From Longimicrobiales bacterium (GTDB lineage: Bacteria > Gemmatimonadota > Gemmatimonadetes > Longimicrobiales > Gaopeijiaceae), in NCBI GenBank assembly GCA_029245345.1, contig JAQWPM010000006.1:1-64000 (forward strand): a stretch of DNA of 64,000 bases. Direction: 5' to 3'. The position numbers were made by a program, and so were the translations under genes. Shown one piece after another: positions 1 to 64,000 of this stretch. The notes beneath the pieces were generated by a model. That model saw only the letters and a list, made by a program, of their open reading frames with translations, did not search any database and was not told the DNA's origin. How positions within the stretch are numbered: position 1 is the stretch's first letter; each line of letters begins with the position of its first letter.

Positions 1-54
1 GGGGCTCGTTTAGCTTTTCCGGCTCCCAGTTGGTGTGCGCTGGGGAGCCCCAAA

Positions 55-129
<75 letters not shown>

Positions 130-134
130 CTTCG

Positions 135-172
135 AAAGCCCGCTTGGTCGTTCTGACCTGGCGGGCTTTCTT
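135..172 (+). terminator. Rho-independent terminator of the tRNA-Ile gene
   Basis: A 9-bp perfect stem, AAAGCCCGC (135-143) with GCGGGCTTT (161-169), closes a 17-nt loop and ends in a short T-rich tail. It begins six bases after the tRNA 3' end. Confidence 0.8.
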
Positions 173-187
173 CGTCAGTACGGTCTA

Positions 188-210
188 GGATTTGAACTGC
201 CGACCTCACG
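188..210 (-). repeat. Inverted copy of the tRNA-Ile anticodon-stem/T-arm segment
   Basis: The reverse complement of 188-210 matches tRNA positions 96-118 at 21 of 23 bases. A further 10-base direct match to the T-arm (CGGAAGTTCA) lies near 230-239. These fragments sit between the intact tRNA and the second copy of its 3' end, as expected of an eroded insertion at a tRNA. Confidence 0.7.
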
Positions 211-275
211 ACGGGCACCAAGCTGAAGCCGGAAGTTCACTCGGAGGCGCGGTCAGCGCCGGAGAGGAGCGCAGG

Positions 276-296
276 TCAAATCTTCCCAGGCCCACT
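276..296 (+). repeat. 21-bp exact repeat of the tRNA-Ile 3' end (att-like)
   Basis: Positions 276-296 are identical to 111-131, covering half the T-loop, the T-stem 3' side, the acceptor 3' strand and two flanking bases. The rest of a tRNA is absent here. A separate terminator follows at 311. Duplication of the last ~20 bases of a tRNA is the usual mark left by tyrosine-recombinase integration, but no integrase remains; the spacing is only 165 bp. Confidence 0.75.
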
Positions 297-310
297 GAAG
301 GAACCCTCTG

Positions 311-341
311 CCCCGCTTGGCCTCTTGGCCGTGCGGGGTTT
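311..341 (+). terminator. Second terminator downstream of the tRNA 3'-end repeat
   Basis: CCCCGC (311-316) pairs with GCGGGG (333-338), with an inner GGCC/GGCC stem in the loop and TTT after the stem. It stands in the same relation to the repeat at 276-296 as the first terminator does to the intact tRNA. This suggests the repeat carries the ancestral tRNA terminator. Confidence 0.7.
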
Positions 342-493
342 CGGATTCTACGCTCTACTTCAACCCGGGTGCGGCCGGTCACCGGCGCTTTTCGCTGCCG
401 GTGACCGTAGGACGCCTGATCGTGCAACTGGAGGGCCTCCTCCAGGCCGAGACCGTCGAGCTGGAGACCGCGGACTGGACAGCCTTCAGCTGA
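341..493 (+). pseudogene. 3' remnant of a metallophosphoesterase (YfcE/MJ0936-like) gene
   Basis: The frame ending at TGA 491-493 encodes a 50-residue tail that contains LYFNPGAAGHRRFSLPVTVG. In small calcineurin-like phosphodiesterases of the YfcE/MJ0936 type, the chain ends with a near-identical NPGS-AGPRRF-LP motif after the metal site. All upstream parts, including every metal-binding motif, are missing, and the frame abuts the terminator hairpin at 311-338. It therefore cannot be a functional gene. The last 8 bases overlap the 3' end of the opposite-strand gene. The truncation next to a duplicated tRNA end points to a deletion or insertion junction. Confidence 0.6.
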
Positions 494-3400
494 TTAGGTT
501 CTCCCTTCTCAGCACCGTCACCGGCCCGAGATCAAATCGCTCGAGGAGGGCGTTAAGCGCCGGCACCACCTCCAGAATCACGCGATCGAGTTCCACCAGG
601 CTTTCCGTAAATTCGGACTCCGTGCGGAGTAGGCGCCTCACCTGATCGTCCGTCGGCCCGGTCATCGTTCCCTGCGTCGACGGACCGCCGTCGAACTCAC
701 CGATCAAGCCACGCCACCAGCCACGCAGCGAGCCATTGTCGCTCATGACTTCATCTGCCGCGGCCTCGATCACGTTGCGAAGCGAGTCAGCCATCTCCAG
801 GTCGCTCTCCTCGACGTCCATCGCTTCGAGAGAATCGAGCGCCTCGCCTGCGCTCCGCGCGACCGTGTTCCCCTGGACCGCCGCGTAGTACTCGCGGCTC
901 TGCAAGTCGTATAGCGAGAGCGTGAAGTTGTAACGACGCTGCTGCTCTTCTTCGCTCAGATCGAGGAGCGGGTCTGCTCGAACCTCAACGTCAGTGACCT
1001 GTCGGGCCCCGCCAGCCTCGACTTCGATCTGGTAGGTGCCTGCCAGAACGAACGGACCGCGTGGTCCCACGTCGAGGCTCGGGGCCGGATAGATCGTCGT
1101 ATCCATCGGGAGCGGCTGCATGCGAAGATCCCACGACACTCGATTGAATCCTGCCGCGGCGGGGCCGGCAAAGCTGCGAACCGTCGCACCACGCGCGTCT
1201 CTCACCCTGATCCGGACGCCATCGTCGAGGGCCGAGGGCAGGTAGTAGTTGAGCAGCGCGCCGTACTCCGCGTTCGGCCCGCGGAAAGCCCCGTGCCCGA
1301 GCCTGGGCACGTCGTACTTGGGCTGGAAGATCGTCGCTGAATTCACAGGCGAGACATACAGGCCCCGCTCCAGCGCCGATTGGTCGAGACCGAGAAGCAC
1401 CCCGACGTTGTCGAGAATCCAGATGCTCCGGCCATGGGTACCGGCGATGAGATCGTTGTCTCGCGGGTGGATCTCGAGGTCATGGATCGGCACGCGGGGC
1501 ATGTTGTTGTTCAGGCGGGTCCAACTCGACCCACGATCGAGCGAGAAGAACACACCCTCGTCGGTTCCCGCGAAGAGAGCGTCCTCGTTATCGGGATGCT
1601 CGCGGATCACGCGCACTGATCCCTCGAGTCCGTTCGTTACCCGCTTCCACGATTCACCGAGGTCATCCGTCACGAACAGATGCGGGTCGTAGTCGTCATC
1701 CCAGTGTCCGTCGAAGGCGACGTAAGCTCGGTCAGCCGCTGCTGAGGACGCCTCCACGTGACCCACGAACATCGGAGCGTCGAGGTCCGGAACGTTCTCT
1801 CCCACCTCAGTCCAGTTCCGGCCACCGTCCAGGCTGACCTGAACCAGGCCGTCATCGGTCCCGACCCAAAGCACATCCGGTACGACGGGGGACTCCGAGA
1901 TCTTCGTGATGTGCCCGTAGCCGGAGACACCATCGTTGCGGGACAGCGTGGTCGAATCGGACAGCACGCCCATGATCGGGATCGAATCCGGATCTAGCTG
2001 CCGGGTGAGGTCGGGAGAGGCGGTCCAACTCATGCCCCTGTTCCGAGTGGTGAAGAGGCGATTCCCACCGAGGTGGATCGTAGCGGGATCGTGTGGTGAC
2101 AGCGTGAAGGGCGCCGTCCAGTAGTAGCGATACGTCTCGGCGGTGTCGGTCGGGAACGGCTTGATGACCTTGCGGTCGCCGGTACGCGGATCGTGGCGGA
2201 TGATCGCGCCGCCCTGAGAGCTCGTGTACACGTATCGGGCATCTTCAGGGTCGGCTGCCTGGACCATGCCGTCCCCGAAATCGGAGACGACCCAGTGCTG
2301 ATTGAGGATGCCTTTGATGCTGCGCGTGGTGGAGGGCCCATACACCGACTGATTGTCCTGCAACCCGCCATAGACGTTGTACGGCTCTGCCATGTCGAAC
2401 GCGATGTCGTAGAACTGACCGATGGGCAGGTTGTTCGCCATCGTCCATCGATCGCCTCCGTCAAAGCTGAAGTAGACGCCGCCGTCGTTCCCGAGCATGA
2501 CGTGATCGGAATCCGCGGGATCGATCCAGAGCGAGTGGTTGTCGACGTGCACGCCGATTCCATAGGAGCCGGGCTCGTCAAATTCGACCTGTTCAAACGT
2601 CTGGCCACCGTCACGAGAGCGGTGCATGTACGTCCCGAGCACATAAATGTGCTCGTCGTCATTCGGGTCCATATACATCGCCGAGTAGTACATCGGACGA
2701 GGATTCAGGGCGTTCACCTTGGTCCAGCTCTCACCCCGATCCTCCGACCGGAAGATTCCTCCGTCCTCGGCTTCGACGATCGCCATGACGATGTTCGGAT
2801 TTTCCTGCGAGACATCGATGCCGATTCGTCCCTTGTTCCCTTCCGGTAGACCGTTGGTCAGCTCCGTCCAGCTCTCTCCGCCGTCGCTCGACTTGTAGAG
2901 CCCTCCGCCGGGTCCGCCCCCGTTGAAGCCGTACGCTCGGCGTTGCCGCTGGTAGGCGGCGGCGTAGATCGTGGCCGGATCGGAGGGGTCCATCTCCATG
3001 TCGACGACCCCCGTGTTCTCATCGATTTCAAACACCTTGTCCCACGAGGCACCGCCGTCTTCCGTCTTGTAGATGCCGCGCTCACGGTTCGGCCCGAAGA
3101 GGTGCCCGAGTGCCCCGACCCAAACCACGTTCGGATTGGTGGGGTGGATCAGGACCTTGCCGATGTGGCGCGTCTCCTCGAGCCCCATGAGCTGCCACGT
3201 CACGCCGCCGTCGGTCGATCGATAAACGCCCTCCCCCCAGGGAGAGCTGTTGCGGTTGTTGGCTTCGCCGGTGCCCACCCACACATGATCGGGATGGGAG
3301 CGCGAGACCGCGATGTCGCCAATCGAAAGCGTCGCCTGCTCGTCGAAAACCGACGCCCATGTCGTCCCATGATTGACCGACTTGAAGACGCCTCCAGAGG

Positions 3401-3653
3401 CGGTACCGACGTAGATCGTGGATGGCCGGCTCGGGAGCGCCTCAATGTCCGTTACGCGTCCTCCTTGGCTGGCCGGTCCAATCTGTCGCCACTCGAGGGC
3501 CGCGAGCTGTTCCGGCTCAAAGCGGACGGCCTGGGCGGCGATCGGCACGGACGGGGCCACGGCGAACAAGCCACCGACGACCGCGCCGACCATCAAACTC
3601 GGAAACGCCGCACGGACTGCGGGTCGAGTCGCGCTCACTTCGTAGTCACACAT
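486..3653 (-). CDS. Secreted sortilin/VPS10-like BNR-repeat protein
   Basis: The 1055-residue product begins with a hydrophobic export segment ending near IAAQA. A beta-propeller region follows, with many Asp-box/BNR-type repeats of the form S-x-D-G-G-x-T/S-W (for example SVNHGTTW, SEDRGESW, SFDGGDRW, SLDRGSSW). The C-terminal ~250 residues are a separate, partly helical region. Proteins of this build are annotated as glycosyl-hydrolase or sortilin-like, but the enzymatic role is unproven. I place the start at ATG 3653, one base after the stop of the upstream amidohydrolase gene, because GGGGAGGAAAT provides a good ribosome site. The reading frame is open further upstream, but that part overlaps the preceding gene. 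The two genes are almost certainly co-transcribed. Confidence 0.85.
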   Translation of the reverse strand: MCDYEVSATRPAVRAAFPSLMVGAVVGGLFAVAPSVPIAAQAVRFEPEQLAALEWRQIGPASQGGRVTDIEALPSRPSTIYVGTASGGVFKSVNHGTTWASVFDEQATLSIGDIAVSRSHPDHVWVGTGEANNRNSSPWGEGVYRSTDGGVTWQLMGLEETRHIGKVLIHPTNPNVVWVGALGHLFGPNRERGIYKTEDGGASWDKVFEIDENTGVVDMEMDPSDPATIYAAAYQRQRRAYGFNGGGPGGGLYKSSDGGESWTELTNGLPEGNKGRIGIDVSQENPNIVMAIVEAEDGGIFRSEDRGESWTKVNALNPRPMYYSAMYMDPNDDEHIYVLGTYMHRSRDGGQTFEQVEFDEPGSYGIGVHVDNHSLWIDPADSDHVMLGNDGGVYFSFDGGDRWTMANNLPIGQFYDIAFDMAEPYNVYGGLQDNQSVYGPSTTRSIKGILNQHWVVSDFGDGMVQAADPEDARYVYTSSQGGAIIRHDPRTGDRKVIKPFPTDTAETYRYYWTAPFTLSPHDPATIHLGGNRLFTTRNRGMSWTASPDLTRQLDPDSIPIMGVLSDSTTLSRNDGVSGYGHITKISESPVVPDVLWVGTDDGLVQVSLDGGRNWTEVGENVPDLDAPMFVGHVEASSAAADRAYVAFDGHWDDDYDPHLFVTDDLGESWKRVTNGLEGSVRVIREHPDNEDALFAGTDEGVFFSLDRGSSWTRLNNNMPRVPIHDLEIHPRDNDLIAGTHGRSIWILDNVGVLLGLDQSALERGLYVSPVNSATIFQPKYDVPRLGHGAFRGPNAEYGALLNYYLPSALDDGVRIRVRDARGATVRSFAGPAAAGFNRVSWDLRMQPLPMDTTIYPAPSLDVGPRGPFVLAGTYQIEVEAGGARQVTDVEVRADPLLDLSEEEQQRRYNFTLSLYDLQSREYYAAVQGNTVARSAGEALDSLEAMDVEESDLEMADSLRNVIEAAADEVMSDNGSLRGWWRGLIGEFDGGPSTQGTMTGPTDDQVRRLLRTESEFTESLVELDRVILEVVPALNALLERFDLGPVTVLRRENLIS

Positions 3654-3654
3654 C

Positions 3655-6600
3655 TCAATTTCCTCCCCGAAGAGCTTCGAGTGCCTGCTGCTCACGAACC
3701 CAGTGTGGAATGGGGAACGGCCGCGCGCTGGGCCAGACACGATCGAGCGTGTCTCCCTCGTAGAGTTCGCCGTTCTTCATCACATAGCGGATGTCTGTCG
3801 AGTTACGAATGTCGTCGAGCGGGTTGCTGTTCAGCACGATGAGGTCCGCGAGCTTGCCCACCTCGATCGAGCCGAGGTCCGTCTCATACCCGATCGATAG
3901 CGCTCCCTGAATCGTGGCGATCTGGAGCGCTTCCATGTTGGTCATGTCACCGCTCTGGAGCATCCAGAGCTCCCAGTGGGCAGCGATGCCGTCCTGCTGC
4001 CCGTGCGACCCTAGGCCTCCAATCCCACCGGCCCGGACGATGTCTCTGAGGCCCCGAGCGATATCCGGGAAGTTGTAGTCCTCTTCGACGATGATCGGAC
4101 GTCGTCGGGTCCGTACGAGCAACTCGCTCGGAGTGAAGAGCGCCGACTTGGGGTCCTTGTCCAAGTCGACCCGCGCCCGCCAATAACCATCGCCCGCGGG
4201 GCCCCCGTATGCGACGCCGAGGGTCGGCGTATAGGCGATCTTCGCTTCGGCGAAGAGCGTGATCACGTCTTTGTAGAGCGGCACCTGGCCGAGCGAGTGC
4301 TCGATGCCCGTGAAGCCGTCTATGGCCATCGATATATCCATCTTCAGGTCGGCGGCGCCTTCGTTGGTGGTGTTGATTCCCTCTGCGTGCGCCGCCTTAA
4401 GAATCCACTGCCGCTGAATCCGGCGGGGCTGCAAGTACTGTTTGAGCGAATTCACGCCTTGGGCTTTGTAGCGGCGCACGGCGCGCAGCGCGTCATTGTA
4501 ATTCCGTACCTGAATGTTGTTACTCGTGAGCGGAGGACCGGTCGCGTAGATCCGCGATCCGACCATCTCGCCTGCGTCGATAAGCTCACCCCAGGCGACG
4601 TTCCATCGGGTCCCAGACGGATTGCGCGTCGTGGTGACCCCGTGTGCGAGATTCGCGGCAATGGACCACTCCTGATCGGGTGCGAGTTCCGAACCGGTCT
4701 TGGGATGTGCGTGTGTATCGACGATGCCCGGCATGATGGTTGTGCCCGAAACGTCGATGACCTCCGCCCCGGGAGGTGCCGGGACGTTCACCCCGACCTC
4801 GACGATCCTGTTGTTGCGCACGAGAAGGTCACCGCGTTCGATAATCTCATCGCCGTTCATCGTGATGATGCGCGCACCGCGGAGAAGCACCTCACCCTGA
4901 GGGACTGAGCGCGGCACCGTGAGCGTGACCACCTCGTGGCTAATGCCCCAGCTGTTCGATTCCGGGTCACTCATGACCGCCTCAAGCGGCGCCCGGTAGT
5001 AGTGGTTGGCGAAGCTCCACGCGACGGTGCTTCCACCGTCCGCCCATGCGGCGTAGTTCGCTCCCTCAGTCGTGATTCGACGCAGGGGAACGGAGGGCGA
5101 TTGGAAGTTCACCGCGATACCATCTCCTCCCGCCGCAGGAAGTGGCAGCACGTAGACGTCGTCACGATCCATGACCAACAGAGAACGCTCGTCCGGTGAG
5201 ACGCGCACTTCCACGCCTGCTTTAGTACTGATCTTGGCGTGTGTGCGCTTGTCCGCTCCATCCAAGCGAACCGAGACGACCGCCGTGGTCGTGTTCGCGT
5301 TGAAGCCAGGCTCGCTGTTCGGGACATCTTCCGTGAAGTAGACGCGTCCCCCGTGGTCACCACCCTCGGTTACCGCCGCGGAGCGGGCGTCGCCTTGGAC
5401 GATGGTCGTAGGCTCGCCACCCTCGGCGGAAACCCAGCGAAGCTCTCCGAGCGTTGCAACCGGACCCGCGCCGAGCCCTACCCGCCTCGGCGACGACGAA
5501 TAGACGACCCGATCGCCTTCTGGACTCCACTCCGGGAAGCGTACGTACGCAGGATCCGCGGTCAGGCGCTGCGGCCTGCCACTACCATCCGCGCGAGCCT
5601 TCCAGACGTGCCCGCCCTCGGAATCCGACCAGGTGATGTATGCGACCCACGCACCGTCAGGAGAGAACGCCGGATAGTATGCGCGCTCCTCCTGGTCGGT
5701 CAGTCGCTCCGGCGTCCCAATGCCCGCACCACCCCGGTCGGCCGTCCACAACTTCCCGACTGCCGAAAAGGCGATCTGGCTGCCATCCGGCGATTCAGCT
5801 ACGGACACCAACTGGGTGACGGGCAGGCGCCCGTCGGGGATTTCGAGTGGAATGAAGAGGCGCTCTCCCATTTCGATCTCGACGTCGACCGAGAATGGAA
5901 TGACACTGACTTCGCGGGTGTCGAGTTCGACGCGCTTGATCTTCCCACCGCCGTAGAACACGACCGCGCGCGAATCCGGGGTAAACGAGTAACCCGGAAA
6001 GACGTCGTTCGGAGCGTAGCCCTCCTGATCGTCGCGCTGCGTCTCTTCGACGAGCCAACTGTCTTCGTGCGTGCTCAGGTCGCGGATCCTCAGCGCCGTT
6101 CGAACGCCGGCTCTGGTTGCGTACACCAGCCACTTGCCGTCGGGCGACGCGATCGGACGGAGTCCACCCCCGGAGCCGGCGGTGAGTCGCGTCTCTTCAC
6201 CGGTCTCGAGGTCGAACGCGAGCACTTGGTAGCTGCCCAGGGTCTCGCCCGCGTAGCCGCCACCGTGCGACGACGTGTAGAGGGTCCCACCGTCGGGGGA
6301 GAACGCGGCCCCCGTATTGGTCGACTTCCTCGTGGGGCTCTGGGGAAACACCTGAATCCCTGAGCCGCCGTCCACGTGATACATCCAGAGAGGGACGTTG
6401 GTGAGGTAGTTCTCGGCCGAAGGGTAGGGGCCGAACCGACGGGTCACGAGGTACTGACCGTCCGGGGTCCATTCAGGAGACCCGAGCGCGCTGTCGATTT
6501 CCTTCGTCAGCTTGCGAAGGCCCGACCCGTTCGGGGAAACGACCCAGAGATTGTCTCCGCCGTCACGATCCGAAATGAATGCGATCCTCGAACCGTCGGG

Positions 6601-6927
6601 CGACCAGCGTGGCGTCGCATCGAATTCCATACCCTGTGTGAGGCGTGTCGCCTGGCCACCCGCAATCGGGATCGTGTAGAGATCTCCGAGGAGATCGAAG
6701 GCGATCCGCTCACCGTCCGGCGAAACGTCAAGTGAAACCCACGTGCCTTCGTCCGTCGTGAAACGAAGCGTGCGCTCCGGTTCGATCACGAGCGCGGACG
6801 CAGTGTCGGATGGCAGGGGGGTCGACTGCTGCACCGCGGCCGCGAGCGGCACATATGCGAACGCAGACAGCATCAGCGCGCTGAGCGCGGTCCAGACGGA
6901 CTTCGGCTTCGAGATATCGAGGCGCAT
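3655..6927 (-). CDS. Secreted TolB-propeller amidohydrolase
   Basis: The 1090-residue product has a signal peptide (about residues 1-32). About 600 residues of PD40/TolB-type WD repeats follow, with recurring S-P-D-G motifs (SPDGERIAF, SPDGSRIAF, SPDGAWVAY). A C-terminal metal-dependent amidohydrolase domain completes it. The amidohydrolase part shows the metal motif in PGIVDTHAHPKTG, then IEHSLG and GSHGQQDG, and ends with the usual GKLADLIVL. Such fusions are known in Gemmatimonadota, Bacteroidota and Acidobacteriota, and probably hydrolyse cyclic amides or peptide-like compounds in the periplasm; the substrate is unknown. Start ATG 6927 is chosen because GGAGAA lies just upstream; an ATG at 6981 would add a poor leader before the signal peptide. 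It is the first gene of a two-gene operon with the BNR-repeat protein. Confidence 0.88.
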   Translation of the reverse strand: MRLDISKPKSVWTALSALMLSAFAYVPLAAAVQQSTPLPSDTASALVIEPERTLRFTTDEGTWVSLDVSPDGERIAFDLLGDLYTIPIAGGQATRLTQGMEFDATPRWSPDGSRIAFISDRDGGDNLWVVSPNGSGLRKLTKEIDSALGSPEWTPDGQYLVTRRFGPYPSAENYLTNVPLWMYHVDGGSGIQVFPQSPTRKSTNTGAAFSPDGGTLYTSSHGGGYAGETLGSYQVLAFDLETGEETRLTAGSGGGLRPIASPDGKWLVYATRAGVRTALRIRDLSTHEDSWLVEETQRDDQEGYAPNDVFPGYSFTPDSRAVVFYGGGKIKRVELDTREVSVIPFSVDVEIEMGERLFIPLEIPDGRLPVTQLVSVAESPDGSQIAFSAVGKLWTADRGGAGIGTPERLTDQEERAYYPAFSPDGAWVAYITWSDSEGGHVWKARADGSGRPQRLTADPAYVRFPEWSPEGDRVVYSSSPRRVGLGAGPVATLGELRWVSAEGGEPTTIVQGDARSAAVTEGGDHGGRVYFTEDVPNSEPGFNANTTTAVVSVRLDGADKRTHAKISTKAGVEVRVSPDERSLLVMDRDDVYVLPLPAAGGDGIAVNFQSPSVPLRRITTEGANYAAWADGGSTVAWSFANHYYRAPLEAVMSDPESNSWGISHEVVTLTVPRSVPQGEVLLRGARIITMNGDEIIERGDLLVRNNRIVEVGVNVPAPPGAEVIDVSGTTIMPGIVDTHAHPKTGSELAPDQEWSIAANLAHGVTTTRNPSGTRWNVAWGELIDAGEMVGSRIYATGPPLTSNNIQVRNYNDALRAVRRYKAQGVNSLKQYLQPRRIQRQWILKAAHAEGINTTNEGAADLKMDISMAIDGFTGIEHSLGQVPLYKDVITLFAEAKIAYTPTLGVAYGGPAGDGYWRARVDLDKDPKSALFTPSELLVRTRRRPIIVEEDYNFPDIARGLRDIVRAGGIGGLGSHGQQDGIAAHWELWMLQSGDMTNMEALQIATIQGALSIGYETDLGSIEVGKLADLIVLNSNPLDDIRNSTDIRYVMKNGELYEGDTLDRVWPSARPFPIPHWVREQQALEALRGGN

Positions 6928-7349
6928 CGGTTCTCCAGTGACTCGCGAATACGGAGTGGTCGATCGTGGCGTGACGTGCATGGCAGAGGGGATCGGAGCT
7001 TGCGCGCCGTGGCCACGAACCGCAACGGCGCTCCTCGACGACGCCGTCTACCGGAGAGGTGGCAACGATGCTCTCGTCTGGGCATCCTGCGGCTCCACTT
7101 GGCATCTACGAGATGGCACGTGAGAGACCAAGAGACTTTCCGAGCCGAATCTCCGCCCCCCAGTCGGCGCATCGATCTGAATGCGTGCTCTCTCGGGGTG
7201 CTCTCTCACCGGTCCGCAACCTGCCTCTCGGAGTTCACCGAGCGCTAGAACCCTACCGGTCCTTTTCTTGCTCAAAGCACCGCTGTCATCTAGGGTGCTT
7301 TCGGCGCCACCCCAAGGGCCCTCGACCCCTCCCACCATTGTGTTCCGCA
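6928..7349. other. Divergent intergenic region
   Basis: The 422 bp separate two divergently transcribed secreted-enzyme genes and must hold both promoters. I see no convincing coding frame or strong hairpin. No -10/-35 pair is clear enough to mark. Confidence 0.5.
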
Positions 7350-8759
7350 ATGCAAAGCCACGCCGCTGCCTTCCGGTCCCTCCCACCGTTCGTGTTGGCG
7401 CTCTTCGTTCTGGTCGGCCTGCCCGGGGCGGCCGCCGCGCAGGACCACAACGACCGATTGGCGGACCATGTGGTCCTCATCTCCGTAGACGGACTCCGTC
7501 CCGAGTTCTACCTAGAGGAACGCTGGCCGGCACCCATGATGCAGCGCATAGCCAGCGAGGGAACCCACGCGACCAAGGTGCGCGGGGTTACGCCTACGGT
7601 GACGTACCCTTCCCACACCACGCTGGTCACCGGAGCGCTTCCGGCCCGCCATGGCGTCACCAACAACCGGCCCTTCGAGCCAGGTGGAGAGTCGGGCTTG
7701 TGGTTCATGGAGAGCAGCCAGATCCTGGTGCCCACCCTCTGGGACGCGGTGAAGGCCGCGGGTGGTACCTCTGCTGGGATCTCCTGGCCGGTGAGCGCCG
7801 GGAGTGTCATCGACTTCAATATCCCTGAATTTTGGTCGGTGCCGGGGCGGGAGGGGGACCTGACCGGCCCGGCCGCCAACACTGCGGCGCTGCGGAGTCG
7901 CGTCACGCCCCCGGGGCTGCTGGAAGAGATCGAGAACGAGTCCTTGGGCCCGTTCTCGGACCGGTACTGGGGCCGGAGCCGATCTCGGGAAGACATGGTG
8001 GGCGACATGGCGGCGCACATCATCGAAGCAAAGCGACCCAATCTGTTGGTGGTCCACCTGAACCAGACCGACTACCACCAGCATGCCGAAGGACGTGAGC
8101 ATCCCGAAGTCCGGCTGGCGGTGGCGGCTGTGGACCGTGCCATCGCACGGATGGTGGAGGCCGCGGACCGGGCCGGCATCCTGGAGCGGACGGCCTTCAT
8201 CGTCACCGGGGATCACGGCTTCGTCGATGTTGATACACGGGTCGCGCCCAACGTGTGGCTTGTGGCCGCCGGTCTCCACGAGGACCGACCGGATCGAGGT
8301 GACTGGCGGGCGGCCTTCCACCCCGCAGGGGGGAGCGCCTTCCTCCGTGTCCGCGACCCATCCGACCATGAGGCCGTCAATGAGGTGCGGATCATGCTGG
8401 AGGCCCTACAGCCAGGCGTCCGGTCACTCTTTCGCGTGGTGGGACGGGAGGAACTGGCGGCCTGGGGCGCCGATCCCGAGAGCCCTCTCGCCCTGGCTGC
8501 GGCCCCAGGGGTCTCTATCATAGGCGATACCCACGGCCTGGCGGTGCGATCTGGATCAGGGGGTGCCCACGGCTATTTCCCCGAGATGGACGACATCCAC
8601 ACAGGCTTCGCGGCTTGGGGAGCCGGAATCGCTCCTGGTCGGACGGTCCCTCTGATGGGACTCGTGGACGTGGCTCCGGTCGTCGCGGCCCTTCTGGGTT
8701 TGGACTTCCATGCTCCCGACGGGGTTCTGCGACCGGGGATACTCGCCGGCGGCGGATAG
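7350..8759 (+). CDS. Ectonucleotide pyrophosphatase/phosphodiesterase-family protein
   Basis: The 469-residue product has a signal peptide ending AAAAQ (about residue 30), followed by an alkaline-phosphatase-superfamily NPP domain. The family's metal and nucleophile motifs are present in order: ISVDGLRP (first Asp), TYPSHTTLVTG (Thr nucleophile), TDYHQHAEG (Asp and His), TGDHGF (Asp-His) and the final His in GGAHGY. The predicted role is periplasmic hydrolysis of phosphodiester or pyrophosphate bonds in nucleotides or lipid head groups. ATG 7350 is chosen because it precedes the signal peptide directly; no strong ribosome site is visible, and the frame is open further upstream. It stands alone, divergent from the amidohydrolase operon. 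Confidence 0.9.
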   Translation: MQSHAAAFRSLPPFVLALFVLVGLPGAAAAQDHNDRLADHVVLISVDGLRPEFYLEERWPAPMMQRIASEGTHATKVRGVTPTVTYPSHTTLVTGALPARHGVTNNRPFEPGGESGLWFMESSQILVPTLWDAVKAAGGTSAGISWPVSAGSVIDFNIPEFWSVPGREGDLTGPAANTAALRSRVTPPGLLEEIENESLGPFSDRYWGRSRSREDMVGDMAAHIIEAKRPNLLVVHLNQTDYHQHAEGREHPEVRLAVAAVDRAIARMVEAADRAGILERTAFIVTGDHGFVDVDTRVAPNVWLVAAGLHEDRPDRGDWRAAFHPAGGSAFLRVRDPSDHEAVNEVRIMLEALQPGVRSLFRVVGREELAAWGADPESPLALAAAPGVSIIGDTHGLAVRSGSGGAHGYFPEMDDIHTGFAAWGAGIAPGRTVPLMGLVDVAPVVAALLGLDFHAPDGVLRPGILAGGG

Positions 8760-9356
8760 GAGATTCAACCGGGGTGAAGCGTGAGAGAGCACGGTAGGGG
8801 TGAGACGTAGGGCGGCAACGTGGCGGAGCCGCTGGAGTGACTGAGGCAGTGAGGAGCCTTGGTGGATGGCTCGGAGCGGAGGACAGATCCCCTCCTCCCC
8901 GGAGCCGGGAGCACGCCACTCGGTAGCTGCCGAGTATCCCGAGACAGCTCATCCGATTGAGGGCCTTGCTTGCCAGCGGGACCTCGACCCGTTGTCAGCC
9001 GAAGGTTCAACTCCCGCTATCAAGGCATAATCCACGTCCACATCACAGCAAGGTACAGGCAGACGAATACCGGCCGCGCGATATCTGCACAGAGCGGCTG
9101 ATCATGCCTCCGTCCTTCGCCTCAGGTGCCGACGAAGCTCCACCAAGCCGTGGCCCCGCCTGTTCCAAGACTCGGCCGATCGACACGTCCATACGCTGCA
9201 GTGAGTTCGGTGACTCGCTGCAAAGGCTAGGGAGCGCCCTCTGAAGCGTACTGGCGGCCAAAATTAAGGACGCGCATCTTAGCGCCGTTGTTCGCGCTTG
9301 GGGCCCGGGACTCTCCCCCTAGCTCGCCCTGCCTGCCTGCTTCCAGAGAAGGTCGT
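8760..9356. other. Intergenic region with a long inverted repeat
   Basis: I find no credible gene in these ~600 bp. An inverted repeat pairs CTTGCCAGCGGGA (8969-8981) with TCCCGCTATCAAG (9012-9024) around a 30-base loop. The flanks contain a tRNA-like T-loop (GGTTCAACTCC) but no complete cloverleaf, so it may be a decayed tRNA or a stable RNA hairpin. A short match to the 103-bp dispersed repeat (GCACGGTAGGG) occurs near 8789. Confidence 0.4.
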
Positions 9357-9950
9357 ATGCCCTCGACTCCCACCTCCCGCCGTGATTTCCTTCGCTCCAC
9401 CGGCCTCCTCGCTGTTGGAGGTGGTCTTGCGCTCTCCCTCACGGGATGCATGGAGGCCGCAGACTCAGCGTCCGAAGCCTTTGAAAACGGCGAGGGTCCC
9501 CGGGTCCTCACCGAAGAAGAGCGCCGTACTTTGGAGGCTTTCTCCGACCGGATCCTGCCGCCCGACGGCGACGCTCCAGGAGCGTCGGCTCTGGGCGCGG
9601 TTGTGTTCATGGATCACTACGCCGCCCAGAAGCCCGACGTTCTAGAGGTGATCCGTCATGGTCTCGAAGTCCTGGACGCCCGGGTGAGTGAGGCCCACCC
9701 TGACCCGGGCGGCTTCGCAGAGTTGGACGGCGACGCCATGGACGCCATCGTGGGTGGACTGGAGATGGATGCACCCGACGCGTTTTGGCCGCTGCAGAAC
9801 ATGGTGGTTTTCGGCGCGTTTTCGGCGCCGGCTAGAGGGGGGAACCGAGACAAGGCGGGCTGGGCTATGCTCGGGTATGACGACCGGATGGCGTGGCAGC
9901 CGCCCTTTGGATTCTACGATGCCCAAGCCGCCCAGGGAGGCGATCAATGA
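9357..9950 (+). CDS. Gluconate 2-dehydrogenase subunit 3-family protein, Tat-exported
   Basis: The 197-residue product begins with a twin-arginine signal (SRRDFLRSTGLL) that ends in a lipobox-like LSLTGC. The product is therefore probably exported folded and possibly lipidated. The mature part has the features of the gluconate 2-dehydrogenase gamma-subunit family (ERRTLEAFSDRILPPDGDAPGA, then a helical body ending GYDDRMAWQPPFGF). Such small subunits partner a flavoprotein dehydrogenase and aid its export. The start at ATG 9357 has AGAAGG upstream. The stop overlaps the next gene's start by 4 bp, which implies translational coupling with the GMC oxidoreductase. Confidence 0.88.
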   Translation: MPSTPTSRRDFLRSTGLLAVGGGLALSLTGCMEAADSASEAFENGEGPRVLTEEERRTLEAFSDRILPPDGDAPGASALGAVVFMDHYAAQKPDVLEVIRHGLEVLDARVSEAHPDPGGFAELDGDAMDAIVGGLEMDAPDAFWPLQNMVVFGAFSAPARGGNRDKAGWAMLGYDDRMAWQPPFGFYDAQAAQGGDQ

Positions 9951-11647
9951 GCCCCCGCATGCCTGGCCAGCCCATGAGCCGACGGGCGTTCCTCGCGCCG
10001 TCGGCCGTCACTTATCAGACCCGAGAGCAGGTGGACTTCGTGGTAATCGGGTCCGGCGCCGCCGGGGGCGTCATGGCTCGGGAGTTGTCTCAAGCGGGCT
10101 TCTCGGTGGTGGTACTGGAGCAGGGTCCCTATCGGCGCGCGACTGACGTGAGCCACGATGAGGTCGACATCACCTTCGACAAGGCGATTGCCGTCGACGA
10201 CCCTCAGACGTTTCGCCCCACGGCTTCCGACCCCGCCGAAACGCAGAAGGCACCGTTCCCTCCGGCCTTCTACGCCAAGACGGTGGGAGGGAGCAGCGCC
10301 CATTTCACCGGCAACTACTGGCGCTTCCGTCCCATCGATTTTCAGGAGCGCAGCGTCCTTGGGGCCATCCCTGGCACCGGCCTGGCGGACTGGCCCATCA
10401 GCTACGAGGACCTCGAACCCTACTACACCAAGGTGGACTGGGATGTGGGTGTGTCCGGTGCTCCTGGACCCAACGACCCGCCCCGCTCCCGAGGGTATCC
10501 CCATCCGCCCCTTCCCGTGAAGTCGTCCGGTGTGCTCTTCGAACGGGGAGCGCGGGCGCTGGGCTTCAATCCGTATCCGGCGCCCATGGCCATCCTCTCG
10601 GAGCCCCGTCCGGGACGCGGCTCCTGCGTCCATTGCGGTTCGTGCATGGGATTCATGTGCGAGATGAACGCTAAGTCGTCGACCTTGGCCAGTCTGATCC
10701 CCGAGGCCGAGGCCACCGGGAAGTGCGAGATCCGAGCGGAGAGCACGGTGCACCGCATCGAACTGAACGACGACGGCCGGGTGCGCGAAGTGGTGTACTA
10801 CGACCGGGACGGGGTCGTCCAGGCTCAGGCAGCCAAGGCCGTGGTGCTGTGCGCCAACGGCGCTGAGACCCCACGAATCCTGTTCATGTCGGAGTCGTCG
10901 GGCTTTCCGCAGGGGTTGGCCAACGGCAGCGGCATGGTGGGCACGCATCTCATGTTCAATGGGAACGGGTTGGCCCACGGCCAGTTCGAGGAACCGTTGA
11001 ACGAGTTCAAGAGCGTCCAGGTGACGCGGATCTGCACCGACTGGTACGACTCGGATCCCAAGCGGGGCTTCTACGGCGGGGGCGGGATGGATGGGCGGAT
11101 GATGTTCTCGCAGCCCATTCTCTTTGCGTTGACCGGACTTCCCCCCGACTCGCCGGCGTGGGGGCCAGAGTTCCGGCGCACCCTGGCCCGTCAGTTCAAT
11201 CGCACGATGCAGATCGCGACGCACTCCACCTCGCTTCCCCTGGCGACCAACACGGTGACGTTGGACGACGAGGTCACGGATCAATACGGCCGTCCAGGGC
11301 TCCGGGTCACGTATAAGGACCACCCGGACGACCTGGCCATGGTGACATTCCTCCGGGATCGAGCCGGGGAGATCCTAGAGGCGGCGGGTGCCACGAAGGT
11401 CTGGAAGGATCCCGTGGGGGAGCAGAACGTGGGCTTCCACCTGTTGGGTACCTGCCGCATGGGCGACGACCCCGCCACTTCCGTGGTGGACAAGTATCAC
11501 CGGAGCCATGAGGTGCGGAACCTGTTCATCTGCGACGGGAGCAGTCTTGTTACGTCGGGGAGAGGACAGCCCACCATGACGATCCAGGCGCTGGCCTTCC
11601 GGGCGGCGGAGCACATCGCGGAGGCGGCCAGGAAAGGCGACATCTGA
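9947..11647 (+). CDS. GMC-family flavin oxidoreductase
   Basis: The 566-residue product has an N-terminal FAD-binding Rossmann motif (VIGSGAAGGVMARELSQAGF), a Cys-rich stretch HCGSCMGFMCEM near the middle, and the C-terminal GMC segment GFHLLGTCRMG...FICDGS...GRGQPTMTIQ. It should oxidise a sugar or other alcohol and pass electrons to a quinone or cytochrome. It forms a complex with the upstream small subunit, whose Tat signal probably carries both across the membrane. The start ATG 9947 lies in an ATGA overlap and is preceded by GGGAGG. The Cys cluster may bind an Fe-S centre (inference). No cytochrome c subunit is adjacent. Confidence 0.9.
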   Translation: MSPRMPGQPMSRRAFLAPSAVTYQTREQVDFVVIGSGAAGGVMARELSQAGFSVVVLEQGPYRRATDVSHDEVDITFDKAIAVDDPQTFRPTASDPAETQKAPFPPAFYAKTVGGSSAHFTGNYWRFRPIDFQERSVLGAIPGTGLADWPISYEDLEPYYTKVDWDVGVSGAPGPNDPPRSRGYPHPPLPVKSSGVLFERGARALGFNPYPAPMAILSEPRPGRGSCVHCGSCMGFMCEMNAKSSTLASLIPEAEATGKCEIRAESTVHRIELNDDGRVREVVYYDRDGVVQAQAAKAVVLCANGAETPRILFMSESSGFPQGLANGSGMVGTHLMFNGNGLAHGQFEEPLNEFKSVQVTRICTDWYDSDPKRGFYGGGGMDGRMMFSQPILFALTGLPPDSPAWGPEFRRTLARQFNRTMQIATHSTSLPLATNTVTLDDEVTDQYGRPGLRVTYKDHPDDLAMVTFLRDRAGEILEAAGATKVWKDPVGEQNVGFHLLGTCRMGDDPATSVVDKYHRSHEVRNLFICDGSSLVTSGRGQPTMTIQALAFRAAEHIAEAARKGDI

Positions 11648-12105
11648 TGGATATGGATGCGACCCTCGCTCGACGACGAAGCGCTACCCAGAAGGATAGG
11701 CGATCCAACCGTCGCCTAGCGTCAGGACGCACGGTAGGGCGGGGATAGCAGTGGGACAAGGAAGGGTGCCGGATGGCTAGGGCGCATCCCGAAGGCCGGA
11801 AAGTCAGGGCGTCGGGGGAGGTGGAGGTGGGATGGTGGAATGGGCCGGTTGGATGCTCAGATGGGCGGGCTGGGCGAAGGGCCAGTCTCCGCCAGGTGGA
11901 GCCGAAGCGGAACGGTCCGAGGGTGCCGTCGACCGCCAGGATCGGCGCCGCGCGGAAGAAGAACGCCGGGAGGGCGCAGCCTGTACCGTAGGTCGTGTCT
12001 CATTGGAAGAGCCAACGTCGCCCGATCATCCGGGGGTTCCCCAAGGCATTGGTGCATGGCTCCGAATTGAGGACGGACCCCTGGTCCCCCGGACCGGGAT
12101 CTTCA
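11648..12105. other. Convergent intergenic region
   Basis: Between the GMC gene and the DUF1028 gene there are 458 bp that contain one copy of the 103-bp dispersed repeat. The rest is GC-rich and lacks a convincing gene; a forward frame from 11832 reads hydrophilic residues but runs into the opposite-strand gene. Confidence 0.5.
11694..11796. repeat. 103-bp dispersed repeat, copy 1
   Basis: About 88 of 103 positions match 27854-27956 in the same orientation without gaps. The best-conserved cores are GCACGGTAGGGCGGGGAT and GACAAGGAAGGGTGCCGGAT. This copy contains two small perfect hairpins: GCGTC-AG-GACGC, and GGCGA...TCGCC. It carries no gene and lies about 46 bp after the GMC stop codon. 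Confidence 0.8.
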
Positions 12106-12918
12106 TCAGCGACCAGAACCCCTTCGTTGTGCCTGGATCCGGTCCCTCTGCTGGCCAGCCAGTTCCACTAGCCTGCGCAACTCCACGATGGGGTTGTCAG
12201 CGTCGTCTACCTGCAGGCGGAGGACCACGTCGTTGTTGAGCCAAACACCGCCGTCCTCTTTGACGATGAGCATGGCGGCGGACTGCATGCCCCGGATGTC
12301 CCCACCCGCGGCCTGCCCAGCCTCCAGCGCTGCCATGAGCCGATAGGACAGGTGGCCCTCGGTCTCATTGAAGGCCCGCACCATCCCCTCGACCACCTCC
12401 GGGCCTGCCAGAATGTTGCCTTGAGCAGAGACGTACCGCTCGATCTTGTGCCCCGCCCAGGTAGACGCCTGTGGACCGGTGTGGGTGGCCACGTTTCCTT
12501 GGAAGTCCATCACGGAGAACTGGCGCCCTTCTATGGTCCATCGCTCCGGGTCCGGGTTGGGGTCGGCATCCAGGATGGTACGGACCACCACGTCGGGGGA
12601 ATATCCCAGGGCCAAGAGTTCCAGCGCCTGAGGGCCGTAGCTCACGTCCACGATGGCCTGGGTGGCTGCGACGCCGACACCGGCCTTCGCCCAGAGGACT
12701 CCATTCCCCACGGAGAAGACCCGGGACTGGACGGCAGCCCCGATCTCTCCCGTCTCGGGGTCGAAGCCGAGGATGGAGAAGGTTGCCACAGGTGGCCAGG
12801 GTAGGTCAGCCTTGACCGAGGCCTGCTGCTGCCCTGCGAGAGATGACCCCTCCATAGCCGAGTAGAGGGTGAGGCTGGCGATGAGGATGAGGAGGGGCGA
12901 GCGTGTTGACATCTTCAT
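12106..12918 (-). CDS. DUF1028 family secreted protein
   Basis: The 270-residue product has an N-terminal signal peptide and then a DUF1028 domain: FSILGFDPETGEIGAAVQSR, the GVGVAATQAIVDVSYG motif, and a distal NDVVLRLQVDD. The family has an Ntn-hydrolase-like fold and is often found near peptide or amide catabolism genes; its reaction is unknown. The start at ATG 12918 directly precedes the hydrophobic signal. It is a single gene, convergent with the GMC operon and divergent from the susC gene. Confidence 0.87.
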   Translation of the reverse strand: MKMSTRSPLLILIASLTLYSAMEGSSLAGQQQASVKADLPWPPVATFSILGFDPETGEIGAAVQSRVFSVGNGVLWAKAGVGVAATQAIVDVSYGPQALELLALGYSPDVVVRTILDADPNPDPERWTIEGRQFSVMDFQGNVATHTGPQASTWAGHKIERYVSAQGNILAGPEVVEGMVRAFNETEGHLSYRLMAALEAGQAAGGDIRGMQSAAMLIVKEDGGVWLNNDVVLRLQVDDADNPIVELRRLVELAGQQRDRIQAQRRGSGR

Positions 12919-13167
12919 GCGGAGGACCTGGATAAAGGCGGGGTCGCGGCGTTCGGTGGAGTAGATGCTTCACGTGACGGCGGGCAGGCGCAAGGTCTTA
13001 GCTTGACTGGGTAGCGACCTGCCTCAGGCACGGTAGATGAAGAAGGGCCTTGCCGTAATCGAGCCCTTGTGTGAGTATGATGGCGACCTCGGCCTCGGTC
13101 GATAACGACGCGTCCAGTTCGTGAAGCGTTCGCGCTGTGTAAGATTGCCCGGGGTGTCGTCGCAGTA

Positions 13168-16100
13168 ATGAGCGAGTTTCGTAACCTACAGCAGGAAATA
13201 CAAACCGTGTTAAGACAAGTCGTCAGCCACTCCGGCCTAGCGAGGATGTTGGCTGTCCTCGTTGTAGTCGGCGCATTAATTCCGGTGAGCGCCCAGGCGC
13301 AGACCGGAAACGTCACAGGTAGTGTCGTAGCTGCTACAACTGGGCAGCCCATCAACGGGGTGCAGGTGAGCATCGTCGGCACGACACAGGGAGCCCTGAG
13401 CAACGCCAATGGTCGCTTCCTGGTTACTAATGTGATTGCAGGCACCGTAACGGTAAGGGTGAACTATGTAGGTTATGGAACGCAGACCCAGGAAGTCACC
13501 GTCACCAGCGGCGGGACGGCGTTGGCCGAGTTCCGTCTCGAGATCTCCGCGGTTTCCCTCGACGAGATCGTGGTCACCGGGACCGCTGGCGCTGTGGAGC
13601 GTCGCAAGATCGGCGTGTCCCTGGCATCCTTGGACATTGGGGCTATCAGCGAGGCCCAGCCCATCACAAGCTTCGGCCAGGCCATGGAGGGCCGCGTTCC
13701 TGGCCTTCGGTCCATCGGGACTGTGGGCGGCGTGGGCGCCACCCGTGAACTCCGTATCCGAGGTACCGACAGCTTCAGCCTCGGCCAGCGCCCCGTCGTC
13801 TACATCGACGGCGTGCGCGTGGATAGCCGGGGTGGCGAGTGGACGAGAGGTGGCTTGGGGAGCTCCAGCATGACCTGCTGCTCCTTCTCCGGCGGTGCCG
13901 GTGAAGACCGCCTGTCCGACCTCAACCCTGACGAAATCGATCGCATCGAGATCATCAAGGGTCCGGCAGCGGCAACGCTGTACGGCTCGGAGGCTTCCGG
14001 CGGTGTGATCCAGGTCTTCACGAAGCGTGGCCGCGCCAATAGCCCGGCTAACTTCAGTCTCACCACCAACGTGGGCTTCAACCAGCATCGGAAGAACTTC
14101 CCCACAGCCCTGCGGAGTCAGCGCGACTTCGGTAAGGACGGATTCGCCGCTTGGGACCCGAACGAGACGCTCATCCAAAAGGGTCTCATCAACAGTTACA
14201 ACCTCAACGTGGACGGCGGTGGGGAGAACATCACCTACTTCGTCTCCGGTGGTTTCAACTATGAAGAGGGCTCTGTCCAGCCCAACGACCAGAAGAAGGG
14301 GAACCTGCGGGTGAACCTGAACTGGACCGTGGGTGACAATTTCACGGTGGGTGTGACCTCCGGGTACGTCCGGAATCGGATCATGTCTCTCCAGTCCGGG
14401 AACAACTGGTTGGGCATCTACACCAACGCCCTTCTGTCCAATCCCCGGAACGCCACGCCAGAGTTGCCCTACGGTGGCGGTCTCGACGTGAACGTGGCTG
14501 ATGCCCAGGCCATCTCCACGTATGCAGATGCCGACCGCTGGACTGGTGCTTTGACCCTGAACTACAATCAGAGCAGCAATCTCACACACAAGGCCACCTT
14601 TGGTCTGGACGCGCTCACCGACCAGAAGACGCGCATCCTGCCCTTCGGCAACCACTACACCTACATCGGCGAGAGTGGCGAGCGGAACATCGGGTACAGG
14701 AACGCCCGCAAGTTCACCGGCGACTACCTGGGGAATCTGAACTACGATCTCCCCTGGTTCTCAGGCGCCCTCGCCTTCGGTGGACAGGCGTACTGGGACG
14801 TGACTTCCACGTCTGTGGCGACCGGTAAGGACTATGCCGGCCCCGGTGTGACTATGGTGGGTGGCGCTGCCCGGACCTTCGGCGGTGAGACCTTCAGTGA
14901 GTCGGTCAACATTGGAGCCTTCGTCCAGAATCGCTTCGACCTGGGCGACCTTTTCGTCACCCTGGCGGCTCGCGTCGACGGGAACAGCGCCTTTGGTGAG
15001 AACTACGGCCTCCAGCTGTACCCCAAGGCCGACATGGCCTACAACATTCCCCTCAGCGGGTCCGGCTTCCTGAGCCAATTGAAGGTGCGGGCTGCTATTG
15101 GTACGGCGGGCAAGGCGCCTGGCCCCTTCGACCAGTTCCAGACGTACACACCGAACACGGTGTTGGACGACGAAGCTGGTGTCAGTCCCTCTAACCCGGG
15201 GAACTCCGCGCTTGAGCCCGAGAACAAGACCGAGTACGAGGCGGGATTCGACATGGGTCTCTTTGACAACCGTGTCGGCGTGGACTTTACATTCTACAAT
15301 GCCACCACAACGAATGCCCTCCTGGGTATTGCGCTTCCTCCGAGCTCGGGCTTCTCCTCGTCCCAGAGGCGGAACGTGGGCAAGATCCTGAACCGCGGCT
15401 TCGAGGTGAGCATGAATTCCACGCTGGTGGACGCGAGTTCATTCAGGTGGTCCGCAGGCGTAAACTACGAGTGGAGCCACAACGAGATCCTGGATCTGGG
15501 TGATACGGCCATTCCCGACTCGCTTCCGGTTTACAGCTCGACCGGTGGAGACGTGCCGACCAGTTGGAATTACTTCAACAGCCTGGGCAGCTACCGCGAG
15601 GGGTACGCGGTAGGAACCAACGTCAACCGGATGATCGTGGGGTATGACGCCGCGACCACCACACACACCCGCTCCACCTACAGGGCGTTCCTGGGGAATC
15701 TCTTCCCGGACCATATGGCATCGTTGAACAACGACTTCCAGTTCGGTGAGTCGTTGCGCATGAACGTCCAGTTCAGGGGCGAGTGGGGCGCGGTCATGGG
15801 CAACAGCGACCGGAGCTACGGCGTGCGGCAGTATGCGTACGACGAGTACAACCAGTTCCTGGACGCTTCGAACGAGCCCACAGCCCAGGCCGACTCGATC
15901 CTGGACTACATGAGGAAGGTGACTCCGTCGGATTCCCGGGACCACATCCGGCTCCAGGAGATCGCTCTCACGTACGACCTTCCGGAATGGCTGCTGAACC
16001 CGGTGGGACTCCAGCGCACGTCCATGACGTTGTCTGGCTACAATCTCATGTGGTGGGACGACTGCAACTGCCCCGACCCGAACCAGCAGTACCAAGGCGG

Positions 16101-16179
16101 GGCTGACTACAGCACGAGCCCATTCCTAGGGTTACCGCAGCCGCGAAGATTCATGATATCCTTCCGGACGAGGTTCTAA
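13168..16179 (+). CDS. SusC/RagA-type TonB-linked outer-membrane receptor
   Basis: The 1003-residue product has an N-terminal export signal ending VSAQAQ (about residue 45). A carboxypeptidase-regulatory-like beta-sandwich follows (NVTGSVVAATTGQPINGVQVSIVG), then a TonB-box-like VSLDEIVVTGTAG, a plug domain (VPGLRSIG, RGTDSF, VYIDGVRVD, IEIIKGPAAATLYGSEASGGVI) and a long beta-barrel that ends in FMISFRTRF with terminal Phe. It should import an oligomeric nutrient, perhaps a peptide or glycan, using TonB energy. The SusD-like lipoprotein gene follows after 49 bp, so both form the usual transporter pair. The ligand cannot be told from sequence. Confidence 0.95.
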   Translation: MSEFRNLQQEIQTVLRQVVSHSGLARMLAVLVVVGALIPVSAQAQTGNVTGSVVAATTGQPINGVQVSIVGTTQGALSNANGRFLVTNVIAGTVTVRVNYVGYGTQTQEVTVTSGGTALAEFRLEISAVSLDEIVVTGTAGAVERRKIGVSLASLDIGAISEAQPITSFGQAMEGRVPGLRSIGTVGGVGATRELRIRGTDSFSLGQRPVVYIDGVRVDSRGGEWTRGGLGSSSMTCCSFSGGAGEDRLSDLNPDEIDRIEIIKGPAAATLYGSEASGGVIQVFTKRGRANSPANFSLTTNVGFNQHRKNFPTALRSQRDFGKDGFAAWDPNETLIQKGLINSYNLNVDGGGENITYFVSGGFNYEEGSVQPNDQKKGNLRVNLNWTVGDNFTVGVTSGYVRNRIMSLQSGNNWLGIYTNALLSNPRNATPELPYGGGLDVNVADAQAISTYADADRWTGALTLNYNQSSNLTHKATFGLDALTDQKTRILPFGNHYTYIGESGERNIGYRNARKFTGDYLGNLNYDLPWFSGALAFGGQAYWDVTSTSVATGKDYAGPGVTMVGGAARTFGGETFSESVNIGAFVQNRFDLGDLFVTLAARVDGNSAFGENYGLQLYPKADMAYNIPLSGSGFLSQLKVRAAIGTAGKAPGPFDQFQTYTPNTVLDDEAGVSPSNPGNSALEPENKTEYEAGFDMGLFDNRVGVDFTFYNATTTNALLGIALPPSSGFSSSQRRNVGKILNRGFEVSMNSTLVDASSFRWSAGVNYEWSHNEILDLGDTAIPDSLPVYSSTGGDVPTSWNYFNSLGSYREGYAVGTNVNRMIVGYDAATTTHTRSTYRAFLGNLFPDHMASLNNDFQFGESLRMNVQFRGEWGAVMGNSDRSYGVRQYAYDEYNQFLDASNEPTAQADSILDYMRKVTPSDSRDHIRLQEIALTYDLPEWLLNPVGLQRTSMTLSGYNLMWWDDCNCPDPNQQYQGGADYSTSPFLGLPQPRRFMISFRTRF

Positions 16180-16228
16180 GGCTATGAACCACATGACGCC
16201 TGGAATCAATGACTCGAGGAAGACGAAC

Positions 16229-17533
16229 ATGAAACGCAGATTCACTTTCGGGATTAGCTTGGCCGTTGCAGCTGTGGTCGGTCTCTCCGCGTGCGGAGAG
16301 CTTTTGACCGTCTCCGACCCTCAACGGTACACCGCTACTGACCTCGACAACGCCCTTCCCGCTGTTGCCAACGGTGTGGAAGGCGCTGTCCACGAGGTGA
16401 TCGATTCGTGGGTGATATACCAAAATCTGTTGGGTGACATATACCAGCACACCGGTACGTGGTCCGGTTATGACGAGACCGATCATGGCTGGTTCATCTA
16501 CGGGGCCAACAGCATGCAGGGCGTCCAGAACAGCCTGCTCCGGGCCCGCTGGTTCGCCACGGCCGCCGAGGAACGGTTCGTGGAGGTGCTCGGTGCGGAG
16601 GCGGCGAGCAGCCCCTTGACCGCGCAGGCACGGCTTGGGGGTGCTCTGGCCGACATGGTCATAGGTATGACGTGGTGCGAGGCGCCGTTGGTTGAGGATG
16701 GCCCGGCGGTCTCCGACATGCAGGTTCTCGCGCAGGCGATTGACAAGTTTACCGCCACCATCGCGACGGCCAATTCGGCCGGCGCGTCGAACATCGCCAC
16801 GGCCGCTCTGGCCGGGCGGGCGCGGGCTAAGCTGGTCATGGGAGATTACGCTGGAGCGGCCGCAGACGCGGCGCAGGTGCCTGACGGCTTCAACTACGGC
16901 GCCAAGTTCAACAACCAGTCGAACAACTCGATCGTGACGCTAACCACCGCCACTTACAACAAAGCGGCCGGATATCAGGCGAAGTGGTGGAACCTGGTGG
17001 ACAGCGATGCCGCCGGTCCCACGCACATGCGTGATCCGTACACCAACGAGTACGATCCACGGAAGCCGATGTACTTCGTCGACGGCATTACGGCGACGGA
17101 CAACCTCACGATGCACTACAGCCAGTGGAAGTTCCAAGTGGAGACCGACGACATTCCGATGCTACACTCGGACGCGATGCGGTTGATCCAGGCCGAGAAT
17201 CTCTACCGGACCAATGACTACGCAGGTGCCATGACCATCCTCAACCAGCTCCGGGCGAACGTTGGCCTCACGGCCATCGCGGTGCCCACCGATGCCACGG
17301 TCATGCGTGACATTCTCCTCTCTGAGCGTGATGCTGAGCTGTTCATGGAGGGAATGAGGGCGGTGGACCTGTATCGCTTCGGACTCACCAAGGAGATCTT
17401 CGCGGCCATGAACGATGTCGAGCGTCCGGCCTCGGGCCGGCCCACCAAGTGGCCAATGAGCGAGACTGAGGCGTTGTACAACACCAACATCGTAGATGAT
17501 CTGGCGCAGCGTTGCCTGCCCGTAACCAGCTGA
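16229..17533 (+). CDS. SusD/RagB-like nutrient-binding lipoprotein
   Basis: The 434-residue product starts MKRRFTFGISLAV and has a lipobox at LSAC, so it should be an outer-membrane lipoprotein. The body is alpha-helical with the SusD C-terminal pattern (NLYRTNDYAGAMTILNQLRANVGL, then LSERDAELFMEGMRAVDLYRFG). It would cap the SusC barrel and bind substrate. I choose ATG 16229, which has GAGGAAG seven bases upstream, over the earlier ATG at 16184, which would put a long polar leader before the signal. Confidence 0.92.
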   Translation: MKRRFTFGISLAVAAVVGLSACGELLTVSDPQRYTATDLDNALPAVANGVEGAVHEVIDSWVIYQNLLGDIYQHTGTWSGYDETDHGWFIYGANSMQGVQNSLLRARWFATAAEERFVEVLGAEAASSPLTAQARLGGALADMVIGMTWCEAPLVEDGPAVSDMQVLAQAIDKFTATIATANSAGASNIATAALAGRARAKLVMGDYAGAAADAAQVPDGFNYGAKFNNQSNNSIVTLTTATYNKAAGYQAKWWNLVDSDAAGPTHMRDPYTNEYDPRKPMYFVDGITATDNLTMHYSQWKFQVETDDIPMLHSDAMRLIQAENLYRTNDYAGAMTILNQLRANVGLTAIAVPTDATVMRDILLSERDAELFMEGMRAVDLYRFGLTKEIFAAMNDVERPASGRPTKWPMSETEALYNTNIVDDLAQRCLPVTS

Positions 17534-17571
17534 TTCGGCGATGATGTAGCAGTGAAGAAGTAATGTTGGAC

Positions 17572-17610
17572 AAGGAGGGCGGTACCTATATTCAGGTGCC
17601 GCCCTCCCTT
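17572..17610 (+). terminator. Stem-loop after susD, upstream of a TonB-plug protein gene
   Basis: AAGGAGGGCGGTACC (17572-17586) pairs with GGTGCCGCCCTCCCTT (17595-17610), with a GT wobble near the loop and one unpaired base. It follows the susD stop by about 40 bases and ends 7 bases before the ribosome site of the next gene. It may terminate the susCD transcript or attenuate read-through. Confidence 0.6.
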
Positions 17611-17628
17611 GTCATCGAGGAGTGTCGC

Positions 17629-18429
17629 TTGACGACGTCCAAACCGTACAGATCTCCACAACTCCGGAAGGCATGCGAGGCCGTCGCAGCATGCAGGCTT
17701 TTTCTTCTGCTTTCCCTCGTCGTCCTTGTGCTGGCACCCAAGGACCTGACCGCCAGACAGTCGAATGAAACTGCTGTGCGCGGAACGGTGGTGGATGTTG
17801 AGAGTGGCAAAGGATTAGAAGGGGCCGACGTCGTGCTCCATGGCACCTCGTTACGGGTGATCACCGATGAGCGGGGGCGCTTTCAGTTCGAGGGACCCGG
17901 ACTCGCACCCGGACCGTACCTCATGGAGGTGCGTCACCTCGGGTACGCCACGCGCGCGGACACGCTGTGGGTTCCCGATGGAGCCTCCATTGAGGTGACG
18001 CTGGCCGTCTCGGTGGAGCCCATCCGTCTGCCGGACTTGAAGGTTATCACGCGCTCTTTCCTCCTGGAGCTAAACGGCTTCTACGACCGCCAGCGTCAGG
18101 GGTACAGCGGGGTCTTCGTGGACCGTCCCGCCATCGAGAGGAAGCGTCCTAACTACGTGGCAGACCTCTTTCGCAACATCCCCGGCGTGGAAGTGGTGGG
18201 TGGACGGATCATAATGAGCCAGAGCTCAACGTTCAGCGGAGGGGGGCAAGGGTGCGCACCGGCGGTCTGGCTGGACGGAATCCGTTCGGACCGTTTCAGC
18301 TACGACAACATCCACCCGGACCAACTTGAAGGGGCCGAGGTCTATACGGGCGGCGGCGCGCCGATGAAGTACAACGACCTGTGTGGCACGGTCGTCATGT
18401 GGACCCGCGTGCCGATGCGGCGGCACTGA
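17629..18429 (+). CDS. TonB-plug domain protein without a barrel
   Basis: The 266-residue product has a signal anchor (LFLLLSLVVLVLA), a carboxypeptidase-regulatory-like domain (VRGTVVDVESGKGLEGADVVLHG) and a plug-like domain (VADLFRNIPGVEVVGGRII...CAPAVWLDGIRSD...LEGAEVYTGGG). It then stops at VVMWTR, where a TonB receptor would begin its barrel. Short proteins of this kind recur in SusC-rich genomes. They may act as soluble or membrane-bound plug domains that modulate transport; this role is inference. The start TTG 17629 is set by GAGGAG six bases upstream. The family relation is clear, but full-length truncation cannot be excluded. Confidence 0.78.
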   Translation: MTTSKPYRSPQLRKACEAVAACRLFLLLSLVVLVLAPKDLTARQSNETAVRGTVVDVESGKGLEGADVVLHGTSLRVITDERGRFQFEGPGLAPGPYLMEVRHLGYATRADTLWVPDGASIEVTLAVSVEPIRLPDLKVITRSFLLELNGFYDRQRQGYSGVFVDRPAIERKRPNYVADLFRNIPGVEVVGGRIIMSQSSTFSGGGQGCAPAVWLDGIRSDRFSYDNIHPDQLEGAEVYTGGGAPMKYNDLCGTVVMWTRVPMRRH

Positions 18430-18459
18430 GCCGGGAGGGCTAGGGAAGCCTTCTAGGTG

Positions 18460-19641
18460 CTAGAGGCTCTGCAGGAAGCGGACCAGGTCCTGGCGCATGT
18501 TTTCGGATAGGGACCGGAAGAGGGCTCGGGAGCCGGCGGCCTCCCCGCCGTGAAGCTCGACGGCATCCACAAGACGTTGCGCTCGCCCGTTGTGCAGAAA
18601 GACGCTCCGGAGGCTCAGTCCCATCAGGGGCGTGGTTCGCCACTCGGACCGACCCGCCCCCGGAGCGCAGATGTCGGCTAGGTCCGGACCCAGATCGTGA
18701 AGGAGAAAGTCGGAGTATGCCTGGAAACGCTTCTCACTGAGGGCCGGTGAAGGATTGGGTCCCGTGGTCCAGACAGGAGTGTGGCAGGTCGCGCATCCGA
18801 TAGACGTGAAGATCTGGTGTCCCTCAACTACGGACGCACGTTCCTCGGGATCCTGAGGAAGTTGTCGCATAGGAGGGGCCAGGAATCGGACATAGTCCAC
18901 CAGCGCCAAGAGGAAAGCCGAGTCGATCTCGGGATCTGCGGCAGGATCCACACCGTCGGGAAGGGGGAGGCCCTGGGGAAGAGACTCGGTGGGCTGGGAC
19001 GGAGTGGTAAGGCCCAGCTCTCCCCGGGTGGCGTCCTCGGTGAAGGAGAGCAGACTGGGGTGGACCGCCTTCATCCCAAAGATTCCCACGCTGCCGTCTC
19101 CGGCCGTCCCCAGGCGGCCAGAGATGCCATCGCCGTCTTGGTCGTCGGGGTCGGCACCGGCCCGTATGGCCGACAGGGGTACAGCCTCCACGAGGCCAAG
19201 ACCGTACAGGGGGGGCGCATGTATCTCTGAGACGTCCGTAGCTCCTTCCGGGATCTGCTCTGGAGCCAACCCTGCGGCCCGGGCCAAGGGCGTCAGCGAT
19301 TTCTGCAGCAGATCGCCTCCGGCTTCGGTGAGCAGACTGCATCCGGAGTCCGCGTTGAAGCGGGTAGCCTTCATGACAGGTTCGGCACCATGGCCACCGC
19401 TCGTCGGCAGATCATGGCACGAGCTGCACTGGGTCTGGTTGAAGAGAGGCCCCAAGCCCTCCTCGGGCGTAAAGGCTCGGTTGAAGAGGGCCTTGCCTGC
19501 CGCGAACCTCGCTGCCTCCTCCGGGCTCAGGCCGGGAAGTGGATCTCCCGGCAGCCCCTCCACCATCTCCTCGGAGATCGGTCCCGCACACGCAGCGAGC
19601 ACCAGAAGCCCGAGGGTGCTGCAAAGGCGCTGGAATCGCAC
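18460..19641 (-). CDS. Diheme oxidoreductase (COG3488-like) lipoprotein
   Basis: The 393-residue product has two c-type haem motifs: CSSCH at residues 72-76, and CATCH in the C-terminal third. The N-terminus ends in a lipobox (LAAC). The order LFNQTQCSSCHDLP, then GLGLVEAVP, DQDGDGISGR, and the later FTSIGCATCHTP is that of the diheme thiol-oxidoreductase-like family related to cytochrome c peroxidases. It would work in the periplasm on an unknown partner. Start GTG 19641 is chosen because GGAGG lies upstream and 16 bp separate it from the previous gene. It closes a four-gene operon and is a paralogue of the 20232-21437 product. Confidence 0.85.
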   Translation of the reverse strand: MRFQRLCSTLGLLVLAACAGPISEEMVEGLPGDPLPGLSPEEAARFAAGKALFNRAFTPEEGLGPLFNQTQCSSCHDLPTSGGHGAEPVMKATRFNADSGCSLLTEAGGDLLQKSLTPLARAAGLAPEQIPEGATDVSEIHAPPLYGLGLVEAVPLSAIRAGADPDDQDGDGISGRLGTAGDGSVGIFGMKAVHPSLLSFTEDATRGELGLTTPSQPTESLPQGLPLPDGVDPAADPEIDSAFLLALVDYVRFLAPPMRQLPQDPEERASVVEGHQIFTSIGCATCHTPVWTTGPNPSPALSEKRFQAYSDFLLHDLGPDLADICAPGAGRSEWRTTPLMGLSLRSVFLHNGRAQRLVDAVELHGGEAAGSRALFRSLSENMRQDLVRFLQSL

Positions 19642-19657
19642 GGGTGGAACGCCTCCT

Positions 19658-20113
19658 TCAATAAATGCCTGGCTTCTGCCACTGATACACGAAGCTGAGC
19701 GTCTCCTGCTCGCCGCCGTCCCCATCGGGCTTGAGTGTCCCGGATTGGTTGTACCACTCATCCCCGTCGATCTCGATCCGCATGTGGACCGTTGCCGTGA
19801 CGCCGCCCGTCGGGAAGGCCTCGACCCAATACCTGAAGTCGTTGGTGAAATAGAATGTCTTCTCGCTGGGAAGCGCGACGGTGACGGTGTCTGCCGTCAG
19901 GACATTCACCGTCTCCGGGCATTGCCCGTCATTCGGGTCACAGTCCGGATCCGGGGCGAGGATCCAGTCCGTGGAGGTGACGAGCGCCACCTGGGTGGCG
20001 CCGGTGGCGTCCAGATAGACCGCCAAGGTGTTAGGCTCGCCGCTGATGCCTAGGTTGTCACAGGCTGACAGAGCCAGAACGCCCAAGACGGAGAGGAGGA
20101 GTCTAGACGACAT
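19658..20113 (-). CDS. Hypothetical lipoprotein in diheme-oxidoreductase operon
   Basis: The 151-residue product begins with a short signal and lipobox (LALSACDN). It continues with a beta-rich domain of alternating hydrophobic residues that contains one Asp/Cys cluster (DPDCDPNDGQC). I do not recognise the family. It lies between the two diheme oxidoreductase genes, about 120 bp downstream of one and 16 bp upstream of the other, so it is probably a periplasmic partner or substrate-binding lipoprotein of that system. Start ATG 20113 directly precedes the signal peptide. Confidence 0.65.
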   Translation of the reverse strand: MSSRLLLSVLGVLALSACDNLGISGEPNTLAVYLDATGATQVALVTSTDWILAPDPDCDPNDGQCPETVNVLTADTVTVALPSEKTFYFTNDFRYWVEAFPTGGVTATVHMRIEIDGDEWYNQSGTLKPDGDGGEQETLSFVYQWQKPGIY

Positions 20114-20231
20114 GGTGATCCGTGTTGGATGGGACAGTCGAATCAAAGTGAGATCCAAGACACTAATGTAGAGGATTCCGTCTACGGCGGCGACCCGATG
20201 TCGGCACCGGGGTCGGAGTGCTTGTGCGCCT

Positions 20232-21437
20232 TCAGAGGTGGGACAGAAACCGAAGAAGAAGGGCGCGGTCATCCGGTTCCAGGTCATGAAAGGCTCGGGT
20301 CACGGCCTCGGCTTCGCCGAGGTGCGCCTCGATGGCGGCCTGGAGCGTGTACGCGCTGCCGTCGTGAAGGAAGATGCTCCGGTACCGAAGTCCCCAAAGG
20401 GGTGTCGTCCGGTACTCACCCGGTCCCGCCTGGGGTGTGCACACATCGCCAGTGGCACCGCCGATGTCGTGCACGAGGAGGTCGGAGTAGGCTTGGATTC
20501 TCTTGGCAGTGAGAGCGGATTCGGGGGCGGAGCCGGTGATGAGCGACGGCACATGGCAGCGTGCGCACCCCACCTCCTGGAATAGATCTTTCCCTCGATG
20601 GATGCTGTCTGCGGCCTCGGCGGAGGCCGGCGCCTCAGGCGCCGGGGGGGCCAGGAGACGTATGTAGTCGGTGAGGATGCCCATGGTCTCGGCGTCCATT
20701 TCCGGGTCAGCCGCGGGATCGGCTGCCTGCGGAACGGCGACCCCGTTTCGAAGCTCCTCAAGGGGATGGTCCTCCGTCGTGAACCCCAGCTCGAAGCGCA
20801 ACGCGCTCTCCACGAAATCTCCCACCGTCGCGGCATCGCCCTTACGGCCGAACGGCGCCGCCCGCCCATCGGCGAATCGTGCCAGACGTCCACTGATTCC
20901 ATCCCCGTCGGCATCCTCGGGGTCGGAGTGCCTCTCTAGCTCCGTCGAGGGGACCGCCTCAAGCAGCCCCAGCCCGTACAGGGGAGGAGAGGTGACGAGA
21001 GCCGTTGCCGTGGCCTCGGCGGGAACCTCTTCCGGGCCCAGTCCTTCGGCGATAAGCAGTGGGGTGGCGCGAAGCTGGATGTTGTCCCCTCCCTTGGCCT
21101 CGAGCAGCGTGCATCGCCCATTGACCATACCTGTCGCCTTCAGCACCCGGACGGCGGTCCCCGCTCCCCCTGTGGTAGGCTGGTCGTGGCACGTGGAGCA
21201 CCGCTCCCCGTTGAACAGAGGTCCGAGCCCCTCGTGTGGCGTGGCCAAGCGTTCGAAGAGGGCGCGCCCCAAGAGGAAGCGGCCCCGCTCCGCGTCGGTC
21301 AGGCCGGCCACGGCCTCGCCGGGCGTATCAGTCATGGGGGCCGGGGACGGGCCGCCGCACCCTCCGAAGAGGGCAGACATCACGACAACCCAGGCGACCG
21401 ACGCGCGGGAGACGCACCACCACTTCCGTGCGTTCAA
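20232..21437 (-). CDS. Diheme oxidoreductase (COG3488-like) lipoprotein, paralogue
   Basis: The 401-residue product is a lipoprotein (ALFGGC near residue 27) with haem sites CSTCH (80-84) and CARCH in the C-terminal third. It follows the same plan as the downstream paralogue, including LYGLGLLEAVP, DADGDGISGR and YRTTPLWGLRYRSIFLHDG near the end. The last motif, shared with the other copy (RTTPLMGLSLRSVFLHNGR), is characteristic of the family. The start overlaps the stop of the parvulin-like gene by 4 bp. Tandem paralogues suggest a two-enzyme complex or different partner specificities; both are inference. Confidence 0.85.
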   Translation of the reverse strand: MNARKWWCVSRASVAWVVVMSALFGGCGGPSPAPMTDTPGEAVAGLTDAERGRFLLGRALFERLATPHEGLGPLFNGERCSTCHDQPTTGGAGTAVRVLKATGMVNGRCTLLEAKGGDNIQLRATPLLIAEGLGPEEVPAEATATALVTSPPLYGLGLLEAVPSTELERHSDPEDADGDGISGRLARFADGRAAPFGRKGDAATVGDFVESALRFELGFTTEDHPLEELRNGVAVPQAADPAADPEMDAETMGILTDYIRLLAPPAPEAPASAEAADSIHRGKDLFQEVGCARCHVPSLITGSAPESALTAKRIQAYSDLLVHDIGGATGDVCTPQAGPGEYRTTPLWGLRYRSIFLHDGSAYTLQAAIEAHLGEAEAVTRAFHDLEPDDRALLLRFLSHL

Positions 21438-22768
21438 GAGCCCGTCCTCCTGCTCGCCGCATTGATGAGCCTACGTGCTGACGCGGCTGCGGCGCTCTGA
21501 GCGTCGAGGTCGCGCCTCGAGGCCAGAGGATCCAGGAGCCATCGCCGGAGCAGAGGGGGGAGAGACTCGAGGGGTATCTGACGTGCCACCAGGCGCTCCA
21601 TGTATCGGTCCACGGCGCGGAGCGAGAAGGGGGGCGCTCCATCGGACAGGGCGGCTCGCCAGCCCGCCACGTCCGTACGGTGCATTTCCATCAGGTCGTC
21701 CAACCGCTCCGAGTCTGCGACGATGCCTGCTCGTATGGCACCCTCGAAACGGGCCTGGCGCACCGCCAACTGCTCCAGGAAGGTGACGGCCGCTTCGTTT
21801 GAGGCATATGTGAGGCCAGCCCGCGCGTCGTCCGGGAGCGCCTGGACATAGGGGGCGACAGCGTCCACTTCCAGGTTGCCTCCCTCCCAACTCGCCAAGG
21901 GACCTCCCGTGACGGCCCCCTCCTTCTCGGAGGCGAGGGCCCGCAGCGCGGCCGCTCCGTTCTGGGTGACGTGGACCTGAAGGGAGTCTGCCACCCACCT
22001 GTTCGCCTCGCCGTCAGCCGCTTCAAGGAGGCGATCCGAGAGCAGGCGAGCGTAAAGGTCTGAGACGTCTTCAAAGCGTGGACGATGGAGGATGTGGTAC
22101 CCCTGGAAGCTCTCCACCACCGATGATATCTGCCCGGGCGCCAGCCGGGTGGCCGCGTCTTGAAGATGGGGCAGAAGCTCGTTCACGCGGACCAGCCCCA
22201 GAAGCCCTGACGACGCCCGGGTATCGGCGTCCTCACTCTGGGACACGGCTGAAGCCCAGCTTCCTCCGGCGATGAGGTCATCAACGATGCTCTGGGCCGT
22301 TCTCCGCTGGAGGTCCCGCTCCGCGTCCGAGTTGAAGGTGCCGGTCCGGCGGAGCACTTGGGCCAGAAGCAGAATGGTGTCGGCCTGGAACTCGGCCCGT
22401 GCCTGCCCTGCGGAGACTTGCGCGGAGCTCCCCAAGCGGGCGCGGCGCTCAGCCTCAAGCACTGCCTCCCTCCTCTCGAGCCAAAGGGATGCGTCCGTGG
22501 CTTCCTGTCCATCCAGGTCCGCCCCCCCGCTGACGCGCTGGGCCAGGGCTGCCATGGAGACCCACTGATCCACAAGGGCTCCCACGGTGGCGGAGTCTAG
22601 GGGCAGGGGCTGAGCCAGGACCAGGAGGTCGGCCAGGCGCTCCTGAGCCAGGATCCAGTCACCTACCTGGGCCACGGGGACGGAACCCGCGCCGGGGCTG
22701 TCACACGCCACCATGGTCAGGACGGCGGTGAGCAAGACGATCCTTGTCACCGGTCGGGGAGGGCTCAT
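21434..22768 (-). CDS. Parvulin/SurA-like peptidyl-prolyl isomerase lipoprotein
   Basis: The 444-residue product starts with a signal and a lipobox (LTMVAC). An N-terminal helical chaperone-like part is followed by a region like a PpiC rotamase domain (residues about 130-240): it contains ADTRASSGLLGLVRVNELLPHL and APGQISSVVESFQGYHILHRPRFED, where the GYHI...R ending is typical. The C-terminal 200 residues are helical with no family I know. It may fold or assemble the diheme enzymes encoded downstream (4-bp overlap). It is the first gene of the operon. Confidence 0.75.
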   Translation of the reverse strand: MSPPRPVTRIVLLTAVLTMVACDSPGAGSVPVAQVGDWILAQERLADLLVLAQPLPLDSATVGALVDQWVSMAALAQRVSGGADLDGQEATDASLWLERREAVLEAERRARLGSSAQVSAGQARAEFQADTILLLAQVLRRTGTFNSDAERDLQRRTAQSIVDDLIAGGSWASAVSQSEDADTRASSGLLGLVRVNELLPHLQDAATRLAPGQISSVVESFQGYHILHRPRFEDVSDLYARLLSDRLLEAADGEANRWVADSLQVHVTQNGAAALRALASEKEGAVTGGPLASWEGGNLEVDAVAPYVQALPDDARAGLTYASNEAAVTFLEQLAVRQARFEGAIRAGIVADSERLDDLMEMHRTDVAGWRAALSDGAPPFSLRAVDRYMERLVARQIPLESLPPLLRRWLLDPLASRRDLDAQSAAAASARRLINAASRRTGS

Positions 22769-23619
22769 GATGGGCTCAATCAGGGGGGCGAACGGGGCGG
22801 CCTGGCGTTCACGCCAGCTCGGGGTATCCGGGGATTCAGCGTGGGCGAATGTAGGACATCGGGTGGATCGCCGCGACGGAGGAGCAACGACGCAGGAACG
22901 GATGCATCGGTCCTAACCCACAACTGCGTCACACGGTACCAACAATGGTGTTGGGTGCAGGCGGGCCCATGGGTCGTCTCTCTTCCTCGCCGTAGCTATG
23001 GCCACGACTCGTTGTCGCGCCTAGCCTGAGCACGTGCAAAACCCCTGGCGCGGCCCATCAGACTTGTGCAGAGGTTCCCTAGGGAGCGGGAGACGGCCTC
23101 CTGTGGACATGTTCCCGTGCAGCCCGGAGCGTAGAACATACGCGACACTCATCGGCCCACGCCCGACGTCCGGACAACAACCGAATGGCAGGCGCGTGCG
23201 CAGGTCCACCTCGAGCGCGAGCAGCACTGGTCGCTCTCGCACAAAGACCTTCGCTCTCGTCAGGAGCCGCACCCGGTCTAGGACTTCCTCTTTCAGTACT
23301 GCATGTATTCCCTGGCGAAGCTCGAAGTGTGGCATTCTGGGCCTGCGGTTGGGGATCGGTGCGTCCGGGGAGTACGAGATCGTCGGGGCCGCCCCCCCGC
23401 CCCCGGGTGATGGTGGGAGTGCGGTTCTAACAGAGCCCGGCGTCTTCCGGTTCGCCGGATCCTCCACGATCTCTTCGGGAACCCATAAGACAGCCCCATT
23501 CGGGCGTGCCCTGCGACATCCTCCTCCGTCCGGCTTGCCGCCAAACACCGGGCGAAGCATTGTGGTGCGCAGCCAACTCCCGATACTCGGGGTTGTTCCC
23601 TTGCACACTTGGAGGTCCC
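22769..23619. other. Long divergent intergenic region
   Basis: The 851 bp between the parvulin-like operon and the peptidase gene hold only the pseudogene remnant at 23180-23400. No intact gene is supported on either strand; one minus-strand frame (23021-23608) is long but low-complexity and Pro/Arg-rich. Both neighbouring promoters should lie here. Confidence 0.5.
23180..23400 (+). pseudogene. Decayed gene of the 3-methyladenine-glycosylase-annotated family
   Basis: One forward frame reads ...TEWQARAQVHLEREQHW...SRQEPHPV, then a TAG stop (23279-23281), then DFLFQYCMYSLAKLEVWHSG (ending 23341). This matches a conserved bacterial family, often labelled 3-methyladenine DNA glycosylase, with the pattern W-x-x-R-...-H-...-HPV-x-DFLF-x-YY-...-L-x-x-W-H-P-G. 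The in-frame stop sits inside the core motif, and the frame changes again after WHSG (continuing as LRLGIGASGEYE), so the gene is broken. No upstream or downstream parts are clear. Confidence 0.55.
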
Positions 23620-25959
23620 TTGTCTGCCCTGCGAGCTATGACCCTTGTGACGTTGGCACTCGCGTCATCTCCGTGGGTCGCCCTTGGACAGGTGACGAGC
23701 AGCGATTACGCCCGGGCGGATCGCTTTCTTTCCTGGAATGCCGGCACCCTCGTGCGGGGAGACCAGATGGATCCCCAGTGGCTCGACGGAGACCGCTTCT
23801 GGTACCGGAATCGCGGGGAGGAGGGGCACGAGTTCATCCTCGTGGACCCCAATGTGCCCTCCCGGCGTGCCGCCTTCGATCACCATCGACTCGCCGCCGC
23901 ACTCTCGCTGGCCGCAGACACCTCGTACGTGGGCACCAAGCTCCCCTTCCAGTCCTTCGAGTTCGCGGGGGGCCAGTCCATCCGATTCCACCTCGCTGAC
24001 TCCGTGCGGTGGACGTGCACCATCGACGCCTACGTGTGCAGCGGCCCGGACTCGGTATCTGCCGACCCGCGCACCGAACGGAAATCCCCTGACGGCCGTT
24101 GGGTGGCGTTCTCCCGCGACGAGAATCTCTGGGTCCAGTCTGTCGAGACGGGAGAAGAAATCCAGCTCTCCAGCGACGGGGAGGAGCACTTCGGCTACGC
24201 CGTGTCGCCGGAGGGGTGCTGTAACGTGGTCACACTTGCGCGTCAGGACGTCAGGCCACCCCCGGTCTTGTACTGGTCGGCGGACTCCCGGCGCATCGTG
24301 ACCCACAAGTTCGATGAGCGGGAGGTGGAGGAGCTGCACCTCCTGGAAGCACAGACCGGACGTCCGCGACTGCACAGCTACCGTGTCGCCCTTCCCGGCG
24401 ACTCCGTGATTCCCACGTACGAGATCCACCTGTTCGACGTGGAAGCCCGCACGTCGGCCAAGGTAGGTCTGGATCCTATGGACGCGGTGAACACCGCATG
24501 CTGCGGCCTGGCATCCGATACCATCTGGAAGGACACCCAGTGGGGCGAAGGCTCCGACGAGGTCTTCTTCACACGGGCCGTGCGAAGCTACGACACCCTG
24601 CAGCTCTACACCGCGGCCGCTGGCTCCGGCGAGCCGCGCATGATCCTCGAGGAGCGGTCCAAGACTTACGTGGAGGCCAACGGCCGCTCCGGCGGTCCAC
24701 CCAACTGGCGGGTGGTCAACGGCAACCAAGAGGTGGTGTGGTGGTCCGAGCGCGACGGATGGGGCCATCTATACCTCTACGACGCGTCGACCGGCGAGAT
24801 GAAGAACCGCATCACCGAGGGTCCGTGGATGGTCCTGGACCTCCTCCATGTGGATGACCAGGGCCGCTGGGCATACTTCACCGCTGTGGGCCGAGAGACC
24901 GGTCAGGATATCTACTACAGGCAGCTCTACCGGGCCCGCCTGGACGGGACCCGTGTTGAGCTGCTTACTCCCGAGGACGCCGACCACCAAATCTGGGTCA
25001 GCCCGTCGGGCGGTTACTTCGTCGACCAGTTCGGCACACCAGACACGCCACCGACCACCGTCGTGCGTGCCACCGACGGCCAGGTGCTCACCACCCTGGA
25101 GACGGCAGACTTCTCCGAACTCCTGGCCCAGGGGTGGCGTTATCCAGAGCATTTCACCGTGGCGGCCCGCGACGGCGTGACGCCGCTCCACGGGTTTCTC
25201 TACTTCCCGTCCGACTTCGACGAGGACGCCCTCTACCCGGTGGTGGACTATATCTATCCGGGGCCGCAGATCGGCCCGATCCGCTCCCGGCAGGCCTCGG
25301 TGTCCGCGCCGGGTAACGCTGCCGCGATGGCAGAGCTGGGCTTCATTGTGTTCGTCATCGACGCCCTGGGCACCCCCATGCGGGACAAGGCCTTTCACGA
25401 CGCCTATTACGGCAACATGCGGGACAACGGGATCCCCGATCACATCTCCGCCATGCGTAAGCTGGCCCAGCGCTACCCTCAGATGGATCTGGACCGGGTG
25501 GGGATCTTCGGACATTCTGGTGGCGGCTTTTCCTCCACCGACGCGCTCCTCAGCTATCCAGATTTCTTCAAGGTGGCGGTATCCAGCGCCGGGAATCACG
25601 ACAACCGAAGTTACGACTTCACCTGGGGAGAAAAGTACCAAGGGCTCTTGGAAGAGAAGCCGGACGGCACCGATTCCTTCGACGGTCAGGCGAACCAGCA
25701 TCTTGCGGATAAGCTTGAGGGCAAGCTCCTCCTGATGTACGGAACGTTGGATGACAACGTCCATCCCAATGCCAACCACCTCCTCATCAACGAGCTCGTC
25801 AAGGCCAACAAGGACTTCGATCTGTTGGTGCTTCCCAACAGGAACCACGGGTTTGCCAACGAACCGTATGTCATCCGGCGAACCTGGGACTACTTCGTGA
25901 GGCATCTCCTGGGGACCGACCCGCCGCGGGGATACGAGATCGTCCGCCCGATAGGGTGA
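23620..25959 (+). CDS. Dipeptidyl-peptidase-IV-type S9 serine peptidase
   Basis: The 779-residue product has a signal peptide (MTLVTLALASSPWVALGQ), an N-terminal eight-bladed propeller typical of DPP4 enzymes, and a C-terminal alpha/beta-hydrolase domain. The catalytic Ser is in GIFGHSGGGFSS, the Asp in LDDNVHPNANHL and the His in NRNHGFANE. The enzyme should cleave X-Pro or X-Ala dipeptides from exported peptides in the periplasm. I choose TTG 23620 because GGAGG ends four bases upstream and it adds SALRAM ahead of the hydrophobic stretch; ATG 23638 is the alternative. It stands alone. Confidence 0.9.
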   Translation: MSALRAMTLVTLALASSPWVALGQVTSSDYARADRFLSWNAGTLVRGDQMDPQWLDGDRFWYRNRGEEGHEFILVDPNVPSRRAAFDHHRLAAALSLAADTSYVGTKLPFQSFEFAGGQSIRFHLADSVRWTCTIDAYVCSGPDSVSADPRTERKSPDGRWVAFSRDENLWVQSVETGEEIQLSSDGEEHFGYAVSPEGCCNVVTLARQDVRPPPVLYWSADSRRIVTHKFDEREVEELHLLEAQTGRPRLHSYRVALPGDSVIPTYEIHLFDVEARTSAKVGLDPMDAVNTACCGLASDTIWKDTQWGEGSDEVFFTRAVRSYDTLQLYTAAAGSGEPRMILEERSKTYVEANGRSGGPPNWRVVNGNQEVVWWSERDGWGHLYLYDASTGEMKNRITEGPWMVLDLLHVDDQGRWAYFTAVGRETGQDIYYRQLYRARLDGTRVELLTPEDADHQIWVSPSGGYFVDQFGTPDTPPTTVVRATDGQVLTTLETADFSELLAQGWRYPEHFTVAARDGVTPLHGFLYFPSDFDEDALYPVVDYIYPGPQIGPIRSRQASVSAPGNAAAMAELGFIVFVIDALGTPMRDKAFHDAYYGNMRDNGIPDHISAMRKLAQRYPQMDLDRVGIFGHSGGGFSSTDALLSYPDFFKVAVSSAGNHDNRSYDFTWGEKYQGLLEEKPDGTDSFDGQANQHLADKLEGKLLLMYGTLDDNVHPNANHLLINELVKANKDFDLLVLPNRNHGFANEPYVIRRTWDYFVRHLLGTDPPRGYEIVRPIG

Positions 25960-26211
25960 CGGACGCAGGGGGGCGACACGCCGCCGCACTAGAGCCATGC
26001 CAGTGCCCACACAAGGAGTACGCCATGCACCGCGCCGCACATGGCCACAGGGGCGCCCGAGCCCGCCCGTCCGGGACTGGACCTCAACCATCTGTCCAGC
26101 GTTCTCGGGAGACGGATACCCGTTTGATGACGAGGCCATTTAAACAGCCAATCTGACACGCCCTGGGGCGCTGATGAACTAGTCGCGACTACTGCCTAGA
26201 TAGCTGCTAGG

Positions 26212-27819
26212 CTACGCCCCCAAACGCCGCCGGGCTGGGCCTCGAAGCCAGCGCCCCGGCTTCTCCCCCGTCAGCGAGCCGGCGCGGATCACCGGCACGC
26301 CGTTCACGATCAGGTGCTCGATGCCCACGCTGAACTGGTGGGGATCCGTGTACGTCGCCCGGTCCGCGATGACGTCGGGGTCGAAGACCGCCACGTCCGC
26401 CAGCATGCCCTCCGCGATCACGCCACGATCATTCTGCCCAAGCCACTGGGCGGGCATCGAGGTCATCTTCTTCACCGCTTCCTCGAGCGTGAGTACACCG
26501 AGTTCACGGACGTAGCGCGCCAGCACGCGGGGGAACGCTCCGTAGCTGCGCGGATGCGGATAATCCACACCGTATCCGACGTTGTCGCCGTCGGTCTCGA
26601 TCATGGCCAGCGGATGTTGCATGATGCGGATGACGTCGGCCTCGTCCATGATGTGGTAGATCGCACTGAAGCCGCCGTTGAGTTGGAGCTCGATCGCGAG
26701 ATCGATGCCCGCTTCCTGATCCATGCGGCCGAATCCCCGGTCCGCCGCGTAGTCGGCCAGCGTCTTGCCGTCGTAGGAGCGATCCGACGGAAGCACCCGA
26801 AACTGCACCAGCGACAGATCCGATCCACCCCGATCCGTGTCCCAGATCACGCGCATCTCACGTTCGATTTGCTCACGGATCGCAGGGTCGGCGATGCGCG
26901 CCGCGAAATCGCCAGGGCCGCCCGCCAGGGTCCACTGCGGAAAGAGGATGCCCGAACCCGTGCTGCTGGCGGGGTACGGATAGAGGTCGTGCACCACCGA
27001 GAGTCCGGCCGCGTTCGCCGAGTCGATCATGGCCAGGGTACGTTCGCTCCAGCCCCACTGCCCCGCGCCGGCGGCCTTGTGGTGGTTGATCTGCGCCGGG
27101 ATTGCAGCTTCGTCCGCGATGCGAATCACTTCTGCCACCGACTCGATGAGACCCGCGCCCTCGCCCCGCATGTGACTCACATAGATGCCCCCAAAGCCGG
27201 CGGCCACCTTCGCCAATTCGATGACTTCTTCCGTCTCGGCATAGTTCGCCGGCACGTAGAGGAGGCCGGTCGACAACCCCATCGCGCCTTCGCGCATGCT
27301 CTGCGCGACTAACGCCCTCATCTGCTCCAACTCATTCGAGGTAGGGGCCCGGTCGTCCATGCCCATCACCTGCTTCCGCGTCCACGTATGCCCGGCGAAG
27401 TAAGCCATGTTGGGCGCCGAGCGGACGGAGGTGGCCCATGCGTCCAGCGGCGACGGCTGATCGCCCGAGTGCAGGGACGCGACCATGGTCGTGATGCCCT
27501 GGCGCAGGAAGTTCTCGGAGAGCGGATCGTCGGCGATCGACAGCTGTGTATGCGAGTGATTGTCGATGAAGCCCGGCGTCACGACCCGCCCGGTCGCGTC
27601 GATGACAGTGCGCGCGAGGGCGGCGTCGATCGGCGTCCGCGAGATGGCCACGATCCGGTCGCCGGCGATAGCGACATCGGCCTTGTATCCCGGGGCACCC
27701 GTGCCGTCGATGACCGTGCCGTTGCGGATGAGGACGTCGTAGCCCTGGGCCGTCGTCGCGCTCGGGGTGGTGAGGACGAGGGCGATTAGGGCGAAAATGG
27801 CTAGGAAGCGGGTGGGCAT
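26212..27819 (-). CDS. Secreted N-acyl-D-amino-acid deacylase-type amidohydrolase
   Basis: The 535-residue product has a signal peptide (to about residue 25) followed by an amidohydrolase of the D-aminoacylase family. It starts with YDVLIRNGTVIDGTG, and shows PGFIDNHSHTQ (first metal pair), SHMRGEGAG, QINHHKAAGAGQWG and DNVGYGVDYPHPRSYGAFPR. It ends with the beta-sandwich motif GMLADVAVFDPD. It should release the acyl group from N-acyl-D-amino acids or similar compounds. Start ATG 27819 precedes the signal. One copy of the 103-bp dispersed repeat lies 35-137 bp upstream of the start. Confidence 0.9.
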   Translation of the reverse strand: MPTRFLAIFALIALVLTTPSATTAQGYDVLIRNGTVIDGTGAPGYKADVAIAGDRIVAISRTPIDAALARTVIDATGRVVTPGFIDNHSHTQLSIADDPLSENFLRQGITTMVASLHSGDQPSPLDAWATSVRSAPNMAYFAGHTWTRKQVMGMDDRAPTSNELEQMRALVAQSMREGAMGLSTGLLYVPANYAETEEVIELAKVAAGFGGIYVSHMRGEGAGLIESVAEVIRIADEAAIPAQINHHKAAGAGQWGWSERTLAMIDSANAAGLSVVHDLYPYPASSTGSGILFPQWTLAGGPGDFAARIADPAIREQIEREMRVIWDTDRGGSDLSLVQFRVLPSDRSYDGKTLADYAADRGFGRMDQEAGIDLAIELQLNGGFSAIYHIMDEADVIRIMQHPLAMIETDGDNVGYGVDYPHPRSYGAFPRVLARYVRELGVLTLEEAVKKMTSMPAQWLGQNDRGVIAEGMLADVAVFDPDVIADRATYTDPHQFSVGIEHLIVNGVPVIRAGSLTGEKPGRWLRGPARRRLGA

Positions 27820-27853
27820 GGGTACCGGGCCGGTCTTGTGTGGAGCGACAAAA

Positions 27854-27956
27854 GGATGGGAAAGCCAACCGTAGTCTAGCGTCAGAATGCACGGTAGGGC
27901 GGGGATGACAGTGAGACAAGGAAGGGTGCCGGATGACTAGGGCGCGTCCGGAAGAC
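27854..27956. repeat. 103-bp dispersed repeat, copy 2
   Basis: Same orientation as copy 1 at 11694-11796 and alignable without gaps at about 88 of 103 bases. It lies between the deacylase start and the cassette-like region. The hairpins seen in copy 1 are only partly kept, so conservation is at the sequence level. Confidence 0.8.
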
Positions 27957-28130
27957 CTGGGATTTGCAGAAGCTTAGGCAGCTGAATCCGGACAACCAGA
28001 ACTGGGGGTGCTGGCCCGATTCTCCTCAACTCTGTCGACACCCTTGTCGATTGACGCCGGCAGAAGCCGACGTCCCGTTTCGGCAAGAAAGGCAGGTCGT
28101 GCTATCCGTCAATGATTTAGACGTCTTCGC

Positions 28131-28189
28131 GCCGAGTGATCCCGGACCCCTCACAGCCATCCCGCGACCGCAGCAATGTCTTGTCACAT
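28131..28189 (-). other. Degenerate attC-like half-site
   Basis: GCCGAGTGATCC, then TCCCGCGAC, GCAGCAAT and TCTTGTCACAT follow in the same order as the right half of attC-1 (29837-29892). The terminal GTCACAT stands where GTTAGAC is in attC-1. No counterpart of the left half (GGAATTCTGCTG) is visible to its left, so this is at best a decayed recombination site. Confidence 0.5.
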
Positions 28190-28366
28190 GGCGCTCCCAT
28201 TGACTGTGTGGCCCGTAGGCAAAGATCCTGAGCCCTGCGCCCATCAGGGCCGCGCGCGGCGATGCAATCCTTTCATCCGGAACTATTCGACACTCGCGCT
28301 TGACCCGGTCACTCTTCACATTGGTCGGCACAGCGGAAGCACGACAGCACAACCGGAGAAGCAGCT

Positions 28367-29701
28367 ATGAGGCTCATTCCCTCGACCATGTTCACCGTCC
28401 TCATGATCTGCCTGACGGGCGTCTCGGCGGTGGCCCAGGAGATGACGCTGGCCTTGACCGGGGACGCGATCATCACACGGCGCCTGTCGGTCTACGACGA
28501 GCCCGACTTCCTCGAGATGATCGAACTCATCCGTGGCGCAGACGCGGCATTTACCAACCTCGAGATGCTGTTTCATGACTTCGAGCCGTATCCTGCCCAT
28601 CAGAGCGGCGGAACGTGGATGCGAGGCGATCCCGCGCTTCTGGAGGAACTCACTTGGGCGGGAATCGACATGGTGTCGAGGGCGAATAACCACACAGGAG
28701 ACTACGGTGTCGAGGGACTGCGCCTCACCACGCGGTACGTCGATGAAGCCGGCCTCGTGCACGCGGGCGCAGGTGAGAGCCTCGCGGAAGCACGGGAGGC
28801 GCGTTTCCTGGAGACCGCTCGTGGGCGGGTGGCGATCATTTCGATGGCTTCCACGTTCCCGGAGCATTCACGAGCCGGCGAAGCCCGTGGCAGCATGAGG
28901 TCTCGCCCGGGGCTAAGCCCACTACGTTACACGACGACGCGCGCGGCATCTGCCGGGCAGATCGACCGGCTCGGGGAGGCGCTAGAGGCAGTGGGGATCC
29001 GCTTCAACCGGACCGAGTCGGGTGCACAGGCGCTCGGTACAGTGTTCGTAGAGGGCCGGGAGCCCGGTGTCATCACGACGCCGAATTCGGACGACCTGGC
29101 TGAGATCGCCGCGGTCGTGAACAACGCGAGTCGGTTGGCCGACCACGTCCTCGTCACGATCCATGCACACGAGAGCAAGGGAGCGAGGTCCGTACCGGCC
29201 GACTTCATCGTCGAATTCGCGCGGGCGATGATCGACGCCGGCGCGACAATGTTTGTCGGCCACGGCCCGCACGTCTTGCGTGGAATAGAGATCTACAAAG
29301 GGAAGCCGATCTTCTACTCGCTCGGGGACTTCGTCTTCCAAAACGAGACGCTGCTCCGACTCCCAGCCGAGAACTACGAGGCTTACGGCCTGGAGGCCGA
29401 CAACCATGTGGCTGACTTCAACATGTCGCGCTACAGCAACGAGACCACGGGCTTCCCGGCCAACCCCGAGATCTGGGAGTCCGTGGTTGCACGGCCCACG
29501 TTCGCTAACGGAGAGCTCACAGAACTGGCACTCCATCCGATCACGCTTGGATTCGGAATGCCCGCTTGGGTGCGAGGCCGTCCAATGCTCGCTCGGGGTG
29601 ATCTCGCGGAGAAGATCCTGAACGACCTCAGGGAGCGTTCGGCGCCGTATGGCACCGAGATCGATGTCAGAGACGGCGTGGGGTATGTGCGGGTGCGGTA
29701 G
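28367..29701 (+). CDS. CapA-family (poly-gamma-glutamate synthesis type) phosphoesterase-like protein
   Basis: The 444-residue product has a signal peptide (to about residue 23, VAQ) followed by a CapA/metallophosphatase-like domain: LALTGDAIITRR, AFTNLEMLFHD, SRANNHTGDYG, VTIHAHESKG and FVGHGPHVLRGIEIYKGKPIFYSLGDFVFQN. CapA proteins help attach or release poly-gamma-glutamate in Firmicutes; in Gram-negative relatives the role is unknown. It is convergent with a second CapA-family gene and lies between attC-1 and the half-site at 28131, opposite to the direction of the other cassette genes. The ribosome site CGGAGAAG supports ATG 28367. Confidence 0.88.
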   Translation: MRLIPSTMFTVLMICLTGVSAVAQEMTLALTGDAIITRRLSVYDEPDFLEMIELIRGADAAFTNLEMLFHDFEPYPAHQSGGTWMRGDPALLEELTWAGIDMVSRANNHTGDYGVEGLRLTTRYVDEAGLVHAGAGESLAEAREARFLETARGRVAIISMASTFPEHSRAGEARGSMRSRPGLSPLRYTTTRAASAGQIDRLGEALEAVGIRFNRTESGAQALGTVFVEGREPGVITTPNSDDLAEIAAVVNNASRLADHVLVTIHAHESKGARSVPADFIVEFARAMIDAGATMFVGHGPHVLRGIEIYKGKPIFYSLGDFVFQNETLLRLPAENYEAYGLEADNHVADFNMSRYSNETTGFPANPEIWESVVARPTFANGELTELALHPITLGFGMPAWVRGRPMLARGDLAEKILNDLRERSAPYGTEIDVRDGVGYVRVR

Positions 29702-29774
29702 CGCAGACTGCGAACAGCTGAATGGCGTGGTGCCAGTGGCTGTAGCCCTCCACCACTCAAGCTAGGCCGGCGCC

Positions 29775-29892
29775 ATCTGACGACTTTGGAATTCTGCTGC
29801 GCGACTACAATGCTCTCACCGAGTCACGAGGTGCAAGCCGAGTGATCCGGGACTGTCTAGTCTCCCGCGACAGCAGCAATTTCTTGTTAGAC
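29775..29892 (-). other. attC-like recombination site 1 (integron cassette type)
   Basis: Read on the minus strand the site begins GTCTAAC (29892-29886), fitting the RYYYAAC rule, and ends GTCAGAT (29781-29775), one base off GTTRRRY. Just inside lie the arms AATTGCTGCTG and CAGCAGAATT. They pair except for one extra G in the 5' arm, the single extrahelical base expected in L'' of attC sites. The 118-bp length is in the known range. The sequence is repeated, with the same arms, at 31027-31145. Confidence 0.7.
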
Positions 29893-29900
29893 CGCTATCG

Positions 29901-31004
29901 CTACCGCTGCTCACGCAGGCGCAGCGTCGCTGTCCCATCTGTCACTTCGAGCCGTGTTCCGTAGGGGACCGAAAGGTCAACGAGTCGTTGAAGGATGCTA
30001 TCTGCGATCTCACCCGCTGCGACCTCGGGGTAACCCCGCGTCTCGAAGAAGAGTGGGCCCTCTGAGCCTGGATCCAGAACAATGGGGGTGAACGTGACGT
30101 CCACGACTCCTCCCACCCCCACCAGGACCTCTGCGATGACACTTTCCCATACGTCCGAAGTGTAGCGTCCGAGTTCCGTCTTGGTGTGGAAGATGAAGTT
30201 GCCGAGGCCGTATAGGATCAACCCGCCCCGGTAAACCTCCACTCCAGCCAGCGTTGGCTCGCCGTGACTGACATAGATGTCGGCACCGGCGTCAACAGCA
30301 GCCCTCGCCCAAGCCTCCTGCCATCCGGGCTCAGCATCTGTCTGGAAGTGCTGGTAGACGATTACCACGTCCGAACTCGCGCTCGCCGTCCGGACGCTGG
30401 CGAGATTCCTATCCCAATCGGCTTCGTTGGCCGGGTCCAGCATGTTCACGCCGGCTCGTTCTTCGGTCGCACGGGCGCCATCGGGGGAGTTGACCGACGC
30501 GGCCGAGATCAAAGACAGCGAGAGATCATCGACAGCGAGAGAGGCTGGAGCCGTAGCGGCCGAGATGTTGGCACCCGTCCCGGAATGGGTGAATCCACGC
30601 GCCTCGGCTTCTGCGATCGTCGACAACACGCCGTCGGTTCCGTAGTCCCAGGAGTGATTGTTGGCCAGGGACAGAAGCGACACGCCGAGATCGCTCAGGT
30701 AGTCGAGGACATCGGGTTCGGCCCCATGGAAGTACACATCCGTTCGGGTTGGCTCACACGAACACGCCGGACCACCAATCGCCACTTCTAGATTTGTGAA
30801 CACCGCGTCCGCGCCCCGAAGGATGGGAGCCACAGTCCAGAGTGGCGCGTCCAGATAACCCCGCGGATCGTGTTCAATGAGCGATTGGCCGACGATCACC
30901 ACTTTCAGGCTGGAACGCTCGTCGACCGACGCCTCTGAACCATCACCGCAACCGAAAAGCGAGACCACGACCACCAGCCACTGCAGGTTCTTCATGCGAC
31001 TCAT
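29901..31004 (-). CDS. CapA-family lipoprotein in a cassette-like unit
   Basis: The 367-residue product has a lipobox (SLFGC) and a CapA-like domain: VVIVGQSLIEHDPRG, VFTNLEVAIGGPACSC, SLANNHSWDYG, VIVYQHFQTDAEP and YVSHGEPTLAGVEVYRGGLILYGLGNFIFHT. It is related to the 28367-29701 product but only moderately similar. The gene begins 22 bases after the recombination core of attC-2 and ends 8 bases before attC-1, the tight packing of an integron gene cassette. It reads in the expected cassette direction. Start ATG 31004 or the in-frame ATG 30995 are both possible. Confidence 0.85.
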   Translation of the reverse strand: MSRMKNLQWLVVVVSLFGCGDGSEASVDERSSLKVVIVGQSLIEHDPRGYLDAPLWTVAPILRGADAVFTNLEVAIGGPACSCEPTRTDVYFHGAEPDVLDYLSDLGVSLLSLANNHSWDYGTDGVLSTIAEAEARGFTHSGTGANISAATAPASLAVDDLSLSLISAASVNSPDGARATEERAGVNMLDPANEADWDRNLASVRTASASSDVVIVYQHFQTDAEPGWQEAWARAAVDAGADIYVSHGEPTLAGVEVYRGGLILYGLGNFIFHTKTELGRYTSDVWESVIAEVLVGVGGVVDVTFTPIVLDPGSEGPLFFETRGYPEVAAGEIADSILQRLVDLSVPYGTRLEVTDGTATLRLREQR

Positions 31005-31026
31005 CTGTTGAGGACTTGGGGTAGCG

Positions 31027-31145
31027 GTCTAACGACTTTGGAATTCTGCTGGGTGACTACAATGCTTCCCCGGGTCGCGAGGTGTAAGCCGAGTGATCCG
31101 GGACCCTCTGCGCTTTCCGGAGACAGCAGAGATTCTTTGTTAAGT
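31027..31145 (-). other. attC-like recombination site 2 (integron cassette type)
   Basis: Read on the minus strand it starts ACTTAAC (31145-31139) and ends GTTAGAC (31033-31027), both exact fits to RYYYAAC and GTTRRRY. The inner arms GAATCTCTGCTG and CAGCAGAATTC pair with one extra C in the 5' arm, the same asymmetry as attC-1. Central blocks shared with attC-1 include GCCGAGTGATCCGGGAC and GACTACAATGCT (plus strand). Confidence 0.75.
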
Positions 31146-31297
31146 ATTTTGGATTCATAAAGTAAGTGCAACAAAAGGCAGCACCGGGCCCGGCACCGAA
31201 GCAGAAGGACCGGCCATCTCAGATCCAGCGCGAACGCGGCCGTTACAGGCGCACCTAGCGGAACGTCCGGAGCCTCTTTCTTCGCAGACATCACGAG

Positions 31298-31900
31298 CTA
31301 TACGATCTTGCCGCCCCGGTACGTCATCGTTCCATCCTGGGCTGTGTGTAGCACCAAGTGAGCGTCTTCGCCGCCGTGGTCGCGCATCAGGTCGAGCATC
31401 ATCGGCTCCTCCCCCATCCACGGGAATCCGTATACGACATCGAAGTCGTCGAGCGCATGCCCGAGTTCCAGGTAGCCGGAGGCCCCTTGCCCGATGGTTC
31501 CGTGGCGACCGGTTGCTCCGGAATGCTTCCATTCCCATCCCATCGGAATGAAGCTCCCAGTTGAGAACCGCGCGTTCGAATGCGATCGCGCGGCGAGGTC
31601 TCGCCCCACGTCGACGAGGGACGAGTCCAGCTCGATGCCGCAGGCATCGAAGCCGAGCAGGTCCGCCATGATCGTGATGACGCCCGTAGCCGATCCCCAC
31701 TCTAGGAACCTTCGGCCCGGCTTACGGAGCGACACAAGTGCTGCTCGGACGGCGTCGTAGTCGGCGGGGACGAAGGGGTGCCAGTCGTCCTGGCGAACCT
31801 CCGCGTCGAAACGGTGCCAATACTCACGACCTTCCTCGCACAGCGCATCGATGCGTGCGTTTAGCTCCCGGTCGAGCGCTGGCTCCCCATCAGTCGCTAT
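31298..31900 (-). CDS. Class I SAM-dependent methyltransferase-like protein, start unresolved
   Basis: About 200 residues match a small Rossmann methyltransferase. Motif I is FLEWGSATGVITIMADLLGF, motif II is the acidic loop GIELDSSLVDVG, and a later DDFDVVYGFPWMGEEP fits motif IV. I do not know the substrate. No ATG, GTG or TTG occurs in frame between the overlap with the upstream small gene and motif I. Coding similarity seems to begin near 31900 (an ATA codon just before TDGEPALDREL). Translation may therefore be coupled to the upstream gene by a non-standard start, or the frame may extend through it. It is followed after about 150 bases by attC-2. Confidence 0.7.
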   Translation of the reverse strand: MATDGEPALDRELNARIDALCEEGREYWHRFDAEVRQDDWHPFVPADYDAVRAALVSLRKPGRRFLEWGSATGVITIMADLLGFDACGIELDSSLVDVGRDLAARSHSNARFSTGSFIPMGWEWKHSGATGRHGTIGQGASGYLELGHALDDFDVVYGFPWMGEEPMMLDLMRDHGGEDAHLVLHTAQDGTMTYRGGKIV

Positions 31901-32066
31901 CGGGCGGCCCCGACTCGGGCGGGGTTTCGTCCCCAGCTGCCCCGCGTTCGGCCTCCAATGCGGCTGCCTCTTCAGCGGCTCGGCGTTCGGCCTTTTCCTT
32001 TTTCTTCTGCTGCTTCCGCGCTTCGCGTTGCTTCTTCTCGAAGCCGTAATTCGTGCGTCTAGCCAC
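31890..32066 (-). CDS. Small conserved lysine-rich protein
   Basis: The 58-residue product begins VARRTNYGFEKKQREARKQQ, then a KKKEKAERRAAEEAA stretch, and ends in an acidic Pro-rich tail. Short proteins that open with (M)-RRTNYGFEKRQKE and continue as a charged helix are widespread in Proteobacteria and Gemmatimonadota and remain uncharacterised; nucleic-acid binding is often guessed. The start GTG 32066 is set by that conserved N-terminus. Its end overlaps the methyltransferase frame by about 11 bases, suggesting coupled translation. Confidence 0.75.
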   Translation of the reverse strand: MARRTNYGFEKKQREARKQQKKKEKAERRAAEEAAALEAERGAAGDETPPESGPPDSD

Positions 32067-32217
32067 CGTCCCTCCGCATGCGTTTGACTCGCGCCCTCCC
32101 GAGTAGAGTGCGCCATGTCGGACCGAAGGTCCCACCCCCCGCTCGGGGAGCGCGTTCTCCGAATAGTCCCTCTGAATGTACCTCCTTCGCCAGTGAAGAT
32201 CACGGACAGAGCAGGCC

Positions 32218-32242
32218 ACACAGCGATCTTGGAATTCTGCTG
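32218..32242 (-). other. attC-like half-site
   Basis: CGATCTTGGAATTCTGCTG matches the left arm of attC-1 and attC-2 at 17 of 19 bases (plus strand). The outer core is ACACAGC, a poor fit to the recombination core. The partner arm is not visible; the stop codon of the 67-residue gene is 14 bases away. It is probably a truncated cassette boundary. Confidence 0.5.
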
Positions 32243-32256
32243 CCGCGCCCGGGGTT

Positions 32257-32460
32257 CTAGAGCTTCCTTCGACTGGGCTCTTCGGCTTCAGAGATGACGA
32301 ACGAAGCGAGTGCCGTCCAACGGACTGGAGACGGCGCAAGTTCTTCGAGAATCGCGTCAGCAGTCGGACCATAAAACTGGCCCACGTGCTTCGTCTTGGC
32401 TTTGCGGTAGGCCTCTACAGCACGGATAACGACGGGTTTCTCGGCTGGTGTCAGATTCAT
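32257..32460 (-). CDS. Hypothetical 67-residue protein
   Basis: The frame from ATG 32460 encodes MNLTPAEKPVVIRAVEAYRK, then a body with KHVGQFYGPTADAILEEL, ending EEPSRRKL. It is compact, evenly charged and probably helical, as expected of a real small protein. I do not recognise the family. It sits at the head of the cassette-like array and ends next to an attC-like half-site. There is no strong ribosome site; the frame is open upstream, but those residues look random. Confidence 0.5.
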   Translation of the reverse strand: MNLTPAEKPVVIRAVEAYRKAKTKHVGQFYGPTADAILEELAPSPVRWTALASFVISEAEEPSRRKL

Positions 32461-32593
32461 GATGAAAGGTAACAGAGACGATTCGTAGCGACGTGACTCA
32501 CGCTTGTCAGCGCGCACGCCACGCGGAAGAATTGCGAGCCCCAAGTGACCGGTCTGCGGGCATGACATCTTCAAGGGCGAAGCAGAAGCCTCG

Positions 32594-33052
32594 TTGACCG
32601 CGGGGATCGGGGTCAAGTTCGGACTGGAGTTCGAGGCATCCGCATTCACAGGCACCAAGTTCGGTATCCAGTCCGGGGTCACTATGGGTGTCAGCGGTGA
32701 GGCCAGCACCAAGTTCACGGTGTATTCTGACAACCTCTCTCGGGTAGCCCACTCCCTGTATTTCCGTGCTTACCTGAAAATTATGAACGAGGGAATGCCG
32801 TCAAAAATCTGGGATACGTACTTCAGGAATCTTGAGGACAACGAGGCACTGTTCCTCAAGGCGGATAAACTCATCGACGAATACCTCGCCCAGTGTTTCC
32901 AGCGGCACCAGATGACCTTTCTTCAGCAGCAAAAGTTCGAACAGCTGCGCGTCCTGTCCGCCTTCAAGGCGACCGGTCAGCTTCCGCCTCGCGTCGTGGC
33001 GATCCGGACGCGTCCGCGAAGCCGGGGTGGGCCGCCACCGCGGCCGCATTAG
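32594..33052 (+). CDS. Hypothetical glycine/alanine-rich protein, possibly 5'-truncated
   Basis: The frame is open from 32549; TTG 32594 is the first plausible start, giving 152 residues. Residues 1-40 form a repetitive beta-like Gly/Ala/Ser pattern (TAGIGVKFGLEFEASAF, then GVTMGVSGEAS); the rest is helical (ALFLKADKLIDEYLAQCFQR). In-frame sequence before the TTG (HDIFKGEAEASL) continues the pattern, so the 5' end was probably lost and this may be the tail of a larger gene. I do not recognise it firmly. The pattern recalls long Gly/Ala-rich proteins encoded near contractile injection systems. A terminator hairpin follows 10 bases after the stop. Confidence 0.4.
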   Translation: MTAGIGVKFGLEFEASAFTGTKFGIQSGVTMGVSGEASTKFTVYSDNLSRVAHSLYFRAYLKIMNEGMPSKIWDTYFRNLEDNEALFLKADKLIDEYLAQCFQRHQMTFLQQQKFEQLRVLSAFKATGQLPPRVVAIRTRPRSRGGPPPRPH

Positions 33053-33062
33053 CCGAAAAAAA

Positions 33063-33093
33063 GACGGCCCCCACAAGAGTGGGGGCCGTCTTT
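33063..33093 (-). terminator. Strong terminator closing the T6SS-linked operon
   Basis: GACGGCCCCCAC (33063-33074) pairs perfectly with GTGGGGGCCGTC (33079-33090) around AAGA. Read leftward, the stem is followed by seven Ts (33062-33056). Read rightward, it is followed by TTT only, so it chiefly stops the leftward operon and may also serve the rightward gene ending at 33052. Confidence 0.92.
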
Positions 33094-33114
33094 GCGTTGC
33101 CGAACTGCCTTGGC

Positions 33115-33828
33115 TCAGAAGCCGATGGCAAAGATCCAATAGTTGGAGTCTTCGATTTCGCTCCGGACGAACCCTGTCGAGATGTAGGGCGCTACTTCTC
33201 CGAGACTCAGGCCGCGGCTCAAGAACACTCCGAAGTGTGTTATGTCCCCGGCCGAACCTCCGTAGTAGTTCTCACTGTCCGTGAGAAGAAGTCCTGCCTC
33301 CCCATGAACGTCCGCGAAATCACCTAGGGAAAAGTCCGTGCCGACCTGGCCATAAGCTGCATTGTCTGGGTCATTGTAAGCATTCCACGCGACCATGAAG
33401 GTGAGTGGGGCTGCTGTCGGCGTGAACTCGGCACCGAGTTCCAGCATGTGGGCTCCGTCACCACCACCATTGAAGTTGCTGAAGCTGCTGAGATCGCCCT
33501 CGGCTTGCGGATAGAAGTAATCCGTCACGCTCAGGTTTAGCTCACCGAAGGGGAGCTCCTTGTAGAGCGAGACGTACAGATCGATCTCAGAACCGTCGCC
33601 GTTCAGGGCCCAGGACGACCACGCGCCGAACGTCAGGTTTCCGACGTCGAACCAAACGTCTGGTTGGGCTTGGAATGCGTCGTCGATCTCGAAGCCTCGC
33701 CATACGTAGGACGAGGTGACTTCGCCGGCGATTCCGACCTGAGCCGATGCCCCGCTTGGGGCGAACGGAATGAACGCCGCTGCGAGAACAAACATGAGCT
33801 CATTCTTACTCTTGATCCACTGGGTCAC
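33115..33828 (-). CDS. TorF-family putative outer-membrane porin
   Basis: The 237-residue product has a signal peptide (to about residue 30, ASAQ). Amphipathic beta-strands follow, with the family signature VTSSYVWRGFEIDD...QPDVWFDVGN near the N-terminus and a C-terminal strand ending in Phe (WIFAIGF). Members of this family (TIGR02001-like) are thought to be small porins with unknown solutes. The start overlaps the previous stop by 4 bp (ATGA), so it is translationally coupled to the membrane protein upstream and ends the long T6SS-linked transcript. Confidence 0.82.
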   Translation of the reverse strand: MTQWIKSKNELMFVLAAAFIPFAPSGASAQVGIAGEVTSSYVWRGFEIDDAFQAQPDVWFDVGNLTFGAWSSWALNGDGSEIDLYVSLYKELPFGELNLSVTDYFYPQAEGDLSSFSNFNGGGDGAHMLELGAEFTPTAAPLTFMVAWNAYNDPDNAAYGQVGTDFSLGDFADVHGEAGLLLTDSENYYGGSAGDITHFGVFLSRGLSLGEVAPYISTGFVRSEIEDSNYWIFAIGF

Positions 33829-35192
33829 GATGAGACCTCCTGATCGTGTGGTCGCGATGGCCTGATTAGAAGAAGGACGCCAGCAAGGTCGTCCGGCAAC
33901 GCATAGGGAATTTCTCTGGACGCTTGGTCAAGGGGAAGATCCCTGAAGAGCGACAGTGATCCGGCGAGCGTGTCCATGTGCTCGGACTGAAAGGAGTGAA
34001 TCACGCTGTACTCGCCTTTTTGCACTAGTGAGCCGCTCCCCTGGAGAACCAGACACTGCGGCTCGTCGGTCGCCTCCCGACTGTAGATGGCGAATTGAAG
34101 TGAGTTGAAATCGAACAGGCGAGAGACGGAGCGGGACACTTCGTCCGGAGACTCGTAGCTCAACCCTCGATCGATCATCCGGTTGGCAGTCGCCGCCTCC
34201 ACCGCGAGGTCCAAAGCTCGTCCTCCCGCCATCTCACCGACCCACAGGGCGACTTGGTCGCCTACCTCTCCCCAGCCATAGAAGCACCCTGGAGGTGCTT
34301 CCCCGATGTGGCTGACTTCGACCTGGATTCCCTCTGGCTGCGGTCGTTGCACCTCGCGTGAGTCGCGGTAAGCAGCTGCCGTCTGTCGATTCAAATGGAA
34401 GGGATCGCCGATCAGGAGGGCTCGTCGCCCCCGACTGAACACGTCAGAGAGAATGCTGGCCATTGTGCCCAGCGTATTTGACAGATCCTGTACTTCCGTG
34501 ACACCCGAGACCTGGACATTGGACTCGTATCGACCAGCAGCGACCTGTGCGCCCACCCTCGCGAGCTCCCGGACCTGCCGTCCGACCTGCCTTGAGAGGA
34601 AAAGAGCCGCTGCTGCGCCGATGGAAGTGAGCAGAAGCACCATGGTCATTAGGCGACTCCTCAGTTCCGCAGTGAGAGATGTCAGTCGAGACGCCCCAAC
34701 GACGACCAAGGCGACTCCACCACCGTCTGCCTCTCCGCCGAGGGCCTGAATCGGCGCAGCTGCCGCCAGCGATTCCGAGTAGGGCCCCCAGTCGCCGACT
34801 GCACCCAGGACCGTTTGTCCCGAGATGCCGCTCAGCTGGCGGTCCCAAAGGGGTTGCTCCATGTCAGTCGCGGTCGAGTCCCTGTGCAGCGCCAGGACTG
34901 CTCGGCCCTGCCCCCGGGAGTAGAGCACGATCGATTGGGCCAACCCGTGCCGTGCCACGCCCTGGAGTTGCGATCGCAGTCGCTCGGTCGCTTCAGCGTC
35001 GCCAGCCACTACTCGATCGAGGGTGGTCAAACCGGTCATCTCAGCGACAGTCACCGCCATCGCGACCGCCTCCTCTTCGAGTCCCCAGATGATCTCTTCT
35101 TGGACAGCCGTGTCCGCGAGGAGCCCAACCGCGAGACCCAGGATCAGGAAGATGGGTGGGATGACCAGGAGGTTCTGAATCCGAATCGTCAT
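33825..35192 (-). CDS. HAMP-type membrane signalling protein with a PP2C/SpoIIE-like tail
   Basis: The 455-residue product has a transmembrane helix at residues about 7-25 (LLVIPPIFLILGLAVGLLA), a periplasmic domain of about 130 residues, a second helix (MTMVLLLTSIGAAAALFLS) and a HAMP-like segment (VGRQVRELARVGAQVAAGRYE). A cytoplasmic domain follows. The GWGEVGDQVALWVGEMAGGRALDLAVEAATANRMI stretch recalls the D-x-S-G-x-G...A-L motif of SpoIIE/PP2C phosphatases, but the metal-binding Asp residues appear replaced, so catalysis is doubtful. The start ATG 35192 overlaps the upstream stop by 4 bp. Confidence 0.6.
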   Translation of the reverse strand: MTIRIQNLLVIPPIFLILGLAVGLLADTAVQEEIIWGLEEEAVAMAVTVAEMTGLTTLDRVVAGDAEATERLRSQLQGVARHGLAQSIVLYSRGQGRAVLALHRDSTATDMEQPLWDRQLSGISGQTVLGAVGDWGPYSESLAAAAPIQALGGEADGGGVALVVVGASRLTSLTAELRSRLMTMVLLLTSIGAAAALFLSRQVGRQVRELARVGAQVAAGRYESNVQVSGVTEVQDLSNTLGTMASILSDVFSRGRRALLIGDPFHLNRQTAAAYRDSREVQRPQPEGIQVEVSHIGEAPPGCFYGWGEVGDQVALWVGEMAGGRALDLAVEAATANRMIDRGLSYESPDEVSRSVSRLFDFNSLQFAIYSREATDEPQCLVLQGSGSLVQKGEYSVIHSFQSEHMDTLAGSLSLFRDLPLDQASREIPYALPDDLAGVLLLIRPSRPHDQEVSS

Positions 35193-35590
35193 TCGCGGCT
35201 GCGCTCCTCCCGCCATTCGTTCAGCAGGTTGACTAGGAGCGGCGGGTATTCGTTCACCAGAGTGAGGAAGTGAGGCCGCGAAAGCAGCAGGCAGGCGGCA
35301 CCCTTCTCCGCGTCCGCCAGGAGGTCGTTCTCCAGGGACTGGCCGGTGAGGAGTGACGTCGCACCGAACACGGCGGGAAGTGCTCCGCTTGCCCCGTCCA
35401 ACACTCGTCCATCCGCGACGAGGTGCAAGTATCGGAGTGGTCGCCCGGCGCGACCCACAACCTCACCGGCTACGTACTGCCGGACCTTGCAGGCCAATGC
35501 GATCGATCCGAGTTCCCTGTCGTAGAGACGGGCGAAGGCCCGTGCCCGCCTGAGCAGGAAGATCCGTTCCGCAAGCGTCATCCCGATCAT
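35189..35590 (-). CDS. Small cyclic-nucleotide-binding-domain-like protein
   Basis: The 133-residue product is built like a lone cNMP-binding (CAP_ED) domain: LYDRELGSIALACKVRQYVAGEVVGRAGRPLRYLHLVADGRVLDG, with the family's turn V-x-x-G-x-V, then FGATSLLTGQ and a helical end LLVNLLNEW. The phosphate-binding cassette (FGE...RxAx in CAP) is not clearly kept, so it may not bind nucleotide. Both ends overlap the neighbouring genes by 4 bp. Together with the cNMP-like C-terminus of the transporter at 37678-40836, this suggests a signalling role in the T6SS-linked operon. Confidence 0.6.
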   Translation of the reverse strand: MIGMTLAERIFLLRRARAFARLYDRELGSIALACKVRQYVAGEVVGRAGRPLRYLHLVADGRVLDGASGALPAVFGATSLLTGQSLENDLLADAEKGAACLLLSRPHFLTLVNEYPPLLVNLLNEWREERSRE

Positions 35591-37629
35591 ACCGATTCTT
35601 CCTCGATCGATAGTCGCCACGGGTGACCTCCGGTCGGGAGGTCCGCACCAAGTGAGAAATCCAGTTGTGATTGGACGGGCACTTCGATGCTCTCGCCCGG
35701 CTTCAGGCTGACAGTGGACGGCTTTCCCGACTCTGTCATCTGCCCACTGACGATGAGCGATCCGACCGACCACGCGGTTCGCGAAGTGGGTTGGATCACG
35801 AGCAGCGACGTCTCGTCCGGGGTGCAGAAGCGACTCAGCGCCTCGATCAGTACCTCGGGGTCCGGACCGTCATGGGTGATGATTCGATCACTCACGACCG
35901 CGACTTCTTCGCGCTCGGCAAGCGCTGCCAGAGCATCCGGAGAATCGGTCAGTATCGCGATCACCAGCGGGTTCTCCCGGGGGCCAGTCACCAAGATCCT
36001 AGTGGGCATGACCGCGTCCCCTTCACCGTGCTCGCGACTCGCGGCCAGGCCGGGGGGCAGGGGAGTACCCTGGCGCGCCCGGGTCGCCAATTCGTGAACC
36101 AGGTGCCGACGTCTGCGCATCGATTCCACGCGCTCCGTCTCGTCTGTCAGCTTGTCGACTGCCGAAGTGAGCTTCTGTGTCATCTCGTTGAACGAGGTGG
36201 TCAGGTCCGCCAGGTCGCGCAGCCGAGGTGCAGCCAGACGTTCCCCGCGCCGCCCGGCCGCCACGCGCGTCGCCCCTTCTTGAACGGCTGCCAGAGGCCC
36301 CGTTAGTCGGAGGGAAATCAGGATGGATCCCAGTCCTCCTAGGAAGAGCACGACGATTGTGACCAGGCCGACCTTGGCAAGCGCGATCTGCGTACGATCC
36401 TGAATGGTCGAAACTGAGATGTCGGTGCCGACCATACCCGTGATGCCGTCCCCGTCTTCGAAGATCGGAGCGTATGCCGACTTGAGCAGGCCCCAATCTT
36501 CCGAGTCCTCGATCCCCGACGAGTACACCGTGCCTTGGTCCACGACGTCCGTTAGGCCGCGGATGTCAGCGTCGGACTCGAGCGCCTCACGTGTGCCGAT
36601 GGGCGAGTGGTCATCACCGAGTGGGGTGCCGTCGAGGATGTACTGGATGGAATCCCCGGGGACGAGGTTCTGCGTATACAGATAGGTCAGGTCGAGTTTC
36701 GAGCGGATCCTCTGCATGGGCTCGACATAGCCCATATAGATTGTTCCGCTTTGGTCCCGATAGCCTCGACGAAAGTCCGCGACGTCGGCCGTCAGTTCGG
36801 TCGGATCCAGTGCCAGAAGTTGGGATGCGGCACCGAACAGTTCGTCCGTGAGCGGGCTGCTCGTCATCTGCTGGATTGCCCTGATTTCTCCAGGGTCCGT
36901 GTACTCATCGAGCGGGCTGAACGAGCCGGCGTTGACCAAGGGAGCGCCGGGTGTGTCCGCCACGCTCAGGGCGCCTTCCGGACCTAGGACGAAGAGTTGC
37001 CCCGTGTGGGGTGAGATTGCCACGGAGTTCGCATCCACATCCATGGTCCAGGCTTGTCTAAGTGTCCCGTCCGCCTGGCGGGTATAACCCTGCAGACCCC
37101 ACGGCCCAACCGCGGCGAGAGTGGTTCCATCCTGGGTCATCGCGATGTCGCGAGCTCCGGCCGCTATTCGGCCGGCGGGGATCCCCTCCGCAGAACCGGG
37201 CTGGAACGTCACCAGCTCTCCGGTGGCGGGGCGGTTGGCAATGAGTCGACCAGCCGGCACATCGAAGGCGAGCCCGGCCAGGTTTTCGAACGGGAGCGGC
37301 CCAGCACGGAGTGCGCTCCCACTGACCATATCGACTTCGACCAGCTCGCCCAGCCCGCTCTCGATACCCCACAGGACCGCTTCGACGGGATCGGCGGTGA
37401 CGCCATTCAAGATCCTCCCGCGGCTGAGCTCTTTATGGTCAGTCCCCTGGACGAATGCGGCGACGCCCGTGCTGACGACATCCAGCTTCATCTCGAAGCC
37501 GTCATTGAGGATGACGCCGTAGAGATCGCGATACGTGATCCACCCGGACAGCGTCGCGCTGAAGAGGAGGCAGGGGATCAGGACTGCCAGCGTCAGGCTC
37601 CTTAGGCTCCGCCGACGTGGTGCTGTCAT
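35587..37629 (-). CDS. HAMP-domain membrane sensor with large periplasmic region
   Basis: The 680-residue product has a transmembrane helix near residues 9-29, and a periplasmic part with a beta-propeller-like stretch (DIAMTQDGTTLAAVGPWGL, VAISPHTGQLFVLGPEGAL). A Cache-like region follows (AYAPIFEDGDGITGMVGTDISV), with a second helix (VGLVTIVVLFLGGLGSILISL), a HAMP domain (LTGPLAAVQEGATRVAAGRRGERLAAPRLRDLADLTTSFNEM) and a short coiled coil. The C-terminal ~180 residues look like a degenerate output domain. No kinase, cyclase or methyl-accepting motif is seen. It is the first of four tightly overlapped genes and probably senses an envelope signal. Confidence 0.65.
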   Translation of the reverse strand: MTAPRRRSLRSLTLAVLIPCLLFSATLSGWITYRDLYGVILNDGFEMKLDVVSTGVAAFVQGTDHKELSRGRILNGVTADPVEAVLWGIESGLGELVEVDMVSGSALRAGPLPFENLAGLAFDVPAGRLIANRPATGELVTFQPGSAEGIPAGRIAAGARDIAMTQDGTTLAAVGPWGLQGYTRQADGTLRQAWTMDVDANSVAISPHTGQLFVLGPEGALSVADTPGAPLVNAGSFSPLDEYTDPGEIRAIQQMTSSPLTDELFGAASQLLALDPTELTADVADFRRGYRDQSGTIYMGYVEPMQRIRSKLDLTYLYTQNLVPGDSIQYILDGTPLGDDHSPIGTREALESDADIRGLTDVVDQGTVYSSGIEDSEDWGLLKSAYAPIFEDGDGITGMVGTDISVSTIQDRTQIALAKVGLVTIVVLFLGGLGSILISLRLTGPLAAVQEGATRVAAGRRGERLAAPRLRDLADLTTSFNEMTQKLTSAVDKLTDETERVESMRRRRHLVHELATRARQGTPLPPGLAASREHGEGDAVMPTRILVTGPRENPLVIAILTDSPDALAALAEREEVAVVSDRIITHDGPDPEVLIEALSRFCTPDETSLLVIQPTSRTAWSVGSLIVSGQMTESGKPSTVSLKPGESIEVPVQSQLDFSLGADLPTGGHPWRLSIEEESV

Positions 37630-37677
37630 CAGGCTGCCCCCTGCAATTCTTCTCGGGTCGCGGTTAGCCGCGGTCCG

Positions 37678-40600
37678 TTAGAGAGAGCCGACACCGTACG
37701 CTCCTGATGCATAACGAATCAGTTCAATGCCAAGAGCTGAACTCGCCTCGGCCAGGTCCATGATCATGTCCGTCGGCACCCGGACCAACGTCATCCCCTG
37801 CGAAACGACCTCGCTGCCGTAGGTCTCCAAAATCCCGAGGGCGCCATCACCCAGGAGCGCTCCCGGCTCGATAGGCACACCGTCACACACGCCAGTCCCT
37901 TCAATCAGCACCCAGACGCTTTTCGCTGGGTCGTCACCGGAAAATAGAGTCGTACCGGCGGGCACCTCTTCGACGATCGCCCGCAAAGCGATGTTCTGCA
38001 GGTCTGCGACCGTGAGCGCCTCGAAGAACGGGGCAGCGGCCAGCGCATCCATGATGTCAACCGGGGTCATGACCTCCTGCCCGTCGGCTGCGAGCTTGAC
38101 GACCGTCTCACGGAAGATCTGACCATGCAGCTCTGGCAGCCGCCCTCTAAGACGAGTGAGCATCTCGGGGTGCTCCTCCACCCACAAAGCATCGGCGGCA
38201 GCCGAAGCCTCCACGGCGAAGGGGCTGACCAACGCCGCATCGAGAACCGCGTTGGTTGAGATGAGGTCCTTCCGGTTCCGTTCTTCTGAGTTCGCAACTG
38301 CACTGCCGGCGCCCAAAAGGAGGGGCTTGAGCCGTTTGAAGAGCGAACGGGGGACCCCTTGTTCGACCGTCTCGAGTGCGTTCGCGCGCTCTTTGGGGAG
38401 CGCAGATCGAAGCGAAGATGAGAGCATCTCGTGGGATGGCAGGCGACCGGCGATGTTCAGAATCTCTAGGATGAAGTCTAGGATTCTCTCCTGTGCGTCC
38501 CGATAGAAGTGCCGCAGGACGCGGATTCCCGAGGTCGATACCGGACTCGCCCCGAGCCCTTCCCGGAATTCACGGTACCGGTACGCGCGCTCCAGTTCGA
38601 CGTCGATCACGCCCGGCCATGCAACCTCTAGTTGGGGTCGTGCGGCCGTGCCAAGGAAGCGCGCCGCGATGGCCCGTGCTGCGTAGCGATGCCGGGGATC
38701 GGTGAAGACGGCGACCGAGCTAGGCACGCTTCGGAGTCCCATACGTTCCAGCACCCGCAGGACACTCCGGCGGACAGGCGGCGAAAAATCTGCTGCGAGC
38801 TCCAGTAGCCGGGTGATACAGGTGGGATCGGCAATACGACCGAGAGCCTCGAGGCCGTTGTATTCACTGCGCTCGTCCGCGCCGGGCAAGGCTCTGAGAA
38901 TGTCTGGAACGAGCGCTGCAGAGTCAGGGGTGACGACGGCGCGCAGAGTAGCCATCGCTTCTCGCCGGATGTTCGGGCTCTCAGCGAACAAGTGGGAGGC
39001 GGCATAGCTGGCCAGACTCTCGTCCTCCAGCCGTCCAATCACCCTAAGGCCGGCTGCGACTTCTTCCACCGAACCGCCGAGAAGGCGGACAAGTCTCTCG
39101 GATGCCATCAGGCGATCCTGAGGATTCCATGAGTGCCACAGGACGATCACAGCGGCAGCGACCTCGCCCGGCCGATGTGAGTCGATGAGCCCTTTCACCT
39201 CAGAGGGCATGATCAGTCCATGGCCTCCCATCTCTTCCAAAAATCCCGGCCCGCGCGTGTTTCTGGCCTGCCCGACCCAGTCCAGGAAGGCTCGGGTCGT
39301 GTCGGGTCCGGCCTGTTGGAGCAAGGCTTCGATGAACGACCGGGCGGTGGCCATTTTTTCGTCGGGCGTATTCGGCAAGTATTCCAGTGTGGCTTCGAAC
39401 GCGGCATCGGGATCGTTGATCGAAAGCAGGCGTAGTGCACAGTGTGCCATCTCCCCGTCACCGCCGGCCGCGATCGTTCGGAGATGAGCCTTCTCATCCG
39501 GCCCTAGCCCACCGAGTGCTTCGCTAGCGGGACGCGAAAGGTCGAGCCATCCCCGTCGCAAGTTCTCTACCAGCGAGGGTAGGTAGGCACTGCGTAACAG
39601 AATTGCGATCGCGAGGTAGCCCCCCGCCAGGAGAAAGCCGATCCCTGCCACGCGCACAAATGGGAACCCCTCGGCGAGCACGAGCAGAAGCAGGCCGGCC
39701 AGGGCCGTAGCCGCGGGCTCAGCCATCCCTTCGACCGCGGTGCGGACCTGTTGCTTGACCCCCGTTGGGACCGCGTTGAAGAGGAAATTCTGGTTGTTGA
39801 ATTCGATGGAAGGAAGGATCCCCTGCACGGCCACGAAGGCGAAAATGGCGGCGGCCGCTCCCCCCTGGAATAGTAGAAAGTAGAAGGCCGCCAGATAGGC
39901 CAGCGGCTGGATCAACGCGACCGTTCCGACTCCCACTGCGAGGACGAGTCGGTTGAAGAGGAAGAGGCTGAAGAAGAGATTGAAGATGTTGACGAACACC
40001 AGAAGCCGGCCGAGCAGCGCACCCAGTTCTTCTTCGTTCAGTGGCCCGGAAAAGATTCGTAAGTACTCGTACTCAGTGATCGAGCTCAGCACGACGACGG
40101 CAAAGAGCGTGCAGACCAGAATCAGAACGAAACGGGAGCGTGACAGCGCTTTTGCGGTCTCCCGCAGTTGATCGATTAACCCCAGTTCGGGCTCATATTC
40201 GCCCTCTTCCAGTACCTCGTACCGTTTTCGGATGACTGAGACCACCGGCAGCGTTGCCAGCGCGATCAGGGACCAGATCAAGTAGAGCGCCCGCAGGCCG
40301 GTGACCTGAGAGACTACGGCGACTATCCCACCACCGACCATCGCCCCGGCGGCACTCCCTGCACTGAAGATAGGGAAGAGGCGTTTCGCATCCTGAATGT
40401 CGAAGAACGTGTCCGTGAAGTTCCAGAACAGCGTATAGAGGGCGATATACCAAAGTTCTGAATAGAGCCGGGCTGCATAGTAGATCAGGCCGATCCCTTG
40501 ATCATCCTGAGCGACGTTGGGGATGGCGGCGAAGAGCCCGATCCCGCCAGCAATCAGCGCCACCAAGGTGAACAGCATCGTACGTGGCGTGCCGAACCGA

Positions 40601-40836
40601 CTGATTAGGAAAGCGAACGCCGGCACGTATACGACCATCACGAATGGGCTCGCAATGAACACGTAGGGGATCTTCTCGAACCCGACCCGAGCCAAAAACA
40701 GTGTGTCAGCCGCAGTCAGGCCCACCATCACGCCAGCCTGAATTAGTCCCGCGAGTGCCGCGAACATCAGGACCTTACGACCTTCGCCTGGCTCGACCTT
40801 GAAGAGCCTACGAGTCAGTGAACTGGACTCGCTCAG
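37678..40836 (-). CDS. ATP/ADP-translocase-like transporter with HEAT repeats and cNMP-binding domain
   Basis: The 1052-residue product has an N-terminal MFS/Npt-type membrane domain of about 11-12 helices (residues about 15-440), a cytoplasmic HEAT-like helical region (about 450-900) and a C-terminal cNMP-binding-like domain (LQNIALRAIVEEVPAGTTLFSGDDPAKSVWVLIEG). Similar three-part proteins exist in other phyla; their substrates are unknown and nucleotide transport is not shown. No ATG/GTG/TTG start lies after the tssG end. CTG 40836, which overlaps the tssG TGA (CTGA) and has GGAG seven bases upstream, is the best start. ATG further in, at LMFAALAGL, would cut into the first helix. Confidence 0.72.
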   Translation of the reverse strand: MSESSSLTRRLFKVEPGEGRKVLMFAALAGLIQAGVMVGLTAADTLFLARVGFEKIPYVFIASPFVMVVYVPAFAFLISRFGTPRTMLFTLVALIAGGIGLFAAIPNVAQDDQGIGLIYYAARLYSELWYIALYTLFWNFTDTFFDIQDAKRLFPIFSAGSAAGAMVGGGIVAVVSQVTGLRALYLIWSLIALATLPVVSVIRKRYEVLEEGEYEPELGLIDQLRETAKALSRSRFVLILVCTLFAVVVLSSITEYEYLRIFSGPLNEEELGALLGRLLVFVNIFNLFFSLFLFNRLVLAVGVGTVALIQPLAYLAAFYFLLFQGGAAAAIFAFVAVQGILPSIEFNNQNFLFNAVPTGVKQQVRTAVEGMAEPAATALAGLLLLVLAEGFPFVRVAGIGFLLAGGYLAIAILLRSAYLPSLVENLRRGWLDLSRPASEALGGLGPDEKAHLRTIAAGGDGEMAHCALRLLSINDPDAAFEATLEYLPNTPDEKMATARSFIEALLQQAGPDTTRAFLDWVGQARNTRGPGFLEEMGGHGLIMPSEVKGLIDSHRPGEVAAAVIVLWHSWNPQDRLMASERLVRLLGGSVEEVAAGLRVIGRLEDESLASYAASHLFAESPNIRREAMATLRAVVTPDSAALVPDILRALPGADERSEYNGLEALGRIADPTCITRLLELAADFSPPVRRSVLRVLERMGLRSVPSSVAVFTDPRHRYAARAIAARFLGTAARPQLEVAWPGVIDVELERAYRYREFREGLGASPVSTSGIRVLRHFYRDAQERILDFILEILNIAGRLPSHEMLSSSLRSALPKERANALETVEQGVPRSLFKRLKPLLLGAGSAVANSEERNRKDLISTNAVLDAALVSPFAVEASAAADALWVEEHPEMLTRLRGRLPELHGQIFRETVVKLAADGQEVMTPVDIMDALAAAPFFEALTVADLQNIALRAIVEEVPAGTTLFSGDDPAKSVWVLIEGTGVCDGVPIEPGALLGDGALGILETYGSEVVSQGMTLVRVPTDMIMDLAEASSALGIELIRYASGAYGVGSL

Positions 40837-41942
40837 GAACGTGCTCCGGTCTCGGACGGGGCGTGCGTGCGTGTACCCATGCCGAGGGGCCAGCCCAGGA
40901 TCACGTCGTCCGCGTCCTCTGCGAAATCTCGAGTCTTGAGCCAGGAGGTGAGTCCTAACCGAGAAGACGTGGAGCCAGTGGTCAAAACAGTGCCCGGAAC
41001 CTGTTCTCTTTCTAAGATCAGGCGTACCGCGAAATCGAGATCGTCGCGAAGGTACCAACTCACCATGTCGGTCAGCGGGCCGAGGGAATCGCCTCCGGGA
41101 AGAAAGCGCTCGAAGGCATCGAAATCGACCGGGCCCACGACGATTTCGATCATCCCTTGTTGATCCCAGACGCGACCGCCCATGACCGCGTCTACGCCTA
41201 GGACGCAACGTCCGTCACGCATGCCGAGCACCGTTCCTTGGTCCTCGCCAAGCTCGTGCCAGCGCCCGATGAACTCCCGGACCCTTATGCGCCCAGTAGG
41301 GCGGCCTGGATCGGGTTGAAGTGCGTGGGCGAAATAGTCCGACAGAAGTCCTTCCAAGCCGACAGCGGTGCGTCGGCTATGGGAGAGCGTGCCGGCGTAA
41401 AAGAGAAGTGAGCGATCCGCGACGTCCATTCGATCGCGCAGCGCATCGGCTCCCATTCCGATCAGGGATAGCCCCATATCGGCTACCCGACTCTTCTCCG
41501 GAGACTGGATCCTCATTCCGACTCGATGCTTCTCCTTTGCTCTGTACAGGAGGGAAACGAGCCGGTGATTGAAGATGTCTAGGAAGTCTCGTGTGGCGGT
41601 GTCTCCAGCCGCGAGCCGATCCAACAACAGCTCGGTGAAGGGCTGGGGGAGGGGCCCCTGACTCCCTGCCAATCCAAGAAAGCTGACGAGGACCTCTGCG
41701 GGCCCATCGTCTTCTCCATCTGGGAGGCTGACGTCAAGAACTTCACTCGCAGGGAAGGAGAGGGTCGGGTCTGAACGGAAGCGGATCGCCTCAAGTGAGG
41801 GGTCAGCACCGGTACCGATCGGTACAGCCTCCGGCCGCATCGTCTCCAGGAGGCGAACCGCCTGGAAAAAATCAAATGCGTAACCTGCCTGCTGTAGTTC
41901 TTCGACTACAGGAAGTCTTTGGTTCCTGCCAGAGCGGGCCAT
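40833..41942 (-). CDS. tssG: T6SS baseplate protein TssG
   Basis: The 369-residue product is a typical TssG (VasB/ImpH): an N-terminal helical segment (VVEELQQAGYAFDFFQAVRLLE), a phage-baseplate-like body with FRSDPTLSFPASEV, VSFLGLAGSQGPLPQPFTELLLDRL and the DFLDIFNHRLVSLLYRAKEKHR motif near residues 115-140. TssG joins TssE, TssF and TssK in the baseplate wedge. Its start overlaps the tssF end by 37 bases; ATG 41942 is preferred to a TTG three codons upstream. Confidence 0.95.
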   Translation of the reverse strand: MARSGRNQRLPVVEELQQAGYAFDFFQAVRLLETMRPEAVPIGTGADPSLEAIRFRSDPTLSFPASEVLDVSLPDGEDDGPAEVLVSFLGLAGSQGPLPQPFTELLLDRLAAGDTATRDFLDIFNHRLVSLLYRAKEKHRVGMRIQSPEKSRVADMGLSLIGMGADALRDRMDVADRSLLFYAGTLSHSRRTAVGLEGLLSDYFAHALQPDPGRPTGRIRVREFIGRWHELGEDQGTVLGMRDGRCVLGVDAVMGGRVWDQQGMIEIVVGPVDFDAFERFLPGGDSLGPLTDMVSWYLRDDLDFAVRLILEREQVPGTVLTTGSTSSRLGLTSWLKTRDFAEDADDVILGWPLGMGTRTHAPSETGARS

Positions 41943-43726
41943 TGTTTCCAAACTTCACCAGGTCGCCGGCTGTCCTCAGCCACGGTGCGGGTAAAGGAAT
42001 TTAGTGAAGCGTACAATGCTATGAAATGCCGGAGCACTGATGCAAATAGGAATGGACTGGAGCCTGGAAATGCCGAAGGATCTAACACCAGACGGACTTC
42101 AGTGCCTCGAGCGAAGCCACGCCAGGCCTCGTGGCCGAGTCGCTCGACGATCGGTCGGGTGTGCATCTCGCGAATCCCGTTGATCTGTCTATGCGCTGAC
42201 TGGCTGTCGTACTGAGCGTAAAGGAGAAGGATCTCTTTGAGTGCGGCCAGCCCGTCGGGACCACCCTTTAGTGACAGGTGGTTTAGCGACAAGTGTGAGA
42301 CGAGCCGCCATCGGGTTTCGCCACCTAGGGATGGGTCGAGCTGCGGCGTCGGTTTGTTCATGGCCACGATGGACTGGACAGGTGCCCCTGTCTCCGTGGT
42401 CAACTTTGCGCCGGCAGGGAGTTGCTCTGCCAGTCGGCGATTGGTGCATAGAGTGTGGGCGTAAATCGTATCGCCTGCCGGAACCCGAGCATCGAATTCC
42501 AGATCCACGAGCGAGAGCATCATCTGGGTACCCGGCATGTCCCGCCGGCCTGTTCCCGTCCTACGTACGACCCAGAAGGCCTCAGTCTTTTCGTGAGCGG
42601 CGTGATGATCGAACGAGTAATAGGGATGCAGCCGTCGGGTCTCATCTGAGTTGTCTTCAGAGGATGACACGGACACCACCGTGTGAATCTCCGTACTCCC
42701 CTCCCGATGGGCATCGGGGACGAGCCTGTACTCGGACTTCTTCTGATCGAGCCGAATGGGTTCGCTGGTGTGCGGGAACAGATTCGCCGCTGGGGTACAA
42801 CCCAACGCGAACGTGTCCGTATCCACCATTAGGTCGGTTTCGGGCGCCCGACTGAGGAGAAGCAGTATGTCGAAGTGATTCCCCTTCAACGCTGGTCTGA
42901 GTCCCTTCACATCCATGAAGAGATACTTACGAGGGAAGGTGAAGTACTCCTGCAGTAGCCTGTATCCCGGGTGGGCATGGCGAGGGTAGGGCAGTACCGC
43001 TTCGTCTTCCCCGTACCCGACTTCCTGCACGTCATCCGGCCCGAGTTCGATGGGGTGTGTTGCACCCTCCGGTAACACGACTACCCCGGCCAAGTTGGCG
43101 AAGACGAGTTCGTGGAGGTCGGTGGCCGCCTTCAGGTCACGATTGAAGTGGAAGCGGAGGGAGTCGAGCTCGAGATCTTTGAGGGGGACGCCGTCCGCCT
43201 CGACTCGGATCCGGATCACCTTCACCACATCACCCCGACCATCCAGGAAATCATACTGATTGGTCGATTCCATTCCTCCGTAGCTGACCTCTACAGGCCA
43301 GAGCGTGACGGGATAACACGTGCGGAAACGGGCCGATAGGCCACCGGCTCCGTGCGCTTCGGCATACATGGAGGTGTGGCGGGCGACTTCGTACCCGGTG
43401 GTCAAGATCCCTTGTTCTGGGTCGGGCTTGAACTGCACCACCGTCATCGATGGTACCGGAGCCAGATAGTGGGGATAGAGCAGCTCTAGCAGCGCGGTTG
43501 TGATCTCAGGGAACTGCTGATCGAGGTTGCGTTGGACGCGGGCCGTTAGGAAGGCGAAAGCCTCCAAGAGCCGTTCGACATGAGGATCAGGACTTTCGTC
43601 CGGACTCAGTTCTAGGCGGTTGGCGACCTTGGGGTATTGGTCAGCAAAGTCCGCCCCTTTCTCACGCAGGTAGGTGAGTTCGGCCTGATAGTACTGTAGG
43701 AGTTCTTCCCGGGCGTCGTCTGCCAT
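41906..43726 (-). CDS. tssF: T6SS baseplate protein TssF
   Basis: The 606-residue product begins LLQYYQAELTYLREKGADFADQYPKVANRLEL, the signature TssF N-terminus, and continues with PDPHVERLLEAFAFLTARVQRNLD and ELLYPHYLAPVPSM. The length fits the family. TssF forms the baseplate wedge with TssG. It lies just after tssE (3-bp gap) in the same leftward operon. Confidence 0.96.
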   Translation of the reverse strand: MADDAREELLQYYQAELTYLREKGADFADQYPKVANRLELSPDESPDPHVERLLEAFAFLTARVQRNLDQQFPEITTALLELLYPHYLAPVPSMTVVQFKPDPEQGILTTGYEVARHTSMYAEAHGAGGLSARFRTCYPVTLWPVEVSYGGMESTNQYDFLDGRGDVVKVIRIRVEADGVPLKDLELDSLRFHFNRDLKAATDLHELVFANLAGVVVLPEGATHPIELGPDDVQEVGYGEDEAVLPYPRHAHPGYRLLQEYFTFPRKYLFMDVKGLRPALKGNHFDILLLLSRAPETDLMVDTDTFALGCTPAANLFPHTSEPIRLDQKKSEYRLVPDAHREGSTEIHTVVSVSSSEDNSDETRRLHPYYSFDHHAAHEKTEAFWVVRRTGTGRRDMPGTQMMLSLVDLEFDARVPAGDTIYAHTLCTNRRLAEQLPAGAKLTTETGAPVQSIVAMNKPTPQLDPSLGGETRWRLVSHLSLNHLSLKGGPDGLAALKEILLLYAQYDSQSAHRQINGIREMHTRPIVERLGHEAWRGFARGTEVRLVLDPSAFPGSSPFLFASVLRHFIALYASLNSFTRTVAEDSRRPGEVWKQWPALAGTKDFL

Positions 43727-43729
43727 GGC

Positions 43730-44203
43730 CTATCGTCGTGAGGCACGAGCTTCGAGTGCCAATGGAAAGGAGACAGGTTCGAGCAGCGTGCCGATGCGAA
43801 TAGTCCCTTCGATCCAGACTTGCAGTGACCGATTGTTCCCATCGGAGAGTTCAACGCTGACCTTCGGGTCTACCATACGGGGTTCGAAGGCGCGAATCGC
43901 AGCTTCGATGAGCCGGGAAAGTCGCAGGTGGGAGGGTGGTGAGCGCGTATACCACCCAGAGTAATCGGGGAGCCCCCAGTCCAACACTGTCCAGGCACGG
44001 CCTTCCAGCTCGCCAGGCTGGGTGGGGGAGCGAGTGTTGAGGAGTCGGCCGAGTTCCCTCTGGACCGACTCACGGACCCCGTTGGTGTCAAGGACCCGGA
44101 GAGGCTGCTGTTCGACCGGCTCGGTCGGATCAAAATCGACGAGTCGATCGAACAACAGCGCCCGGGCACCCTCGGTAGACTTAGAGTCGCGAGGCAAGGC
44201 CAA
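43730..44203 (-). CDS. tssE: T6SS baseplate protein TssE (gp25-like)
   Basis: The 157-residue product has the gp25/lysozyme-like baseplate domain with REELGRLLNTRSP-like positions (ESVQRELGRLLNTRS), VLDWGLPDYSGW, LIEAAIRAFEPRMVDPKV, matching the TssE family. It begins the sheath-baseplate contact. The gene sits 4 bp after hcp and 3 bp before tssF. Confidence 0.93.
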   Translation of the reverse strand: MALPRDSKSTEGARALLFDRLVDFDPTEPVEQQPLRVLDTNGVRESVQRELGRLLNTRSPTQPGELEGRAWTVLDWGLPDYSGWYTRSPPSHLRLSRLIEAAIRAFEPRMVDPKVSVELSDGNNRSLQVWIEGTIRIGTLLEPVSFPLALEARASRR

Positions 44204-44207
44204 GAGG

Positions 44208-44690
44208 TTATACGGCCTTGTTCAGGCTCACGTCCCACTTGGCAACCGCGTTTCCGCCTGCTCCACCCTCTTCCTTCTGGGCGAAATAGGTCCACTCGAT
44301 ACGCGCGTAGTTGATCGCGATCGATTCGGTCGGCTTACCGCCGCCGCCGCCGCCCACTGCGATGCTCGAGATGATGCAGTCTTCCATCTTGTACGTGAAC
44401 AGCTTCACCACAGCACCACTGTCGTTACGGGCAATGGTGATCAAAACCTCTTTGTACACTTTGGCTTCGTTACACCCCTGCAGCAGTGACGGGCTCGCCT
44501 TATCGACGTCCTTGGTCACGCTGAAGTCCTGGTGCATCGGACGGCCGGTGGTACGGTCCGTGTTCGAGACGTTGGCCGTCACGTGCTGCGCGATCCCATG
44601 GCTGTAACTAAACAGCTCCATGTGATCTTTATATCCGTTGAGTTGTGTCTGGCCCGGAACGTCCGTGACCTTCATGAGAACGATGTCCAT
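44208..44690 (-). CDS. hcp: T6SS tube protein Hcp (TssD)
   Basis: The 160-residue product is a typical Hcp: MDIVLMKVTDVPGQTQ, QHVTANVSNTDRTTGRPMHQDFSVTKDVDKASP and YKMEDCIISSIAV, followed by an internal GGGGGGKPTESIAINYARIEWTY. It forms hexameric rings that make the tube. Start ATG 44690 has AGGAGGG just upstream. A pair of hairpins in the tssC-hcp gap may keep its mRNA level high. No extended C-terminal effector domain is present. Confidence 0.96.
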   Translation of the reverse strand: MDIVLMKVTDVPGQTQLNGYKDHMELFSYSHGIAQHVTANVSNTDRTTGRPMHQDFSVTKDVDKASPSLLQGCNEAKVYKEVLITIARNDSGAVVKLFTYKMEDCIISSIAVGGGGGGKPTESIAINYARIEWTYFAQKEEGGAGGNAVAKWDVSLNKAV

Positions 44691-44722
44691 CAACCCTCCT
44701 CAGGGTATTTCGCTTTAGTAAA

Positions 44723-44776
44723 CGTGGCTATGCCACGGGACCCGGTGAGGAGCGGAAAGATCCCGCCCCTCACCGG
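44723..44776 (-). promoter_or_regulatory. Two stem-loops between tssC and hcp
   Basis: CCGGTGAGGAGCGG (44742-44755) pairs with CCGCCCCTCACCGG (44763-44776), with one mismatch and a 7-base loop. Just downstream in the reading direction, CGTGGC-TAT-GCCACG (44723-44737) forms a second hairpin. Neither has a T tract, so processing or protection of a 5' hcp mRNA end is more likely than full termination; partial termination is possible. Confidence 0.6.
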
Positions 44777-44790
44777 ACTCCGTTCATTGA

Positions 44791-46275
44791 TCAGCCACCA
44801 GCTGGTGGCGGCAGCTCCGCGACGAGTCGCATCGAAGCCGTGAGTTCCTCAAGCTGGAAGTGCGGCTTGAGGTAGACGGTAGCCGCGTAGCTTCCCGGCT
44901 TACCTGCAATCTCGACCACATCTACACGTCCTTCACTGAGCGGGTAGGAGGCCTTCGCCGACTGCGGTGCATCATCGTTGATGAGCACATAGTCGGCGAT
45001 CCAACGGTTCAGGAACGTCTCGACATTCCCACGCGTCATGAAGCTTCCAACCTTATCACGCATTATTACCTTCAGATAATGTGCGAAGCGGGAGGCTGCC
45101 ATGACGTACGGAAGCTGTGCCGAGATACGCGCGTTCGCATTGGCCTGTGGCGTGTTGTACACCATTGGCTTCTGCGCCGATGCGCCACCGAAGAATGCCG
45201 CATAGTCGGTCCCCTGACAGTGACACAGTGAGATGAAGCCAAGGTCGTTCAGCTCTTTCTCACGACGATCAGTGATCGCGATTTCGGTCGGGCACTTCAG
45301 CGCGACGTCACCTTCGTCCGTCTTGAAGGTGTGCGCCGGCAGGCCTTCGACCATACCGCCACCTTCTACGCCACGGATTGCCGCTGTCCAGCCGTAAAGC
45401 GAGAAAGCGTTGGTGATCCGCTCACCGAGGGCCCATGCTGCGTTCCCCCAGAGGTACTTCTGGTGGTCCCGTCCATCGACTTCCTCGACGAAGTTGAAGC
45501 CGTCAACCGGCTTCGTGTCGGGGCCGTACGGAAGGCGCATGAGGATGTGCGGAAGCACGAGCGAGACGTATCGCGAATCCTCAGTTGCACGGAACGAGTT
45601 CCACTTGATCAACTCAGAGCTCTCGAAAACCTTCGCGAGATCGCGAGGTGCACCGAGACGGGTGTAGCTCTGGAGGTCGAACATCTTGGGGCTTGCCGCC
45701 GCAATCATCGGGGCATGGGCCGCCGCTGCTACGTTCGAGAGCTTCTCGAGTAGCGCGATGTCCTGTGGGTGACGACCGAACTCAAAGTCGGCCAAGAGGC
45801 AGCTGTACGGGTTACCACCGAAGGTGCCGTATTCCTCTTCGTAGAGGAGTTTGAACAGCCGACTTTGGTCGAACTCGACAGCCTTGTCGAGGTCGTCCTG
45901 AATTTCCTTCTGGCTGGCAGCCAAGACACGGATCTTCAGTCGTGCGCCCGTCTCGGAATTCGAGATCAAGTGCGACAGTCCGCGCCAGCTTCCTTCAAGT
46001 TCTTGGAAATCCGGACTGTGCATGATCTCGTTGAGCTGGTCGCTCAGGAGTTCATCAATTCGAGCAATGCGCTCGTTAATCATTGCTGCCGAGTCCGAAG
46101 ACACGGTGATCTCTTCCGAAAGAATCTGGTTGGCGAACTCACCGACCAAATTCTTTGCATGCTCGGCCTGGGCGTCGTCCTGCGCCATGTTGCCCTCGGA
46201 AATGATCCGGTCGAGGATACTCATGTCCTCGGTCGCAGCGCCCCCTCCTTCGGAGGCCGCTTGTTCTTTTGCCAT
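44791..46275 (-). CDS. tssC: T6SS sheath large subunit TssC (VipB)
   Basis: The 494-residue product has a short polar N-terminus (MAKEQAASEGGG), an Asp/Glu-rich segment and the helical part AKNLVGEFANQILSEEITVS, then IDELLSDQLNEIMHSPDFQELEGSWRGLSHLI, the family's hallmark. Later motifs are YSCLLADFEFG, NAAWALGERI, DRREKELNDLGFISLCHCQGTDYAAFFG and YRNWDYVLI-like NRWIADYVLINDDAP. It forms the contractile sheath with TssB. The start ATG 46275 has AGAGAGGG four bases upstream; the frame extends upstream into tssB but without a ribosome site. Bases 46003-46170 are partly duplicated inside tssM. Confidence 0.97.
   Translation of the reverse strand: MAKEQAASEGGGAATEDMSILDRIISEGNMAQDDAQAEHAKNLVGEFANQILSEEITVSSDSAAMINERIARIDELLSDQLNEIMHSPDFQELEGSWRGLSHLISNSETGARLKIRVLAASQKEIQDDLDKAVEFDQSRLFKLLYEEEYGTFGGNPYSCLLADFEFGRHPQDIALLEKLSNVAAAAHAPMIAAASPKMFDLQSYTRLGAPRDLAKVFESSELIKWNSFRATEDSRYVSLVLPHILMRLPYGPDTKPVDGFNFVEEVDGRDHQKYLWGNAAWALGERITNAFSLYGWTAAIRGVEGGGMVEGLPAHTFKTDEGDVALKCPTEIAITDRREKELNDLGFISLCHCQGTDYAAFFGGASAQKPMVYNTPQANANARISAQLPYVMAASRFAHYLKVIMRDKVGSFMTRGNVETFLNRWIADYVLINDDAPQSAKASYPLSEGRVDVVEIAGKPGSYAATVYLKPHFQLEELTASMRLVAELPPPAGG
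46003..46170 (-). repeat. tssC segment that is duplicated in tssM (donor copy)
   Basis: This block encodes TssC residues of about 37-92. It aligns without gaps to 51302-51469 at about 149 of 168 bases. The block here is part of the conserved TssC fold, so this copy is presumably the source. Confidence 0.9.
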
Positions 46276-46342
46276 CTGACCCTCTCTAGATCTAATGTTG
46301 TGACGTTTACGTTTCTGGTCGCTTGAAGTCGGACACCGGAAA

Positions 46343-46855
46343 TTACTCGGCGTCGTCCTCGGCCGGAGCCGTCGCTTCCTGGATCTCCTTGAGGCCATCC
46401 GTGTTCTCGACAATCTCGATCAGTAGGCGATCGAGGTCGTCGTTACCATCGAGCTTAGCGCGGAGGTCGCTCAGACGCTGACGCGCCTCGAACAGCTTCC
46501 GAAGTGGCTCGACCTGCTGAACTACGGATACCGGATCAAAGTCCTCCATCGACTCGAAATTCAGCTCGACGTTGAACTTGCTGTCTTCGTCGGTGAGCTG
46601 ATTGTCGACCTGGAACGCGAGACGCGGGCCGACTGACTTCATGACATCATTGAAGTTGTCACGGTCGACCTGGACGAACTTGCGCTCTTTCATCGGAGCG
46701 GGTGCTTCGGCGGGCTTGCCTGCCAGATCAGAAATCACGCCCATGACGAAGGGGAGTTCCTTCTTCTGGATCGCGTCCCCGATCTCGACGTCGTACGTAA
46801 TCTGCACCCTGGGCGGGCGCACTCGGTCCAGCGTATGCTGCGTGCTTTCTGCCAT
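46343..46855 (-). CDS. tssB: T6SS sheath small subunit TssB (VipA)
   Basis: The 170-residue product shows VQITYDVEIGDAIQKKELPFVMGVISDLAG and MKERKFVQVDRDNFNDVMKSVGPRLAFQVDNQL, then LNFESMEDFDPVSVVQQVEPL, all matching TssB. It ends with a long helix that pairs with TssC in the sheath. It is 67 bp upstream of tssC. No separate promoter is clear. Confidence 0.97.
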   Translation of the reverse strand: MAESTQHTLDRVRPPRVQITYDVEIGDAIQKKELPFVMGVISDLAGKPAEAPAPMKERKFVQVDRDNFNDVMKSVGPRLAFQVDNQLTDEDSKFNVELNFESMEDFDPVSVVQQVEPLRKLFEARQRLSDLRAKLDGNDDLDRLLIEIVENTDGLKEIQEATAPAEDDAE

Positions 46856-46967
46856 GGTTATCTCCTCACCATCGGCCAGGATTGAAAACGGGGCGGGTCG
46901 TAATCACGATCCGTGCCTCGTAAGTCCGGGAGGGCTTTCCTCACCGGTTTGTTAGCCGCTTCAGCGT

Positions 46968-48077
46968 TCATTCTTCTTCGACTCCTTGGTCGATTCCGAG
47001 GAACGTGAACAGCGCCTCCAGATTAAGTCCTTTCCGAACGAATTCGCGTAACAAGTCATCGAGGGTCTTGTCACCCCACGAGACTGCTTTCATCACTAAA
47101 TAAGGCGTCGGGCTGTGAGGCTCGACTTGCTTCAGATACCGTGCTGCATTGAGCAGCACCTGGTAGGCCTCCTGCCGACTGCGGATCGCACCCGATTCGG
47201 CGACGGACGGTACGTTGCCAGACGAAACGGATGCTGGCTCGCTGCCTTCCTCCTCCTTCGTATCCACTGGTACCTCCACGATGTCGGGTCTGAAGCTCCC
47301 TTCTTTCATCACTACGCTGATCCAGGTCAGGATCTCTGCGAGTCCTTCCCTGAATCGAACCAAGCTCGGGGATTCGTCTCCCAGCCTGTCATCCAAAAAG
47401 CTCTCTAATGCCCGCGTCGTTTCGATCGCGTCCTCAAGTACAGCTGAGGTGTCACGGAAGAACGACTCCGGCGTCTTCCGGCAAAGCCCCCGAAACGACT
47501 CGATGCTGTGAGACTCGGCGATCTCCGCCTTGAGTTCCTCATCATCGGGGCTTCGGGCCCCTACCTTGTCGAGCCACAAGGCTCGATTCCACTCATCCCA
47601 CGTCGCCTCAGAGCTCTGGTCAGTCTGTGGATCCACCACAACCAGCTGTCCGAATGAAGCGGGTACTTTCTCGTTGATCCAGACGAAAGGAGCAATCCGG
47701 AAGTCGATCCCCTGCGAAATCTCGGGGTGGACCATCTCCCAATAACTCTCCGACAACTGGAGCAGCACTTCCATCCCACGCCGTAGCCCGGGCAACCCTT
47801 CTAGATGGAGCCATGACTCCATGAGCCATGCCGCAATCTGAAGGTCCTTCGTTTCTTGAATCAGAGCATCTTCGCAGAGTTGCCTGACCTCCTTCCAATT
47901 CGCCGACTTTAGGTCCCGATCCCAAATCCCCCGGGTCGCGACCGAGTCGTCCGCTCGTCTCGCATCCTTGATGCGATCGTAAATCTCATCGTACTGCAAT
48001 GAACGACCCGATGGGTCCGCCCCGGGAACGGGACGCAGGAGCGCCTCAAGGGCGACCACCTGTTGTTCGGCGATCAT
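46968..48077 (-). CDS. tssA: T6SS protein TssA (ImpA-type)
   Basis: The 369-residue product has the N-terminal ImpA_N domain (LLRPVPGADPSGRSLQYDEIYDRIKDARRAD, W-x-x-V-x-x-L segment NWKEVRQLCEDAL, LLQLSESYWEMVHPE) and a short C-terminal helical domain with SRQEAYQVLLNAARYLKQVEPHSPTPYLVMKAVSW, a typical TssA ending. TssA primes tube-sheath polymerisation. It is the first gene of the second leftward transcription unit, with a promoter at 48163-48191. Confidence 0.95.
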   Translation of the reverse strand: MIAEQQVVALEALLRPVPGADPSGRSLQYDEIYDRIKDARRADDSVATRGIWDRDLKSANWKEVRQLCEDALIQETKDLQIAAWLMESWLHLEGLPGLRRGMEVLLQLSESYWEMVHPEISQGIDFRIAPFVWINEKVPASFGQLVVVDPQTDQSSEATWDEWNRALWLDKVGARSPDDEELKAEIAESHSIESFRGLCRKTPESFFRDTSAVLEDAIETTRALESFLDDRLGDESPSLVRFREGLAEILTWISVVMKEGSFRPDIVEVPVDTKEEEGSEPASVSSGNVPSVAESGAIRSRQEAYQVLLNAARYLKQVEPHSPTPYLVMKAVSWGDKTLDDLLREFVRKGLNLEALFTFLGIDQGVEEE

Positions 48078-48162
48078 TTAGTCGTCAGAGCTCACTTTAG
48101 TGTCTTCCAGCAGCCGCAATTCTTCGGCGAAAAAAAACTACCCCGTTGGAGGGGGGACAACA

Positions 48163-48191
48163 TTATCCGACAAGGGACGCTCGCGCGCAAG
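48163..48191 (-). promoter_or_regulatory. Probable sigma70-type promoter for tssA operon
   Basis: On the minus strand, TTGCGC (48191-48186) is followed after 17 bp by GATAAT (48168-48163), matching 4 of 6 and 5 of 6 consensus bases. It lies about 85-115 bp upstream of the tssA start in the longest non-coding gap inside the T6SS block. An A-rich run (48131-48138) is between it and tssA. Confidence 0.55.
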
Positions 48192-48259
48192 GAATTCCGA
48201 CTACATACGTTTCTGGGTTGCGCCAAATGTTCCTGAAGTCGGGCAGGGCCTGCGGCTAC

Positions 48260-51200
48260 TTATCGACCCGCGGGTGGGGGCGGGCGAGTCGGAAAACGAG
48301 GAAAGATGACGGTTCCGCCACCTGTTGAGGGAGTCAGTCCGAGTTGAATGAAAACGCTCGCGAGCCCATCAACCGGATCTGCTGTCTCAGACACCGCGTC
48401 CCGGGCCCTGGTGACGATTCTGGGATTGACCGTGGAACGGTCGACGATTGGATCGCCGGTCAGTGCCGCAGCGTCAGGACGGTGCTCCATGAGAAGCCTG
48501 AGCAGCGCCCACGGTCCAGCGTACCGCCACGTGACGGTTGCGTCGTCCACAGAGATTGCCTGACTCGCGGATTGACGAACAGGGCGCCGCGCAGACTCTG
48601 ACGCCCACGTCAGACTCAGCGCAACAACATCGCCCACTCGCCATGTGCTCTCTCCGACTCCGCCGGCGCCTTGGTAGGTCACCGCTTGGCCGGCTAGGCT
48701 CAAGCGCCATTCGACGATCTGGTCGGCTCGAAGCTCGGAATCCCGGTTCGTCCTCATTTGGGTTCGGACGTCCAGGGCGCCGGGGACTCCTTCTTCGTTC
48801 GGCAATACCACCGGACCGAGAAGTGCTCGGATCTCCACCATTTGGCGGAAGAAGTCGACGGGCACTACATCGTCCAGGAGAGTCTGCACAACCGTGATGG
48901 GGTCTCCGTCGAGCGGGGCAGTGACCTGGTCCCATAGTTCGAGGAACTCCAACACGGACTCGACGTCGGCATCCGGCGCATCCGGCCGCGTGTCCAGGTC
49001 GGCGAACGGGAATCGGCCAGCCAACCGTTCGCCGTGGAACTGGGCGAGCTGGTTGTACCCGCCTAAGAGAGCCATCCGGGCCAAGTCACGGCACCGGTCT
49101 GCGAGCGACGTTCTCAACTGACGCTCGACCGACCCGAAGTAGCTTTGGGATGGTGCTCCGCTCTCAGTCACACCGCCCGAGCCGCACTGAGACAGTGTGG
49201 CGATCCCCATGTCCTGTCGGACGAACTGCTCCATCGCGTCCAGCTCGTTCCCCGGGGCCTTGTTCTCGTGCTCGTCTAGGGTGCGCACAATGGTGCGCCA
49301 GCGCTGAATGAGGTTGTCCGTGCCAGGTGCGATTCGCCGGCCGTCGTAGCGGAGAAGCTCTGTAACGGGCGGGAGGGCGAGATATCCCAACACGGGTGCG
49401 GCATACTCAGCTAGCATCTTCAGTGACTGTCGCTGCTGGGCCAGATAGGCTTCGAGCCCGGCCGCGTCGGGTACTCCGAAACCGACCAGAGAGGCAGGCC
49501 GGGTACCACGCCACACAGCGAGGTTTCCGTTCACCGGCTCATATAGACGGGCGCTGCTCAGAAGCATGTCGATTTCGCTGAGCAGGTCGGAAGCTTCGAG
49601 GATGATGGCCTCGGCCACGGCGGTCCCGGCAGGAGTCCCACCGACTTGCTCGTCCATCTCCAACATTCCGACGAGTCTGCGCGCGGCCTGATCGAATCCC
49701 GCCAGGCGAGCCTGGAGTTCCTCCTCCTGCCACGCCCGGCCTTCGCCTCCGACACTCACCTCGAACGTCATCGCCCGGCTTAAGGACCACCGCACGCGCT
49801 CCTCGAGGGAGCGACCCGCCACGCCTAGGGCCAATCCGCGGAGCTCCGGCGGGACTCCTGTGGAGGTATCCCCGCGAGCGGCCTGGTATTCAGCGAAGTA
49901 GCCGAGAGCTTCTTCCAGGGGACCCATGTTCCAGGTCGGCCGGCCGCCCAGCATGGGTTGCGGAGGGCCGCCCACGCCGCCTATAGGAGCCATGAAGCCA
50001 CGGTTGAGTAGGCTGGCCAGCGCTATGCGGAGCGCACCGAGGCGCGGGGCCAGGTCGATGCGAGTGCCACTGCTTGGCGCTACCCGACCGGTGGAGTCCG
50101 CCTGGACTGGCAGTGATCTCGACAGGAGGGCCAGCCCGTTAGAAAGCTCTGTTAGGTGCCGCCTCCGTGTCGCATCGAAGGCCTGCGTGAAGAGGGTTTG
50201 GAAAGCGGCTCGGTCCATCAGGTCTGGATTCACCGGAATAGAATCGAGCATGACCTGGAGCACAGGGACGAGGGGAGCTTCGGTATCGAACCACATGCTG
50301 TCCGAAGACACCAGAAGGTCATGGACCTGCCCGACATCTTGCCAAAGTTGGCGTAGGTCGGACGCGGTGAATGCCGGATTGGACGCTCCAGCGAAAAAAC
50401 TTTGTTTGAGCCCCTCCACCGCATTAAGGAGGCGCTGGTAAAAACGTTCCAGCAAGAAGGTCGCGGATTCGGTTGCTCTGACTTCGAAGCCCGCCCAATC
50501 AGCTGTGCCGACCGGGAGTACCGATGCACCTGCTAGGCCGGCGCGATAGAATTCGTCGTTTTCGAAGAAGTCCTGCGGTAGCTGGGTTTCGTAGTACCAG
50601 AAGAAGAGATCTGCGAAGACCTGGAGTTCTCCCGCCCCGAGGGCCGAAAGCCGATTGAAGCGGTCGGCGTTCTCCAGGAATTGCCCGATTTCGCTCAGGT
50701 ATCCGACCAGCACTTCGTACTCCTGGAACCGATTGGTCATTCGGACCAACTGATCCGAATCATCCAGTGGGATCCGGCCACCCAGTGTCAATGCCCACTG
50801 TTTGTCGGTCATCGTGTCGGCCCACTCGGTGATGCCTGTTCGGAAGGTCGGCAAGATTACGTCTTGGAACCCCTCCGTCATGTTGTCCTGGATGTGCTGG
50901 TCCAGGTCGTCAAAAAACGAAGTCGGTAGGAAGACAGACCTGAATGGGCCAGCTTCCAAGCTCGACATTTGCTCAAGAAGGGAGCGCACGGCTCTCTCTT
51001 CAGCGGCCTGCGACAATCCTGCTTGATCCTCGCCGAAGTGTTCGGTGATGCTGGTCCCGACCGAGTCGAGCAACTCGATCAGTGGGCCAGCGTCGCGTCG
51101 GAGTGACGCCTGCCCGAAGAACATCCCAGGAAGGCCCACCAGCACGAGAAGAGCTGCCGCGACCTGGATCCAGCGAATGGCTCGGTTTCGGTCTAGGAAT

Positions 51201-52513
51201 CCCTTGGCAAAGCCTCGTGCCAATCCTCGTTCTGGGAAGATCTTCTGAGTGAAGAGGCGGCTGGAGAAAACCGATTCCTCGTGATGCTCTTCCACAACTG
51301 ATTTGAAGTCCTGACGATGCATGATCTCGTTGAGCTGATCGCTCAGGAGTTCATCCATTTGAGCAATGCGCTCGTTGGACATTGCTGCCGAGTCCGAAGA
51401 CACGGTGGTCTCTTCCGAAAGAACTTGGTTGTCGAACTCCCCGGCCAAATTCTTTGGATGCTCGGCCTCAACCTGTTCGCCCTTCTCGACCATCCCGGAG
51501 AAGTAGACACCTCGGAGGAAGAAGCTCTCGTGGTAGGCGCTGTCCTCGAATACCTCTGCGAGGATGGTGCGCGTAGCCCAGCGGAGTTCGTCGGCGACGT
51601 CCGGAAAGCGGAAGACGGCGTCGGCGTCTGCGAGTTGGGTGCGGGAAGCGAGGACTTCAGTGGACCGGTCTCTCAGGGAATCGGCGATCCCGTCGAGCGC
51701 CTCGTCCACCCACTCCTCCCTGAACGAAGCTTCCAGCGAGTATGGACTCGACCAGCCGAAGATGTCTTGATGGAAACGGCGAGGGACGGCGTTGACGAAA
51801 CTGGAGAATCCGGGGAGGCGATCGGCCTGCGTCAGGAGGACGTAGACGGGAAATCGGACCCCCAGTTCGGCCTGAGCTTCGCGCAGACGGCGGAACAGGG
51901 CTCCGCCGATCTCACGGAGTTCTTCTTTTGAACGGCCGCGCCAGGATCGAAGGTCTGCTGCGGATAGCGTCAGGACCACGCCGTCGATAGGCCGTTCGGG
52001 GCGGTGTCGTTTTAGGAGCGCCAGCAGCCGTTGCCAGCCCCTCTCGTCTGAAGTCAGGTCCTTCTTGAGGACCACGCTCCCGGTGACGTCGAGCACCACG
52101 CCGCCGTCAAAGAAGTGCCACCCTACCGTGTGGCTGGCCGCCGAAAGGTCTGCATTGCCCTGGACTCGACGCGGCAGGGGGATCTGCCGAAGGAAGGTGC
52201 TGTTCCCACTGCCGGTGGGCCCCAGCATCATGTACCAGGGGATGCGATAGCGGTAGCCGGCGCCGGAGGTGACGCCGCGAAGCGTTTTCATGCCACGTCG
52301 GAACGACAGCTCCAAGTCAGCGGCCTGCGTCATGGACGCAATCGGAGCAGGCATCTCCTCGGGAGCCTTAACTGTCTTGGATTTCTCGTCCGGCTTTTCT
52401 CGCGAGCGCCTGAGCACGATCACGATGAACACCACGACCGCGATCACCGTGATGATGAGCACGGCCAGTACGGTCCTGAAGTGCTCGGTCAGGAAGTTCA
52501 GGATCTCGGTCAC
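48260..52513 (-). CDS. tssM: T6SS inner-membrane protein TssM with a TssC-like insertion and altered Walker A
   Basis: The 1417-residue product has an N-terminal helix (TVLAVLIITVIAVVVFIVIVL), a cytoplasmic NTPase-like domain with MLGPTGSGNSTFLRQIPLP at about residue 97, and a second helix near RWIQVAAALLVLVGLPGMFFG (about residue 430). A long periplasmic region extends to the end. The Walker A lysine is Asn (N104), and the switch-like D-T-A-G-x-x of TssM is DVTGSV, so nucleotide hydrolysis is probably lost. Residues of about 348-404 copy TssC 37-92 and sit in the linker after FLRGVYF. The start overlaps tssL by 4 bp. TssM connects TssL and TssJ across the envelope. Confidence 0.95.
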   Translation of the reverse strand: MTEILNFLTEHFRTVLAVLIITVIAVVVFIVIVLRRSREKPDEKSKTVKAPEEMPAPIASMTQAADLELSFRRGMKTLRGVTSGAGYRYRIPWYMMLGPTGSGNSTFLRQIPLPRRVQGNADLSAASHTVGWHFFDGGVVLDVTGSVVLKKDLTSDERGWQRLLALLKRHRPERPIDGVVLTLSAADLRSWRGRSKEELREIGGALFRRLREAQAELGVRFPVYVLLTQADRLPGFSSFVNAVPRRFHQDIFGWSSPYSLEASFREEWVDEALDGIADSLRDRSTEVLASRTQLADADAVFRFPDVADELRWATRTILAEVFEDSAYHESFFLRGVYFSGMVEKGEQVEAEHPKNLAGEFDNQVLSEETTVSSDSAAMSNERIAQMDELLSDQLNEIMHRQDFKSVVEEHHEESVFSSRLFTQKIFPERGLARGFAKGFLDRNRAIRWIQVAAALLVLVGLPGMFFGQASLRRDAGPLIELLDSVGTSITEHFGEDQAGLSQAAEERAVRSLLEQMSSLEAGPFRSVFLPTSFFDDLDQHIQDNMTEGFQDVILPTFRTGITEWADTMTDKQWALTLGGRIPLDDSDQLVRMTNRFQEYEVLVGYLSEIGQFLENADRFNRLSALGAGELQVFADLFFWYYETQLPQDFFENDEFYRAGLAGASVLPVGTADWAGFEVRATESATFLLERFYQRLLNAVEGLKQSFFAGASNPAFTASDLRQLWQDVGQVHDLLVSSDSMWFDTEAPLVPVLQVMLDSIPVNPDLMDRAAFQTLFTQAFDATRRRHLTELSNGLALLSRSLPVQADSTGRVAPSSGTRIDLAPRLGALRIALASLLNRGFMAPIGGVGGPPQPMLGGRPTWNMGPLEEALGYFAEYQAARGDTSTGVPPELRGLALGVAGRSLEERVRWSLSRAMTFEVSVGGEGRAWQEEELQARLAGFDQAARRLVGMLEMDEQVGGTPAGTAVAEAIILEASDLLSEIDMLLSSARLYEPVNGNLAVWRGTRPASLVGFGVPDAAGLEAYLAQQRQSLKMLAEYAAPVLGYLALPPVTELLRYDGRRIAPGTDNLIQRWRTIVRTLDEHENKAPGNELDAMEQFVRQDMGIATLSQCGSGGVTESGAPSQSYFGSVERQLRTSLADRCRDLARMALLGGYNQLAQFHGERLAGRFPFADLDTRPDAPDADVESVLEFLELWDQVTAPLDGDPITVVQTLLDDVVPVDFFRQMVEIRALLGPVVLPNEEGVPGALDVRTQMRTNRDSELRADQIVEWRLSLAGQAVTYQGAGGVGESTWRVGDVVALSLTWASESARRPVRQSASQAISVDDATVTWRYAGPWALLRLLMEHRPDAAALTGDPIVDRSTVNPRIVTRARDAVSETADPVDGLASVFIQLGLTPSTGGGTVIFPRFPTRPPPPAGR
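51302..51469 (-). repeat. tssC-derived segment inside tssM (recipient copy)
   Basis: In tssM this block keeps the tssC frame and encodes AEHPKNLAGEFDNQVLSEE, then SSDSAAM, and DELLSDQLNEIMH. About 149 of 168 bases match 46003-46170, with no indel. About 13 of 56 codons encode a different residue, so most base changes are non-synonymous. The flanks (GVYFSGMVEKGEQ before, FSSRLFTQKIFPERGLARGF after) are ordinary TssM. Confidence 0.9.
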
Positions 52514-53298
52514 CGGCCAGCCTCCGCCGTCGCGCGGGCTACATCGGCACTTACATCACGAATTCCCTGCGAGACGTCAGTCCAAACAAAATGGGAGAGG
52601 ACGAGATAGCTCCCGATCATGACAAGAAGGACCGCGACCCAGCGCCGCACCGGAGGCAGCCGCAGATTTTCGGTCGAAACGAGCGTGCTTTCCGTCGGTT
52701 GCGAAAACAGCGGATCGATATCGTCTGCGAGCGTTGTTCGGCCCCGGGTGACGAAGTTGAGGAGGCGGCGGCGAAGGCTTTGCAGGCCGCCGGAGTCGCG
52801 TGTGCCTCGATACTTGCCCAAAAAGCCGAGAGAGAGCGCGGAGAGGTAGATCCAAGCCATGTCCCAGTTGGCGTCGTCGCCCTCGGCGAGGAGTGCCTCC
52901 GCTCGTTCTAACACCTGTTCGCCTGCCACGTGGGAGCCGAACATGTGCGTCTCAAGGAGCTCGCGGGACCATGCCTCGCGTCCTTCCCACTCCATGTTTA
53001 CGAGGACCTCGTCAGCGAGTGAGGCCATGACGTACTGGGCCTCGTCCATCCAATCGATACCTTCTGGCCCGAGCGAACGTGTCAGCTCCCGAGCCTGTCC
53101 CTTGAGGAAGTCATGCAGGTGGGTACGCACGCGAGCCACAGCCTTGGAATGGGCGGCCGTGCGGTCTTCCGAGGCTTCACCGGCTCGTTTGGTGAAGTGC
53201 CACGGATCCGCCTCGATATCCGCCCCAATTTCAGAGAGGCTGGTGTAAAAATCCCGGAATGCGCTCGCCAGGATCCGATGCGACCACCCGTCGGTCAT
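52510..53298 (-). CDS. tssL: T6SS inner-membrane protein TssL (DotU-like)
   Basis: The 262-residue product has a cytoplasmic DotU domain with DEAQYVMASLADEVLVNMEWEGREAW and LETHMFGSHVAGEQVLERAEALL, both family signatures, and one C-terminal helix (VAVLLVMIGSYLVLSHFVW). It stops about 25 residues later, so it lacks the OmpA-like peptidoglycan-binding tail found in some TssL forms. It overlaps tssK and tssM by 4 bp each. Confidence 0.95.
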   Translation of the reverse strand: MTDGWSHRILASAFRDFYTSLSEIGADIEADPWHFTKRAGEASEDRTAAHSKAVARVRTHLHDFLKGQARELTRSLGPEGIDWMDEAQYVMASLADEVLVNMEWEGREAWSRELLETHMFGSHVAGEQVLERAEALLAEGDDANWDMAWIYLSALSLGFLGKYRGTRDSGGLQSLRRRLLNFVTRGRTTLADDIDPLFSQPTESTLVSTENLRLPPVRRWVAVLLVMIGSYLVLSHFVWTDVSQGIRDVSADVARATAEAGR

Positions 53299-54626
53299 AC
53301 GTTGACCTGATCCGGGGCATAGAAGACGATTTCGGCCGGCCGCTCACGTCCTTGTCGTTCAGCCGGATGCGAGAGCGTGAGGACTTCTTCATCTGTTACG
53401 AACTCCGGATCGAGTTCAATTCTGAAGAGGAGGACCCCGCTACTTGGTACCAAGCCCAGATCGTCGTCTGAATCGATCCGTGTGCGCTTCGCGCCTCGGA
53501 TGCGCCTGTCCTCGATGGACTTAATTCGGTCAGCGGTGCCGACGCGTGCTTCCATTACCCAGGACAGCACGCTGCTCTCTGTCGCGCCAGGCGCTCCGAC
53601 GGCCCCGATGACGGCGCTCGTGCCGCTCCATGCCGAGCGCAGACGCAAGCGGAAGGCATCGCGGTCGAATTGGAACGCGATCACCTCGTAAGCCTGCTCG
53701 ACGCTGTTCACCATTCGGTAGCAAAACCCGAGGACTTCGTCGAAAGAGTCGCGCAGATTGTTGTGGTCGTAGCGCTTGAACCCTGTCGGCAGCAGCCCGG
53801 GCGTGAGCCCGGCCATGTGCCCCGCCAGGGCGGTTAGCGCCTGATAGATGTGGAACGGATGTGTGCCGCGGACGGCAAGCAGTGCCTCAAGGGGTGGCAG
53901 GCCTACGAATAGCTTCTCGACCATACCTTGGAGGTCGCGGATCTTGTCTCCGCGGACCATCGCTGAGGACGCCCTGACCTTATCTGAGAGAAAGCGTGAC
54001 TTCTCGCGCACGGCTCGTGCCAGCTCGGAGACAGCCGTGCCCGGGTATCCGACCGCATCTGCGGCGAGAACCGGGGGGGCGAAATCAGTTGCCTCGAAGT
54101 TGCCGCGTTCGAGGATGATTTTCGCTATCGGGAAGCTCGTGTACTTCTCGGCAGGCGTCTCAGTGACGAGAAGCTGAGCCGCGGGCTGAAGGCGAGGGAT
54201 GCGAACTGCGCCCTCGCCCAGGTGCTCGTCAGCTACAGGGTAACCCTCGACCGATGCGTAGCGGGGTACACTCCCTGCCACCGGCTCAGTTGGCCCACGA
54301 CGTGCGGGAACGGCCAGATGGATGGTTAGCTCACCACGACCGCCTTGGTTTTCCACGAACGAGTTGAGGTCGACCTGGAGTGGCGTGTTGACGAGCACGC
54401 CGTCCGGAAGGAGGGCCTCGATCTGAGTGATTTGAAACACACCGCTGGCAAGTGCCCGGTCGTCGTATTTCAGCGTCCGGACTCCCCAATGAAACGGAGC
54501 CGCGATACCCATGTGGTAGTGGACCAGTCCTTCGCTGCGGAGGTCCGCTTGTTGGAAATGCTGGGGTGCCAGGAGCATGCCTTCGTGCCACTGGATCGCG
54601 TCGGGCAGATCTTTTCCGTCAATCAT
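53295..54626 (-). CDS. tssK: T6SS baseplate-membrane adaptor TssK
   Basis: The 443-residue product starts with the family signature AIQWHEGMLLAPQHFQQADLRSEGLVHYHM, followed by LPDGVLVN. It also has FLSDKVRASS and a HPFHIYQALTALAGHMAGL stretch near residue 260, and ends with a beta-rich C-terminal domain (LTLSHPAERQGRERPAEIVFY). TssK links the baseplate to TssL/TssM and the length is typical. Confidence 0.96.
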   Translation of the reverse strand: MIDGKDLPDAIQWHEGMLLAPQHFQQADLRSEGLVHYHMGIAAPFHWGVRTLKYDDRALASGVFQITQIEALLPDGVLVNTPLQVDLNSFVENQGGRGELTIHLAVPARRGPTEPVAGSVPRYASVEGYPVADEHLGEGAVRIPRLQPAAQLLVTETPAEKYTSFPIAKIILERGNFEATDFAPPVLAADAVGYPGTAVSELARAVREKSRFLSDKVRASSAMVRGDKIRDLQGMVEKLFVGLPPLEALLAVRGTHPFHIYQALTALAGHMAGLTPGLLPTGFKRYDHNNLRDSFDEVLGFCYRMVNSVEQAYEVIAFQFDRDAFRLRLRSAWSGTSAVIGAVGAPGATESSVLSWVMEARVGTADRIKSIEDRRIRGAKRTRIDSDDDLGLVPSSGVLLFRIELDPEFVTDEEVLTLSHPAERQGRERPAEIVFYAPDQVNV

Positions 54627-54669
54627 GCTTAGTGCAATCCTGAATGCTGTGAATCAGTGAGTCTAGTGA

Positions 54670-55125
54670 TCACCGGATGCTCTCGATTTCGAATCCCTCG
54701 ACCCGGAGAACAAGGCGAAACTCCTTGAGTGGGTCCACCCGAAGTCGATGTACCCCTTCCGAGAGGTAATCCGAAAACACCACCAGCGCGTAGCCCTTTC
54801 TGTCCGGGAAGGGGAGCCGGTCGAATTCGACCACCTGCCCAGGAACGAACTCCCAGCTGTGATATACGATGTCTTCCGGGTGGTCGCGCACAAGCTGTTC
54901 GCGGTTTTCGAACCACTGGCGAGCGCTCATTTCGGTGACCACGGGGACCAGAGCCTCCGTGCGTACAAGCGCCAGGTCCACGGGCACCGGACTCCTCCGA
55001 TTGGCGTCCGGCGCAGCAACGACCTCGAAGCGCTGAGTCCAAACCATGGTCGCACACCCCGCTGCGCCGATTAGGCAGAGCAGTGAGAGTAGGCAGACGC
55101 CGCGGCGGATCGTCATCAGGTTCAC
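54670..55125 (-). CDS. tssJ: T6SS outer-membrane lipoprotein TssJ-like
   Basis: The 151-residue product has a signal with lipobox IGAAGC and a small beta-sandwich-like domain (VVAAPDANRRSPVPVDLALVRTEAL...). The L-A-L-V pattern with conserved P-V-D and the position between tssK and the SPOR gene fit TssJ, but overall similarity to well-known members is modest. Start GTG 55125 overlaps the upstream TGA (GTGA), with GAAGGA before it. Confidence 0.82.
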   Translation of the reverse strand: MNLMTIRRGVCLLSLLCLIGAAGCATMVWTQRFEVVAAPDANRRSPVPVDLALVRTEALVPVVTEMSARQWFENREQLVRDHPEDIVYHSWEFVPGQVVEFDRLPFPDRKGYALVVFSDYLSEGVHRLRVDPLKEFRLVLRVEGFEIESIR

Positions 55126-55763
55126 CGCTGTCCTTCAAACGGAACCACTACGGCCGGAATCCCTTCGTGCGAGCTGAAGCTCTCTGCCGCGAGGAGGGCT
55201 GAGGCTTCGCTCTCGAACAGCTGAAGGTGAACGCGCTTGATCCACTGTCCAGAGCGATTTCGGGCAGCCACGACCAAAGGGTCGTAGCCCCGCCCTCGCA
55301 GGCTCCCAGCAAATCGGTCGGCGTTTTCTTCCACTCCGAAAGCTCCCAGCTGAACGGCGTAACCGTTCCCTGCGCCCTCAAGGGCAATGGCGCTTGGCAT
55401 TTCTGTAGTCTGAATAAGGTCGGGTGCCGCCGCAGCCAGTGTTCGGCGACGCATGAGTGCGTCGTTCATTGCGACCGTGGCAGGATCCGAAAGCATGGGC
55501 TCCGCGGTGGGCGCTGCTTCGTCGGTCGGAGCATCGGCTGCGGCCAACTGAGTGTTCACCGGATCCGCCGGGAGGCAGGCCGGAGCGTCCTGAAGGTCCA
55601 TAGCTATGGAGACTCCATCTGCGGCCGATCGAAGCTGCGGATCGACGTGCACTCCGTAGCCGACAACCGCTCCGGCCACGAAGCCGAGGCCAAGTAGGGC
55701 CACCATTCCAACAGAGATTTGGATTAGGCCAGTCTTATCTAGGACAACACGTGGGTCGTTCAT
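55122..55763 (-). CDS. SPOR-domain membrane protein in the T6SS operon
   Basis: The 213-residue product has one N-terminal helix (IQISVGMVALLGLGFVAGAVVGYGV), a Pro/Ala-rich linker and a C-terminal SPOR domain (residues about 133-212): GNGYAVQLGAFGVEENADRFAGSLRGRGYDPLVVAA..., with the typical Y-x-V-Q-L-G-A-F start. SPOR domains bind denuded peptidoglycan strands. The gene overlaps tssJ by 4 bp and lies 1 bp from the PAAR-like gene, so it is an operon member. A peptidoglycan anchor of the T6SS membrane complex is the likely role (inference), replacing the missing tail of TssL. Confidence 0.88.
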   Translation of the reverse strand: MNDPRVVLDKTGLIQISVGMVALLGLGFVAGAVVGYGVHVDPQLRSAADGVSIAMDLQDAPACLPADPVNTQLAAADAPTDEAAPTAEPMLSDPATVAMNDALMRRRTLAAAAPDLIQTTEMPSAIALEGAGNGYAVQLGAFGVEENADRFAGSLRGRGYDPLVVAARNRSGQWIKRVHLQLFESEASALLAAESFSSHEGIPAVVVPFEGQR

Positions 55764-55764
55764 G

Positions 55765-56148
55765 TTAAGGCACCATCGTAGTGAACTGGCCGGGCGCCAC
55801 GACCTGAATGACGCCGCCCCAAGAACACATACACTTCGAAGAATTATTCAGGACGGGGAGGTTTCCGACCATAGCGGTCGGGCCCCCTGGAACCCAGGGT
55901 GTAGTGACCGGAATACAGGGCATGGGGGTCAGAACTCCGAGCGCTGCCGCTGTTGCTGCGGCCACCATCGGATTGGATGGTGTGCTGCACATTCCGAACG
56001 GTGGAATGTTCGCCATCGGTTTGAAGTCCATAATGTTGGCCAGAGGGGTTCCGCTCATGACGCGCGAAAGCGGTGGCACCACCATCGTACTGGGTGCCAC
56101 ACCGAAGCTACACTGAAGGGTTGTCCCCATGGTTACGCCGATCGCCAT
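55765..56148 (-). CDS. PAAR-like tip protein (DUF4280 family)
   Basis: The 127-residue product fits DUF4280: an N-terminal block with TTLQCSFGVAPST, then IMDFKPMANIPPFGMCSTPSNPMVAAATAAALGVLTPMPCIPVTTPWVPG and CMCSWGGVIQVVAPGQ. DUF4280 proteins replace classic PAAR proteins as spike-tip caps in some contractile injection systems. It follows the MORN-repeat protein and precedes the SPOR protein. No C-terminal toxin extension is present. Confidence 0.85.
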   Translation of the reverse strand: MAIGVTMGTTLQCSFGVAPSTMVVPPLSRVMSGTPLANIMDFKPMANIPPFGMCSTPSNPMVAAATAAALGVLTPMPCIPVTTPWVPGGPTAMVGNLPVLNNSSKCMCSWGGVIQVVAPGQFTTMVP

Positions 56149-56150
56149 CT

Positions 56151-56948
56151 CTACTCTCCCCTGAATCGCCCGAAGAAGCCGGAGAAGGTGGCCTTTTCAG
56201 CCTTGCCATCCTCTTCTTCCACCCCTTCTGAGCCTCCCTGCAACCCGCTCTCTTCTTCCGCGAGCACTTCCGGTGCCACAACAGCAACTTGCGGGGCGAT
56301 CACTTGCTGATGGATCACCTCGCCCTCGGGATCGTAAATGACAGTCTCACCTTCGATCTCACCATCCACGTATTCCGTTTTCTGTTGGACGGTGCCGTCG
56401 GAGTAGTAGTCGAATGTGACCCCGTTCAACTTCCCGCCCGTGTACAGGGCCCGGCGAGTGACTTCGCCGGCTGGCCCGTACCACAAGGACTCGCCCTCCT
56501 GGGCACCTTCCACGAATTCCATCTTCGATATCAGACGTCCTGACGTATCGAACGTCTTGATCGGTCCGTGCTGTACCCCCGACTTCATCATTACGGTCAT
56601 CGACAGAGCACCGGCGTCGAAAATCTTCACTTCGCCGACCACTGCACCATTGATGTAGTTCGCCTGCTGGGCCGGGCTTCCGGTCTCGTCGAAGATCTCT
56701 GCAAGGCCATGCAGCGCCCCGTCCGCGAAATGCGAACGGCTCTCTAGCGATCCGTCCTCTCGGTAGAGTGTTACCTGGCCGTGAATCTGCTCGCCGCGAA
56801 AGTGTGAGACCTCTTTAATCTGGCCCGCTTCATAGTACTCGGTCACCTCTCGGGCAGTATCCTCAACGGGCTCCCCTCCGTCTAACGGGGGAGTGTCTCC
56901 CTCGAGCACTGTTGGTGCGGCTTCCTTGGTGCCTGGTTCAGTCGTCAT
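56151..56948 (-). CDS. MORN-repeat (YwqK-like) protein
   Basis: The 265-residue product has eight or so MORN_2-type repeats with recurring pattern Y-x-x-G-x-x-x-x-x-x-x-x-G-x-x-x-G-x-x-x-x-Y (for example YYEAGQIKEVSHFRGEQIHGQVTLYREDG) between residues 35 and 215, flanked by acidic low-complexity ends. YwqK-family proteins are often immunity-type proteins near toxin genes; the partner toxin is not seen here. Start ATG 56948 overlaps the vgrG stop by one base (TGATG); the earlier TTG is possible. Its job may be adaptor or immunity (inference). Confidence 0.78.
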   Translation of the reverse strand: MTTEPGTKEAAPTVLEGDTPPLDGGEPVEDTAREVTEYYEAGQIKEVSHFRGEQIHGQVTLYREDGSLESRSHFADGALHGLAEIFDETGSPAQQANYINGAVVGEVKIFDAGALSMTVMMKSGVQHGPIKTFDTSGRLISKMEFVEGAQEGESLWYGPAGEVTRRALYTGGKLNGVTFDYYSDGTVQQKTEYVDGEIEGETVIYDPEGEVIHQQVIAPQVAVVAPEVLAEEESGLQGGSEGVEEEDGKAEKATFSGFFGRFRGE

Positions 56949-58954
56949 CAATTGATCTTCACCATGCCACCTTTCAGGGTCAGCATGCCTCCGCCATCGA
57001 CTGTCTGGGTCGCGCTTCCCTTATTGGTGACCGAAACGCCACCCTCGTTGGTTACGCCGATTGATCCCTTGTTAGTCAGAGAGGTGCCTGCCTCATTGGT
57101 CAGGGCCGTCCCTGACTTGTTGGTGAGCGCGGTGCCGGCCTGGTTCGTCAAAGCGGTACCGGCCTGGTTCGTCAAAGCGGTGCCGGCCTTGTTGGTCAAC
57201 GCCTGCCCGGCCTCGGTATCTAGACCCTGGGCCGCTTTTACCTTCACGGCCTTCTCGGAATCGATCGTGATGCTGCCGCCAGCTTCAATCGTTAGGTCGC
57301 CGGTGACCTTGAGGGTGAAGTCACCCTTTACTTCATGAACGAAGTTGGCCTGGCTGGTGTGCTTCTCGTCGTCTTTGATATCGAGGGTGCGCTTACCCTT
57401 GGTGACGGTGTGGGTCTCGTCTCCCTCGGTGACCGTCACTGTCCGGTTCTTCGTGATGGTCGTCGTCGAGTCGTTGAGGACCTCGGTGGTCATGTCCTTC
57501 TGAGCGTGCATGTAGATCTCTTCGGAGTCCTTCTTGTCTTCGAAGCGGATCTCGTTGAATCCCTCGCCCCCTTTGGAGGTGTTGCTCTTCACGGTCGACT
57601 GCGTCTGGTTAGCCGGGAGAGCGTAGGGGACCGTTTGCTCAGCGTTGTAGACGGATCCCGTGACCAGAGGTCGATCCGGATCTCCGTCTAGGAATGAGAC
57701 CACGACTTCCTGCCCGATTCGGGGAAGGAAGAAGGCGCCCCATTTTTTTCCCGCCCAGCCATGAGTCACTCGGATCCAGCAAGAGCTCTTCTCGTCTCCC
57801 TCGCTGACCCGATCCCAGTGGAAGAGGACCTTGATGCGGCCGAATTTGTCGGTCCAGATTTCCTCGCCCTTCTTGCCCACCACTTTGGCGGTCTGCGTGC
57901 CGGCAATCAGTGGCCGCGCCGTGTGCATGGGGGGGTGGAACGTCACATCGGCGGGAAAAGCGACGAAGCTGTTCCGGTAGTGCGACTGCGTCAGCTGGTG
58001 TTCGACGGACCGAAGCGCCCAGGCTTTGTTGACGTCTTTCCGGGGGTGATCGGCGAGTGTGAATTTGTAACCGGCGCAGAAGCTCGGACTGAACGAGGAG
58101 CCGCTTAGCAGGTCCGCCGCGCCTTCGAGTGCTCCCAAGCGCACCTTGGCCAGCGCCGTGCCATCGGCCTTCTTCGTGAAACGTCCGGGGTAGTCGTAGC
58201 GGGCGAGCTTTCCGCTGCCCGCCTTGGTCTCCAGGTCGGTGGAGGGTGCTTCGAAGGAGTAGTCATCGAGGGCGTAGGTGCCGGTCGTGACGTTGTTCTC
58301 GATGTCACACGCCCACACGACATCGATGTCGTTGTCCTCGGTCGCGGTGCCGCGGAAGCGCATCTTGGCGAGTTCCGGACAGTCCTTGGCCGCAGAGGCG
58401 TCGTCGGCCATGACCAAGGTGTGTTTCGCGTCCGTGTGCTCGAAGAAGTAGTGAATCCCGTCTTCTTCCATGAGCCGCGAGACGAAGTCAAAGGCCGTTT
58501 CACGGTACTGAACGCAGTATTCTCTCGGCTGGTAGGTCGCTTTTAGCGTGAACTTGAAGTCGTTGTATCCCAGGTCTTTGAAGACCTTCTCAATGATCTC
58601 CTGGGTCTTCATTTCCTGGTAGATGCCACAGTCTGACGTCTGGGTCAGCATCCATAGCCAGGGGCGCAGCTCGGCGACATATCGGGTCACGCCGGGGTCG
58701 GTAGCGCCCTGACGTAGGCGGGTGATCATTCCATGGAAGTGCCGCTTCCCTCCATCAGGAAAGTCCACGCTCGCCGAAGCCGGTTTGCCGACCACCTTAC
58801 TGAAGTCGACGGCGTCGTCGTCGGATTCCAACTCTAGGTCGAAACGAAACAAGCCGGACTGGCGCTCCTCTCCCCATAGCTCGCGCAGGCGGAAGGCATC
58901 CTTCCCAGCCCCCGTGGTCACAGTGGCCCAGAGATTCGCCTGATCCATACTCAT
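56948..58954 (-). CDS. vgrG: T6SS spike protein VgrG (TssI)
   Basis: The 668-residue product has the gp27-like half (FRLRELWGEERQSGLFRFDLELESDD, LWMLTQTSDCGIYQEMKTQEIIEKVF, YCVQYRETAFDFVSRLMEEDGIHYFFEH) and the gp5/OB-fold part (EEIWTDKFGRIKVLFHWDR, CWIRVTHGWAGKKWGAFFLPRIGQEVVVSFLDGDPDRPLVTGSVYN). A C-terminal beta-helix ends in about eight 8-residue TNxAGTAL-like repeats and KGGMVKIN. No toxin domain follows, so effectors must bind to it or to the PAAR-like cap. The start overlaps the clpV stop by 4 bp. Confidence 0.97.
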   Translation of the reverse strand: MSMDQANLWATVTTGAGKDAFRLRELWGEERQSGLFRFDLELESDDDAVDFSKVVGKPASASVDFPDGGKRHFHGMITRLRQGATDPGVTRYVAELRPWLWMLTQTSDCGIYQEMKTQEIIEKVFKDLGYNDFKFTLKATYQPREYCVQYRETAFDFVSRLMEEDGIHYFFEHTDAKHTLVMADDASAAKDCPELAKMRFRGTATEDNDIDVVWACDIENNVTTGTYALDDYSFEAPSTDLETKAGSGKLARYDYPGRFTKKADGTALAKVRLGALEGAADLLSGSSFSPSFCAGYKFTLADHPRKDVNKAWALRSVEHQLTQSHYRNSFVAFPADVTFHPPMHTARPLIAGTQTAKVVGKKGEEIWTDKFGRIKVLFHWDRVSEGDEKSSCWIRVTHGWAGKKWGAFFLPRIGQEVVVSFLDGDPDRPLVTGSVYNAEQTVPYALPANQTQSTVKSNTSKGGEGFNEIRFEDKKDSEEIYMHAQKDMTTEVLNDSTTTITKNRTVTVTEGDETHTVTKGKRTLDIKDDEKHTSQANFVHEVKGDFTLKVTGDLTIEAGGSITIDSEKAVKVKAAQGLDTEAGQALTNKAGTALTNQAGTALTNQAGTALTNKSGTALTNEAGTSLTNKGSIGVTNEGGVSVTNKGSATQTVDGGGMLTLKGGMVKIN
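57005..57196 (-). repeat. 24-bp tandem coding repeat in vgrG C-terminus
   Basis: Eight 24-bp units encode TNKAGTAL, two TNQAGTAL, TNKSGTAL, TNEAGTSL and three diverged units. Two adjacent units are almost identical in DNA. The 8-residue period suits a triangular beta-helix like the end of the gp5/VgrG spike. Variation in copy number between strains would change spike length. Confidence 0.85.
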
Positions 58955-61641
58955 TGGACGGCTTGTTCTGGCGGACTGACTTCGTAGTCGAAGCCGCCAT
59001 TCTTACCCAGCTTCACATGGATTTGGCCGACTGGCTCTTCGTCCGCCATGAACTCGAGAAGCTTTGTGGACAGTTCCGGAAGCATGGTGTCCGAGAGGAT
59101 GAAGTCGATGTTGCGCGCCCCGGAATCGACCTCGGTACAGCGATCGGAAATCGCCTGGATGACCTCATCGTCGTATGTGAGGTCGGTCATGTGTTTCTGA
59201 AAGATGCGCCGTTGGATTTCGGCCATCTTCAAGCCGATGATGTCTTGGATTTCGGCATCCCGCAGTGGGTAAAATGGGACCATCGCGAGCCGGCCGAGGA
59301 AAGCCGCCGGGAAATGCTTTCGCAGTTCAGGGCGAAGCGTCTCAACGACCGCGGCTGCAGACGGGCGACTCTCAGATTGCCGGGCCAACTCGGAGATCGT
59401 ATCTCCGCCCACGTTCGACGTCAGGATGATCAGGGTCTGCTTGAAGTCGATCAGTTGCCCCTCCCCATCCTCCATCTGCCCGCGGTCGAAGACCTGATAG
59501 AAGAGCTCCATCACGTCCGGATGTGCCTTTTCCACCTCGTCCAGAAGGACTACGGAATAGGGCCGACGGCGCACGGCTTCGGTCAGTACCCCGCCTGTCC
59601 CGTAACCCACGTACCCTGGAGGGGCCCCCTTGAGCGAGGAGACCGTATGCGCCTCCTGATATTCCGACATGTTGACCACGATCATGTTGCGCTCACCACC
59701 GTAGAGTTCATCGGCGAGCGCTCGTGCCGTCTCGGTTTTTCCGACGCCGCTGGGGCCAGCCAACATGAAGACGCCCGTCGGCTTGTTGGGATCCTCCAAG
59801 CCGGCGCTGGACGTCCCGATGCGTCTGCAGAGTGTCTCGAGCGCCTCCGGCTGGCCGATGACGCGTTCCTCGAGCCTCTGGCGAAGGGAGAGCACTGTCT
59901 TGATCTCGTTGGCGACCATCTTGCCTGCGGGGATTCCGGTCCAGCCCGAAATCACTGAGGCGACAACCCCACCGTCCACGCAGGTCGGGACGAGAGCGTC
60001 TTCGCCCTGGAGATCGGCCAGCTCGGCTTCTAGCCGCATCAGCTCCGGCTGAAGTTCTTCCGGCTCACTAGGCTCGTTTTCATCGACACGGATCGTGCCA
60101 TCCAGGATGCCGTGGATCCGGTCGATCTTTTCGACGATCGCGACTTCGTCTTTCCAACGGTCTGTGAGCGTGGCTCTTCGGACCTTGGCCCGGGCGATAC
60201 CCTTGGTCAGGTGCCTCACTCGGTCGTCGTGGTCGCTACCCGACCGTTGTTCTCGCTCGAGTACCGAGAGCTCCACCTCGTATAGGGATGCCTCGCGAAC
60301 GGCGTCCTCGAGCTGGACTGGCTGGCTCCCCTTGCCGATGGCGACTCGTGCGCACGCTGTGTCCAGTACGCTGACCGCTTTGTCCGGGAGTTGCCGTCCC
60401 GTGATGTAGCGATGCGATAGCTCTACAGCTTCTCGGATCGCGTCGTCGAGGATCCGGACTCCATGATGCCGCTCCAGGTGCCCGACCATCCCGCGCAACA
60501 TGCGTTGGGCGGTTTCCTCGTCGGGCTCGTCTACCTTCACCACTTGGAAGCGACGAGCGAGCGCAGGATCGCGTTCGATGTACTTCTTATATTCGGACCA
60601 AGTCGTCGCGCCGATCGTGCGTAGTTCGCCGCGTGCGAGCGCGGGCTTTAGCAGATTGGCCGCATCGCCCTGACCCTCGCTGCCTCCTGCCCCGATGATC
60701 GTATGGGCCTCGTCGATGAACAGGATGATGGGGGTCACGGCCGAATTGACTTCTTCGATGACGTCTTTGAGCCGTTGCTCGAATTCACCCTTCACACCCG
60801 CGCCAGCCTGCAGCAGCCCTAGGTCCAGAGTGCGGACCGAAGCTTCCTGAAGTGGCTCGGGGACGTCCTTTGCGGCTACGCGCTTCGCAAAACCTTCTAC
60901 GATCGCGGTCTTTCCGACACCGGGCTCACCCGTCAGGATGGGATTGTTCTGGCGGCGGCGCATCAGGATGTCGATGATCTGCCGGATCTCTTCGTCACGC
61001 CCGGTGATGGGATCGATCCCACCAACCAGGGCGAGTGCGGTCAGGTCGACGGTGAACCGGTCGAGGGCCGACTGCCCTTTGGGCCCAGCGCTACTGTGAG
61101 GCGTCGGGGGTGTGGGACCGGCCATCGGGCCGCTCTTTTGATCCGGGCCTGTCTCCGTGCCGCCCCCTTCAGGGGAATGTGCACAGAGTTCCGGGAGCGC
61201 CTCCTCGACCGTCTCACGGTTGAGCCCGAATACGGACGGTGCCGTTTCTTCTAGGCTGCCCCGGACGGTGGGGTTTGACACCGCCGACATAAGGAGGGCA
61301 CCGGAGCGGACACGGTCATCGTGCAAGAGAAGCGATGAGACTCCCCAAGCAGACTCGAGCAGGCGCACCACATTTGGCGAAAATGCCGGTGTCCGAGAGT
61401 TGCCCCGCTTGAACCCGTCGATGCCGGCGGTGAGTTCAGCTTGGAGCGTGGCCTCTTCGATCCGGAAATGGCGCAGGATTACGCCAAAGTCCGTACCCGG
61501 TATGGCGAGGAGCGCCTTGAACAGGTGCTCGACCTCCACATTGTAGTTTGACTGCGCAACGCAGAGCTCAGCCGCTCCCTCCATGGCCTTTCGGCACAGT
61601 GGGTTCAGCTTCTCGATGAGCGCCTTCAGCTCGATTTTCAT
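58951..61641 (-). CDS. clpV: T6SS ATPase ClpV (TssH)
   Basis: The 896-residue product has an N-terminal ClpN-like helical domain ([22 protein letters not shown]-type start, [25 protein letters not shown]), AAA-1 ([14 protein letters not shown] and [14 protein letters not shown]), a middle coiled coil and AAA-2 ([46 protein letters not shown]). Both Walker motifs are intact. ClpV recycles the contracted sheath. It heads the first transcription unit; the divergent pair starting at 61938 shares its promoter region. Confidence 0.97.
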
Positions 61642-61937
61642 TCAGGAAGCAGTCGCTACTGTTCAGGGGAATACCAAGGCCGTCCGAGGCCCTTCGAGGG
61701 CTCTTCTGCCAAACCACTTTTTCCTATTTCTTGTCAGACTACGGGCTTGGAATATTCATCGAACAGCTAGACATGGCAAGGAAAAGGTGTCGATGCGGGG
61801 GGGCGCGCTCACGGAGACACTACGTATGTTTACGATTTCGCCGCCCCCTTCTGTCGCACTCGTTTTGCACGCCTGACTTGCGGGTGTCTCTGGGGTAGGG
61901 CACACTTGGGCTCACGACCACCCGTACCCCTCTCGCG
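61642..61937. promoter_or_regulatory. Divergent promoter region between clpV and the coiled-coil operon
   Basis: This 296-bp non-coding gap must hold leftward and rightward promoters. A T-rich stretch (61718-61760) and GAATATTC (61749-61756, a perfect 8-bp palindrome in GGAATATTCATC) are notable in this GC-rich setting. No promoter pair is convincing enough to place exactly. Confidence 0.4.
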
Positions 61938-62594
61938 ATGAAGCCGCCACTGGCCACGCTGCGCCATATTCAGGGCGCTGTTGTAATTCAGGAGCGTGGG
62001 CGATCACCAGCGACCCCAGATGGTGCGCTTGAGATCGCCATGCGCTTCACGACCCAGTGGGAAGCGCGGAGCTTTCTCTCGTTCTGGCTTCGGGATGCGG
62101 GCGCGATGAGTCAACTACGCCAGGCGCTGCAACAGTCCGGAGTCGCAGGTGAAGTGGCTCAGGCGTCCGACGAGCAGGTGCTGGACGCGTTTTCCAACTT
62201 GCTCATCTCGCGCGAAGTGGAAGTTCTTCCGCGACGTGAGCGGGCCAAATTTCTCGATGTGCGTTCCGCTTTCGGGAAGGTCACGTCCGCCGCGACTGCT
62301 GCCGCGACGCAGGCTGCCCCGGTAAATATCGTCCAGGCGGAGCCTCCTTCTCTTCCGCCTCCCCCACCGGCGCTGCCACTTCCTCCGCTCCTCCCGATTC
62401 TCGAGGACATTCAAGTGGAGTCGGCAGAGGTCTTGCCCGAGATCGATCAGACGCTTGAGCAGATCGACGAAACAATGTCGATCCTTGAACAGATCGCTGC
62501 AGCTGTGGGTGCCACCCCTAACGACATTCCTGCGGTGGCCACAAAAATGGCCGATGCGTCCTCAGAGATCACCGAGGAGTTGGGGGAACTGTGA
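61938..62594 (+). CDS. Hypothetical proline-rich protein divergent from clpV
   Basis: The 218-residue product has an N-terminal globular part (about 1-105; RFTTQWEARSFLSFWLRDAGAMSQLRQALQQ), an Ala-rich stretch, a Pro-rich linker (LPPPPPALPLPPLLP) and a helical, acidic tail (IDQTLEQIDETMSILEQIAAAVG). I do not recognise it. It is the first gene of an operon with the following coiled-coil gene (4-bp GTGA overlap). Its place next to clpV and its dimer-forming tail suggest a T6SS accessory role (inference). Confidence 0.65.
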   Translation: MKPPLATLRHIQGAVVIQERGRSPATPDGALEIAMRFTTQWEARSFLSFWLRDAGAMSQLRQALQQSGVAGEVAQASDEQVLDAFSNLLISREVEVLPRRERAKFLDVRSAFGKVTSAATAAATQAAPVNIVQAEPPSLPPPPPALPLPPLLPILEDIQVESAEVLPEIDQTLEQIDETMSILEQIAAAVGATPNDIPAVATKMADASSEITEELGEL

Positions 62595-64000
62595 AGTTTC
62601 CAAGCCGGAGCCGCACCGCGCTACTCGAAGGCGCGATGAAGATCGGAGAGGCCGTCTCTACCGGCGCATCCCGCCTCAGTACCGAGTTGTCGAATGCCGT
62701 GACGGAAGCCGCCGCCACGGTGCAGAACATCGTAGATCAGTCTGAGACGCTGGTTAATGAGCTAAAGGCTCTCCCCCAGGACATCGACCCAACGGCCACC
62801 CTGGATGAGCTGACCTCCGCCGTCGGTGGGATCAAGTCAGACTTCGATGGGGCGGTCCTTGCGATCAAGACTGCGGGCCCGGGAGTTGTCGCTGCGACGC
62901 AGGGGCTCACCGAACTGGGTGCGGATGTCGAGAAGGCCGTGGCCCTCGTGCCCCAGATTCCGTCGCGTCTTGCCGGGGTCGCGCCGGATTTTGATGGATT
63001 CGCGGATCGTCTCGATTCCGCATTCCAGACCGCGAAGTCACTCGCCGAGGGTGTGACCAACCTTCAAGAGCGGGTGCTCAAGCTGCGGGACTACGTGGTC
63101 GCGAATCCGGAAACGCTGCTCCCGGCTGCCACCTTGGATCTGGCCCGCCAGGAAGTCGCGGCGTTGCGTGATCAACTCCAGGCAGACTCCGATACGGTCT
63201 CCAAGGAGATCGACGACACAGGGGTCTACTTGGATGACTCGATCAAGAAGGTGGCAGACGAGATCGACGCCATTTTGGGCGACTTCAATGGTGTGACCGA
63301 CGACGTGCTCGACCGGATCGAGGGCACGATGCGTGAGGTGGAAGCCAAACTGGCTCCGGTGATCAACCAACTGGACGTGGTCGAGAACCGAGTCAAAACG
63401 ATCTCTGCAGCGATCAAAGACCCGTTGCAGCAGGCCGAGGACAAGATCCTCGAGATCGTCGACATGATCGAGAAAGTCGGCGTTCTCGTGGACACGATCC
63501 TGCAGGGTTTCGACGATGAGTTGGATAAGCTCCAGTCGATTCTCGACACAGTCGGCGAAGTTCTGGACGATGTGATCACGCCCGTGGAAGAAGTCGTGGC
63601 CGAGTTCCGGGGGATCATCAGCGACCTCATCTCCGACATTGGCGAGATCGATCAGCAGTTAGAGACGCTTCCCGAGCGCTTTGAGCCGGTGGAGGATGGC
63701 ATCGACGACGCGATCGTCACGATCGAGACGATCCGCGACAGCATCCCTACATATGTGCAGCAGGCGCTTTCTAGTCTTGATCTTGCCGAGATCGAGCTCG
63801 GCCAAGCCGACGCCGCATGCGACGATGCCATTGCGGCATGCACGAAATACATGGCCCGTGCTCCGGCACTGGGGCTAGCGCGCGCCCTGTTCACGGGGAT
63901 TAAGGCGAGCATTCCGGGGATCATCGCTTCGGTAGACGCCGCTCGGGTGCAGATTCCCGCAGCGGGTGACACGGCGGTGGATCTCCTCAATCAGGCGATT
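62591..64000 (+). CDS. Long helical protein, partial (runs off the window)
   Basis: The frame opens at GTG 62591, overlapping the preceding stop by 4 bp (GTGA), and remains open to the last base, giving at least 470 residues. The product is almost wholly helical with long coiled-coil-like heptads, many Ile/Leu/Val-Asp/Glu pairs (for example IIDELEKVADEIDAILGDF-like) and almost no glycine after residue 110; two Cys occur near residues 407-414. I do not recognise the family. Together with the Pro-rich partner it forms an operon divergent from clpV. It might be a scaffold or measuring component. Confidence 0.7.
   Translation, partial: MKFPSRSRTALLEGAMKIGEAVSTGASRLSTELSNAVTEAAATVQNIVDQSETLVNELKALPQDIDPTATLDELTSAVGGIKSDFDGAVLAIKTAGPGVVAATQGLTELGADVEKAVALVPQIPSRLAGVAPDFDGFADRLDSAFQTAKSLAEGVTNLQERVLKLRDYVVANPETLLPAATLDLARQEVAALRDQLQADSDTVSKEIDDTGVYLDDSIKKVADEIDAILGDFNGVTDDVLDRIEGTMREVEAKLAPVINQLDVVENRVKTISAAIKDPLQQAEDKILEIVDMIEKVGVLVDTILQGFDDELDKLQSILDTVGEVLDDVITPVEEVVAEFRGIISDLISDIGEIDQQLETLPERFEPVEDGIDDAIVTIETIRDSIPTYVQQALSSLDLAEIELGQADAACDDAIAACTKYMARAPALGLARALFTGIKASIPGIIASVDAARVQIPAAGDTAVDLLNQAI

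What the first reader, a model, noticed from the sequence alone, without database searches (positions are those of the whole stretch)
51302..51469. A piece of the sheath gene tssC is embedded in frame inside tssM
The 168 bp at 51302-51469 match 46003-46170 of tssC at about 89% without gaps, in the same orientation and frame. The copy places TssC residues of about 37-92, which lead into the TssC core, in the cytoplasmic linker of TssM after FLRGVYF. Most base differences change the residue (about 13 of 56 codons). The tssM copy has thus diverged at the protein level while tssM stays open for 1417 codons. A sheath-derived segment in the membrane complex could bind TssB or mimic the sheath, for example to dock or hold it before firing. 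The docking role is inference; the duplication itself is direct. I know of no described TssM with such a graft.
Basis: partly seen in the sequence, partly recalled or inferred. Interest (0 to 1): 0.85.

Follow-up and report, generated by a model that had tools for sequence, protein, structure and literature searches.

The report
Sheath-gene fragment drifting in tssM linker
A 56-codon piece of the type VI secretion sheath gene tssC really was copied, in frame, into the neighbouring membrane-complex gene tssM of one Longimicrobiales-type bacterium, but it landed in a linker whose length varies freely and has since changed like unconstrained sequence, so it looks like an evolutionary accident rather than a new sheath-docking device.

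Summary
Window 51302-51469 (tssM codons 349-404) matches 46003-46170 (tssC codons 36-91) at 149/168 bases, without gaps and in the same frame; no other copy exists in the genome. Twelve of 56 residues differ, and 5 more codons differ silently. The segment sits exactly in the hypervariable acidic/Pro/Ala linker between TssM's cytoplasmic N-domain and the conserved 'LFTQKIFPERGLAR' stretch before the next transmembrane helix. Relatives have 26-60 residues there; this TssM has 85. None of 61 other TssM-like ORFs from several phyla matches TssC. The copy shares eight residues with its own tssC against the nearest relative's TssC, so it was made after those lineages split. Eleven of the twelve residue changes lie on the tssM copy; eight give residues seen in no TssC compared. 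Branch dN/dS of the copy is about 1.0, against 0.035 for tssC. AlphaFold gives low confidence over most of the segment. I conclude it is a genuine, lineage-specific segmental copy tolerated in a disordered linker and drifting near neutrality. TssB binding or sheath mimicry has no support, although retained helix-forming residues (377-399) leave a new role possible. A chimaeric assembly is unlikely, because no functional tssC allele would carry these changes.

The parts
51302..51469 (-). tssC-derived segment inside tssM (TssM residues 349-404)
46003..46170 (-). source segment in tssC (TssC residues 36-91)
48260..52513 (-). tssM (IcmF-related), 1417 codons, host of the segment
   Evidence: Pfam PF14331 E 1.6e-54; TIGR03348 E 1.4e-69, below its curated cut-off
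44791..46275 (-). tssC, sheath large subunit, 494 aa from ATG 46275
   Evidence: PF05943/PF18945, TIGR03355, TssC-type structures
51257..51493 (-). whole TssM linker between RGVYFSG and the LFTQKIFPERGLAR block; hypervariable in relatives
46343..46855 (-). tssB, sheath small subunit
   Evidence: PF05591
46968..48077 (-). tssA-like (ImpA_N), lies between tssB and tssM
40833..44693 (-). tssG, tssF, tssE, hcp: intact baseplate and tube genes of the same cluster
52510..54626 (-). tssL (DotU) and tssK
56948..61641 (-). vgrG and tssH/clpV

Best explanation
After this lineage split from its nearest sequenced T6SS relative, a 168-bp piece of tssC was copied about 5.3 kb away, in frame, into the part of tssM that encodes a flexible cytoplasmic linker, replacing or extending the linker (shown by sequence). 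The copying mechanism (template switch or error-prone repair) is inferred. Because that linker tolerates almost any length and sequence, the insertion was harmless. Since then the segment has changed at the rate expected without selection on its residues, losing TssC-specific hydrophobics and becoming more polar, and is kept open only because the rest of tssM must be read through it. It most likely works as a passive spacer, not as a sheath mimic.
For: The linker is hypervariable and the segment is absent in relatives: G072 has a short acidic/Pro stretch there, and inter-motif lengths are 26-60 against 85. No other TssM-like ORF among 61 matches TssC. In a 394-genome scan of the class, the strong hits to the segment elsewhere are ~500-aa TssC frames, and no other TssM shows the segment. 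Eight residues are shared with own tssC against G072 TssC, and 11 of 12 residue changes fall on the tssM copy. Branch omega is 0.99-1.0; omega = 0.035 (the tssC value) is rejected with 2dlnL 27-29. Eight of 12 changed residues are seen in 0 of 22 TssC rows. GRAVY falls from -0.33 to -0.86 (p 0.008 against random mutations, a post-hoc test). AlphaFold: 346-376 and 401-410 have pLDDT below 50; with TssC rows added, block means stay at 46-68. The rest of the T6SS cluster is present and open.
Against: Only 56 codons and 17 changed codons, so the omega estimate is wide (about 0.25 to 3 with a clock; no upper bound without one) and cannot exclude a mix of constrained and free sites. The helix-forming stretch (residues 376-400) is predicted helical in both models with middling confidence. 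The fall in hydropathy could reflect selection for a soluble linker rather than neutrality. No sister strain carrying the T6SS was available: the one same-genus genome had no match to TssC or TssM.
Confidence: 0.75

Rival explanations
1. The segment is a functional sheath mimic: its TssC-derived helices bind TssB or the sheath base and help dock or hold the sheath at the membrane complex.
For: It derives from TssC and keeps 44 of 56 residues, including a predicted helix at 376-400. TssM's cytoplasmic loop is already a docking surface for baseplate parts: TssG binds it in EAEC (PMC4604203).
Against: Omega is about 1. TssC-conserved residues are lost, with A-to-P and A-to-D changes and I-to-T/S/M changes at positions that are hydrophobic in every TssC compared. 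It lacks the LExxWRGL continuation. Confidence of the segment model is low even with TssC rows. No recurrence in other TssM. Residues that contact TssB were not mapped here.
Confidence: 0.07
2. The segment has acquired a new, sequence-relaxed role (adaptive linker lengthening, or a helical spacer that changes how far the N-domain stands from the membrane), unrelated to sheath binding.
For: This linker is longer than in the six relatives measured (85 against 26-60). The loss of hydrophobicity is more than expected from random changes. Helix 376-400 is predicted even without TssC rows. Omega above 1 is not excluded.
Against: Linker length varies widely without known consequence. The hydropathy test was chosen after seeing the data. 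Nothing distinguishes it from tolerated drift.
Confidence: 0.14
3. The segment is an assembly chimaera, or tssM is joined to a tssC fragment of another strain in the metagenome.
For: G072 and most relatives are metagenome bins, and the genome carries 3.7% estimated contamination. Read depth could not be examined.
Against: The insert is in frame, at the codon positions of the linker, with both tssM flanks orthologous to G072. A tssC allele from another strain would differ mainly at silent sites, whereas these changes include residues found in no TssC. At 89% identity it is not a misplaced copy of its own tssC.
Confidence: 0.04

Closest known systems
TssM / IcmF family of T6SS membrane-complex proteins (PF14331, TIGR03348)
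   Same: N-terminal transmembrane helices, G-domain-like cytoplasmic domain, conserved FLRGVYF and KIFPERGLAR blocks, same gene order as G072
   Different: carries a 56-residue tssC-derived insertion in the linker; P-loop lysine replaced by Asn (GPTGSGNST)
TssC / VipB sheath large subunit, N-terminal region (PF05943, TIGR03355)
   Same: the segment is homologous to TssC residues 36-91, 79% identical at protein level
   Different: only a fragment, evolving without TssC constraint and lacking the LExxWRGL continuation and the whole sheath core
Small lineage-specific linker motifs in TssM, e.g. the Acinetobacter C-terminal GS-linker (PMC10564176)
   Same: a lineage-specific short change in a TssM linker
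   Different: the GS-linker is conserved in most Acinetobacter genomes and needed for function; the present segment is known from one genome, is not conserved, and is of TssC origin

Membership tests
TssM (IcmF) | IcmF-related N-terminal domain | tested here: met
   PF14331 E 1.6e-54, 185 bits against cut-off 25
TssM (IcmF) | equivalog-level score to TIGR03348 | tested here: inconclusive
   235 bits, E 1.4e-69, below the curated cut-off of 388; only residues 10-475 align
TssM (IcmF) | encoded with the other T6SS core genes | tested here: met
   tssA, B, C, E, F, G, H, K, L, hcp and vgrG in the same cluster
TssM (IcmF) | Walker A lysine in the N-domain | tested here: not met
   GPTGSGNST here, GPVGSGTSS in G072, GK(S/T) in the other relatives aligned. 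This is a variable feature of some TssM (own knowledge), so it does not bar membership
TssC N-terminal segment as a working sheath part | sequence ancestry from TssC | tested here: met
   89% DNA identity to tssC; TIGR03355 matches TssM residues 347-406
TssC N-terminal segment as a working sheath part | purifying selection as in TssC | tested here: not met
   omega 1.0 against 0.035, 2dlnL 27-29
TssC N-terminal segment as a working sheath part | binding to TssB | not testable with these tools
   no two-chain prediction or assay available; conserved TssC positions are altered

The most novel reading that the evidence does not exclude
A T6SS membrane-complex protein has captured a helical piece of the sheath protein and now uses it as a contact between membrane complex and sheath or TssB, evolving quickly because the role is new.
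Probability: 0.06. Interest if true: 0.75.

Novelty: new variant of a known kind. Interest (0 to 1): 0.27.

Why it matters
It is a clean, datable example of one machine gene donating an in-frame piece to its neighbour, and it marks the TssM linker as a site that accepts foreign sequence. If the graft proved to bind the sheath, it would be a direct route by which a membrane complex gained a new contact; present evidence points instead to tolerated drift.

Tried and rejected
A direct genome-contig scan with TssM alone found nothing; an alignment-based scan found 31 loci, including G072 as Longimicrobiales MAG PL25a_bin.64. A first branch model converged badly and was replaced; one search ended in an error after its first two results. 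I considered gene conversion between the copies: the longest identical run is ordinary for 19 differences in 168. G350 TssM aligned across the whole linker but does not match TssC or the segment. Papers on TssM with a TssC-derived segment: none found in titles or abstracts. An earlier count said 9 of 12 changed residues are unseen in TssC; the correct count is 8.

Full report
Observation. The 168 bases at 51302-51469 on the minus strand are tssM codons 349-404. They align without gaps to 46003-46170, tssC codons 36-91, at 149/168 identity. The whole own genome (3.79 Mb, 30 contigs) holds just these two places. Of 56 codons, 39 are identical, 12 differ in residue and 5 differ silently. The similarity begins and ends abruptly. 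A TssC family model and a solved TssC-type chain (9n4v) both recognise the TssM segment on their own. Chance is excluded (E 6e-57).

Where it sits. TssM was compared with relatives from the same family and order. The nearest, G072 (42% identical; Longimicrobiales MAG PL25a_bin.64, JANQLR010000409.1), has tssM, tssB and tssC in the same order, and its TssM aligns to ours on both sides of the segment. At the site it has only a short acidic/proline stretch. Measured between the conserved RG(V/I)(Y/F)..(T/S)G motif and the conserved K(I/V)F.E..L.R block, six relatives have 26-60 residues and this protein has 85. The segment therefore fills a linker that is variable in every TssM examined. Of 61 distinct TssM-like ORFs (some partial) collected from Gemmatimonadota, Alphaproteobacteria, Acidobacteriota, Nitrospina-type and other bacteria, none matches any of 28 TssC proteins; only the window TssM does. 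A scan of 394 genomes of the class gave the same picture. The only same-genus genome held has no match to TssC.

History. Eight residues of the segment agree with its own TssC and differ from G072 TssC (K354, N355, N362, S366, S375, A376, E381, D392), so the copy was made after the split from G072. Eleven of 12 residue differences are best placed on the tssM copy; one (V364) could be a change in tssC.

Selection. tssC between this genome and G072 evolves with omega 0.035 (silent sites are near saturation, so this is rough). On a three-sequence tree the tssM copy has omega about 1.0. Omega of 0.035 fits far worse (2dlnL 29 with a clock, 27 without), 0.2 is worse by 6.7, and values up to about 3 are acceptable with a clock. 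Eight of the 12 new residues occur in none of 22 aligned TssC rows. They include A40P, V44A, A48D, I56T, I66S and I73M in TssC numbering, at positions that are hydrophobic or small in the TssC rows. Mean hydropathy drops from -0.33 to -0.86, beyond 99% of random mutation sets with the same number of changes; this test was chosen after seeing the data. Changes are spread evenly over the segment (six per half), so no sub-part is visibly protected.

Structure. AlphaFold on TssM 1-480 with TssM relatives gives a confident N-domain, pLDDT below 50 for 346-376 and 401-410, and a helix at 376-400 of middling confidence. Giving the program TssC rows for the segment yields weak helices (351-368, 377-399, 401-409) with block means of 46-68. 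No contact with TssB could be predicted, because only single chains can be folded here.

Mechanism. Shown: a genuine duplication, its place, its age relative to G072, its lack of TssC-type constraint, and the presence of the surrounding T6SS genes. Inferred: that it arose by an ectopic copy event over 5.3 kb, that it was tolerated because the linker is flexible, and that it now acts as a passive spacer. In known systems the TssM cytoplasmic loop contacts the baseplate protein TssG (PMC4604203), so a contact role for inserted sequence is possible in principle. Nothing here points to one, and loss of TssC-conserved residues speaks against TssB binding.

Artefact. A chimaeric assembly would have to join a foreign tssC allele in frame at both ends of a linker. 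Real tssC alleles differ mainly at silent sites and keep the residues lost here, so this is unlikely; read data were not available.

Verdict. This is an unusual but small evolutionary event in an otherwise standard T6SS.

Noticed in passing
window 29769-29891 and 31028-31142; own genome contigs C8, C22, C24: A dispersed 110-125 nt repeat (15 matches) with strong hairpin folding and ends like TCTAAC...GTTAGA, as in integron attC sites. One copy on C24 (235280-235403) lies about 0.8 kb from an integron-integrase-like gene (233583-234508) that is split over two frames. It looks like a chromosomal integron whose cassette array reaches this window.
   Followed up: partly
window 11689-11797 and 27849-27957: A two-copy, 109-nt, 85% identical intergenic repeat 16 kb apart, found nowhere else in the genome; no strong fold.
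   Followed up: partly
TssM residues 98-106, window 52196-52222: The Walker A motif lacks its lysine (GPTGSGNST); G072 has GPVGSGTSS, while the other relatives aligned keep GK(S/T).
   Followed up: no
window 55765-56951: A DUF4280 (PAAR-like) protein next to vgrG, plus a protein with MORN-like repeats (the latter judged by eye only).
   Followed up: no
window 54670-55125: A 151-aa lipoprotein-like ORF between tssK and a SPOR-domain protein, with no Pfam match; a possible divergent TssJ.
   Followed up: no
contig ends L060, L065, L072, L075, L076 of the own genome: A shared repeat of about 100-320 nt at the ends of several contigs, probably a mobile or other repeated element that breaks the assembly.
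   Followed up: no

Follow-up and report, generated by a model that had tools for sequence, protein, structure and literature searches.

Asparagine at the Walker A lysine position and a linker insert copied from tssC in an IcmF-family protein encoded at the tssM position of a Longimicrobiales T6SS cluster

In a window of 64,000 nucleotides from a Longimicrobiales bacterium (the whole stretch of DNA analyzed, from contig JAQWPM010000006.1 of assembly GCA_029245345.1; Longimicrobiales are part of Gemmatimonadota), a T6SS cluster has, in the tssM position, a gene for an IcmF-family protein with asparagine in place of the Walker A lysine; this gene carries about 183 bp of the neighboring tssC in frame. 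This is probably a scaffold TssM with a degenerate nucleotide site and a tolerated, likely neutral linker insertion. Under this explanation the lysine would have been lost in the lineage to which the genome belongs, and the cytoplasmic domain would have a structural role in the membrane complex, presumably without normal nucleotide binding or hydrolysis. Separately, the segment of approximately 183 bp of tssC was copied in frame into a length-variable linker running from the G-like domain to the second membrane segment, where it would most likely be a tolerated extension without function.

The gene in the tssM position and its surroundings

The IcmF-family gene occupies positions 48260..52513 of the minus strand (an ORF of 1417 aa; PF14331, TIGR03348), begins at a GTG codon and overlaps the end of the DotU/TssL gene directly upstream (tssL, 52510..53298, minus strand; PF09850, TIGR03349). 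The IcmF-related N-terminal domain PF14331 scores 185.4 bits against a cut-off of 25 and is the sole family at E <= 0.001 in a Pfam scan of the protein, which at that level matched no other IcmF domain over the C-terminal part. TIGR03348, whose best stretch covers residues 10-475, reaches 235.3 bits and misses its equivalog cut-off of 388.15 bits, so the product is called an IcmF-family protein at the position of TssM here and is not filed as an equivalog. A hydropathy scan, the sole basis for membrane segments here, gave two transmembrane-like peaks, centered on residues 24 and 458; three membrane segments are described for other TssMs in the excerpts of PMC9972734 and PMC3213119 (the papers cited by PMC number are represented here by excerpts). 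The predicted structure of residues 1-480, made from a 12-sequence alignment, has a mean pLDDT of 78.9, and its best PDB matches in Foldseek are GTP-binding proteins (3kxi, E 3.0e-05; EngB 7szs, E 3.5e-04), with TM-scores that are low (0.18-0.19 by query). The frame is open over its full length and most conserved columns of the G-like domain are kept.

Pfam and NCBIfam matches place genes for TssA, TssB, TssC, TssD (Hcp), TssE, TssF, TssG, TssK, TssL, VgrG and a ClpV-type ATPase in the stretch around tssM. All of the following lie on the minus strand: tssA at 46968..48077 (PF06812, TIGR03363), tssB, the sheath small subunit, at 46343..46855 (PF05591, TIGR03358), the ORF of tssC, the sheath large subunit, at 44791..46413 (PF05943, PF18945, TIGR03355 at 688.9 bits), and the ClpV-type AAA+ ATPase gene of the cluster at 58951..61641 (AAA_2, AAA_lid_9, ClpB_D2-small). 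As listed, the tssC ORF (44791-46413) starts at TTG, and an ATG 46 codons later (MAKEQ...) is the likelier start. No TssJ was recognized among the 17 ORFs scanned with Pfam. Between tssK and a gene for a SPOR-domain protein (55122-55763), itself within the cluster, lies an ORF of 169 aa (54629-55138) that has no Pfam or NCBIfam match and a composition resembling a non-coding frame. Adjoining vgrG is a gene for a MORN_2-repeat protein (56151-56951), which at a guess could be a cargo or adaptor, and beside the cluster an ORF of 1176 aa (37678-41208) has weak matches to TLC ATP/ADP-transporter and HEAT-repeat families. The other genome of the same genus that was examined (G001) gave no TssM match at E <= 0.001, which makes the system patchy.

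The P-loop and the rest of the G-like domain

The P-loop (Walker A/G1) reads GPTGSGNST at residues 98-106 (52196..52222, minus strand; codons GGG CCC ACC GGC AGT GGG AAC AGC ACC). The asparagine noted at the lysine position in the preliminary description was confirmed as residue 104, codon AAC, at window positions 52202..52204 on the minus strand by arithmetic from the gene start. Both P-loop glycines are kept. Measured against nucleotide-hydrolyzing TssMs of the Agrobacterium type, the protein has Asn104 where these have the Walker A lysine and possesses the DxxG or Walker B-like motif (DVTG).

At E <= 1e-25 this TssM had matches in 12 of the 394 class genomes searched, its own included, and searches of the family (121 genomes), order (154) and phylum (395) found no genome beyond these 12. 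In the alignment of the 12 class sequences the column is lysine in ten, asparagine here and threonine in the sister genome G096, which belongs to the same family as the window genome. The sister has the closest TssM found (58.7% identity over residues 60-340), with a P-loop of GPVGSGTSS and threonine encoded by ACG. Lysine in close relatives had been proposed as the sign of a sequencing or strain-specific change; the closest TssM found has threonine and the ten more distant class relatives have lysine, in a comparison that has one sister genome behind it. The sister locus is also represented by JANQLR010000409.1, from a Longimicrobiales genome bin; this contig matches the G096 stretch exactly over its first 12,000 bases and carries the best TssC match in named genomes, 86% identical to that of the window genome.

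A wider set was drawn from 80 named TssC loci, in which 17 TssM ORFs with the N domain were detected and the other 63 loci gave no TssM match. Repeats were merged (L083 with G096, on identical DNA; L098 was taken as G348, on equal ORF length and motifs), and the column count leaves out the fragment L099, which is without the region, as well as the weaker distant matches L009-L018. Among the 26 distinct TssMs with the column, lysine occurs in 22, asparagine in this one, threonine in two (G096 and L096 from Singulisphaera) and arginine in one (L105 from Oceanobacter). The Singulisphaera TssM (L096, 2994-4502) has no recognizable P-loop, and the Oceanobacter TssM (L105, 17697-21476) reads GTDNSGRHD. 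Loss of the lysine is uncommon in this limited sample, common to the sister and paralleled elsewhere. Asparagine here and threonine in the sister could reflect one ancestral loss followed by further change, or two separate losses. Walker motifs are reported to be present in some but not all TssMs (PMC9972734), and the loss of the lysine is an already known kind of change.

The preliminary description also counted DVTG as a second lost motif, a departure from DTAG. This motif (residues 142-145; 52079..52090, minus strand, by arithmetic) is G3-like and keeps the Asp and Gly of DxxG, and the DTAG form was found in some more distant TssMs. The pattern D/E-[VLI]-x-G is usual in the class: because it is present in 12 of 12 class sequences, all ten with lysine included (as D-V/L/I-x-G or E-V-P-G), we reject the loss of both motifs. 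At the G4-like position, T-K/R-C-D is found in 8 of the 10 lysine-bearing class relatives, TQAD here, with Asp kept (residues 228-231; 51821..51832, minus strand, again by arithmetic), and TRAN in the sister. Furthermore, of the 73 columns on which 8 or more of the 10 lysine-bearing relatives agree, this protein keeps 63. Deviations in motif columns and in other conserved columns number 2/9 vs 8/64 for this protein and 3/9 vs 11/64 for the sister, and motif columns are not clearly more changed than the others. Judged from the one residue at position 104, nucleotide binding would be lost; weak binding is possible, given the DxxG and G4-like Asp that are kept here.

The tssC-derived insert

The TssC-like insertion in this protein proved to be real. 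Residues 346-406 (51296..51478, minus strand), in the linker that precedes the second membrane segment, are a copy of codons 79-139 of the tssC ORF as listed (45997..46179, minus strand), with 44 of 61 amino acids and, ungapped, 149 of 167 bases (89%) identical to a source 5.3 kb away (blastp E 3e-23). Insert and tssC form the only repeat family of at least 40 nt reported in positions 37000-64000 of the window, and a search of the genome with the insert DNA found these same two places. A plain assembly chimera was considered for the insert and rejected, since identity to tssC is 89% and not 100% and the segment is in frame. Between residues 340 and 415 the protein has 75 residues, compared with 11 to 56 in the other 11 class TssMs; in the wider TssM set this linker ranges from 7 to 111 residues, and the length of the insert-bearing linker alone is unremarkable.

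The insert is absent from the 11 aligned class TssMs, that of the sister included. When the TssC segment was compared with 29 TssM sequences, only this protein matched (E 7.5e-26; the next best E was 1.5), and a search of the 394 class genomes with the insert returned 57 matches in 55 genomes: 56 fall within open frames 447-595 codons long, a length that suits TssC, and the other is the insert itself. The protein as a whole is not a TssC sheath subunit: it matches positions 18-77 of the 473 in TIGR03355, at 28.4 vs 271.5 bits. The one match in a sequence search of the PDB with this TssM was a TssC (9n4v), by way of the insert only. No mention of a tssC-derived insert in TssM was noticed in the literature, judged from search listings.

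Mapped through 5n8n_B, on the assumption that its chain starts at residue 38 of P. aeruginosa TssC1, codons 79-139 correspond to TssC1 residues 34-94; the traced part of the TssC1 chain starts at residue 38 (PMC5807055). TssC1 helices 39-54 and 66-86 form a three-helix bundle with TssB1 117-133 (PMC5807055), and the insert region spans the equivalents of both. With the TssB-packing helices covered, a TssB-binding mimic is conceivable. Recruitment of ClpV by the insert is disfavored: the ClpV-binding helix of EAEC TssC1 is N-terminal, at residues 23-35 (PMC5048182), and by position would lie at about residues 64-78 of the TssC studied here, before the copied codons. The excerpts of PMC5797969 concern the TssB linker.

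Divergence at silent sites dates the copy relative to the sister. Insert and tssC differ by a dS of 0.21; across these codons, silent sites are saturated between the tssC genes of the window genome and the sister (pS 0.76), which makes the copy much younger than the split from the sister. Insert and tssC are separated by 20 replacement and 7 silent differences; the replacement fraction of 0.74 compares with 0.749 in simulations without selection (p = 1.0), in a test built on 27 differences that takes the insert and tssC branches together as an average. Over the same codons the corresponding counts for the window genome's tssC vs that of the sister are 20:30, which differs from the 20:7 of the insert (Fisher p = 0.008). 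The dN/dS of the insert is 0.71 across all 61 codons and drops to 0.49 across 55 and 0.45 across the inner 50 (9:5), and codons 113-132 of the insert have two amino-acid changes, with 18 of 20 residues kept; the inner codons may be under some constraint. The lack of stop codons in the insert says little, because 43% of the simulated neutral cases had none. The insert has polar residues at three positions (A94D, I102T and I112S) where all 29 other TssCs compared are hydrophobic. In the structure prediction, residues 346-374, the region of the first helix, have pLDDT below 50, and a second helix is predicted at 379-401.

Competing explanations and known systems

The preliminary description had read the altered P-loop and the insertion together as a TssM rebuilt for a different mode of control. 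The missing lysine and the TssC-derived insert both stand; the second lost motif and the joint rebuild do not. The sister has neither the lysine nor the insert, and the insert arose long after the split between the two and shows no clear selection, its changes fitting neutral drift; the joint rebuild is therefore unsupported. The insert might instead be a working mimic: by capturing TssB or the sheath, it would allow TssM to hold the sheath at the membrane complex or gate it there, in place of control by nucleotide. That it covers the TssC helices that pack with the TssB helix (PMC5807055), lies in frame on the same side as the G-like domain, with one predicted membrane segment before it and the other after it, and retains a predicted second helix, a well-kept stretch at codons 113-132 and a lower dN/dS over its inner 50 codons would all suit such a role. 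We nevertheless regard it as unlikely, given replacement and silent changes that over all 61 codons are indistinguishable from neutral, the three hydrophobic positions turned polar, the low-confidence first helix region and the sister that does without the insert. The fuller history, in which a TssM that had abandoned nucleotide control later copied from the sheath gene a mimic of two helices, able to grip TssB and to tether the sheath to the membrane complex or gate it there, seems quite improbable. The evidence leans toward the tssC-to-tssM copy being a recent harmless accident rather than a new control device.

Two further explanations concern the P-loop itself. A base error or strain-specific mutation in an otherwise nucleotide-binding TssM could account for the asparagine codon: the genome is a draft of 30 contigs with completeness 98.03 and contamination 3.74, a single base change turns AAC into AAG or AAA, and lysine is present in 10 of 10 more distant class relatives. 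It is very improbable because the closest relative found is also without the lysine, and that relative departs at G4 as well. Alternatively, the protein may still cycle nucleotide, with Asn104 or another residue replacing lysine in a non-canonical P-loop, which would suit the two P-loop glycines, the DxxG and the G4-like Asp kept here; the loss of the G4-like Asp from the sister (TRAN) fits relaxed nucleotide recognition in the lineage instead, and we hold continued cycling to be distinctly unlikely. The preferred reading remains the scaffold TssM with a degenerate nucleotide site and a tolerated linker insertion.

How much the TssM nucleotide site matters varies with the system studied (PMC9972734). 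ATPase activity is required of TssM in Agrobacterium (PMC3953482; PMC9972734), substitutions in Walker A of Edwardsiella EvpO left the profile of secreted proteins unaffected (PMC9972734), and Vibrio fischeri TssM has Walker A and B and a GTP motif, their role being described as unknown (PMC8508121). The excerpts of PMC4256274, PMC7545191, PMC3213119, PMC4374921, PMC3702570 and PMC3326028 hold no direct evidence on the motif, or citations only. A natural pair without the key lysine, beside lysine-bearing relatives, offers a comparison that is testable with purified domains. Moreover, this tssM gene, with its piece of tssC, is a clear-cut example of a machine component that took up a fragment from a second component.

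Compared with known systems, the protein resembles TssM/IcmF subunits (PF14331, TIGR03348) in its IcmF-related N domain, in the place of its gene immediately behind tssL within a T6SS cluster, in a GTPase-like domain with membrane segments on either side and in a long C-terminal part. It is unlike them in scoring below the TIGR03348 cut-off, in having two and not three membrane segments as predicted by hydropathy, in the change of the P-loop lysine to asparagine and in carrying the TssC-derived insert. The 61 residues of the insert are like the N-terminal helices of TssC/VipB (sheath domain 3), being 72% identical to the genome's own TssC and covering both TssC helices of the three-helix bundle. 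In contrast to TssC/VipB, they sit inside a TssM, without the rest of the sheath protein or the upstream region presumed to bind ClpV, and several hydrophobic positions have become polar. With TssMs that are without Walker motifs or do not need them, such as EvpO (PMC9972734), the protein shares a Walker A that is absent or dispensable; unlike the EvpO substitutions, the change is natural, is common to the sister lineage and is known here from sequence alone.
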